A DNA stretch of 36,152 nt from Candidatus Solibacter usitatus (GTDB lineage Bacteria; Acidobacteriota; Terriglobia; Bryobacterales; Bryobacteraceae), in assembly GCA_016213245.1 (NCBI GenBank), contig JACRBC010000008.1, forward strand, positions 1 to 36,152. The letters are read 5' to 3'. Numbering within the stretch: the stretch's first letter is position 1; each line of letters starts with the position of its first letter. Shown one piece after another: positions 1 to 36,152 of this stretch. Below the pieces are notes generated by a model, which did no database searches, was not told the DNA's origin, and worked only from the letters and a program-made list of their open reading frames with translations. Made by a program: the position numbers and the translations under genes.

Positions 1-137
1 ACCTCCGTCAGCCCGAACCCGGCTCCCAACGGGACATTCAGGGAGCTTCGCTCCACACAGAACACCATCCGAACGCCGAATCCGGCTGCGTTTCGTCTGG
101 GCGGCGTCTATTCATACCTTTTCAGGCGGTCACAGAC

Positions 138-3077
138 CTAGAACTCGATCTTCAGCGAGACCTGGAGGATGCGCGGGTCAAAGGCCGCGTTGGGCGCCAG
201 GTAGTTGGCCACCGGCGCGAAGGTGCGGGTGGCGGAGGTGTAGTTGTAAGGGGTGCGGTTCACGTTGGCGACGTTGGCGCGGTTGGTGAGGTTGAAGGCC
301 TCGCCCATGAGCCGCAGGCGGACGCTCTCCCCGTGCAGCGGGATGACCTTGCCGAGCCGCGCATCGAAGGAGTAGAAGCTGGGCAGGGTGTAGACGTTGC
401 GGCCGATTGCGCCGGGGCGGTCGGTGCGGGTGTTGGCGTCGCCGTTGATGTCGGCGTTGCCGCCGACGGTGGGCGAGAAGGGCAGGCCGTTGCGGGCGTT
501 CCAGATGCCGGAGAGCTGCCAGCCGTTGACGACGAAGCGCAGGAAGGGGTTCTGGGAGGCGGCCCAGTAGTTCAAGTCCCACACGCCGGAGGCCACGAAG
601 CGGTTCTTCACGTTGGCGTCGCCGGCGGCGCGGTCGCGGTTGGGGTTGAGGGTGTCCTGGGCGACCTTGGCATCGTCGCCGCCGCCGACTACGACGCTGG
701 TGGCGTCCGGCACGGTGTCGATGACTTTGGACAGGGTGTAGTTGGCCAGGAGCTGGAAGTTGTGCGAGAAACGCTTGGTGATCTGGAGGAAGCCGCCGTG
801 ATAGGTGGAGTCGCCGCCGGATTCAAACAGGCTGATGCGGCCGAAGTTGCCGTTGGGCCGCGTGGCCGGCCGGGTGTAGACGGTGATGGGCGTGCCGTCT
901 GCAAGCTTGGCGTCAGTGGGCGCGACCGGGTACAGGTTGATGTCGCGGGTGCGCGACAGGTGGTAGCCGCGCACGCCCAGATAGCCGATCTGGAGCGAGT
1001 AGTCCTTGCCGAGTTGCGTCTCGTAGTTGAAGTTCCACTGCGCGGTGAGGGGCTGGACGTAGTCCTTTGCGGCCACGTAGATGTCGGGCCGGCGTGAAGT
1101 GGTGGGCGGTCCCGGCAGGACGTTCGGGAACGTGGGCAGGCCGGTAGTGAGGGTGTAGACCTGCACCTGGACGCCGTTCTGCGAGTGCGCCGTGCCGATC
1201 AGGATGGAGGGCGTGCGGGCGTAGAAGATGCCGTAGCCGCCGCGCAGGACGTTCTTTCCGGCGCTGTCCAGCCGGTAGGCGAAGCCGAAGCGCGGGGCAT
1301 GGTTGTTGGTGTCGGTGTTGATGAAGTTGGTGCGCAGACCGGCGGCGGCCAGGCCGGCGTCGGGGTTCAGGACGCTGGGCTGGGCAAAGCGCGCCTGGTC
1401 ATAGCGGTAGCCGTAGTTCAGCGTCAGGCGGTCGCTGACGCGCCAGGCGTCCTGGAGGAAGAAGCTGAACTCGGTGATGTTCGGCGTGGTGAGGGCGCCG
1501 TTGGTGCCCGATCCGGCGAAGCCCTGCGTGAAGAACGCGGGGCGGCGGGTGGCGTAGTCGGCCAGGCTGTTGAAACGGTAGACGCCGGAGAAGTTACCGG
1601 GGAAGAAGTTGTCGATCTTCTCGATGTTCAGATCGACGCCCAGCTTGTAGGTGTGCTTGCCGCGCAGGTAGCTGACGCTCTCGATGAACTGATAGCGCTT
1701 GGCGTTGGTGTAGCGCGGCGAGAAGCTGTTGCGGCCGAAGGTCATGAAGTTGGCCCCGCTCTGGAAGACCTGGGTCTCGGGGGCGGCGGAGTTGGCCTCG
1801 CCCGGTTCGTCGTCCCTGAGCCAGTTGAAGCGCGAGTCAAAGACGATGGATGAGCCGAGGGTCTTGTTGTAGTTCAGGGCCAGGTGATTGGTGGAGACGT
1901 TGGAGTTGCCGGTGTGCTCCTGGGCGCTCTGGCTGCCGGAGTTCTCGAAGTTCTGGCCGCGGAAGCGGTGCATGTTGAGACGCACGCTGAGGCGCTGGGT
2001 GTTGGAGAGGTTCCAGTCGACCTTGGCGAGCCCGATGTCGTTGTTGTAGCCGGTGGTGTAGGAGACCAGGTACTTGTTGAGCTCGGCCACGGCCTGCTGG
2101 GAGAGGGCGTCGGCGGGCGCGGCGAAGGGGTAGAAGACGGGGTTGGGGTTGAGGTTACGCTGCCCGTCGTAGCTGAGAAAGTAGAAGAGCTTGTCCTTCC
2201 TGATGGGGCCGCCGAGGGTGCCGCCGAACTGGTTGAAGTGGTAAGGCTGCCGGGCGATGCCGCGGCTCTTGTTGATGAACGTGTTGGCGTTCATCTCGCG
2301 GTCGCGGAAGAACCAGAAGGCGTTGCCGTGGAGTTGGTTGGCGCCGGACTTGGTAACGACGTTGATGACGCCGCCGCCGGCGCGGCCGATTTCAGCGGCG
2401 TAGCCGTTGGTGTTGACCTGGAACTCCTCCACGGCGTCCTGCGAAAAGCTGTAGGGATTGCGGCCGGAACCGGCGCGGCCGGCCGACTGGCCGAAGAAGA
2501 GATTGTTCGAATCCATGCCGTCGACCAGCAGGCTGTTGGCCGTGCCGCGCTGGCCGCCGAAGCTCAGGTCGCCGCCGCGGGGGTCGCGGTTGACGCCGGG
2601 GGTGAGCAGGGTGAAGTCGAGGAAGTTGCGGCCGTTGATGGGCAGGTCCTTGACGGCGCGCTCATTGACGTTGGTGGAGGTCTGGGAGCGGGTAGTCTCG
2701 ACCAGGGGGAGTTCTCCGCTGACGGTGATGCTCTCGGAGGTGGCGCCGACGGTGAGGGCGATGTCGAGCGTCAGGACAGCGCCTACGGCCAAGTCGATTC
2801 CGGTGCGGTGAACGGCCTTGAAACCGGACTTGTCGGTGGTGAGGCTATAGCGGCCGACGGGAACCCGGACAAAAGTGTAGAGTCCGCTGGAGTTCGATTC
2901 CAGCACACGGGTGAAGCCGGTCTGATCGCTGTTCAAAGTGATCTTGGCGCCGGGGACCGCCGATCCTGAAGGATCGCTAATGGTTCCGGTGACGGTGGCG
3001 CCGCCGGCCTCGGATTGAGCCGAAAGGACGCCGCTAAGGCATATCAGGGAAAGGACAAGAAGGAGCATGCGGGACAT
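138..3077 (-). CDS. Oar-like TonB-dependent outer-membrane receptor
   Basis: This 979-residue protein starts with a signal peptide (hydrophobic residues 4-20, then an A-Q-S boundary). A carboxypeptidase-regulatory-like beta-sandwich follows at about residues 25-110 (TVTGTISDPSG, then GLYTFVRVPVGRY). A TonB plug at about 120-240 contains the LPINGRNFLDF signature typical of the large acidobacterial receptor families. The rest is a beta-barrel rich in alternating aromatics, ending in the outer-membrane signature ILQVSLKIEF with a terminal Phe. The family imports or binds large substrates at the outer membrane, often polysaccharide- or peptide-derived. Nothing here fixes the ligand, and no SusD-like partner or TonB gene is adjacent. 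The gene is divergent from the 19-heme cytochrome across 208 bp. The ATG at 3077 is used. A TAGAAT-like -10 (3085-3090, minus strand) lies very close to the start, so leader length is uncertain. The family call is firm; the substrate is unknown. Confidence 0.9.
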   Translation of the reverse strand: MSRMLLLVLSLICLSGVLSAQSEAGGATVTGTISDPSGSAVPGAKITLNSDQTGFTRVLESNSSGLYTFVRVPVGRYSLTTDKSGFKAVHRTGIDLAVGAVLTLDIALTVGATSESITVSGELPLVETTRSQTSTNVNERAVKDLPINGRNFLDFTLLTPGVNRDPRGGDLSFGGQRGTANSLLVDGMDSNNLFFGQSAGRAGSGRNPYSFSQDAVEEFQVNTNGYAAEIGRAGGGVINVVTKSGANQLHGNAFWFFRDREMNANTFINKSRGIARQPYHFNQFGGTLGGPIRKDKLFYFLSYDGQRNLNPNPVFYPFAAPADALSQQAVAELNKYLVSYTTGYNNDIGLAKVDWNLSNTQRLSVRLNMHRFRGQNFENSGSQSAQEHTGNSNVSTNHLALNYNKTLGSSIVFDSRFNWLRDDEPGEANSAAPETQVFQSGANFMTFGRNSFSPRYTNAKRYQFIESVSYLRGKHTYKLGVDLNIEKIDNFFPGNFSGVYRFNSLADYATRRPAFFTQGFAGSGTNGALTTPNITEFSFFLQDAWRVSDRLTLNYGYRYDQARFAQPSVLNPDAGLAAAGLRTNFINTDTNNHAPRFGFAYRLDSAGKNVLRGGYGIFYARTPSILIGTAHSQNGVQVQVYTLTTGLPTFPNVLPGPPTTSRRPDIYVAAKDYVQPLTAQWNFNYETQLGKDYSLQIGYLGVRGYHLSRTRDINLYPVAPTDAKLADGTPITVYTRPATRPNGNFGRISLFESGGDSTYHGGFLQITKRFSHNFQLLANYTLSKVIDTVPDATSVVVGGGDDAKVAQDTLNPNRDRAAGDANVKNRFVASGVWDLNYWAASQNPFLRFVVNGWQLSGIWNARNGLPFSPTVGGNADINGDANTRTDRPGAIGRNVYTLPSFYSFDARLGKVIPLHGESVRLRLMGEAFNLTNRANVANVNRTPYNYTSATRTFAPVANYLAPNAAFDPRILQVSLKIEF

Positions 3078-3133
3078 AGGTTCTATTCTAGCCGCTAATA
3101 CTGGTGGACCTGTGAACTTTGAGGTGGTGGTGA

Positions 3134-3151
3134 AGCTATCGAACGATAGCT
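3134..3151. promoter_or_regulatory. 18-bp perfect palindrome, candidate operator
   Basis: Two 8-base arms, AGCTATCG and CGATAGCT, are separated by AA. The element sits between the divergent receptor gene (start 3077) and the 19-heme cytochrome gene (start 3286). Its position and dyad symmetry suit a dimeric regulator, and no T-run makes it a terminator. No second copy was noticed in the window, so the cognate regulator is unknown. Confidence 0.4.
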
Positions 3152-3234
3152 AACCGGGGTCCCCTGACTCGCGAGGAGAGGTGACGGACGGGGGGTGCGG
3201 GGAACGGCCACGAAGTTGACTCGTGACGTCATTC

Positions 3235-3263
3235 TTAATAAGATAATCAGGTCTTGGTATAAT
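3235..3263 (+). promoter_or_regulatory. Sigma-70-type promoter with extended -10 for the 19-heme cytochrome
   Basis: A perfect -10 hexamer TATAAT (3258-3263) is preceded by the extended -10 TGG (3255-3257). Exactly 17 bases upstream is TTAATA (3235-3240), which matches TTGACA at 4 of 6 positions. Transcription would begin near 3270, leaving a leader of about 16 nt that contains the ribosome site AAAGAGGT (3273-3280) six bases before the ATG at 3286. The stretch is AT-rich compared with its surroundings. Nearby GG(3206)-N10-GA could be read as a degenerate sigma-54 site, but it lacks the -12 GC. Confidence 0.65.
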
Positions 3264-3285
3264 CAATTGACAAAAGAGGTCAAGA

Positions 3286-6126
3286 ATGCGCCAGCGCGGT
3301 GGGGTGGCGGCGGGAGAGGGACGAAGCCGGTGGAGGAAACCGGCTCTGGCGTTTTGGGTTGGATGCCTGTTGCTGGCCGCCGGTGCGTTGCTGGCCGGGG
3401 CGCAGGCCCCGCAGAAGAAGCCGCTGCCGGGCTCGGGGGAGTGCGCCAATTGCCACGAGAACGGGCGTCCCGGGAAGCGCGAGGCGGGGGTGCCTCCGGC
3501 GTTTCATGAAGCAGCGCTGCGGGCCTCTCCGCACGCCGAGCAGGAGTGCAGCGGTTGCCATGCCGACCTGGCGAAGGTGAAGGAGTTCCCGCACGCGGAG
3601 AAGCTGGCGAAGGTGGACTGCGGAACCTGCCATCCGGAGGTGCAGGCAAAGTACGACGAGAGCCTGCATGGGAAGGGGCTGAAGAAGGGCGACAAGCTGG
3701 CGCCGGTGTGCAAGGACTGTCATGGCGGGCACACGGTATTGAGGCCGTCCGACCCGCGTTCGCCGGTGTCGACGATGGAAGTGCCGAAGCTCTGCGGCCG
3801 GTGCCACCGCGAGGGGACGCCGGTGAGCATGACGCGGAACATCCCGCAGGCCAACATCCTGGAGAACTACCGGGACAGTATTCATGGCGAAGGACTCTAC
3901 CGGCGCGGGCTGACGGTGACGGCCGTTTGCACGAGCTGCCACACGTCGCACTTCGTGCTGCCGCATACCGATCCGAGGTCCTCCATTGCCAAGGCCAACA
4001 TCGCCAAGACCTGTACGAAGTGCCATGCGCAGATCGAGACGGTGCACCGGCAGGTGATTCGCGGTGAGCTGTGGGAGAAGGGCCCGCACCTGATTCCAGC
4101 GTGCGTGGACTGCCACGAACCGCACAAGGTGAGAAAGGTCTTCTACTCGCAGGGGATGTCGGACGGCGACTGCCTGCGTTGTCATGGCGACAAGACGCTG
4201 TCGGTGGAGCGCGGCGGCAAGCTGTTCTCGCTGTACACGGACGCAAACGAGCTGGCCGGGTCGCGCCACGTGCGGACGGCCTGCGTGCAATGCCACACCG
4301 GTGGGACGCCGTCGCACAAGCGGCCATGCGACACCATGCCGGCCAAGGTGGACTGTTCAGTGTGCCACGCCGAGCCGGTGAGGCTGTACCGGGAGAGCAC
4401 GCACGGTAAGCTGGCGGCGCAGGGCAGCCCGGATGCGCCGGGCTGCCGCGACTGCCACAGCCCGCACGGGGTGAAGAGCAGGAACGACTCGGCCTCGCCC
4501 ACCTATTCGCGCAACGTGCCGGCGCTCTGCGCCAGTTGCCACCGCTCGGGCAAGAAGGCGTCGGTGCGCTACAGGGGGACGCAGGATCACATGGTGGAGC
4601 ACTACGGCGAGAGCATCCACGGCAAGGGGCTGATACAGAGCGGCCTGACAGTGACGGCCGATTGCGCCGATTGCCATACGGCGCATCACGAACTGCCGAG
4701 CAAGGATCCGGCGTCTTCGGTGAACCGTGCCAACATCGCGGTGACGTGCTCCAAGTGCCACCGCGGAATCTACGACCAGTTCAAGAACAGCGTCCACAGC
4801 CCGGCGGTGACCAAGGGCAAGAAGTTGCCCGAATGCGCCGACTGCCACTCGGCGCACAGCATCCAGCGCACGGACCTGACCAACTTCCGCCTGCACATCA
4901 TGGACCAGTGCGGCCGCTGCCACAAGGAGATCACCGCCCGCTACTTCGACACGTTCCACGGCAAGGTTTCGGCGCTGGGGTACCTGAAGACGGCGAAGTG
5001 CTACGACTGCCACGGCGCCCACGACATTCTGCCGGTGAACAATCCGAAATCGCACCTGAGCCGGGTCAACATCGTGAAGACCTGCGGCAAGTGCCACACG
5101 GGCTCTCACCGGCAGTTTGCCGGTTACCTGACCCACGCCACCCACCACGACCCGGAGAAGTACCCGTTCCTGTTCTGGACCTTCTGGGGCATGACCACGC
5201 TGCTGCTGGGAACGCTGGCCGTGTCGGGTTTCCACACGTTGCTCTGGCTGCCGCGGTCGTTTGAGTACCGGCGCATGCTCAAGAAGACCCACTCGCTGGA
5301 GGGTATTCACGTGCGGCGGTTCGAGCCGCTGCAAAGAAACCTCCACCTGATGGTGATCTCCTCCTTCCTCGGTTTGGCGCTGACGGGCATGCTGCTGAAG
5401 TTCTCCTACTCGCCCTGGGCGCGCGTGCTGGGCCGGCTGCTGGGCGGGTTTGAGTCCGCCGGCTACATCCACCGCTTCTGCGCGCTGCTGACGTTCGCTT
5501 ACTTCGTGTTGCACATCCGGGACCTGTTCAAGAAGAAACGGCAGAGCGGTAAGTCCTGGGTCCAGTTCATCACCGGTCCGGAGAGCATGCTGTTCAACAA
5601 GCGGGACTGGCGCGAGCTGGTGGAATCGCTGAAGTGGTTCTCCAACCGCGGGCCGCGGCCCGACTACGGCCGCTGGACCTACTGGGAGAAGTTCGACTAC
5701 TTCGCCGTGTTCTGGGGCGTGGCGGTGATCGGCGGCACGGGCCTGATCCTGTGGTTCCCGGAGATTTTCACCAGAGTGATCCCGGGCTGGATGGTGAACG
5801 TGGCGACGACCATCCACAGCGACGAGGCGTTGTTGGCGGTGAGCTTTATCTTCACCGTTCATTTCTTCAACACTCACTTCCGGCCGGAAAAGTTCCCGAT
5901 GGATACGGTGATCTTCACCGGCGGGATTCCGTTGGAGGAGTTCAAGAAGGACCGCCCGCGGGAGTACCGGCAACTGGTGGAGAGCGGCAAGCTGGAAGAA
6001 AGACTGATGCCGGAGCCCGAGCCGCTGGCGCTGAAATTGTGGCGGCGGCTGGGCTTCACGGCCCTATGCATCGGCCTGGCGATGATCCTGATGATCATCT
6101 ACGCGATGGTGTTTGCCTACAAGTAG
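3286..6126 (+). CDS. 19-heme cytochrome c fused to a b-type cytochrome membrane domain
   Basis: The 946-residue protein has a membrane anchor or signal at about 20-40, then a periplasmic domain (53-604) with 19 CXXCH sites. The C-terminal domain has about five or six membrane helices (near 626-650, 684-704, 727-745, 802-824, 843-862, 922-944). Histidines H687, H729, H743, H844 and H859 are placed like the b-heme ligands of HydC/FdnI-type cytochrome b. Heme sites 3-8 (Cys 112, 142, 170, 215, 243, 273) recur as sites 11-16 (357, 387, 415, 460, 488, 517), an offset of 245, or 244 for the last. Sites 17-19 (542, 572, 600) repeat the first three at offset 430. The inferred role is oxidation of menaquinol at the membrane with electrons passed along a periplasmic heme wire, as for the smaller Geobacter CbcL. 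The acceptor is unknown. AAAGAGGT supports the start. The gene converges on the sigma-54 activator with an 11-base gap. Confidence 0.9.
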   Translation: MRQRGGVAAGEGRSRWRKPALAFWVGCLLLAAGALLAGAQAPQKKPLPGSGECANCHENGRPGKREAGVPPAFHEAALRASPHAEQECSGCHADLAKVKEFPHAEKLAKVDCGTCHPEVQAKYDESLHGKGLKKGDKLAPVCKDCHGGHTVLRPSDPRSPVSTMEVPKLCGRCHREGTPVSMTRNIPQANILENYRDSIHGEGLYRRGLTVTAVCTSCHTSHFVLPHTDPRSSIAKANIAKTCTKCHAQIETVHRQVIRGELWEKGPHLIPACVDCHEPHKVRKVFYSQGMSDGDCLRCHGDKTLSVERGGKLFSLYTDANELAGSRHVRTACVQCHTGGTPSHKRPCDTMPAKVDCSVCHAEPVRLYRESTHGKLAAQGSPDAPGCRDCHSPHGVKSRNDSASPTYSRNVPALCASCHRSGKKASVRYRGTQDHMVEHYGESIHGKGLIQSGLTVTADCADCHTAHHELPSKDPASSVNRANIAVTCSKCHRGIYDQFKNSVHSPAVTKGKKLPECADCHSAHSIQRTDLTNFRLHIMDQCGRCHKEITARYFDTFHGKVSALGYLKTAKCYDCHGAHDILPVNNPKSHLSRVNIVKTCGKCHTGSHRQFAGYLTHATHHDPEKYPFLFWTFWGMTTLLLGTLAVSGFHTLLWLPRSFEYRRMLKKTHSLEGIHVRRFEPLQRNLHLMVISSFLGLALTGMLLKFSYSPWARVLGRLLGGFESAGYIHRFCALLTFAYFVLHIRDLFKKKRQSGKSWVQFITGPESMLFNKRDWRELVESLKWFSNRGPRPDYGRWTYWEKFDYFAVFWGVAVIGGTGLILWFPEIFTRVIPGWMVNVATTIHSDEALLAVSFIFTVHFFNTHFRPEKFPMDTVIFTGGIPLEEFKKDRPREYRQLVESGKLEERLMPEPEPLALKLWRRLGFTALCIGLAMILMIIYAMVFAYK

Positions 6127-6137
6127 GCCGGCGGCGC

Positions 6138-7484
<1,347 letters not shown>

Positions 7485-7660
7485 GTACCCCTTTGAAGTC
7501 CTATTGTATTGCGCCAGAGGGGTTGAGGGAAGGGACCCCCCCAGGGAAAGTGGGGGAATTGCCCCAGGCGACGGGGAGCGTTGCCTTGCCAATGCCGATG
7601 TCGTTCACGTAAACAAATGAAAACATGCCAGTTGTTCGAATCAGCGGCGCTGGCTGGCAT

Positions 7661-7676
7661 TGGACCCTAGATTGCA
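7661..7676 (+). promoter_or_regulatory. Sigma-54 promoter (-24/-12) of the cytochrome operon
   Basis: The bases TGGACCCTAGATTGCA match the consensus TGGCACG-N4-TTGCA with invariant GG and GC exactly 10 bases apart and a perfect TTGCA. Nine of 12 informative positions agree. Transcription would start near 7687, which excludes the upstream ATG at 7625 and supports the start at 7724. The divergent neighbour is a sigma-54 activator, which strengthens the call. Confidence 0.7.
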
Positions 7677-7723
7677 AGATTCAAGTGTCGCAGACGAATT
7701 CAGGCAGAAACGGAACAGCGGCC

Positions 7724-8101
7724 ATGGGAAACATCCAGGTAGCCCTGAGCGACGTGGCGAAAGCCGACGCATTGCGCGCGCTGTTGGCGCGGAGCACGCC
7801 CGTGCCTGTGGTTTGCGTCGACAGCCCGGACTATGAAGGCGCCTGCGTGGTGGTGCTGGATGGGGAGCGGTTTGGAGAATCGGCAGGCTGCCTGCCTCAC
7901 CCGGAGCGGGTCGTGCTCATCACCCGCAACGACGCGGGGCACCTGAAAGAGGCCTGGGAGGCCGGAGTGAGTTCGGTGCTCTCCGATCAGGATCCGTTGA
8001 ATACCGTGGTGCTGGCTGTGCTGGCGGCGTGCCTGCGCAGCGGCGCCGCATGGCCGAAGTCCGCCGGAGGCCGGAGCGCCCACGGGCGACCGGAACCTTG
8101 A
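7724..8101 (+). CDS. Small degenerate receiver-like protein, first gene of the cytochrome operon
   Basis: The protein has 125 residues from the ATG at 7724. An earlier in-frame ATG at 7625 lies upstream of the sigma-54 promoter and encodes unconvincing sequence. The body reads like the second half of a response-regulator receiver fold: a hydrophobic strand (RVVLITRND), a helix (HLKEAWEAGVSSVL), then a loop and final helix (PLNTVVLAVLAACL). The usual phosphoacceptor Asp and the acidic pair are not evident at the N-terminus, and the conserved Lys of the fifth strand is replaced (SDQD). It is therefore probably a non-phosphorylated pseudo-receiver used for protein contact. The ribosome site is weak. 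It is 17 bases from the next gene and first in the operon, so a regulatory or assembly role for the cytochromes is plausible but unproven. Confidence 0.6.
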   Translation: MGNIQVALSDVAKADALRALLARSTPVPVVCVDSPDYEGACVVVLDGERFGESAGCLPHPERVVLITRNDAGHLKEAWEAGVSSVLSDQDPLNTVVLAVLAACLRSGAAWPKSAGGRSAHGRPEP

Positions 8102-8118
8102 ACACGAGGAGTTAGATC

Positions 8119-8397
8119 ATGACAAAACTGATACCGTATGGAATCGCCTGGGCGGTGCTGGCGGTCATTGTGATGGTCCTGGCTGGGATAAGGAGATCGG
8201 TTGCGGCGAAGGAGGATGATACTCTCCACCTCGGCGGTGAAGCCGCGGTTGTTGAACAGCAGGTGGATGTCGCCAAGAAACTGGAGGTTTTGGACAGGTG
8301 GGGAAAGATCCTCACGGTGATTCTGGCCGTCAGTGGGGCGGCGCTGGCCTGCTGGTGGGGCTATATCCAGTTCACCACCGTGGGCGGCTTTGAATAG
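8119..8397 (+). CDS. Small membrane protein with two helices
   Basis: This 92-residue protein has a hydrophobic segment at about 5-24 (YGIAWAVLAVIVMVLAG), a charged middle (about 25-62, with EDD and a predicted amphipathic stretch QQVDVAKKLEVLDRW) and a second helix at about 64-83 ending near WWGY. GAGGAG at 8106-8111 lies seven bases from the ATG, a good ribosome site. No CXXCH or other cofactor motif is present. The protein is not recognised as a named family. It lies between the receiver-like gene and the nonaheme b/c cytochrome, so it may be a small subunit or assembly partner of the cytochrome complex. Confidence 0.7.
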   Translation: MTKLIPYGIAWAVLAVIVMVLAGIRRSVAAKEDDTLHLGGEAAVVEQQVDVAKKLEVLDRWGKILTVILAVSGAALACWWGYIQFTTVGGFE

Positions 8398-8407
8398 GCC
8401 GGTCCGG

Positions 8408-8452
8408 TCCGGCCGCCGGCGATAAGCCATCCTACCCGGCCGGGCGGCCGGA
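8408..8452 (+). other. GC-rich hairpin between operon genes
   Basis: The arms TCCGGCCGCC (8408-8417) and GGCGGCCGGA (8443-8452) are perfect complements over 10 bp with a 25-base loop. No T-run follows, so intrinsic termination is unlikely. It lies in the 86-base gap before the nonaheme gene and could stabilise or process the mRNA between the small genes and the cytochromes. Confidence 0.4.
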
Positions 8453-8483
8453 TTGCTCTCGCTAATTGACTGAGGTGTCTGGC

Positions 8484-10148
8484 ATGATCACGAGACCTAC
8501 CTTCAGTGTGTGTCTGGCGGTACTGCTTTTCGCCGCCTCAGCGCCGCTCGTGGGGCAGGCCAAGCCGGCGGCGCTGGCGCCGCCGGTTCCCAACACGACC
8601 TGCGCGGAGTGCCACGATGTGGAGGCCAAACTGGCCAAATCGGCGCACGCGCCGGTGGCCTGTGCATCCTGCCACGCCCGGCACGAGACCTACCCGCACC
8701 CCGACAAGCAGCCCAAACCAGTGTGCCGGAGCTGTCACGAGCAGACGGCCAACGACTACGAGCAGAGCGAGCACGCGCAGCAGATGCGCCGCGGCAACGG
8801 CATGGCGCCGGAGTGCGTCTCCTGCCACGGTAAGGTACACGAGGTCACCCGCGCGCTGTCGCCGGAGTTCCACAAAGCGGTGCCGGAAACCTGCGGGATG
8901 TGCCACGACAAGGCCGCCGAACACTTCAACAAGTCGGTGCACGGCACGGCGGTGGCCGCCGGAGTGACCGACGCGCCCGTGTGCTCGGACTGCCACGGCG
9001 GCCACAGGATTCTGAAGAAGGACAACCCGAAGTCGACCGTCTTTCCCGGCAGCGTGCCGGATACTTGCGGCCACTGCCACGGGGACGTGCGGTTGGCACG
9101 TCGTTACAATCTGCCGGGAGACCGCATCTCCTCGTTCAACGAGAGTTTCCACGGCCTGGCGCTGAAGTCGGGCAATCAGAGCGTCGCCGATTGCGCGTCA
9201 TGCCACGGGTACCACGACATCCTCCCCTCCGCCGATCCAAAGTCGATGACGCACCCGCTGAACCTGGCCAAGACCTGTGGTTCCTGCCATCCCGGCGCCG
9301 GAAGCCGGTTTGCCATCGGGGCGATTCACGAAGTGGAGAACCCCAAGACCGCGTGGCCGGTGGAGTGGGCGCGGGTCTTCTACCTGCTGGTCATTCCCGG
9401 AACCATCGGCTTCATGCTCTTGCACCACGCCGGCGATTTCATCATGAAGCTCACGCACATGCGCTTCCAGGGCCGCGACGTGCCGATGCAGATGCTCCGC
9501 CCGGTCACCTCGCAGCATGAGCGGATGTATGCGTTGGAAAGGATGCAGCACGCGGCGCTGGCGCTGAGTTTCTTCGTGCTCGCCTATACCGGTTTTGCGC
9601 TCCACTACCCGGACTCCTGGTGGGCCAGTTGGTTCCTGCATTGGGAGGACAAGTACCCGCTGCGTGGCACCGTGCACCGGACCGCGGGCGCCGTGATGGT
9701 GGTGACCTCCATCGCCCATGTGGCTACGGTGATATTCAACCGCAAGCTCCGTGATCATTGGAAGGAACTGCTGCCGGCGGCCGGGGACTTGCGCGAGATG
9801 GTGGAGGGCACGTTATGGCGGCTGGGCATGCGCAAGCAGAAGCCGCACCAGTCTTCGCACAGCTACATCGAGAAGATCGAGTACTGGGCGCTGGTCTGGG
9901 GCACGGTGGTGATGGCCGCCACCGGAGCCCTGTTGTGGTTCAACGACTGGACCATGACCATCATGCCGAAGATGTGGATCGACTTTGCCCGGGTCATCCA
10001 CTTCTACGAAGCGGTGCTGGCCACCCTCGCCGTCGTGGTGTGGCACTGGTACAGCGTGATCTTCGACCCCGACGTGTACCCGATGGATCCGTCGTGGCTG
10101 ACGGGGTACAGCCCGCGGCCGGACGACAATTCAGACCACCGGGACTGA
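8484..10148 (+). CDS. Nonaheme cytochrome c fused to b-type cytochrome domain (CbcL-like)
   Basis: The ATG at 8484 (GAGGTG at 8472-8477) gives 554 residues; an in-frame TTG at 8466 would add six. A signal peptide (about 5-25) precedes nine CXXCH sites with first cysteines at 40, 60, 81, 111, 137, 167, 195, 237 and 265. A membrane domain follows with helices near 296-316, 355-374, 398-418, 466-486 and 504-525. H356, H398, H412, H506 and H521 are candidate b-heme ligands in the same order as in the 19-heme protein. The C-terminal YPMDPSWLTG corresponds to FPMDTVIFTG there, so the two are paralogues. Nine c hemes plus a HydC/FdnI-like b domain is the architecture of Geobacter CbcL, an inner-membrane quinol oxidase used in low-potential extracellular respiration. 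The function here is inferred from that similarity. A NapC-like gene follows after 37 bases. Confidence 0.9.
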   Translation: MITRPTFSVCLAVLLFAASAPLVGQAKPAALAPPVPNTTCAECHDVEAKLAKSAHAPVACASCHARHETYPHPDKQPKPVCRSCHEQTANDYEQSEHAQQMRRGNGMAPECVSCHGKVHEVTRALSPEFHKAVPETCGMCHDKAAEHFNKSVHGTAVAAGVTDAPVCSDCHGGHRILKKDNPKSTVFPGSVPDTCGHCHGDVRLARRYNLPGDRISSFNESFHGLALKSGNQSVADCASCHGYHDILPSADPKSMTHPLNLAKTCGSCHPGAGSRFAIGAIHEVENPKTAWPVEWARVFYLLVIPGTIGFMLLHHAGDFIMKLTHMRFQGRDVPMQMLRPVTSQHERMYALERMQHAALALSFFVLAYTGFALHYPDSWWASWFLHWEDKYPLRGTVHRTAGAVMVVTSIAHVATVIFNRKLRDHWKELLPAAGDLREMVEGTLWRLGMRKQKPHQSSHSYIEKIEYWALVWGTVVMAATGALLWFNDWTMTIMPKMWIDFARVIHFYEAVLATLAVVVWHWYSVIFDPDVYPMDPSWLTGYSPRPDDNSDHRD

Positions 10149-10185
10149 ATCTAGCACTTCAGTACGGTAGAATAGAGATTCAATC

Positions 10186-11637
10186 ATGAAGTTCAAGCAA
10201 TGGCTCGCGCCCCTAGTCTATCTCGCCAGTAACTGGATCAGCCTGATCGGTGTTGTGCTGGTCACCACGGCCGGCATCCTGTGGATTCTGCTGATCCCCA
10301 GCACCATGAGGGGGGGGCACGCATCCGGACCCTATATAGGAATTCTTCAGTTCATGATGCTGCCTGCCGTGTTCTTCGCCGGCTTGGCGCTCATCCCGCT
10401 AGGGATGTGGTGGTTCAAGAAGCGGAACAAAGGCAAACTGCCCGAGCGCTTCCCGCCGCTGGACTTCGACAACCCCAGGTTCCGGAGGTTGCTGGCGTTT
10501 CTCGGCGCAACCACGGTGGCCAACCTGGTGATCGGCGGATCGCTGACCTACAAGGCGGTCGCCTACATGGAATCGGTCAACTTCTGCGGACAGACCTGTC
10601 ACGTAGTGATGAAGCCGGAGTTCACCGCCTACCAGAACTCTCCGCACTCGCGCGTGGAGTGCGTCTCCTGCCACATCGGCCCCGGCGCCAACTGGTTCGT
10701 CAAGAGCAAGATCTCGGGCTCGTGGCAGGTGATCTCGGTCAGTTTGAACCTGTACCCGCGGCCCATTCCCACGCCGATTGAAAACCTGCGCCCGGCGCGC
10801 GAGACCTGCGAGGTGTGCCACTGGCCGCAGAAGTACGGCGGAGACCGGTTGCGGATCATTAACAGCTTCACCGACGATGAGCGGCCGAAATTGACCAGGA
10901 CGGTCCTGCTGATGCACATCGGCGGCGGCAACGGCTACGAGGGCATCCACGGCGCGCACATGGGGCCGGGCGTCGAGGTGCGCTACGCGCCTTCCGACAA
11001 GCAGCGGCAGAAGATCCCGTGGGTGGAGTACACCGGCAAGGAAGGCAAGAAGTTCGTCTTCAAGGCCGATGGGTACAAGGACGAAGGGCCGGGCAACATG
11101 GACGTGCGGACGATGGACTGCATGGACTGCCACAACCGCCCGTCGCACACCTACGAACTGCCTGAAAGGGCGCTGAACAAGTCGATGGCGGCGGGCGAAC
11201 TGGATCTGGATCTGCCGTTCGTGCGCAAAGCGGCGTTGGAAGTGCTGAAGCAGAAGTACGCCACCACGCAGGAATCCGAACGGGAGATCGTCCGCCGGTT
11301 CAAGGCCTACTACGAAAAGAACTACCCGGACCTGGCCAGGACCAAGGCCGCCGGCATCGATCGCAGCGCCCGCGCCGTGCTGGCCGTCTACGGCCGCAAC
11401 GTCTTCCCGGAGATGAACGTCAACTGGGGGAGCTATCCGAACAACATCGGACACACCGACTTCGACGGCTGCTTCCGCTGCCACGATGAGCGGCCCTCCA
11501 CCGCCGGCGGCCGCACCATCCCGCAGGACTGCGAAACTTGCCACAAGATGCTGGCGCAGGACGAGGAGGCGCCCAAGGTGCTCACCGACCTGGGGCTGGG
11601 TCACGCCTGGCAGACGGGGCTTGACAAGGGCAAGTAA
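10186..11637 (+). CDS. Six-heme NapC/NirT-like membrane cytochrome c
   Basis: This 483-residue protein has two N-terminal helices (about 12-38 and 52-75) and a third at about 103-125 that acts as the usual NapC/NrfH membrane anchor. Heme sites follow at C134, C159, C208, C312, C429 and C449. The first is CGQTCHVVM, a CX3CH spacing with a downstream Met, instead of CXXCH; the other five are standard. The segment CVSCHIGPGANWFVKSK is typical of NapC/NirT proteins. The roughly 270-residue extension beyond the tetraheme core carries the last three hemes and makes it much longer than NapC (about 200 residues). The family takes electrons from quinol and passes them to periplasmic partners. It lies 37 bases after the nonaheme gene. 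A TAGAAT box (10168-10173) might give a secondary promoter, but its -35 is poor. The partner reductase is not in the window. Confidence 0.88.
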   Translation: MKFKQWLAPLVYLASNWISLIGVVLVTTAGILWILLIPSTMRGGHASGPYIGILQFMMLPAVFFAGLALIPLGMWWFKKRNKGKLPERFPPLDFDNPRFRRLLAFLGATTVANLVIGGSLTYKAVAYMESVNFCGQTCHVVMKPEFTAYQNSPHSRVECVSCHIGPGANWFVKSKISGSWQVISVSLNLYPRPIPTPIENLRPARETCEVCHWPQKYGGDRLRIINSFTDDERPKLTRTVLLMHIGGGNGYEGIHGAHMGPGVEVRYAPSDKQRQKIPWVEYTGKEGKKFVFKADGYKDEGPGNMDVRTMDCMDCHNRPSHTYELPERALNKSMAAGELDLDLPFVRKAALEVLKQKYATTQESEREIVRRFKAYYEKNYPDLARTKAAGIDRSARAVLAVYGRNVFPEMNVNWGSYPNNIGHTDFDGCFRCHDERPSTAGGRTIPQDCETCHKMLAQDEEAPKVLTDLGLGHAWQTGLDKGK

Positions 11638-11672
11638 ACGGCGAACAAATAGGGTGGACACGGAGGTTCGCC

Positions 11673-12539
11673 ATGCCGCTGAAACACGTTGTTGTGCCCG
11701 TCGATTTCTCCGAGAAGAGCGAGGGCGCGGCGCGCTACGCCGAAGCTCTGCGCAAACGCTTCGGATGCAGCATCTCGCTGCTGCACGTGCTGGCCCCACC
11801 GCACTATGAGTTCGGCGCAATGGAGGTGGGCGGCAGCGTTCTGGAGGAGCTCTACCGCAACAGGACGGGTCAGGCGCGGCTGGATCTGGACGCCTTTCTG
11901 GCGTCCGAGATTGCTCCCGAGGGCGCCGGGCGGCTGCTTGTGGAGGGCGACCCGGCGGCCCAGATCGTCCATGTGGCGCACGAGCGGGGCGCGGACCTGA
12001 TCGTGATGCCCACGCACGGCTACGGGACATTCCGGCGGTTCATTCTCGGCTCGGTGACCGCCAAGGTTCTGCACGACGCCGACTGTCCCGTCTGGACCGG
12101 CGTTCATCTGGAGGCGCATTCGCCGGAAGAGGTCCGCTTCGAGCGCGTTGCGGTGGCCATCGACCTGGGCCCGCAGAGCGAACGTGCGCTGATGTGGGGC
12201 AAACGCTTTGCCGAATCGGCCGGGGCGCAGCTCATCATCATCCACGCCACACCAAACCTGGAGGGGCGTGCCGGCGATTACTTCGATCCGGACTGGCGGC
12301 GGCACATGGAGGCCTCTGTCCGCGAAGAGGTGACGGCGCTGCTGGCGCGGCTGGAGATGAACGCGCCCCTGATGGTGGACAGCGGCGAGCCTTCCGAGGT
12401 CGTCTGCGAGCTGGCGCGGGAGTGGAACGCCGACGTACTGGTGATCGGTCGCGGTTCGGCTGCCGGCGTCTTCGGGCGGCTGCGAGCCAACGCCTACTCC
12501 ATCATCCGGCAATCCCATTGCCCGGTGGTCAGCGTCTAA
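11673..12539 (+). CDS. Tandem universal stress protein (UspA family)
   Basis: The 288 residues form two Usp domains (about 1-150 and 153-288). The first opens LKHVVVPVDFSEKSEGA and ends with a nucleotide-loop-like segment HGYGTFRRFILGS, in which the first Gly of the G-2X-G-9X-GS pattern is replaced by Met (MPTHG). The second opens FERVAVAIDLGPQSERAL and has VIGRGSAAGVFGRL. Family members bind ATP or AMP and act in stress or energy-state responses in the cytoplasm. GGAGGT at 11662-11667 is a strong ribosome site. The gene follows the NapC-like gene after 35 bases in the same direction, so it probably ends the sigma-54 operon and may link it to energy status. Its stop overlaps that of the pseudogene on the other strand. 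Confidence 0.9.
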   Translation: MPLKHVVVPVDFSEKSEGAARYAEALRKRFGCSISLLHVLAPPHYEFGAMEVGGSVLEELYRNRTGQARLDLDAFLASEIAPEGAGRLLVEGDPAAQIVHVAHERGADLIVMPTHGYGTFRRFILGSVTAKVLHDADCPVWTGVHLEAHSPEEVRFERVAVAIDLGPQSERALMWGKRFAESAGAQLIIIHATPNLEGRAGDYFDPDWRRHMEASVREEVTALLARLEMNAPLMVDSGEPSEVVCELAREWNADVLVIGRGSAAGVFGRLRANAYSIIRQSHCPVVSV

Positions 12540-13561
12540 CCGGCACTGCCGGTGAACAGGCTCTCACTCTGGCGTTGGAGTACCGCCTGGAAATCCGGGT
12601 CGGCGATGGAGATGAGCGCCTCGGCCCGCTGGTGCAGGTTGCGGCCGTGCAGGTTGACTGCGCCGGAATCGGTGGCCGCCCAATGAACATCCGCTCGTGA
12701 AGCCACCACGCCGCCGCCGGGCTTGAGCCGGGCAACGAGCCTCGAAACCGCGCGCCCTTGGCCGTCGAGGGCAGGGCGATCACAGGGCCCCGTCTCCGGA
12801 ATGGGCCGCGCCGCCGATGAAGTCCACCTGCCCGCCCGCTCTTGCTGCCGTTGGTGACCGGGCCGCACTCGATCAGGGGAATCAGGCCGGCGCTGGGCAT
12901 CTCGGGATGGACGCTCAGCTCCTGGGGGTCCTTCAGGGCCAGCGGCACGGCTTCGGAATGCCGCCGATGCCGATCTGGATGGTGGCGCCGTGGGGGACGA
13001 GGTTGGCCACATGGCGCCCGATGGCGAGATGAACGGGGGTGACTTCGAGCGAAGGGAGTTGCGGCAGTGGCTGAGGCGACTCGACGATGGCGGCCGCCTC
13101 GCTGACGTGGACGGCGGAGTTGACGAAGGTCCGCGGCGACTGCTCGTTGACCTGCACCACCAGGCGCCCGGCGCTTCTGGCGGCAGCCAGCGGCATGTCG
13201 ATTCCGGGTCCGAGGCTCATCCAGCGGTGAAGATCAGGCGGGGCCTATGAAGAGGGCGCCATGGCGGAAGGAGCCGGCCGGGCCGGGCGCTGCCTACGGC
13301 GCCGGTCCGGGCGTGAGGCAGCGCCGCACCTCAACGCCGCGCGCTCTGGCGCGGGGCGTGCTCGCAAAGGGCGTCCAGCAGGGCTTGGGGCGCTGCGGCG
13401 CCCATGTGGACGTAGACGCGCTGGCCGCGCCCCGCACAGGCTCCACCGCCGCCACAGCGCCGCTGCGCCGGGCCGCCTACAGCCTTTGCCAATTGCTCAT
13501 CAGATCTCATCTTCGCCGAGATTCTTCCCTTCACGGTGCGGCTTGTCCGCCCGATATGCAC
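12536..13561 (-). pseudogene. Decayed acetyl-CoA hydrolase / 4-hydroxybutyrate CoA-transferase
   Basis: No intact frame covers this stretch, but pieces of one family appear in the correct order in different minus-strand frames. GQRVYVHMGAAAPQALLDAL (about 13450-13350) is the N-terminal motif, and GALFIGP lies near 13250. SLGPGIDMPLAAARSAGRL and HGATIQIGIGGIP fall in 13220-12950. ALKDPQELSVHPEM and VTNGSK follow in a second frame. GQVDFIGGAA lies in a third frame near 12830, and ADVHWAATDSGAVNL with RAEALISIADPDFQ comes before the stop at 12536. Compared with the usual length of about 430 residues, roughly 50 residues are missing after GALFIGP and about 60 after VTNGSK. The family moves CoA between acetate and other acyl groups. 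Several independent lesions argue against a sequencing error. This fills the 1.05-kb gap between the Usp and pentapeptide genes. Confidence 0.85.
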
Positions 13562-13594
13562 CTCAGGATAGGTATCTCAGGGTGATGCCGCGAA

Positions 13595-14533
13595 ATGCCG
13601 ATGTGGATCTCAGGTATGAACACGGATGACGCTGCCAATGCTGAAGCTCCAGCCGCGGCCGATGTGTGGAGGAGCGTGCTGGCGCCCCACGAATTGTGGC
13701 TCGATCGGCGCGAGGGCGGCTTTCGCGCCGTGCTCTCCGATCTGGCGCTGAGCGATGTGCGCGCACCGCTGGTGCGCCTGGCCAAGGCGTCGATGAGCCG
13801 GTTGGAGATGTGCGGCGCCACCTTGAACGGCGCCGGACTCGCCGGCGTGGAACTGGATCAGTGCGACCTGTCGATGGCGAATATGTCGGGCGCCGATCTG
13901 ACCGAAGGCCGGTGGAGCAAGGTCACGCTGAACGCCGCCAGCCTGTCGGCCGCCAACCTCTGTGAAATCCAGATGGAAGAGTGTCTTCTCCGCCAGGCGA
14001 AAGCGCCGCGCTCGCGCTGGCAGGAAGCGCGCCTGACCCGCTGCGACTTCCGCGAAGCCGTTCTGCCGCAGGCCGCCTTCCAGCACGCCTCCGTGCAGGA
14101 AGGCGATTTCTCCGGCGCCGACTTGGAAGGCGTCCTGTTCTACCGCGCCACGCTACGCTTCTGCCGCTTCAGGAAAACCCGCGCGGCGGGCACCAACTTC
14201 TCCTCGGCGCTGGTGGCCCAGTGCGATTTCTTCGAGGCATCTCTCGACCGCGCCCGCTTCTACCAGGCCGACCTCAGAGGCAGTTCCTTCGCCGGTTGCT
14301 CGCTACTCGACGCCGATTTCCGCGAATCGAAGCTCGACGGCTGTTCGCTGGCCGGCTGCCGGCTCGACGGCGCCCGCTTCGGCGCCGCCAGCCTGGTGGC
14401 CGCCGATCTCAGGGGCGCCAACCTGAGGCTGGCTCATCAACTGCAAGTCCGGCAGTTGATGCAGGCGCGCACCGACAACACCACCATTCTGCCCGGCGGC
14501 GCCTGCGGTCCGGCTCGCATGCTGGGGAATTAG
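13595..14533 (+). CDS. Pentapeptide-repeat protein
   Basis: After an N-terminal stretch of about 45 residues, the protein (312 residues) is built of A(D/N)LXX-type pentapeptides such as ADLTE, ANLCE, ADLEG, ADLRG, ADFRE and ANLRL from about residue 50 to 290. Such repeats fold as a right-handed quadrilateral beta-helix. Some family members mimic DNA, such as the quinolone-resistance Qnr proteins, but most have unknown partners. There is no signal peptide, so a cytoplasmic location is likely. The ATG at 13595 has AGGGTGA nine bases upstream; a second ATG at 13616 is possible. Its stop overlaps the stop of the convergent acyltransferase by three to four bases. The specific function is unknown. 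Confidence 0.88.
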   Translation: MPMWISGMNTDDAANAEAPAAADVWRSVLAPHELWLDRREGGFRAVLSDLALSDVRAPLVRLAKASMSRLEMCGATLNGAGLAGVELDQCDLSMANMSGADLTEGRWSKVTLNAASLSAANLCEIQMEECLLRQAKAPRSRWQEARLTRCDFREAVLPQAAFQHASVQEGDFSGADLEGVLFYRATLRFCRFRKTRAAGTNFSSALVAQCDFFEASLDRARFYQADLRGSSFAGCSLLDADFRESKLDGCSLAGCRLDGARFGAASLVAADLRGANLRLAHQLQVRQLMQARTDNTTILPGGACGPARMLGN

Positions 14534-15639
14534 TCGCCCGCGGGCTGGTTGGCCGGAATCCGCATCCCGTTCCACTGCTGGCGCGCCCACACCGAAAAGC
14601 CAGGGCGGCCCTTCCAGCCCGTGCGCGCCACCGACAGCCCGATCATCAGGCCGATGATCACTGCCGCCATCACGACCGTCTGCGCCACGCTCAGCGACTC
14701 CTTCCACACGCCGAACCAGCGGCCATACACCAGCTCGGTGTGCACCCAGTACACCAGCAGCGAGGTGCCGCCCAACTGGCGCACAAAGCTCCAGCCATTC
14801 GGGTTCATGTGGCGCGTCCAGAGGAATGCGAAACAGGCCAGCAGCAGGATCACCCCCAGCTTGATCAGGATCAGTCCCGGACTGTTTACCCAGAAATCGG
14901 AGCGCGCATAGAGCGAGTACGGCAGGTTGGAGAAGTACTGCGCGCCGAAGATCAGTCCCAGGCCCATCAGGGCCGCCCACTGCATCACGCGGTGCATCTC
15001 GGATTCCTCCACCAGCCGCAGGATGGAGCCCGCGCTCAGCCCGAAGGCGATGAACGCCGCCCAGGGGAAGAAGGCGAAGAAGTTCGCATCCGGGACCAGC
15101 CAGTGGCGCAGCAGCGGGTGGACCCAGTCCAGGTTCAACGAATGAATGATCGGCGCGGCACAGGCAATGGCCAGTCCGCTGACGGCGGCGAACCGCACGC
15201 GGTCGCGCGTCTCGAAAATCGCTAGCGGCGCCAGCACGGCGATACCCAGGGCCATCGAGTTCAGGATGTCCACGCGGAAGATGTCGGTCCACGGGCTTTG
15301 CCCGAATGCGAAGGCCCACATCTGGACGCGGAACAGGAACGCCACCGCCAGCAGGTAGCCGGCACGCCGCATCGCGGTGGCGGTCCGCTGCCACGGCGTC
15401 AGGCCCTTCCGCGCGCTGGAATCCATCAGGAAACCCAGCGTCACGCCCGTCAGAAACAGGAACACGGCCGGGGTGAGCCCTCCGCAGAACTGCGATAGCG
15501 TATAAGGCCCGTCGCCGCGGAGTTCCTTGGCGGTGAAGGAGTGGAACACGTGGCCCTGCAGCATGATCAACGCCGCGAAACCGCGCGTCCAGTCGAGGAA
15601 TGCGAGCCGCTGCCCGCTGGAGGAATGCATCTTGCCCAT
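14530..15639 (-). CDS. HGSNAT/DUF1624-type membrane acyltransferase
   Basis: The 369 residues form about ten membrane helices. The opening RLAFLDWTRGFAALIMLQGH and the following segment LTPAVFLFLTGVTLGF match the heparan-alpha-glucosaminide N-acetyltransferase/DUF1624 membrane acyltransferase group, in which an early histidine (here in QGHVFHSF) is thought to carry the acyl group. The substrate in bacteria is generally unknown, but cell-envelope glycans are likely. The ATG at 15639 lies nine bases after the stop of the LolA-like gene, so the two belong to one leftward operon. The C-terminal 40 residues are basic and may be cytoplasmic. The alternative is the OpgC/acyltransferase-3 family, which shares the general fold pattern. 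Confidence 0.75.
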   Translation of the reverse strand: MGKMHSSSGQRLAFLDWTRGFAALIMLQGHVFHSFTAKELRGDGPYTLSQFCGGLTPAVFLFLTGVTLGFLMDSSARKGLTPWQRTATAMRRAGYLLAVAFLFRVQMWAFAFGQSPWTDIFRVDILNSMALGIAVLAPLAIFETRDRVRFAAVSGLAIACAAPIIHSLNLDWVHPLLRHWLVPDANFFAFFPWAAFIAFGLSAGSILRLVEESEMHRVMQWAALMGLGLIFGAQYFSNLPYSLYARSDFWVNSPGLILIKLGVILLLACFAFLWTRHMNPNGWSFVRQLGGTSLLVYWVHTELVYGRWFGVWKESLSVAQTVVMAAVIIGLMIGLSVARTGWKGRPGFSVWARQQWNGMRIPANQPAGD

Positions 15640-15648
15640 GGCTTGCTT

Positions 15649-16353
15649 CTACTTGAGCGGCGTCTCCTTCTTCACGCCTTTGGGTAACTTCAGCTTGACG
15701 GAGTCCTCCGTCAAGCGGGGATTGATCTTGATCTCGCTGTAGGAAAACAGCACGTAGTCGCGCGAGGGTTGGTGGACCTTCTGTTGCACCGTGTTTCCCT
15801 CAGGATGGGAGATCCAGATTTCGATCAGCTTGACGTGCTTCTGCGCTTCGCTGGACGCCGGCGTCAATTCCAACCGGTCCGTCTTCACGCCATTGATCGT
15901 CTCTTCGCCGCCGTACTTTATAGCGTAACTCTTGCGAAGCTCCGAGCCCGGAGTGCCGAAACCCAGCAGCAGGAATTGATCGATCAGCGATCCCTGCTTG
16001 CCCAGGTCGTACTCCTGAACCGTCAGTGTCTTTGGATAGTAAATCTGGACCTTCTTGCCCTGGAAGGCGATCGCCCGCGGGTCCGGCCGCGTGAACTCCA
16101 CCAGGATTCGCATGTCCTTCGGCTTGGCGCGCAGTACCGAAAAGTCGCCGGACTCCTCCGTCGACTCCTTCACCAGCGCCGTGTAGGCGACCTTGCGCAC
16201 TTTGGCCGTCAGGCCCCGGAAGCCGTTGGCGGAACGGTCCATCCGCGCCAGCACCTCGTCCAGTGTGCCCGCCGGAGAAAGGCCCGGCAGAAGGAACAGG
16301 AAGGCTGCGGCACAGGCCCGCCGGCTGGTCAGTGGGTGAATCGCGGCAGTCAC
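15649..16353 (-). CDS. LolA-like outer-membrane lipoprotein-sorting protein
   Basis: This protein of 234 residues has a signal peptide (RRACAAAFLFLLPGLSPAG, about 11-29) and a LolA/LolB-like half-barrel. The domain starts TLDEVLARMDRSANGFRGLTAKV and continues through GKKVQIYYPKTLTVQEYDL and IWISHPEGNTVQQKV. The fold carries acylated proteins or other lipids across the periplasm. Lineage-specific versions such as this one may handle lipids other than lipoproteins. It starts with GTG at 16353, overlapping the TGA of the upstream gene (GTGA, 16350-16353), a sign of translational coupling. The partner acyltransferase lies directly downstream, so lipid or glycan modification and transport in the envelope are plausible. 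Confidence 0.75.
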   Translation of the reverse strand: MTAAIHPLTSRRACAAAFLFLLPGLSPAGTLDEVLARMDRSANGFRGLTAKVRKVAYTALVKESTEESGDFSVLRAKPKDMRILVEFTRPDPRAIAFQGKKVQIYYPKTLTVQEYDLGKQGSLIDQFLLLGFGTPGSELRKSYAIKYGGEETINGVKTDRLELTPASSEAQKHVKLIEIWISHPEGNTVQQKVHQPSRDYVLFSYSEIKINPRLTEDSVKLKLPKGVKKETPLK

Positions 16354-16685
16354 TTTTTCACAATCGCCATGTAGCCCTTGATCTCCTGCTCGGCGTCGAA
16401 AAACGGCTCCACATGGGTGACGTGCAGCCGCTTCCCCCGCTGGCCGAACAGCAGTTCGGATGCCCGCTGCGGCCTGTCCTGTTCAGGCGTTCCGGCCAGG
16501 AGATTGGTTTCCAGCCAGTAGATGTCGGCGTCCCCCACAGATGGCATCTGTACGATGCTGGAGGGCCGGGGTTGATCCTTGAAAAACGCGCGCGGGGTCA
16601 AAAAAATGAATGCCAGGATCACACCCACAGCCAGGTCGTACGGGCGGCTGCCCCGGGGAAAATCCCAGAAGATCAAGCGTTTCAT
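16350..16685 (-). CDS. Small single-helix membrane protein upstream of LolA-like gene
   Basis: The protein has 111 residues with one clear helix at about 17-35 (YDLAVGVILAFIFLTP) and a soluble C-terminal half, probably periplasmic, of about 75 residues. GGAGGT eight bases before the ATG at 16685 is a strong ribosome site. The stop overlaps the GTG start of the LolA-like gene by four bases. The family is not recognised. Coupling to the LolA-like and acyltransferase genes suggests a shared role in envelope lipid handling, but this is only positional inference. Confidence 0.7.
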   Translation of the reverse strand: MKRLIFWDFPRGSRPYDLAVGVILAFIFLTPRAFFKDQPRPSSIVQMPSVGDADIYWLETNLLAGTPEQDRPQRASELLFGQRGKRLHVTHVEPFFDAEQEIKGYMAIVKK

Positions 16686-16734
16686 CGCTTTAACCTCCAG
16701 TCTAGCAGAGCCGGGGCCCGGCCGCAGTCCCGCC

Positions 16735-17301
16735 TCAGCCTCGCTTCCGGCGGGTCCCCGTCAATCGCGTGGAGACGGCCGTTTCGGCCCGCTTCCGCGC
16801 CTGCTCCACCTCCTGCGCGCGCAGCACCTGGCAGTGTGCGCAGTAGCCGCCCACCTCGGTCCGGGCGATCAGGATCTGGAAGCCGAAGTGCGCCTCCACC
16901 TGCCGTCGCAGCCTGTGCAGCGGGTCGCCGAAGAACTCCTCCACCTTGCCGCACCGCAGGCAGATGATGTGGGCGTGTTCCTGCTTGGTTCGCGTTTCGT
17001 AATAGTGCTGGTCGCCGGTGTAGTGCATCAGGTCCAGCTCGTCCACCAAGCCGCCTTCCTTCAGCAGCTTGAGTGTGCGGTAGACGGTGACGCGGTTGAG
17101 CTTCGGGTCCTTCTGGTGCGCCAGTTGGTACAGGCTCTCGGCGTCCAGGTGCGCCCCGGTCTTGTCCAGCAGTTCCAGCAGGAGCTGGCGCTGGCGGGTC
17201 AGCCGGATCCCACGCTGCTTCAGCGAATCTTTCGATATGCCTGACTCGGTGTGCGCCGTCATCACTGCTTCTGCTCGGAAACCTCCTGTCAACTTTACCA
17301 T
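16735..17301 (-). CDS. Fur-family metal- or peroxide-responsive repressor
   Basis: The 188-residue protein has the Fur winged helix at about 25-100 (RLTRQRQLLLELL, then NRVTVYRTLKLL) and a dimerisation/metal domain with HAHIICLRCG (C114, C117) and CAHC (C154, C157). These two CXXC pairs make the structural zinc site found in Fur, PerR and Zur. The extended C-terminal tail of about 30 residues is basic (TRRKRG). Which metal or signal it senses cannot be told from these motifs. The ATG at 17301 with GGAGGGG four to five bases upstream is preferred over an internal ATG at 17262. The divergent sigma factor begins only 20 bases away, so the regulator could control both. No Fur-box-like dyad was clear. 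Confidence 0.9.
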   Translation of the reverse strand: MVKLTGGFRAEAVMTAHTESGISKDSLKQRGIRLTRQRQLLLELLDKTGAHLDAESLYQLAHQKDPKLNRVTVYRTLKLLKEGGLVDELDLMHYTGDQHYYETRTKQEHAHIICLRCGKVEEFFGDPLHRLRRQVEAHFGFQILIARTEVGGYCAHCQVLRAQEVEQARKRAETAVSTRLTGTRRKRG

Positions 17302-17321
17302 GGCCCCTCCAATCGTCTATC

Positions 17322-17855
17322 TTGGCCTTGAACCCCGTGCTCTCAGAATCTCTCCGGGACGAGACCGCCGGCCTGTTGCGCGAAAGGATCTTCCGCTTCG
17401 CGGCATCTCGTATGTCGAGGGAGGCGGCCGAGGACGTGACGCAGGAATCCATGCTGCTGCTCCACGAAAAGTACGCGCACCTGACCGATCCGGCTGAACT
17501 CCTGCCCCTCGCCTTCCAGATCGTTCGCTTCAAGATGGCGGCGGCGGTTCGAAAGACCATCAGGCGCGGCGAGCGCCGCGCCGTACCCGTCGAGGACCTG
17601 CCCATTGCTTCTCAAGCCGACGATCCCGAACGCGCGGCGGCGCGCTCGGAGTTGCGGCGCAGGCTGCTGGATGCCATCGCCGGCCTCGGCGAGCGCTGCC
17701 GCGAGATCTTCCGCCTGAAACTGCTCGGCCGCGGCTTCGACGACATCCGCATCCACTTCCGCATCGACTCCATCAACACCATCTACACCTGGGACGCCCG
17801 CTGCCGGAAGTCGCTGCTGGAACGCATCGGCGGAAGCTGGGAGGTGAAGCGATGA
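17322..17855 (+). CDS. ECF-like RNA polymerase sigma factor
   Basis: This is a 177-residue sigma-70-family protein with only regions 2 and 4. Region 2 (about 18-55) contains RIFRFAASRMSREAAEDVTQE, the helix that binds the beta-prime clamp and opens the -10. Region 4 (about 115-172) contains LDAIAGLGERCREIFRLKLLG followed by a helix-turn-helix-like segment. The start is uncertain: TTG at 17322 is used, TTG at 17328 and GTG at 17337 are alternatives, and none has a good ribosome site. The stop overlaps the ATG of the next gene (ATGA, 17852-17855), so sigma factor and partner are made together, as in sigma/anti-sigma pairs. The gene is divergent from a Fur-family gene 20 bases away. Confidence 0.82.
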   Translation: MALNPVLSESLRDETAGLLRERIFRFAASRMSREAAEDVTQESMLLLHEKYAHLTDPAELLPLAFQIVRFKMAAAVRKTIRRGERRAVPVEDLPIASQADDPERAAARSELRRRLLDAIAGLGERCREIFRLKLLGRGFDDIRIHFRIDSINTIYTWDARCRKSLLERIGGSWEVKR

Positions 17856-18862
17856 ATCCGCCGCTGACCCCCGAGCGCGCCGAACTCCTGCTGGGCGGCT
17901 TCGCCACCGGCACGCTGACGCCTGCCGAGCACGCCTCGCTCATGGCCGCCGCCATGGCCGATCAGCGCGTCTTCGACGCCTTGATGGACGAAGAGGCGCT
18001 GCGCGACGCTCTTGCCGACCCGCAGACACGGGCCGGACTCATCCGCGCCCTGGCGCCCGCCCGCACTCGCCTCTGGCGCGCCCCCTGGCCCTGGGCAGCG
18101 CTGGCCACGGCCGCCGCCGCGGTCGCCGTTTTCGTCCTGCTGAGGCCGCAGCAGCCGCTGCGCACCGCCGCGCCCGCCGCGCCGCAACAGATTGCCCAGA
18201 ACCTGCCCCGTGTCGAGCCGCAACCCGTGGAGATCCCCGTCCCCGCCCGGCTGACACTCCAGCCCGAGACCGAGCGCGCCAGGACCAAGGACTTGAACAA
18301 GGCCGATGCCCTGCCGGCCGCCGCGCCGGCCCCGCCGGCCGAAATGCGGCAGCGGTTGGAGGACGACAGGGCCGCGCGCCCGCTCGCCGCGCCCGCTCAG
18401 CCCGTCGCGCTGGAAGAAGTGGCCGCAACACCGGCCCCTGGACGAGTCGAGGCCAGGAAAGATCAGGCCGCCGGGCCGCTGGTGGTCGCCCTCGCCTTCC
18501 AGCAACCCGACGGCGCCTGGAAAGCCCTGGACCCCGGCGCGGCCGCTCCCTCTGGCCGCGGCCTGCGCCTGCGCGTGACCAGCGAACGGAACGGCATCCT
18601 GTCGTTCAACCCTCCCCTGGCGCCGCCGGCGCCCGTTCAGGCGGGCGAACCGCTCACCGTCATCCTACCCGGCCGTCCGGCGGGGGAGTTGGCGTTCCGC
18701 GTCTCCCTCGCGCCGCCGCTGGGCGGCGCCGCCGAAAGCGCCGCCCCCGTCTTCAAGGCCCGCGCCGCCGCCGATGCGGCAGTGGGCAACCTGGCCGCGG
18801 GCGCTCCCGCCCGCCGCGACAGCGAGATCCTCGTGAAAGACATCCGGCTCAAAATCGAGTGA
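17852..18862 (+). CDS. Predicted membrane anti-sigma-like protein
   Basis: The 336-residue protein starts at the ATG overlapping the sigma-factor stop. The N-terminal 75 residues (TPERAELLLGGFATGTLTPA, then DALMDEEALRDALAD) look like the cytoplasmic sigma-binding part of an anti-sigma factor, though no zinc HXXXCXXC is visible. A single helix follows at about 78-97 (PWAALATAAAAVAVFVLL). The rest, inferred to be periplasmic, is rich in Ala and Pro (about 105-215) and ends with a compact, probably beta-rich domain (about 215-336). The anti-sigma role rests on topology and coupling with the sigma gene, not on a diagnostic motif. The VIT/vWA gene follows after 58 bases. Confidence 0.7.
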   Translation: MNPPLTPERAELLLGGFATGTLTPAEHASLMAAAMADQRVFDALMDEEALRDALADPQTRAGLIRALAPARTRLWRAPWPWAALATAAAAVAVFVLLRPQQPLRTAAPAAPQQIAQNLPRVEPQPVEIPVPARLTLQPETERARTKDLNKADALPAAAPAPPAEMRQRLEDDRAARPLAAPAQPVALEEVAATPAPGRVEARKDQAAGPLVVALAFQQPDGAWKALDPGAAAPSGRGLRLRVTSERNGILSFNPPLAPPAPVQAGEPLTVILPGRPAGELAFRVSLAPPLGGAAESAAPVFKARAAADAAVGNLAAGAPARRDSEILVKDIRLKIE

Positions 18863-18920
18863 AAGGAAGCCGCGTCATGCGGCATCTCCCAGGTGCAAGT
18901 TCACCTCAGGAGATTGCCAC

Positions 18921-21218
18921 ATGCCACGAATCGACTTCGCACTCGCCCCAGCCGCCTTCCTCGCCGCGGGCCTCGTGCTCGCAGGCTCCGGCCCCACGCC
19001 CTCCGCCCAGCGCCGCGAGGCGCAATCCGCCCTGCCCGGCGATGTCACGGAAGGCTCGCTCATCCGCACCGATCCCTACGGCAGCCACACCGGCGAACGG
19101 TGCCCGCTCAAGCACACCGCCGTTGACGCCTCCATCTCCGGCTTCCTGGCGCGCGTGACGGTGACCCAGGAGTTTGAGAATAACTCGCCCGATCGCATCG
19201 AGGCCGTCTATACTTTCCCTCTGCCCCGTCTGGCCGCCGTCGACGACATGACCATGGTGGTGGCGAGCCGCACCATCAAGGCTGAAATCAAGCGTCGCGA
19301 CGAGGCGCGCCGCATCTTCGAGCAGGCCCGCAACCAGGGGCGCACCGCCGCCCTGCTGGAGCAGCAACGGCCCAACATCTTCACCCAATCGGTCACCAAC
19401 ATCGATCCGGGCGCCAAAGTCCGCGTCACCATCAGCTACGTCGAGACCCTCAAGTACGAGGAGGGCGCCTACGAATTCTCCTTCCCCATGACCGTCGGCC
19501 CGCGCTACACGCCCGCCTCCATGAACCCCGCCGATGCCCAGGCCATTGTGCCCAAGTACGCGCCGCCGGAGACCCGCGCCGGCCACGACCTGTCGCTATC
19601 GGTGAAACTCGACGCCGGCGTGCCCATCGACGCGCTCACATCGAAGACGCACGAGGTCGACGTCCAGCGCCCCTCCTCTCACCAGGCCGTGCTGGCCCTG
19701 AAGCAAAAGGCCGTGGTCCCCAACAAGGACTTCATCCTGCGCTACGACGTCGCCGGTGCCCGCATCGAGGACGCCCTGCTGACCCACAACGCGGACCGCG
19801 GCGGCTTCTTCACCCTCATCCTCCAGCCGCCCGAACGCGTCACCACCGAAGACGTCACGCCCAAGGAACTGGTCTTCGTCATCGACACCTCCGGCTCCAT
19901 GAGCGGCTTCCCCATCGAAAAGGCCAAGGAGACCATGCGCCTGGCGCTGGCCGGGCTCTACCCCCGCGATACCTTCAACCTGATCACCTTCTCCGGCGAC
20001 ACGCACCTGCTCTTTCCGCAGCCCGTCCCGGCCACCAGCGCCAATCTGGAGGCTGCGCAGCAGTTCCTGGCCGGACGTCGCGGCGGCGGCGGCACCGAAA
20101 TGATGAAGGCCGTGCGCGCGGCGCTGGCCCCCAGCCCCGATGACACCGGCAAGATCCGCATCGTCTGCTTCATGACCGACGGCTACGTCGGCAACGAGGC
20201 CGAGATCATCGCCGAGGTCAAGCGCCACTCCGAGGCGCGCGTCTTCAGCTTCGGCATCGGCAGTTCTGTGAATCGCTACCTGCTCGACAAGATGGCCGAA
20301 GAGGGCCGCGGCGAGGTGGAATACGTCGGCCTGAACGACGACGGCTCCGCCGCCGCCCGCCGCTTCCACGAGCGCGTCCGCAACCCGCTGCTCACCGGCG
20401 TCACCGTCGATTGGGGCGGGCTGGCCGTCTCCGGCGTCTACCCCAAACGCATCCCGGACCTGTTCAGCGCCAGGCCCGTCGTCATCCACGGCCGCTATCT
20501 CAGCCCCGGCTCCGGCGCCGTGGTGCTGCGCGGCAGCATGTCCGGCCGCCCCTTCACGCGTACCCTGCGCGTCGAGTTGCCTGCCCGGCAACCCGCCAAC
20601 GACGTGCTGGCCACTCTCTGGGCCCGCTCGCGCGTGGAGGACCTGATGCACTTGAACCCCAACGCGCCCGATGAAGCCGAAGTCACCCGGCTCGGCCTCG
20701 CCTTCCGCCTGATGACCCAGTACACTTCGTTTGTCGCCGTCGAGGAGCGCACCGAGATCCGCAACGGCCAACCGGTTCGCATCCAGGTCCCGGTCGAAAT
20801 GCCGGAGGGCGTCAGCCACGAGGGCGTCTTCGGCCGCCAGGACGCAGCCATGGGCGGCCCGGTGGCCCGCAAGATGGCTCTCAACATGCCCGCGGCGTCG
20901 CCTTCCTTCGTTGCGCAGGAATCCATCGCCATCCCGAAGATCGAAGACCGGCGCGCGCCGGAGTGGGACCGCCACGAGAACAAGCTCGATGCGCGCCTCA
21001 CCGCGCTCGCCGCCTCCGCTTCTGACTCCTCGCAAAGGGTTGAGGTGGAGATCTGGCTCACCGAGGCGACCGCCGAGGTCCTCGACGCCCTCAAGAAGCT
21101 CGGCTTCGAGCACACGCTCCCGCCCAAGGTCGCCAAGATCCGCACCGGCCGCATCCGCATCGACCGGCTCGCCGCTCTGGCGCGGCTCAAGGAAGTGCTG
21201 GCCGTCCGTGCCAAATAG
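18921..21218 (+). CDS. Secreted VIT and von Willebrand factor A domain protein
   Basis: The 765 residues start with a signal peptide (about 7-30), then a VIT domain (about 60-185, with VTVTQEFENNSPDRIEAVYTF). A vWA domain (about 315-490) has a complete MIDAS: D322-T-S324-G-S326 in VIDTSGSMSG, then GGGTEM and FMTDGYVGN. A long C-terminal region (about 500-765) resembles the tail of inter-alpha-trypsin-inhibitor-like bacterial proteins. The intact MIDAS implies metal-dependent binding to another protein or matrix partner. There is no sortase motif or C-terminal anchor. AGGAG upstream of the ATG at 18921 supports the start. It lies 58 bases after the sigma/anti-sigma pair and may be controlled by it; no promoter was resolved. 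Confidence 0.88.
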   Translation: MPRIDFALAPAAFLAAGLVLAGSGPTPSAQRREAQSALPGDVTEGSLIRTDPYGSHTGERCPLKHTAVDASISGFLARVTVTQEFENNSPDRIEAVYTFPLPRLAAVDDMTMVVASRTIKAEIKRRDEARRIFEQARNQGRTAALLEQQRPNIFTQSVTNIDPGAKVRVTISYVETLKYEEGAYEFSFPMTVGPRYTPASMNPADAQAIVPKYAPPETRAGHDLSLSVKLDAGVPIDALTSKTHEVDVQRPSSHQAVLALKQKAVVPNKDFILRYDVAGARIEDALLTHNADRGGFFTLILQPPERVTTEDVTPKELVFVIDTSGSMSGFPIEKAKETMRLALAGLYPRDTFNLITFSGDTHLLFPQPVPATSANLEAAQQFLAGRRGGGGTEMMKAVRAALAPSPDDTGKIRIVCFMTDGYVGNEAEIIAEVKRHSEARVFSFGIGSSVNRYLLDKMAEEGRGEVEYVGLNDDGSAAARRFHERVRNPLLTGVTVDWGGLAVSGVYPKRIPDLFSARPVVIHGRYLSPGSGAVVLRGSMSGRPFTRTLRVELPARQPANDVLATLWARSRVEDLMHLNPNAPDEAEVTRLGLAFRLMTQYTSFVAVEERTEIRNGQPVRIQVPVEMPEGVSHEGVFGRQDAAMGGPVARKMALNMPAASPSFVAQESIAIPKIEDRRAPEWDRHENKLDARLTALAASASDSSQRVEVEIWLTEATAEVLDALKKLGFEHTLPPKVAKIRTGRIRIDRLAALARLKEVLAVRAK

Positions 21219-21292
21219 GCGCTCCGCAAAGCCGGGGCAGGGAGGTCGTTGCCCTTGCTACAATCTCCCTGCACCCACTTTGTGAGGACACC

Positions 21293-22045
21293 ATGGCGGA
21301 AGCAGTCTGCAAGCTCTGCGGCGGCGTTGGTTGGAGAATCATCAACAGGGACGAACTCTCCGCCGCCGAACGATGCCAGTGCGCCGTCGAAAACCGCGCC
21401 GATGCTCTGACCCGCCGCGCTCGCATCCCCGTTAACTACGCCACCGACAGCTTCGACAACTTCTCCAACCGCGGCTCGAAGGACCTCGCCCAGATCCAGA
21501 TTTTGCTGGCCGGCTACTGCAAGGAGTACCCGGCCGTCAATCCGCCCGGCCTGCTCTTCATCGGCGAGCCTGGCACCGGCAAGACCCATCTCGCCGTCGC
21601 CGTCATCCGGCGCTTGATCGAGAACGGCTTCGAGGCCGTCTTCTTCGGCTACCAGCAGCTTCTGGACCGCATTCGCGCCGGCTACGACCCCCTCTCCGGC
21701 GAGAGCCCGCGGGAAGCCTACCAGGAGGCCCTCGAGGCCGATATCCTGCTGCTCGACGACCTCGGCGCCCACCGCGTCACCGATTGGGTCGAGGACACCG
21801 TCACCTCCATCATCACCTACCGCTGCAACGAGCGGAAACCCATCATCGCCACCACCAACTGCCCCGACCCCGACATGGGCGTCAGCAACATTGAAAGGTC
21901 TGCCGACGTCGGCGGCCCCGCCCATCTCCTCCACAAGACGCTGGCCGAAAAAATCGGCATGCGCGCCCGCTCGCGCCTCTTTGAGATGTGCCAGATCATT
22001 CGCATGCCCAAGGTGGGCGACTTCCGGCAGGAGCGGCAGCGGTAA
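21293..22045 (+). CDS. DnaC-like AAA+ ATPase with N-terminal zinc finger
   Basis: This is a 250-residue protein of the DnaC/IstB/DnaI group. The N-terminus has a four-cysteine cluster, C6, C9, C28 and C30 (CKLCGGVGWR, then RCQC), as in DnaI-type helicase loaders. The ATPase core has Walker A GEPGTGKT (91-98), Walker B ILLLDD (151-156), a sensor-1 region (IIATTNC, 184-190) and an arginine-finger-like helix RARSRLFEMC (224-233). The family loads the replicative helicase at forks or serves transposition when next to istA. No transposase is adjacent, so a chromosomal helicase-loader role is favoured. It stands alone, 74 bases after the vWA gene. Confidence 0.85.
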   Translation: MAEAVCKLCGGVGWRIINRDELSAAERCQCAVENRADALTRRARIPVNYATDSFDNFSNRGSKDLAQIQILLAGYCKEYPAVNPPGLLFIGEPGTGKTHLAVAVIRRLIENGFEAVFFGYQQLLDRIRAGYDPLSGESPREAYQEALEADILLLDDLGAHRVTDWVEDTVTSIITYRCNERKPIIATTNCPDPDMGVSNIERSADVGGPAHLLHKTLAEKIGMRARSRLFEMCQIIRMPKVGDFRQERQR

Positions 22046-22068
22046 TCCTGGCCTTTTCGGAGGTGAGT

Positions 22069-22461
22069 ATGCACATAGTAGATAGTCGAGAGTTGGAATA
22101 CTACGGGTCTCGCCGGAACCGTTCGCGCGCGTTTGTTCTGGCGAGCGTGATAGTCTTCTTGACGCATTTTCTTGGGATTGCGCTGCTTGTCCGGTGGGGG
22201 TCGATTCTGCCGTGGATTTCGAATCTGACGATCGGCTTTGCCGTTTGGTCGTTGCTCATGACATGGTTCTTCAGCTATCGGAAGTACTCGCGAATCAATG
22301 AGATGTTCGATGCCTGTGGCAGCGATGAAAAGGTCAGAGAATTGCTGGTCTTAGCCTACCGGGGCGTGAGCCAACTCATGATTATTCCAACGCTGGTGGT
22401 GTGCAATCTCTTTGTCGGTCTCGCCTGGGCCGCAGCCGCGCTCAAGAAAGCCGGCGGCTAG
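22069..22461 (+). CDS. Small three-helix membrane protein, unknown
   Basis: GGAGGTGAG just before the ATG at 22069 fixes the start and gives 130 residues. An upstream in-frame reading inside the DnaC-like gene is rejected. Three hydrophobic stretches are seen at about 22-44, 47-66 and 105-125. The sequence is noticeably less GC-rich than its neighbours and uses codons such as gat, agt, tat and ttg that the flanking genes avoid. This suggests later acquisition or relaxed codon selection. No family is recognised. It begins 23 bases after the DnaC-like stop and ends seven bases from the convergent receiver-DUF3052 gene. Confidence 0.7.
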   Translation: MHIVDSRELEYYGSRRNRSRAFVLASVIVFLTHFLGIALLVRWGSILPWISNLTIGFAVWSLLMTWFFSYRKYSRINEMFDACGSDEKVRELLVLAYRGVSQLMIIPTLVVCNLFVGLAWAAAALKKAGG

Positions 22462-22467
22462 CGGGTT

Positions 22468-23247
22468 CTATCCGCCCCGTCGCATCGCGAACAGGCACCC
22501 TGACCACTTCGCGTCGATCGCGCACACCTTGTAGTCCACCCAGTCGCGCGCCAGCGCGTAAGCGCGCACGACGTTCATATCCATGTCGCTCCGGACCCGC
22601 GCTGCCTTTTTCGGCCAGGCGATCCACAGCCGGCCCCGCGGCGCCAGCCGCCGCACAGCCGCGGCGAAGTCGCGCGCCAGTTCGGCCTCCGATTCGCAGA
22701 ACAGGATCGCCAGGTCGGCCGGACCGCGCCCGTCTTCCTCGACCTCCGCCCCCTCCGGCAGTGCGCCCAGTGTGCGCTCAAAGGATTCCGGTGCGTTTAT
22801 CGCGATCGCCCGCTTGCCTGCCACCACGCCCAGCCGTTCCGCCAGCGTCCGGGCGGGATTCCGCGCCATCAACGGGGGCTGGACCGGCTCGGCCACACGC
22901 CGCTTCAATGCTCCCGGGAGGACCTTGGCCAACCCCTCCCACGTGGTGTAGACCGCGTCCGGCAACTCCTGCTTCACCTGCGCCACCTTGCCCGGTTCTC
23001 CGCCCGCAAACACGATCGGCAGCGACCGGCTCGCCTTCCGGTTGCGCAACAGCGCGGCCACACCCCGGCCATGCGACGGCATTCTCTCCAGTGAGATGAC
23101 GAACGCCTCCGGCCCGAACTCCTTCACGCGCCGCAGCGTCTCGCCGGTTGTATGCAGGATGCCCACCGCGTGCCCCAGACGCAGCAACGCCGCGGCGCGC
23201 TCTTCAGCCTCCGCGGCGTTCCAGTGGATCAATAGTATGCGCGCCAT
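22468..23247 (-). CDS. Receiver-like domain fused to a DUF3052 domain
   Basis: The 259 residues divide into an N-terminal receiver-like fold (about 1-115; ARILLIHWNAAEAEERAAAL, then PEAFVISLERMPSHGRGVA, then LPIVFAGGE) and a C-terminal DUF3052 domain (about 130-255). DUF3052 features are LAERLGVVAGKRAIAINAP, GRLWIAWPKKAARVRSDM and VDYKVCAIDAKWSGCLF. In the receiver part the usual phospho-Asp is replaced by Glu (SLERMPSHG) and the first-strand acidic pair is missing, so ordinary phosphorelay is doubtful. The function of DUF3052 is unknown. The gene converges with the membrane protein before it and is read in the same direction as DinB, 30 bases away. Start ATG is at 23247; the ribosome site is weak. 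Confidence 0.8.
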   Translation of the reverse strand: MARILLIHWNAAEAEERAAALLRLGHAVGILHTTGETLRRVKEFGPEAFVISLERMPSHGRGVAALLRNRKASRSLPIVFAGGEPGKVAQVKQELPDAVYTTWEGLAKVLPGALKRRVAEPVQPPLMARNPARTLAERLGVVAGKRAIAINAPESFERTLGALPEGAEVEEDGRGPADLAILFCESEAELARDFAAAVRRLAPRGRLWIAWPKKAARVRSDMDMNVVRAYALARDWVDYKVCAIDAKWSGCLFAMRRGG

Positions 23248-23277
23248 GGCCTGGCCCGGACGCTCCGTACGCCGCCC

Positions 23278-23775
23278 TTATTGGCTGTCGCCGCTCGGTC
23301 CGTAGATGCCCGGCACCTTGGCGCCCATCGGCCGCAGGTAGGCTGAAAGCTGCCCGCGATGATGGATCGAGTGGTGCAGCATCAGGTTCAGGAAATCCAC
23401 CGCCGGCCGCTTCATCATGCCGAAGAAATCCACCTCGCGCGCCAGCGCCTCGCCCGGCATCGCCCGCACCTTGTCGATGGCCTCGGGCAGGTTGGCGTCG
23501 TACCACGACAGCACCGCTTCGGCGCTCGGCGGCGCTTCCTCGATCTGGTCCGGCATCTTGAACTCGCCCGCCAGCACGCCGTTCAGGAAAAACAGCTCGC
23601 TGCCGGTGATGTGGAACGCCAGCTTCAGCGCCGGCATCGACTTGCCGTCCGGCGTGTAGCCGCCCTGCCCCTCCGGAATCGCGGCGATCACCTTCTTGGT
23701 GGTGCCGCGCTCATGCTCATAGCTCGCCAGAATGTAGCCGGCGATAAACTTTGCTTCGTCGTGACTGAATGACAT
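23278..23775 (-). CDS. DinB-family putative metal-dependent hydrolase
   Basis: The 165 residues from the ATG at 23775 form the four-helix DinB/YfiT fold. Metal-ligand histidines are expected at H55 in LKLAFHITGSE and at the late pair in MLHHSIHHRGQLSAYLR, a hallmark of the family. Many members are thiol-dependent transferases or have unknown reactions. A longer reading back to 24192 runs antisense through the PhoPQ-related gene and is rejected. It is followed after 30 bases by the receiver-DUF3052 gene, possibly as one transcript. Confidence 0.87.
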   Translation of the reverse strand: MSFSHDEAKFIAGYILASYEHERGTTKKVIAAIPEGQGGYTPDGKSMPALKLAFHITGSELFFLNGVLAGEFKMPDQIEEAPPSAEAVLSWYDANLPEAIDKVRAMPGEALAREVDFFGMMKRPAVDFLNLMLHHSIHHRGQLSAYLRPMGAKVPGIYGPSGDSQ

Positions 23776-23849
23776 GGTGTGTACTCTGTAAGCCCTCTCT
23801 CCAAACAGTATGATCCACCCAGAGCCGCGAGCGGTAGCGAGCGGGTCCC

Positions 23850-25247
23850 CTACTCCAGCGGCGTGCCCCCCGCCGGCATCTTCGGCGACGGCGCCGGGAA
23901 CGGGTAGACGTCCGGCACCACCTTCACGTCCGTGGTGAATTTCCACGTCCCCCCACCCGGCGTTGCAAACGACAGTTCCACGAAGTTGGCGCTGAAGCCC
24001 TGCACGGGCTTCTCCACCTGGACCACGTACTTCCCATCGGTCGACAGCGCCAGGTCTCTGCTCCGATAGGCCGGGCCGATCTTCTCCAGCCGGAAGTCCC
24101 GCGCGTCGGGGTTCACCGCCCTCCATACCTTCACCGCGCTCGGCTTGTCCTTGCACGTGACAGCGATCTCGCCGTCCTTGCTGATCGTCCACGAAAACTC
24201 CGGCCGCTTCCAGCCCTTCACGATCGACTCATAGTAGACCGCCAAGCTCTCGCCCGCGTCCGACCGCCGCGTCACGCCGTGGTCGGTGTTCGGAACGTAG
24301 CGCAGGTACTTCTCGCCTACCAGGTCCTTGAAATAGAACTGCGAAGAGTCCGGCAGGAAAAACTGGTCGCCCGACGAATTCACGATGTACTTCGGGATAG
24401 TCAACCGCTCCCGGTATTGATAGGGCTCGACGATCTTCATCAGGTCGTGGAACTGCTTCGTTCCGACCCAATCCATCACCCCGTGCTCGACGTAGTCGCC
24501 CACCGAGGGCGCCCAGAAGCCGTAGGCCCGCCAGTGGTGCGTGAATGACGGCTCCATGTTCAGCATGTCGATGACTACCGGCATGATGGCGATCACCCGC
24601 TTGTCCACAATGCCCGCGGTCCACGTCGTCCAACCACGCTTGCTGCCGCCGGTGACCACCCAGCGCGCCACCTTCGTCCTGCCGCCCTGTTCGCTGGCCA
24701 GGAACCCCTCTGTGGCGTCCATCGCCCGCACCGCGCCCTTGGTCATCGGCAGCCGCGCCGGCCAGCGCTCCTCGCCCGTCTCCAGGTATTTCTTCCAGGT
24801 GAAGGCGATGATCGAGTCCTCGGTGCGCTTCCTCTGCTCTCCGAAGAAGCTCAGCGCCTGGTTGGGGATCATCCGCAGCTCCACCGTCACCGTCTTGGTC
24901 TTCAGCGCCATCGAGGCGATGAAGGCGTCGGCCTTGTCCGGAGCCGCGTTGTTGTTGTTCCCGCCGCCGATCATCAGCAGCGCCACGTCGCTCTCCACCA
25001 CGTCCGGCTTCACCACCGTCACCCAGTGCTTCCACTCCGGGCGGTCCACCTCGGCCGTCGTCAGCCACCGCTGCGAAGTCACGTTCAGCACGTACGCCGT
25101 GTACCCCTGCCCGGGGATGGTGCGGGTCAACTCCCACTTGTACGCCGGGTCCGGCTTGGCGACGTAGCGGTCCAGCGCCGTTGCGGTCTTTGGCTGTGCG
25201 AACAGAGATGCCGCCAGCGCTGCGAAAACAATGGAAAAACGTTTCAT
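23850..25247 (-). CDS. PhoPQ-activated pathogenicity-related (PqaA-type) family protein
   Basis: Using the ATG at 25247 with GAGGGAAA upstream, the protein has 465 residues with a short signal peptide (FSIVFAALAASLFAQ). The body has an alpha/beta-hydrolase-like layout. VTGGSKRGWTTW (about 214-225) is the nucleophile-elbow-like GxSxxG. Other family hallmarks are LMIGGGNNNN, YIVNSSGDQFFLPDS and NTDHG. It fits the PhoPQ_related family first named for Salmonella PqaA, which is linked to antimicrobial-peptide resistance. In environmental bacteria the substrate is unknown. It is divergent from kbl across only 39 bases, which must hold both promoters. Confidence 0.87.
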   Translation of the reverse strand: MKRFSIVFAALAASLFAQPKTATALDRYVAKPDPAYKWELTRTIPGQGYTAYVLNVTSQRWLTTAEVDRPEWKHWVTVVKPDVVESDVALLMIGGGNNNNAAPDKADAFIASMALKTKTVTVELRMIPNQALSFFGEQRKRTEDSIIAFTWKKYLETGEERWPARLPMTKGAVRAMDATEGFLASEQGGRTKVARWVVTGGSKRGWTTWTAGIVDKRVIAIMPVVIDMLNMEPSFTHHWRAYGFWAPSVGDYVEHGVMDWVGTKQFHDLMKIVEPYQYRERLTIPKYIVNSSGDQFFLPDSSQFYFKDLVGEKYLRYVPNTDHGVTRRSDAGESLAVYYESIVKGWKRPEFSWTISKDGEIAVTCKDKPSAVKVWRAVNPDARDFRLEKIGPAYRSRDLALSTDGKYVVQVEKPVQGFSANFVELSFATPGGGTWKFTTDVKVVPDVYPFPAPSPKMPAGGTPLE

Positions 25248-25271
25248 GCGGGTTTCCCTCATCATACTCGA

Positions 25272-25277
25272 TATACT
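25272..25277 (+). promoter_or_regulatory. Candidate -10 box for kbl, near-leaderless transcript
   Basis: TATACT ends ten bases before the kbl ATG at 25287. A start about seven bases downstream would leave only a few leader bases. No convincing -35 lies at 17 bp, and no ribosome site is seen. Confidence 0.3.
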
Positions 25278-25286
25278 GGGCCTGTT

Positions 25287-26495
25287 ATGTCTGCCCCGTT
25301 GTCAGGCCCCGCCGACCCGCTCTCTTTCCTCACCGATCAACTGAACGAGCTTCGCGCCTCAGGCTCCTACTTCCGCCTGCGGGAGCTTGAAAGCGCCTGC
25401 GAACCCGTCAGCCGCGCCGACGGGCGCGAAGTCATCAACCTGGCATCCAACAACTACCTCGGCCTCGCCAATCATCCCCGCCTCAAGGAAGCCGCCCTCG
25501 ACGCCGTTCGCAAGTACGGCGCCGGCACCGGCGCGGTGCGCACCATCACCGGCACAATGGCCATCCACATGGAACTCGAGCGCAAAATCGCCGCCTTCAA
25601 GCACACCGAGGCCTGCGTCGTCTTCCAGAGCGGCTTCACCGCCAACGCCGGTACGGTCAGCTCCATCCTCACCCCCGAAGACCACATTGTCAGCGACGAG
25701 CTCAACCACGCCTCCATCATCGACGGCTGCCGCCTCTCCCGCGCCAGGATCCACGTCTTCCGCCACCGCGACCCCGCCCATGCCGCCGAAATACTCCAAG
25801 CTCTGAGCGACCAGTCCGGACGAAAGCTGCTTATCACCGACGGCGTCTTCTCCATGGACGGAGACATCGGCCCGCTGCCGGGCCTCGTGGCTGCCGCCGA
25901 ACGCTTCGGCGCCGTCATGATGATCGACGACGCCCACGCCTCCGGCGTCCTCGGCCGCAACGGCCGCGGTACCGTCGACCACTTCGGCCTCAACGGCCGC
26001 GTGCAAATCCAGGTCGGCACCCTCTCCAAGGCCATCAGCGTCCTCGGCGGCTACGTCTGCGGCAGCCGCGACCTGATCGACTATCTCTACCACCGCGCCC
26101 GGCCCTTCCTCTTCTCCACCTCCCATCCCCCCGCCGTCACCGCCGCCTGCAGCGCCGCCTTCGATTTGCTGGTGGAGGAACCCGAACGCATCGCCACGCT
26201 GTGGGAGAACACGCGCTACTTCAAGTCCGCCCTGCAGTCGAACGGCTTCGACACCGGCGTCAGCGAAACCCCCATCACCCCCATCATCGTCGGCGAGGCT
26301 GCCGCCGCCCACCAGTACTCCGCCGCGCTCTTTGAGGAAGGCCTCTGGGCCACCGGCATCGGCTTCCCCACCGTCCCCAAAGGCCGCGCCCGCATCCGCA
26401 CCATCGTCACCGCCGCCCACACCCGCGCGCACCTCGACCAGGCCGTCGACATCCTCACCCGCGTCGCCCGCCGCATGGGGATCCTCCAGGCCTAG
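25287..26495 (+). CDS. kbl: Glycine C-acetyltransferase (2-amino-3-ketobutyrate CoA ligase)
   Basis: This is a 402-residue PLP enzyme of the alpha-oxoamine synthase family. Features are NNYLGLANHPRLKEAALDAV (54-73), GTGAVRTITGTM (80-91), the stacking H141 in SDELNHASIIDGCRL, the PLP-binding DDAHASG (214-220) and the Schiff-base lysine K248 in VGTLSKA. The continuous match to Bacillus-type Kbl (FLFSTSHPPAVTAAC, FPTVPKGRARIRTIVTAAHT) favours Kbl over BioF or serine palmitoyltransferase. It cleaves 2-amino-3-ketobutyrate with CoA into glycine and acetyl-CoA in threonine breakdown. The usual partner, threonine dehydrogenase, is not in the window. A longer frame from 25026 overlaps the divergent gene and is rejected. 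The start has no ribosome site. Confidence 0.82.
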   Translation: MSAPLSGPADPLSFLTDQLNELRASGSYFRLRELESACEPVSRADGREVINLASNNYLGLANHPRLKEAALDAVRKYGAGTGAVRTITGTMAIHMELERKIAAFKHTEACVVFQSGFTANAGTVSSILTPEDHIVSDELNHASIIDGCRLSRARIHVFRHRDPAHAAEILQALSDQSGRKLLITDGVFSMDGDIGPLPGLVAAAERFGAVMMIDDAHASGVLGRNGRGTVDHFGLNGRVQIQVGTLSKAISVLGGYVCGSRDLIDYLYHRARPFLFSTSHPPAVTAACSAAFDLLVEEPERIATLWENTRYFKSALQSNGFDTGVSETPITPIIVGEAAAAHQYSAALFEEGLWATGIGFPTVPKGRARIRTIVTAAHTRAHLDQAVDILTRVARRMGILQA

Positions 26496-26530
26496 CCGTT
26501 GACCGCCGGCATCGGGAGTATCCTCTTTAC

Positions 26531-27112
26531 GTGGTCCGGCTTCTCTTTGCGCTGACTATCGCCTCAATTTCGCGGTTTGCGATCTGCCAGGAGGTTCCGC
26601 CAAAGCGGGAGGGGCCGAAAACCATGCCTGCGCCGGCCTTGCCCTTTTGCGACTGGAAAGCCCGCTTGGGCGAGCATTGGCGGTATGGCCGTTGGACTGC
26701 CCGGAAGCCGGTCCCCGTCTACGACACCTGGAAGGAGGATCGGCGGCAGGTCTCACAGATCGCGGCCCGGGAGTCGGTCGTGGCGCTCGCCAGCGTGCAG
26801 GTCACCATTCGGCCGGGGGTCATTCAGATGGAGCGCGAGCTTCCCGAGAAAGGCCTGAAACGCGGGGATACCATCTTGACTTACGCCTACCTTGGCGAGG
26901 GATTCGCACAGGTTTGGTACAAGGGCACGTACTACACCGATTTCGACATATCGTTCACCAAGTGGCCCGACGGCGGAGGCTGCGGGGGCGGCCACTGCCG
27001 TGCCAGGTATGTGGACCTCGGTCACCATGTGCAGCGTGCGAAGGTGAAGCTCCGGTCCGGCCTCATAGGGTGGGTAGACATCGGCCCCGAGGATTTCTAC
27101 CTCCCTGACTAG
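26531..27112 (+). CDS. Secreted SH3-like hypothetical protein
   Basis: The 193-residue protein starts at a GTG (26531) and has a signal peptide of about 20 residues (LLFALTIASISRFAICQ). The middle and end contain a segment GDTILTYAYLGEGFAQVWYKG and a later SGLIGWVDI, which together resemble a bacterial SH3-like fold used for cell-wall or ligand binding. Between them is an unusual glycine-cysteine-histidine cluster, GGGCGGGHC (about 148-156), that could bind metal or form a disulfide. Two further cysteines (one in the signal region, one near residue 40) are present. No family name can be assigned. Confidence 0.7.
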   Translation: MVRLLFALTIASISRFAICQEVPPKREGPKTMPAPALPFCDWKARLGEHWRYGRWTARKPVPVYDTWKEDRRQVSQIAARESVVALASVQVTIRPGVIQMERELPEKGLKRGDTILTYAYLGEGFAQVWYKGTYYTDFDISFTKWPDGGGCGGGHCRARYVDLGHHVQRAKVKLRSGLIGWVDIGPEDFYLPD

Positions 27113-27139
27113 CCAGCCGCCCCACCTCAAGGCCGGCGC

Positions 27140-28522
27140 CTACCTCTGCGTCCCCGTGCCGGCCTCAAACACCCGCAATTGGCTGAAGTAATGTTTCGAT
27201 GCGCTCGTGCAGGCAAGGCACGCCGGTTGCGCCTCTTTTCTCGCCTCGCCCAACGCCCGCAGCAGGATTGTGGACGCCTCCGCCGCCGGATCCGCCAGCA
27301 CGAAAACCCTGCCCCGCGCTTCCCTGGCCAGTGCCTCGGCTTCCCGGCGTAACTCGATAGCGTTCGCTCCGCCCTCGTAGCCCGGATGCCCGTCGGTCGA
27401 GCTCGGGAAACTCGTTCTGTGTACACCCTCGCCCCGCCAGTACCACTCCACCGGCTTCCGGCTCAGCCTGGCGAACACCACCGTGTCCCCCGGCCGGGCC
27501 TTCTCGGCAAGGACCTGCGCTGCCGTGCGGCTGTTGCACGGTCCGGCCAGCAGCGGGTCCAGCACCGCCCAGGCACACCCGGCGCCCAGCAGCAGCGCCA
27601 GTCCTGCCCGGCCCGCCCGCGCCACCACTCCCGCCAGCGCCAGCGCCAGCCACGGCGCGATGATCACCGTGAAGCGCGCGTTGAACACCGGCTTCCACTG
27701 CGAGACGGCCAGCGGCAGCGCCAGTGAGACCGCCGCCGCCGCCAGCGCGCCTTTCCAGCCCAACTCCACTCGCTCTCTCGATCTCCTCCGCACGGCAACC
27801 AGGGCCAGCAACAGCGGCGAGACCACGGCCAGGATCCACACGTGCGTTATCGCAACCTCAAACAGGTTCTCCCACCCCGGCCGTTTCAGCCACGCCAGGT
27901 GCTGCGCCCGCCCGCCCAGTTGCGCCATCGCCGCGTCACCCCACACGGCTCCATAAACCGCTCCTCCCGCCGCCAGCGGCAACAACAGCGCCACCCCGCC
28001 GCTAGCCAGCGCCGGCAGGACGAATATGAACCAGTTGTGCGTCATCAGCCCTGCCGCCACAATTGCCGCCAACCCCAGCGCCGGGCCTCTCGCCTCCGGC
28101 CGCCGCCGCACTGCGTCCGCCGCCCCCATCGACGCCACCGTGGCGCAGAGCAGCATCGTGTACATGCGCCCATAACCCGCCATCACCAGCACTTCCGCGT
28201 TCGACATCAGCACAGCCACCGCCGCCGCCGCCGCCAACTCCCCCGCGCGCTCCTTCACCTGCTTCCACAGCAGCGCCGCCGCCACGCCAAGCCACAGCGC
28301 GGAAAACACACGCAGAAACACCTCGTCCGCCGGAAACACCCGGAACCACCCGCTCAGCACCATATAGTAGAGCGGCGGGTGAACATCTGCGCGCAACGCC
28401 GCCACCATCGGCGCCCAGCTTTGCCTTGCCACCTCAATGCTGAACACCTCATCGGACAGAATCGGTGCGCGCAACCCGGCCAAAACCACGCACGCCAAAC
28501 TCGCGAGGATTAGGTACCGCAT
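27140..28522 (-). CDS. GT39-like membrane glycosyltransferase (PMT/ArnT type)
   Basis: The 460 residues from the ATG at 28522 (a TTG at 28543 would add seven) have about ten to eleven membrane helices and a C-terminal soluble tail (about 330-460). The first loop carries the family motif SDEVFSIEVARQSW, with an acidic pair for catalysis or metal, and RADVHPPLYYMVLSGW, the usual HPPLYY region of PMT/ArnT/RgtA-type glycosyltransferases. These use polyprenyl-phosphate sugars on the outer face of the inner membrane. The target may be lipid A, a protein or a polymer and cannot be read from sequence. It is divergent from the pilin array, so pilin or envelope glycosylation is conceivable but unproven. 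Confidence 0.8.
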   Translation of the reverse strand: MRYLILASLACVVLAGLRAPILSDEVFSIEVARQSWAPMVAALRADVHPPLYYMVLSGWFRVFPADEVFLRVFSALWLGVAAALLWKQVKERAGELAAAAAVAVLMSNAEVLVMAGYGRMYTMLLCATVASMGAADAVRRRPEARGPALGLAAIVAAGLMTHNWFIFVLPALASGGVALLLPLAAGGAVYGAVWGDAAMAQLGGRAQHLAWLKRPGWENLFEVAITHVWILAVVSPLLLALVAVRRRSRERVELGWKGALAAAAVSLALPLAVSQWKPVFNARFTVIIAPWLALALAGVVARAGRAGLALLLGAGCAWAVLDPLLAGPCNSRTAAQVLAEKARPGDTVVFARLSRKPVEWYWRGEGVHRTSFPSSTDGHPGYEGGANAIELRREAEALAREARGRVFVLADPAAEASTILLRALGEARKEAQPACLACTSASKHYFSQLRVFEAGTGTQR

Positions 28523-28785
28523 GGCTTTTTCCGCTTTGGTCAAGGTCTTCGCCTGAGCCTTCTATCGGCAGGAAAACACTGCCACTTCACCCCTTCGGGA
28601 GTATTCCTTGCCTGTGCCCCTGTCCCGGTAGGGTGTATGTGGGTGCGCACAACTCAGAGGAAACCTGAGTTGTTTCTAAGGTGAGAATTAGGGTATTCGC
28701 TGGATTTGAGTAGGCGGGTAGTACTGTTACTGTTGGTCTAGCAACGGCAGACAATCGGTTGCAAAGGGAGAGGAGAAATACAAAA
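28523..28785. other. Divergent intergenic region before the pilin array
   Basis: This 263-base stretch separates the leftward GT39-like gene from flp copy 1. It holds a small dyad AACTCAG (28651-28657)/CTGAGTT (28665-28671) with a seven-base loop, a direct repeat of TACTGT (28722-28733) and the ribosome site AGGAG (28771-28775). No promoter for either gene could be resolved: TTGAGT (28706-28711) with TACTGT 16 bases on is only a weak sigma-70 candidate. No riboswitch fold was recognised. Confidence 0.4.
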
Positions 28786-28983
28786 ATGAAGAAGCTCAAC
28801 ACGCTCATCTGGAAGCTGCGGATCATGAAGGACACCCGTGGCCAGGACCTGATCGAATACGCTCTGATGGCTGGCTTCGTGGCCGTCGCCGCCGGTGCCA
28901 TTGTTCCCGGCGTCGCCGCCAGCATCAAGACGATCTTCGGCAAGGTCAACAACGTGATGTCCAGCTCCGCGGCTCAGGGCTAA
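28786..28983 (+). CDS. Flp-type pilin, copy 1
   Basis: The 65-residue prepilin has a basic leader ending in G19 followed by QDLIEYALMAG, so cleavage by the prepilin peptidase TadV is expected between G19 and Q20, leaving E5 and Y6 of the mature protein as in Flp pilins. The rest is a single hydrophobic helix with a short polar end (NNVMSSSAAQG). The ATG at 28786 follows AGGAG (28771-28775); an upstream in-frame TTG is rejected. It assembles tight-adherence pili on the cell surface. No tad genes are visible. It lies first in a three-copy array and is followed by a perfect hairpin. Confidence 0.9.
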   Translation: MKKLNTLIWKLRIMKDTRGQDLIEYALMAGFVAVAAGAIVPGVAASIKTIFGKVNNVMSSSAAQG

Positions 28984-29009
28984 GCCTCGGTCCGGACAAC
29001 AGAAACGTT

Positions 29010-29058
29010 CGAACGCAACAAGAGGGGGCGGCTTCGTCGCCCCCTCTTGTTGCGTTCG
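29010..29058 (+). terminator. Long perfect hairpin after flp copy 1
   Basis: Two perfect 21-base arms (29010-29030 and 29038-29058) enclose a seven-base loop gcttcgt. The core AAGAGGGGGCG pairs with CGCCCCCTCTT. No T-run follows, so it may be a bidirectional or weak terminator, an mRNA-stabilising hairpin that boosts copy 1 over the others, or both. Confidence 0.65.
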
Positions 29059-29207
29059 GTCATTCTGCTTAGCCCGAAGCCTACTTGGGTACCGGCCCGC
29101 CGCTTGTCGGCTGACACACCTACCTATCTTCCAGATATCTCCCCAGATGTTACTAAGCAGGAATACCGATTTGATACACAACCAACACGCCTCATGCTTG
29201 TAGCTAG

Positions 29208-29230
29208 CCGCAGCGATCGCATGACTGCGG
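29208..29230 (+). promoter_or_regulatory. Conserved dyad in the flp copy 2 leader
   Basis: CCGCAG (29208-29213) and CTGCGG (29225-29230) flank the palindromic GCGATCGC core. The element is kept in the leader of copy 3 while surrounding bases diverge, which hints at selection. It lies about 24 bases from the start codon, so an RNA hairpin near the ribosome site or a protein operator are both possible. Confidence 0.4.
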
Positions 29231-29253
29231 AGTGAGATAGAGAGGATTAGGAC

Positions 29254-29451
29254 ATGAACACACTCAATTCGCTTGTGTATCGGTTGCGCATCTTGAAAGA
29301 CACCCGTGGCCAGGACCTCATCGAGTACGCACTGATGGCCGGCTTCATTGCCGTCGCAGCGGGCGCCATCGTTCCCGGCGTTGCCGACAGCATCAAGACC
29401 ATCTTCGGCAAGGTCAATAACGTGATGTCCAGCTCCGCCGCTCAGGGCTAA
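29254..29451 (+). CDS. Flp-type pilin, copy 2
   Basis: This 65-residue prepilin is nearly identical to copy 1 from residue 15 on. It differs mainly in the leader (MNTLNSLVYRLRIL) and at a few positions (FIAV for FVAV, VADS for VAAS). The cleavage site G19/Q20 and mature E5 are kept. AGAGGA (29241-29246) is the likely ribosome site. The strong conservation of the mature part against the drifting signal peptide indicates all copies are still functional. It is followed by a decayed form of the copy 1 hairpin. Confidence 0.9.
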   Translation: MNTLNSLVYRLRILKDTRGQDLIEYALMAGFIAVAAGAIVPGVADSIKTIFGKVNNVMSSSAAQG

Positions 29452-29477
29452 GCCTCGATCCGGACAAGAGAAAAGTT

Positions 29478-29526
29478 CACACGCAATAAGAGCGGGCAGC
29501 CAAGCTGCCCCCTCGTGTCGCGTGCG
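29478..29526 (+). terminator. Degenerate hairpin after flp copy 2
   Basis: Arms 29478-29500 and 29504-29526 pair imperfectly (GGGCAGC with GCTGCCC, CACGC with GCGTG) around a CAA loop. It sits 468 bases after the copy 1 hairpin, the same offset as the genes, so it is the duplicated copy with accumulated mismatches. Confidence 0.5.
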
Positions 29527-29657
29527 TGCCCTCCATTTGTACCGGCTTGAGGCGTCTTCTGTTTCCACCGGCCTATCTTTCGGTTACCTCCCCTGGGCCT
29601 TGTAAGCAGGTTTGCCGATTTGCTCGATAGCAACCAAGGCTCATGCTTGGAGGTAGA

Positions 29658-29678
29658 CGCAGCGATCGCATGACTGCG
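29658..29678 (+). promoter_or_regulatory. Conserved dyad in the flp copy 3 leader
   Basis: CGCAG (29658-29662) and CTGCG (29674-29678) frame the same GCGATCGC core as in the copy 2 leader, at the same distance from the ATG. Confidence 0.4.
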
Positions 29679-29702
29679 GAGTGAGGTAGACAGGGCCAGG
29701 AC

Positions 29703-29900
29703 ATGAAGACACTCAAGTCGCTCGCGTTTCACCTGCACATCTGGAAAGCCACTCGCGGCCAGGATCTCATCGAATACGCCCTCATGGCCGGCTTCGTTGC
29801 CGTGGCAGCCGGCGCCATCGTTCCCGGCATCGCCGAGAGCCTCAAGACCATCTACGGCAGAATCAACAACGTGGTGTCCAGCTCCGCGGCGCAAAACTGA
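29703..29900 (+). CDS. Flp-type pilin, copy 3 (most divergent)
   Basis: The protein has 65 residues with the same cleavage site (TRGQDLIEYALMAGFVAVAAG). The C-terminal half differs from copies 1 and 2 at several positions (IAESLKTIYGRINNVVSS, ending AAQN). It could be a minor or alternative pilin. The ribosome site is weak (CAGGGCCAGGAC upstream). No hairpin follows; after a 68-base gap comes the leftward LarA-like gene. Confidence 0.88.
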   Translation: MKTLKSLAFHLHIWKATRGQDLIEYALMAGFVAVAAGAIVPGIAESLKTIYGRINNVVSSSAAQN

Positions 29901-29968
29901 TTCGCCCGGCCCCGCAGTCAACATCCCCGCCAGCGGGCCGCTTCCGCCGTCCGCCGCTTGGCCTGTCC

Positions 29969-31246
29969 TTATCCAATCAGGTTCAACAGGTCCCCCCGGC
30001 CGTCAAACTCCAGCTCCCGCTCCGTTTCTCCCACCTCGAGTGACTCGTTCCTTGCCAGTTGATCCCGCAAATTGGCCGTGCAGGCCAAAACAGACAGATC
30101 CTGCGTATTCCTGATCCACCCCATCCTCAACTCCGATGCCTCCAGCCGGCCCGTCGTCAGCCGGATCTTCTCCAGGCACTCCCTGTCGCTCTTGAAATGC
30201 ACCGGCGTCCGGATGCAGGCCAGCGCGCCGGAGGTCAAGCCGTTGATCCAGGTCGGGCGCTTCTTCATCTTCTGCACTACCCGTGAATGCACCACGTCCG
30301 CCATCCCCAGCCCGATCGCGTTGCCATGGCTCATCGCATGGACATCGCGCACAAAGACCCTCGACACCCGCGGCGCGAACGGCCACGGGTTGTACTGCCC
30401 GTGTATCGTACGGTTGATCACCTTCGGATCCATGCCGGAGCCGGAGAGGTTCTTCCCAATCTCGTTCACAATCAGCAGATCAACAGCCGGCAGCGGGATA
30501 CGCGGCATCCAGCCCTTGACCATCTCCAGCAGCTCTTCCTCCCGCCGTTCCAACGACTCAGCCGGGATCACCTCCAGGTGCGCCGTTTGATGGTTCTCGT
30601 CCTCCAGAATCGCCAGTCCGCCCAGAATCCTGCCGGACTTCAGCACCTGCCTGCCCACGCTCCGGATCACCGCCTCCAGGCCCATCGTGTGCGCATGGGC
30701 GTGATAACGCTGCGCCCCCGCCCACTTGCCCAGCCCGATCGCCATCATTTTGAACAGTCCGCTCTCCAGCTTCCCGCTGAAGTCGGTGTGCCATTTCACC
30801 CGCGCGCACAGCATCACCGCGCCGGCCGCGTGCGCCGTGCGATCCATCACCACCTCGATGCCTTCTCCCGTCCGCCCCAGCCCGGCCACCGCCAGCGAAC
30901 TCCGCACCGGACACCCCATCGCCGCTTCCGTGATCCCGTACCGCGCCAAAACCTCGGCCTGCCCACGGGCGCTTGCCGCGCCATGGCTCCCCATGGCCGG
31001 GAACAGGAACGGCTTCATCCCCTGCTCGGCCCACCAGCTCACCATCGACTGGACTATGACGTCGAGATTCGCGATCCCTCTGCTGCCCACCCCGATCGCC
31101 ACCGTCGATCCCCGCTTCAGCCCCCTGGCCAGCCCCGACAGACTCAACTGGCGGCGCACCTCGCCTGCCACGTCGCGCAATCCACGCTGTGGGAATCGCT
31201 GCCGGACAACTACGAATGGAGGGAAGCGGACGTCTCGTGAGGCCAC
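29969..31246 (-). CDS. LarA-like (DUF2088, lactate-racemase domain) protein
   Basis: The 425-residue protein uses a GTG start at 31246. It carries hallmarks of the LarA N-terminal-domain family: VAIGVGSRGIANLDVI (about 48-63), FPAMGSHGAASARGQ (about 81-95), WHTDFSGKLESGLFKMMAIGLGK and VNEIGKNLSGSGMDP. True lactate racemase uses a nickel-pincer cofactor made by LarB, LarC and LarE. None of these is in the window, so this may be one of the many paralogues racemising or epimerising other 2-hydroxyacids. The cytoplasmic location is inferred from the absence of a signal peptide. The family call is good; the substrate is unknown. Confidence 0.8.
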   Translation of the reverse strand: MASRDVRFPPFVVVRQRFPQRGLRDVAGEVRRQLSLSGLARGLKRGSTVAIGVGSRGIANLDVIVQSMVSWWAEQGMKPFLFPAMGSHGAASARGQAEVLARYGITEAAMGCPVRSSLAVAGLGRTGEGIEVVMDRTAHAAGAVMLCARVKWHTDFSGKLESGLFKMMAIGLGKWAGAQRYHAHAHTMGLEAVIRSVGRQVLKSGRILGGLAILEDENHQTAHLEVIPAESLERREEELLEMVKGWMPRIPLPAVDLLIVNEIGKNLSGSGMDPKVINRTIHGQYNPWPFAPRVSRVFVRDVHAMSHGNAIGLGMADVVHSRVVQKMKKRPTWINGLTSGALACIRTPVHFKSDRECLEKIRLTTGRLEASELRMGWIRNTQDLSVLACTANLRDQLARNESLEVGETERELEFDGRGDLLNLIG

Positions 31247-31274
31247 CAGCCCATTCTATTCCTCTCGGCCCGCC

Positions 31275-31892
31275 TTAGATCTCTTCCCACTCCCGCTCCA
31301 GCATCCGCGAGTACTCACCCGAGGCGAACAGCTCGAAGCTGAAGTTCTCCGGACGCAGCCCGGCGAAGGTGTCCGCATTCTGCCGGCAGGTGTACATCTG
31401 GTCGGCATAGCGGTAGTAGTACCGCACAAAGTGCGTCGACAGGTTTTCCAGGTCCGGCGCCTTGGAGAAGACCGCGATCAGCCCCAGCGCCCGGCTGAAG
31501 ATGGACTTGTAGTCCGCCACACCCCACTTGGTCAACTTCTCCACCACATCGGCCGGAGGACGCTCTACCAGCAGTTGCACGAAACTCGCTCCGGTTACCC
31601 CCGCCGCGCGTAGCACCGGATCCCGCTCCGCCAGCTCAGCGCACTGGTCCACCCACCGCTGCAAGTCCTTGCCGACGTAAAACAGCATCCTCAGTTCGCA
31701 CAGCCTGCCCGCCAGCAGCCTGTGGAGGACCTCCTCCGGCGATAGCTCCCCGGTCGGCAGCAACCCCTGCATCATCAGATGAGCCCGCGAGCTCTCCACC
31801 AGCTTGTCCGGCCCGCCCGGGTCGGAAAACGGGTGCAGAATCACCGGTGGCAGTGTCCACACTTGCCCTGTCGGCAGATTGGCCGCTTGCAT
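31275..31892 (-). CDS. Conserved hypothetical protein
   Basis: This 205-residue soluble protein, mostly helical, is of a family I do not recognise. It has no signal peptide or membrane helix. Visible features are an N-terminal VILHPFSDPGGPDKLVESS, a central LSPEEVLHRLLAGRLCELRM and a long aromatic-rich C-terminus (STHFVRYYYRYADQMYTCRQ). AGCAGGA directly before the ATG at 31892 may be the ribosome site. It lies between a LarA-like gene (28 bases downstream) and the M28 peptidase (52 bases upstream), all leftward. Confidence 0.7.
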   Translation of the reverse strand: MQAANLPTGQVWTLPPVILHPFSDPGGPDKLVESSRAHLMMQGLLPTGELSPEEVLHRLLAGRLCELRMLFYVGKDLQRWVDQCAELAERDPVLRAAGVTGASFVQLLVERPPADVVEKLTKWGVADYKSIFSRALGLIAVFSKAPDLENLSTHFVRYYYRYADQMYTCRQNADTFAGLRPENFSFELFASGEYSRMLEREWEEI

Positions 31893-31944
31893 TCCTGCTC
31901 TACCTATCGGCTGCCTTGGCGCGTTGCCTTAACGTGTACTTCCA

Positions 31945-33789
31945 CTACCGCCGCGCGCGGGAACTTAATGTCGCCTTCGTCTCCTGTTCCTTCCCGTCCC
32001 GGCGGTACTTCACCGATACTACATCACCCGGCTTCTTCGATCGCAAGGCATAGGTGAAATCGTACAGGTTCGAAATCGACTTGCCGTCGAACTCGAAAAT
32101 GATGTCCCCCCCCTTGATCCCGGCCAGGTCGGCTGGCGATCCCTTGGTCACGTCCGAGACCCGGAAGCCGCCCTTCACCTCGCCCATGTCCGGAATGCTT
32201 CCAAACCACGGCCCATAGCCCGCCGAGGCGCTCGCCGAGGCCGTCGCCTGCGGCAGGGGCTGTGTCTTGATGAACTTGGGACGCTCCGGCGCCGAGTCCA
32301 GCCGCGTCGTCACCGCTGCCACCAGGTTCAGTAACTCCGACGCGTTCTGCTGGTCGATCTTCTCCCACGTATCGCTCGGCTTGTGGTAGTCGGCGTGCAA
32401 TCCGGAGAAGAAGAACAGCACCGGCACCTGCTTGGTCGTGAACGAGAAATGATCGCTCGAACCATATCCGCCCTGCTCGCTTAAGTCCAGATTCAGCTTG
32501 TACTTGGGCTTTAGCTCATCCAGCATCGCCTTCAGCGTGTCGCCCGTCCCCGTTCCTCCCACGAACACCTTGCCTTCTTTAATCCGGCCGATCATGTCCA
32601 TATTGATCATCGCCACCGCCTTGTTCAGCGGCAGCAACGGGTGGTTCACGTAGTAGTTCGATCCCACCAGTCCCAGTTCTTCGGCTGCAAACGCCAGAAA
32701 CAGGATTCCCCGCTTGGGCTTCGGCTGCCCGGCAAAATACGCCGCCAGCTCCAATACCCCCGCCGTACCCGAGGCGTTGTCGTCGGCGCCATGATGGATC
32801 GCCTTGCCCGCCAGGTCCGGCGCCATCGAACTCTGCTCACCCATGCCGAGGTGATCGAAGTGCGCGCCCACAATCACGAATTCGTCGCTTTCACCCCGTA
32901 TGTAAGCGCACACATTCGGCACTGAACGCTGCTCCCGCCGAACATCCACCTGCATCTCCACCGACACCTTGGAAAGCTCCATCGAGGCCGGCTTCAGATC
33001 CTTGTCCACCCCTGCAATCCACTCCTTCACCGTCTTCACGCCGCTGGCAGCCAGCCACTTCTCCACCGTCTCCATCCGCACCTGGATGAAGGGAATGTCA
33101 GACGTGTTCGGCCCAACGTTGCGTGAAAACTTGTCCACCTGGTCGGGGTCGGTGGGGTGGTTGGAGCCGTCGTTGACCAGGATCACCGCCTTGGCGCCGT
33201 GGAACTTCGCGTTGGCCGCCTTGATCTGGTTCTGCGAGTGTTGCGTCATCACCTTGCCCGCAAAGCGGCTCTTCTCGTCGAACTCCTGCGGCTCGTGCCG
33301 CAATAGCACCACGATCTTGCCCTTCACGTCGATGCCGGCGTAGTCGTCGTAGTCATACTCCGGGGCCGTGATGCCGTAACCGGCAAACACCACCGGGGCA
33401 TTCACCTTGGCGTTGCCGGAGAAGTTGAATGGCGTGTACTCCTGACCCGCGGCCAGCGACACCTTCTTCGCCCCGTTCAGGCTGTACTCCAGAGCGTTGT
33501 CCTTGGCCAGGCTGGCGTTAGTGGTCACCTGGAAGCGCTGGTAGTAGCTCTTGCCGTCGGCCGGCGGCACACCCAGCTTCTTGAAGCGCGAGGCGAGGTA
33601 GGAGGCGGCCTTTTCCATCTCAGGCGTGCCTGTGCCGCGGCCCTTCAGCTTGTCCGAGGCCAGGAACTTGACGCTCTCCCGGTAGCTCTCGGCGCTGATC
33701 TTGCCCCTGGTAGGGACGGCTGCGCCGTTCAGTGCCCCGGCGGCGATGAACGTGGCTGCGATGAGGCCAACTAGTTGGTTACGGTACAT
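31945..33789 (-). CDS. Secreted M28-family zinc aminopeptidase with PA and PDZ domains
   Basis: This 614-residue protein has a signal peptide (about 5-23), a PA-type insert (about 115-250, VNAPVVFAGYGI) and an M28 peptidase core. Likely metal ligands are H310 (GAHFDHLG), D337 (HHGADDNASGTAG), E370 and E371 (FAAEELGLVGS), D398 (NMDMIGR) and H469 (HADYHKPSDT). A C-terminal PDZ domain (about 530-612, GSPADLAGIKGGDIIFEFDG) may bind peptide ends or dock to membrane partners. The enzyme removes N-terminal residues from peptides outside the cytoplasm. Its start lies three bases after the stop of the DsbA-like gene, so both are probably translated from one mRNA. Confidence 0.93.
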   Translation of the reverse strand: MYRNQLVGLIAATFIAAGALNGAAVPTRGKISAESYRESVKFLASDKLKGRGTGTPEMEKAASYLASRFKKLGVPPADGKSYYQRFQVTTNASLAKDNALEYSLNGAKKVSLAAGQEYTPFNFSGNAKVNAPVVFAGYGITAPEYDYDDYAGIDVKGKIVVLLRHEPQEFDEKSRFAGKVMTQHSQNQIKAANAKFHGAKAVILVNDGSNHPTDPDQVDKFSRNVGPNTSDIPFIQVRMETVEKWLAASGVKTVKEWIAGVDKDLKPASMELSKVSVEMQVDVRREQRSVPNVCAYIRGESDEFVIVGAHFDHLGMGEQSSMAPDLAGKAIHHGADDNASGTAGVLELAAYFAGQPKPKRGILFLAFAAEELGLVGSNYYVNHPLLPLNKAVAMINMDMIGRIKEGKVFVGGTGTGDTLKAMLDELKPKYKLNLDLSEQGGYGSSDHFSFTTKQVPVLFFFSGLHADYHKPSDTWEKIDQQNASELLNLVAAVTTRLDSAPERPKFIKTQPLPQATASASASAGYGPWFGSIPDMGEVKGGFRVSDVTKGSPADLAGIKGGDIIFEFDGKSISNLYDFTYALRSKKPGDVVSVKYRRDGKEQETKATLSSRARR

Positions 33790-33792
33790 TTC

Positions 33793-34758
33793 CTATTTCT
33801 TTCCCGGCACGGGCAGTGTGATCTCGCAGCACTTCTCGCCGCTTTCGCCGGTCTTCTTCGAGTAGTCCAGTTCCCAGTCGAGGATGGCCTTCAGTTGCGG
33901 CCACGGCACGCTGCCTGGGACCTGGCGGCCGTTGATGAACATGGTGGGCGTGGAGCTGAGGCGCAGCGCGCGGCCCTCGGCCATGCTGCGGGCGATGTCG
34001 GCCTCGGTGGAGCGGTTGTCGTAGCAGCGCGAGAACTGCATCGCGTCCAGGCCCTTGGCCTGGGCCCATTCAGAGATCTTCGCCTTCAGGTTGTCGACCG
34101 TCATCTCCTGCTGCTTGTCGAAGATCCAGTCGTGATACTCCCAGAAGGCGCCAGGATTCTGGCGGAAGACGCAGCGGCCGGCGATGGAGGCGGTCTTGGC
34201 CCAGGGGTGGATCTGCTCGATCGGGAAGTCCTTGAAGTACAGCCGGACCTCCTTGGGATAGGTCTTCAGCAGGTTGTCGCGGATGGTCTTGGCGGCGTCG
34301 CGGCAATAGGCGCACTGGAAGTCGCTGAAGAGCACTATGACTACCTGGGCGCCGGGGGTGCCCATGCTGGGCGAGAGGTCGGTTTTGAGCTTGGCGAGCT
34401 CGGCGGCAAATGGGCTCTTGCCGATGTCGTACACGGCGCCCCGGACGATCTTGCGGCCGTCCTGGCTGACGTAGAAGACCTCGTCGAGGGAGGCCTGCTG
34501 GTAGGCGCCGGTGACCTTGACCTCCTGGTAGCCAGGCATGGGGCCGGGCGCCGGGTCGGCCACGGTGACCGTGATCTGGGGGCCCCAGAGGAGCAGATGG
34601 CGGACGAAGTTCTCCAACCCCAGCTTGTCGAAAGAAGATGGGGCGGCGACACGACCGGGAGTGGCCGGCAAAGTGGAGGCCGCCCTGTTCTGACCCGGGA
34701 GTGGTATGGACAGAGCGGCGAGCAGGGCGAGCCCTATGAGCTTCCTCATACGCTCCAT
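33793..34758 (-). CDS. DsbA-family thioredoxin-like periplasmic protein
   Basis: The 321 residues (or 318 from ATG 34749) have a signal peptide (about 5-23), an N-terminal region of about 110 residues (30-130) and a DsbA/DsbG-like domain. The redox centre is CAYC (149-152) in VLFSDFQCAYCRDAA, with the cis-Pro loop STPTMFING (269-277). C196 and C245 may form a second disulfide, and a C-terminal CC pair (310-311) is unusual. It would oxidise or isomerise thiols in the periplasm, useful for cysteine-rich cytochromes, though no direct link is shown. Nine bases separate it from the cydB stop, so it may belong to the cyd transcript. Confidence 0.88.
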   Translation of the reverse strand: MERMRKLIGLALLAALSIPLPGQNRAASTLPATPGRVAAPSSFDKLGLENFVRHLLLWGPQITVTVADPAPGPMPGYQEVKVTGAYQQASLDEVFYVSQDGRKIVRGAVYDIGKSPFAAELAKLKTDLSPSMGTPGAQVVIVLFSDFQCAYCRDAAKTIRDNLLKTYPKEVRLYFKDFPIEQIHPWAKTASIAGRCVFRQNPGAFWEYHDWIFDKQQEMTVDNLKAKISEWAQAKGLDAMQFSRCYDNRSTEADIARSMAEGRALRLSSTPTMFINGRQVPGSVPWPQLKAILDWELDYSKKTGESGEKCCEITLPVPGKK

Positions 34759-34767
34759 ATTAGCGTG

Positions 34768-35820
34768 TCAGTGGCCGCCGTCAGCCGGCTGAACCTTTCC
34801 AGCGAAGCGGCCGTAAAGAAAGACGGCGTACGAGACGGCCAGGATGATGCCCGGAGTGAACCAGATCAGGCCGGTTCTCAGGCCGTATTCCGCCGCCGAG
34901 GCATTCTGAACGGTGAGGCTGAAGGCCGGGTTCGAGTTGGCCGGCAGGAGGTTGGGGAACAGGCCGAAGACGGCGCTGAAGAAGATGCCGGCGAGAAACA
35001 GGGAGGAGGCGAGAAAGGCCTTCAGATCTTCACCCTGACGCCGGTAGCGGACGATGCTGAGCAGTGCAACCAGGGCCAGGGCAGGGAAGACGAAGCCGGC
35101 CGGGGCGCGCCTGAAGCTGGCTTCGAGACAGGGCTGGATGCGGAAACTGGCAATGGTGACGAGAACGGTGAAGGCGGCGACGGCAAACCAGGCCATGCGC
35201 GCCACGTTGCGGGCGCGGCCGCGGAGCGCGTCTTCGGTCTTGTGGGCGACCCACAGGGCGCCGTGCTGGGTCAGTGCAAATAAAGAGAACAGCCCCACCA
35301 GTACGGTGTACCAATCGAGAATCCCGGGCATGGGGCCGGGCCGCCAGTTGGTCCACAGCGGCAGGAAGAAGTCACCATCGGTGTTGAGCGGCACGCCGCG
35401 TACGACGTTGCCGAGCGCGGCGCCGAGGAAGATGGCCAGCAGAGCGCTGGCCAGGCAGAAGGTAACGTCCCAGACAGGCTTCCAGACACGGTTGTCAAGG
35501 TGATTGCGAAACTCCACGGCGATGCCGCGCAGGATGAGCAGCCAGAGGACCATCATGAGCGGCAGGTAGAAGCCGCTGAAAGCGGACGCGTAGAGCGGCG
35601 GGAAGGCGCAGTACAGCGCGCCGCCGGCGGCCAGTAGCCAGACCTCGTTGCCGTCCCACACCGGCCCGATGGAACCGAGCACGGCGCGGCGCTCGGTCTC
35701 GTTGCGGGCGACGCACAGGTGGACGATGCCGGCTCCGAGGTCGAAGCCGTCCAGCACCACGTAGACCGCGATCATCGCCGCGACGATGCAGAACCAGATG
35801 ACGGGAAGCATCTCGGTCAC
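34768..35820 (-). CDS. cydB: Cytochrome bd quinol oxidase subunit II
   Basis: The GTG at 35820 overlaps the cydA stop (GTGA) and follows GGAGGAG, giving 350 residues; ATG 35811 (347 residues) is an alternative. Typical CydB features are MLPVIWFCIVAAMIAVYVVL, DGFDLGAGIVH, IGPVWDGNEVWLL, GIAVEFRNH and eight to nine membrane helices. With CydA it forms the bd-type oxidase that oxidises quinol and reduces oxygen to water with high affinity, without proton pumping. A longer frame upstream to 36090 overlaps cydA and is rejected. It shares the quinol pool with the multiheme cytochromes of this window. Confidence 0.93.
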   Translation of the reverse strand: MTEMLPVIWFCIVAAMIAVYVVLDGFDLGAGIVHLCVARNETERRAVLGSIGPVWDGNEVWLLAAGGALYCAFPPLYASAFSGFYLPLMMVLWLLILRGIAVEFRNHLDNRVWKPVWDVTFCLASALLAIFLGAALGNVVRGVPLNTDGDFFLPLWTNWRPGPMPGILDWYTVLVGLFSLFALTQHGALWVAHKTEDALRGRARNVARMAWFAVAAFTVLVTIASFRIQPCLEASFRRAPAGFVFPALALVALLSIVRYRRQGEDLKAFLASSLFLAGIFFSAVFGLFPNLLPANSNPAFSLTVQNASAAEYGLRTGLIWFTPGIILAVSYAVFLYGRFAGKVQPADGGH

Positions 35821-36152
35821 CGCTCCTCCCGGGCATGTTGAGGCTGCCGGGCCGGGCCGTGATCGATCTGGCGCCAAACCATGAACAGCCCGAGCATGGC
35901 CAGCATCGTGTACAGCCCCATGAAGCCGAGCAGACTGAACATGGCGCTGCCGCTGGAGACGTGCGGCGAGGTCCCCTCCGAGGTGCGCATCAAGCCGTAG
36001 ATGAGCCACGGCTGGCGGCCGAGTTCGGCCGTCATCCAGCCGGCCGTGTTGGCGACGTAGGGGAGCGGCATCGCCAGCATCAGAACCCACAGCATGGGTC
36101 TGAAGCGGAAGAGCCGGCCGCGCGGGAGGAGGGCGGCGGCGAGCACGGTCAC
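35817..36152 (-). CDS. cydA: Cytochrome bd quinol oxidase subunit I, C-terminal part
   Basis: Only the last part (about 111 residues) of the protein is inside the window; its true start lies beyond 36152. The conserved block NTAGWMTAELGRQPW (about residues 35-49 of this piece) and the following YGLMRTSEGTSP identify CydA. Two membrane helices flank it. The heme-binding histidines and the Q-loop lie in the missing part, so its subtype cannot be read. The TGA overlaps the cydB GTG, giving translational coupling. Confidence 0.92.
   Translation of the reverse strand: MTVLAAALLPRGRLFRFRPMLWVLMLAMPLPYVANTAGWMTAELGRQPWLIYGLMRTSEGTSPHVSSGSAMFSLLGFMGLYTMLAMLGLFMVWRQIDHGPARQPQHAREER

What the first reader, a model, noticed from the sequence alone, without database searches (positions are those of the whole stretch)
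3235..12539. Candidate sigma-54-controlled quinol-to-acceptor electron-transfer island
Two paralogous b/c multiheme quinol oxidases, a six-heme NapC-like protein, a bEBP with a cysteine-rich PAS and small accessory genes are packed in 9 kb. The nearest known analogue is Geobacter CbcL/CbcBA with its sigma-54 activator BccR. Finding such an island with a 19-heme version in an apparent acidobacterium suggests low-potential anaerobic or extracellular respiration. No outer-membrane conduit is present, so the terminal acceptor is open.
Basis: partly seen in the sequence, partly recalled or inferred. Interest (0 to 1): 0.78.

Follow-up and report, generated by a model that had tools for sequence, protein, structure and literature searches.

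The report
Quinol-oxidase island for extracellular respiration
A bacterium carries side by side three inner-membrane proteins that look built to push respiratory electrons towards the cell surface, one of them with a doubled 19-heme wire, and its genome also encodes likely outer-membrane gates for those electrons, which makes a reported gap in this pathway testable.

Summary
In detail: the 9 kb carry a 946-aa protein with 19 CxxCH and a b-type membrane domain, a 560-aa paralogue with 9, a six-heme NapC-like protein, a sigma-54 activator with a cysteine-rich PAS, two small ORFs and a Usp protein. Tests refine it. The 19-heme protein is the CbcL-type one (b domain 45-48% identical to Geobacter-group CbcL) and its heme domain is a tandem duplication, period 245 residues and 8 hemes. 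The 9-heme protein has CbcL's layout but falls in a separate clade. The six-heme protein is ImcH-family. The window has no conduit, but the same MAG has an MtrCAB-like cluster (C133), a second with an unclassified barrel (C29), a decaheme-barrel pair (C115) and another OmcA/MtrC-family cytochrome (C23); in two same-class genomes decaheme and MtrB-type barrel share one cluster with 19-heme protein, paralogue and ImcH. Best reading: a quinol-oxidase module for extracellular respiration, candidate for the inner-membrane donor reported missing beside acidobacterial MtrCAB. Sigma-54 control is unproven (rpoN present, only weak -24/-12-like sites), and strict co-occurrence with MtrB is not significant. 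New variant of a known kind; no experiment.

The parts
3235..3263 (+). sigma-70-like site TTAATA-17-TATAAT with TG before the second hexamer, upstream of the 19-heme gene
   Evidence: 2 such sites in the region against a mean of 1.3 in shuffles, so not evidence by itself
3286..6126 (+). CbcL-type quinol oxidase, 946 aa: N-terminal hydrophobic stretch, 19 CxxCH, C-terminal b-type membrane domain
   Evidence: from residue 357-415 to 942 it aligns with four Geobacter-group CbcL-type proteins at 38-40% identity; grouped with them in the tree
3547..4281 (+). first copy of the 245-residue, 8-heme repeat (residues 88-332; borders set from the heme spacing)
   Evidence: in-register copies 40% identical over 235 aligned columns; heme spacing repeats with shift 8
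4282..5016 (+). second copy of the 245-residue, 8-heme repeat (residues 333-577)
5116..6123 (+). b-type cytochrome domain (residues 611-946); His 687, 729, 844, 859 invariant
   Evidence: 45-48% to Geobacter-group CbcL; 37 of 37 rows
6138..7484 (-). sigma-54 activator (448 aa): PAS with CX8CX3C motif, AAA, Fis-type HTH; no receiver domain found
7660..7676 (+). weak -24/-12-like site TTGGACCCTAGATTGCA, 47 nt before the 125-aa ORF
   Evidence: 10 of 13 consensus positions, P about 0.10 for the region; no strict consensus site in the window
7724..8101 (+). 125-aa ORF, first gene of the putative operon, no family
   Evidence: no homologue at E below 0.08 in the neighbourhoods searched
8119..8397 (+). 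92-aa ORF with two hydrophobic stretches, no family
8466..10148 (+). 9-heme + b-domain protein, paralogue of CbcL in a separate clade; His 362, 404, 512, 527 invariant in its clade
   Evidence: (15 of 15 rows)
10186..11637 (+). ImcH-family six-heme cytochrome: 3 hydrophobic stretches, CX3CH + 5 CX2CH
   Evidence: only match in its own genome
11673..12539 (+). tandem universal stress protein, last gene of the putative operon
   Evidence: PF00582 4e-52; gap of 35 nt to the ImcH-type gene

Best explanation
The island encodes an inner-membrane electron-export module. Three membrane cytochromes (a CbcL-type 19-heme/b protein, a 9-heme/b paralogue and an ImcH-family protein) oxidise menaquinol and pass electrons through periplasmic hemes to outer-membrane decaheme-barrel conduits encoded elsewhere in the same genome (C133, C29, C115), and so to extracellular acceptors such as Fe(III) oxides or humics. 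By analogy with Geobacter, the CbcL-type and ImcH-type proteins would serve different acceptor potentials. The island is a candidate for the inner-membrane donor that Baker et al. 2022 did not find beside acidobacterial mtrCAB. Shown by sequence: gene content, heme counts, family placement, the tandem duplication, conserved His of the b domains, conduit-type genes in the same MAG, linkage of the parts in relatives. Inferred: quinol oxidation, direction, electron path, acceptor, redox split, redox sensing by the PAS activator and its targets.
For: 19-heme b domain 45-48% to four Geobacter-group CbcL-type proteins, whole match E about 1e-120 to 1e-126; trees and AU test. Six-heme protein 40-48% to one protein in each of four reference genomes; the Geobacter/Geomonas ones have CX3CH + 6 CX2CH after three hydrophobic stretches (a fourth in one frame read from the previous stop), the ImcH layout (PMC6295460). 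Same genome: MtrB_PioB barrel, three MtrA/DmsE-family decahemes over the cut-off, OmcA/MtrC-family cytochromes at C133, C29 and C23. In L051 and L053 (same class) decaheme, PF11854 barrel, 19-heme protein, b subunit, 11-heme/b paralogue and ImcH type lie on one strand in one cluster; the L051 decaheme is 41-42% identical to the C133 one, more than to C29 or C115. Among 29 other loci with the 19-heme protein: ImcH type nearby in 13, a heme-bearing b paralogue in 11, both in 8, a decaheme in 6. Any match to the protein co-occurs with MtrB_PioB: 43 of 137 against 25 of 160 genomes, p 0.0014, phylogeny not corrected for. No RuBisCO.
Against: The stricter set of 37 genomes with the 19-heme protein does not co-occur significantly with MtrB_PioB (11 of 37 against 57 of 260, p 0.30), though PF11854 misses the barrel-like proteins of C29 and C115. 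Island and conduits are on different contigs; a functional link in this organism is not shown. The MAG is 78.6% complete. The two other genomes of its family that were searched lack the 19-heme protein. 16 of 29 loci show no ImcH type nearby, some cut by contig ends. CbcL-family proteins also occur in Fe(II) oxidisers (PMC6295460). No useful structure: the single-sequence model is poor (pLDDT 38.9).
Confidence: 0.66

Rival explanations
1. The module runs backwards: it takes electrons from outside (Fe(II) or another cell) and reduces quinone, as proposed for MtoC.
For: CbcL/MtrH/MtoC homologues occur in Fe(II) oxidisers and no feature was found that separates the directions (PMC6295460, section 10). 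Mtr-type conduits are implicated in both directions (same paper).
Against: An ImcH-family protein is present, so far implicated only in quinol oxidation (PMC6295460, section 11); no RuBisCO was found (the MAG is incomplete and other CO2-fixation routes were not searched).
Confidence: 0.13
2. The electrons go to a periplasmic acceptor rather than to the outside; the ImcH/NapC-like protein and the b/c proteins would feed a multiheme reductase such as the multiheme proteins of C133 or C150.
For: Multihemes with PF13447 matches and weak hydrazine-dehydrogenase-like matches (62.7 and 89.6 bits, cut-off 900) exist at C133 (488 aa) and C150 (426 aa); NapC/NirT-type proteins feed periplasmic reductases in general (recalled).
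Against: The six-heme protein matches ImcH types at 40-48% and scores far below the NrfH cut-off (43.8 against 134.2 bits). I saw no reductase in the window part of the island, and in L051, L053, L041, L046 and L049 decahemes and barrel-like proteins are neighbours (the L041 barrel has no family match and the L046 one is placed by similarity to it). NrfA and other reductases were not searched for.
Confidence: 0.12
3. The conduits or the island are contaminants of the MAG, so that they do not belong to one organism.
For: Contamination 2.17% and 153 contigs; closest relatives of the 19-heme protein lie in other families, while the two searched same-family genomes lack it.
Against: G+C 0.64-0.65 and tetranucleotide correlations 0.966-0.984 of the island, C133, C29 and C115 with the rest of the window, although stretches of G192 and G278 also reach 0.94; several contigs carry conduit-type genes; relatives hold the parts in one cluster.
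Confidence: 0.06

Closest known systems
CbcL (Geobacter) / MtrH / MtoC quinol oxidase family
   Same: Multiheme c domain fused to a HydC/FdnI-type b domain; conserved His; 45-48% identity in the b domain to Geobacter-group CbcL-type proteins
   Different: 19 instead of 9 c hemes, with a tandem duplication of 245 residues; 19 lies within the 3-23 reported for the family (PMC6295460). The island's second, 9-heme protein has the CbcL layout and 27-31% overall identity but falls in another clade
ImcH (Geobacter)
   Same: Three hydrophobic stretches, CX3CH first, heme motifs in the same alignment columns, 40-41% identity
   Different: Lacks the last CX2CH (six hemes, not seven), as do several relatives; encoded beside CbcL-type genes
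CbcBA with its sigma-54 activator BccR (Geobacter; layout and BccR recalled, CbcBA function from passages of PMC12307469)
   Same: b/c quinol oxidase plus a sigma-54 activator
   Different: c and b parts fused here; BccR sequence not available, so relation unknown
Acidobacterial MtrCAB, group 5 of Baker et al. 2022 (PMC8805035, passages read)
   Same: C29 holds OmcA/MtrC-family, decaheme and barrel-like genes and next to the last a gene with four CxxCH; the paper reports a tetraheme cytochrome gene downstream of mtrB
   Different: The paper reports no inner-membrane quinone oxidoreductase beside mtrCAB and did not search beyond the locus; the C29 barrel-like protein has no family match, and group membership was not tested

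Membership tests
CbcL/MtrH/MtoC family (19-heme protein) | N-terminal multiheme c domain, 3-23 CX2CH (PMC6295460) | tested here: met
   19 CX2CH
CbcL/MtrH/MtoC family (19-heme protein) | C-terminal HydC/FdnI-like b domain with conserved His | tested here: met
   Ni_hydr_CYTB and formate-DH gamma matches, both below curated cut-offs; 45-48% identity to Geobacter-group CbcL b domains; four His invariant in 37 of 37 rows
CbcL/MtrH/MtoC family (19-heme protein) | six transmembrane helices | tested here: inconclusive
   Hydropathy scan finds 4 beside the N-terminal stretch; it finds 5 in each of four Geobacter-group CbcL-type proteins, so the scan undercounts
CbcL/MtrH/MtoC family (19-heme protein) | groups with Geobacter CbcL | tested here: met
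   b-domain tree: in one set with Geobacter-group CbcL (SH-aLRT 82-96), apart from the 9-heme clade; G. sulfurreducens CbcL itself was not at hand
CbcL/MtrH/MtoC family (19-heme protein) | menaquinol oxidation for low-potential extracellular acceptors | not testable with these tools
   needs biochemistry or genetics
CbcL proper (9-heme protein) | groups with Geobacter CbcL | tested here: not met
   in a clade of 14 rows, support 100/100; AU p about 1e-97 against joining it to CbcL, long branches noted by the tool; b domain 24.5-26% identical
CbcL/MtrH/MtoC in the wide sense (9-heme protein) | overall identity at or above the 28.6% reported as the family's lower bound | tested here: inconclusive
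   27-29% or 30-31% to Geobacter-group CbcL, near the bound
ImcH family | 3 TM, CX3CH, 5-9 CX2CH (PMC6295460) | tested here: met
ImcH family | sequence orthology to Geobacter ImcH | tested here: met
   one hit per reference genome, 40-48%; only match in the own genome; no tree made
BccR / sigma-54 regulon of CbcBA | RpoN-dependent activation of the adjacent cytochrome genes | tested here: inconclusive
   rpoN present, activator present, only weak promoter candidates; BccR sequence not at hand
CbcBA | separate b and c proteins (recalled) | tested here: not met
   fused in the window; split in relatives G073, G121, G257
MtrCAB conduit (elsewhere in the genome, C133) | mtrA-, mtrB- and mtrC-type genes clustered | tested here: met
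   TIGR03508 6.5e-73, TIGR03509 7.7e-80, TIGR03507 1.3e-137, all over cut-off

The most novel reading that the evidence does not exclude
The 19-heme protein is a single-molecule wire across the periplasm: the duplicated heme domain lets the quinol oxidase dock on the outer-membrane decaheme directly, replacing the diffusing PpcA-type shuttle. Consistent: the duplication is shared by relatives (heme spacing repeats best with shift 8 in 23 of 29 others); no PpcA-sized PF14522 frame was reported for the genome, the smallest being 205 aa, while the model does detect PpcA (the MAG is incomplete); in L051 and L053 the conduit genes lie beside it. Against: small tetraheme proteins lie near it in some relatives, and no structure exists.
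Probability: 0.2. Interest if true: 0.8.

Novelty: new variant of a known kind. Interest (0 to 1): 0.56.

Why it matters
Acidobacteria are suspected of iron reduction in peat soil from their decaheme cytochromes (PMC3669403), and Baker et al. 2022 (PMC8805035) report acidobacterial MtrCAB clusters without any inner-membrane quinone oxidoreductase beside them. A compact island with CbcL-type, paralogous and ImcH-type proteins in a genome that has such conduits gives named candidates for that missing step. The doubled heme domain poses a physical question, whether a membrane quinol oxidase can bridge the periplasm itself.

Tried and rejected
Rejected: that the 9-heme protein is the CbcL orthologue because heme count and length match; tree and AU test speak against it. 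Rejected: that the six-heme protein is NrfH. Rejected: a strict sigma-54 promoter in the window. Inconclusive: co-occurrence of the 19-heme protein proper with MtrB_PioB (p 0.30). Led nowhere: AlphaFold of the 946-aa protein alone (pLDDT 38.9; no fold search made); PDB sequence searches, one match for the 19-heme protein (28pb, 9e-9, over residues 295-428) and none for the six-heme one; homologues of the 125- and 92-aa ORFs; the 19-heme protein on plasmids (no match). The cysteine motif of the PAS is not special: CX8CX3C is in all 11 other rows printed; five more of the 17 loci L158-L174 gave no row there.

Rows dropped and caveats: 13 rows left out of the first tree by length of the b domain; three further rows and the two Anaeromyxobacter ones left out. 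My simple ORF caller misread some loci (for instance L054, and the decaheme at C133), so neighbourhood counts come from 29 other loci out of 40 fetched and are lower bounds. The set of 37 genomes was assembled by hand from the table, partial and split cases included; in G265 both matches lie in one open frame, so it is counted as fused.

Papers: PMC6295460 abstract, sections 10-11 and passages; PMC8805035, PMC3669403, PMC12307469, PMC11748539, PMC9386147 passages; PMC9129911 abstract; the others search listings only. Prior reports of this island or of the duplication: searched, none noticed in the rows listed there; the library lacks most subscription journals.


Full report
What is there. From 7724 to 12539 the gaps are 17, 68, 37 and 35 nt, so this looks like one operon; the 19-heme gene is a unit of its own. 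The genome is a 3.83-Mb assembly in 153 contigs, 78.6% complete, 2.17% contaminated.

What the proteins are. I used PpcA, checked against the PDB, to reach named Geobacter-group genomes (G. sulfurreducens did not appear) and searched Geobacter argillaceus, Geomonas sp. Red32, Geobacter sp. OR-1 and Anaeromyxobacter soli. The 19-heme protein aligns from residue 357-415 to 942 with four 9-heme CbcL-type proteins of the three Geobacter/Geomonas genomes (38-40%, E about 1e-120 to 1e-126), its b domain at 45-48%; the 9-heme protein's b domain reaches only 24.5-26% with them, its whole length 27-29%. A tree of 60 b domains puts the 19-heme protein with CbcL and the 9-heme protein in a separate clade; with 55 rows that clade of 14 has support 100/100 and joining the 9-heme protein to CbcL is rejected (AU p about 1e-97). 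Four His are invariant in both groups (37 of 37 and 15 of 15 rows), so both b domains look intact. The six-heme protein has one hit in each of the four genomes, 40-48%; in the three Geobacter/Geomonas ones that protein has the ImcH layout, with heme motifs in the same columns, and the window's lacks only the last. It is the only match in its own genome. Neither family is new in the phylum: Zhong and Shi 2018 list 19 ImcH and 2 CbcL-family homologues for Acidobacteria and 3-23 hemes for the CbcL family (PMC6295460).

The doubled wire. Residues 88-332 and 333-577 of the 19-heme protein are in-register copies: period 245 residues and 8 hemes, 40% identity over 235 aligned columns (149 bits), against 81 bits for the best off-register match. 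The heme-spacing pattern repeats with shift 8 in the window protein (8 of 10 spacings within 2 residues), and shift 8 is the best in 23 of 29 relatives.

Distribution. In 297 genomes of the phylum group 137 match at E<=1e-30; 31, the own one included, have one long match at 49% identity or more, G265 has it in two pieces of one open frame, and in three same-class genomes (G073, G121, G257) the c and b parts are separate frames. The closest proteins (68-69%) are in other families (G192, G278), while the two searched genomes of the own family have none, so the distribution is patchy. I fetched 40 neighbourhoods. Among the 29 other loci in which the 19-heme protein was called, an ImcH type lies nearby in 13, a heme-bearing b paralogue in 11, both in 8, a decaheme in 6. 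In L051 and L053 decaheme, MtrB-type barrel (PF11854), 19-heme protein, b subunit, 11-heme/b paralogue and ImcH type follow on one strand. Zhong and Shi found no mtrAB adjacent to imcH; these loci differ.

The conduit question. The window has none, but the genome has: at C133 an OmcA/MtrC-family cytochrome, a 7-heme protein, an MtrB_PioB barrel, a DmsE/MtrA-family decaheme, a sigma-54 response regulator and, judged by eye, a histidine kinase; at C29 an OmcA/MtrC-family cytochrome, a decaheme, a barrel-like protein and a protein with four CxxCH; at C115 a decaheme and a barrel-like protein; at C23 another OmcA/MtrC-family cytochrome. The C29 and C115 barrel-like proteins have no family match but resemble each other and the L032 one. 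The C133 decaheme is 41-42% identical to the one in the L051 cluster, the other two 33-35% and 31-32%, which ties conduit and quinol oxidase together by synteny in a relative. Against this, the 37 genomes with the 19-heme protein proper do not co-occur significantly with PF11854 (11 of 37 against 57 of 260, p 0.30), while any match does (43 of 137 against 25 of 160, p 0.0014, not corrected for kinship).

Known gap. Baker et al. 2022 (PMC8805035, passages) report MtrCAB with 5 hits among the Acidobacteriia, with a tetraheme cytochrome gene downstream of mtrB and no inner-membrane quinone oxidoreductase beside the cluster, and say that they did not search beyond the mtrCAB loci. C29 resembles that layout, and the present island is a candidate for the missing part. 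That C29 or C133 belongs to their group 5 was not tested.

Regulation. rpoN is present and the genome has 13 strong sigma-54 activator matches. No strict site exists in the window; the best intergenic candidate, 7660-7676, is weak (P about 0.10), a weaker one precedes the 9-heme gene, and none at 9 or more of 13 precedes the 19-heme gene. The PAS cysteine motif CX8CX3C is shared by all 11 other rows. Sigma-54 control of the 7724-12539 operon is plausible, not shown.

Verdict. A real, conserved electron-export module built from known families in a new variant: a tandem-duplicated 19-heme CbcL type, a 9-heme paralogue and an ImcH type together, in a genome with outer-membrane conduit genes. That electrons leave the cell this way is inference.

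Noticed in passing
L175 (G000:C64) 1-3066 and 2991-4934, minus strand: Two neighbouring giant multiheme cytochromes: 39 CxxCH in a 1022-residue frame that runs off the contig, and 23 CxxCH in 647 residues, with a short repeating heme unit; only a match below cut-off for the second.
   Followed up: partly
L072 (G000:C133) 12254-15021: A sigma-54 response regulator and what looks like a histidine kinase lie directly beside the mtrA/mtrB-type genes, so sigma-54 regulation may act at the conduit as well.
   Followed up: partly
genomes of L078 and L093: In Geobacter argillaceus the CbcL-type and ImcH-type genes lie about 9 kb apart, in Geobacter sp. OR-1 about 27 kb apart on one contig.
   Followed up: no
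L050, L061 (23 CxxCH); L040, L044, L045, L062, L064 (21 CxxCH); L046 (10 heme motifs, ImcH type): Further heme-number variation within the 19-heme and ImcH-type families.
   Followed up: no
L154 (Anaeromyxobacter soli): The ImcH-type protein has CX2CH in place of the atypical CX3CH, and the search reports one TGA inside the match.
   Followed up: no
window 34768-36090 - and 33793-34758 -: Cytochrome bd oxidase subunit II and a DsbA-like thioredoxin-fold protein, so the organism may also respire oxygen.
   Followed up: no
L177 (G000:C150) 5686-6966 - and L178 (G000:C107) 5113-5772 +: An eight-heme protein with a PF13447 match and a five-heme protein with a QrcA-like match below cut-off.
   Followed up: no
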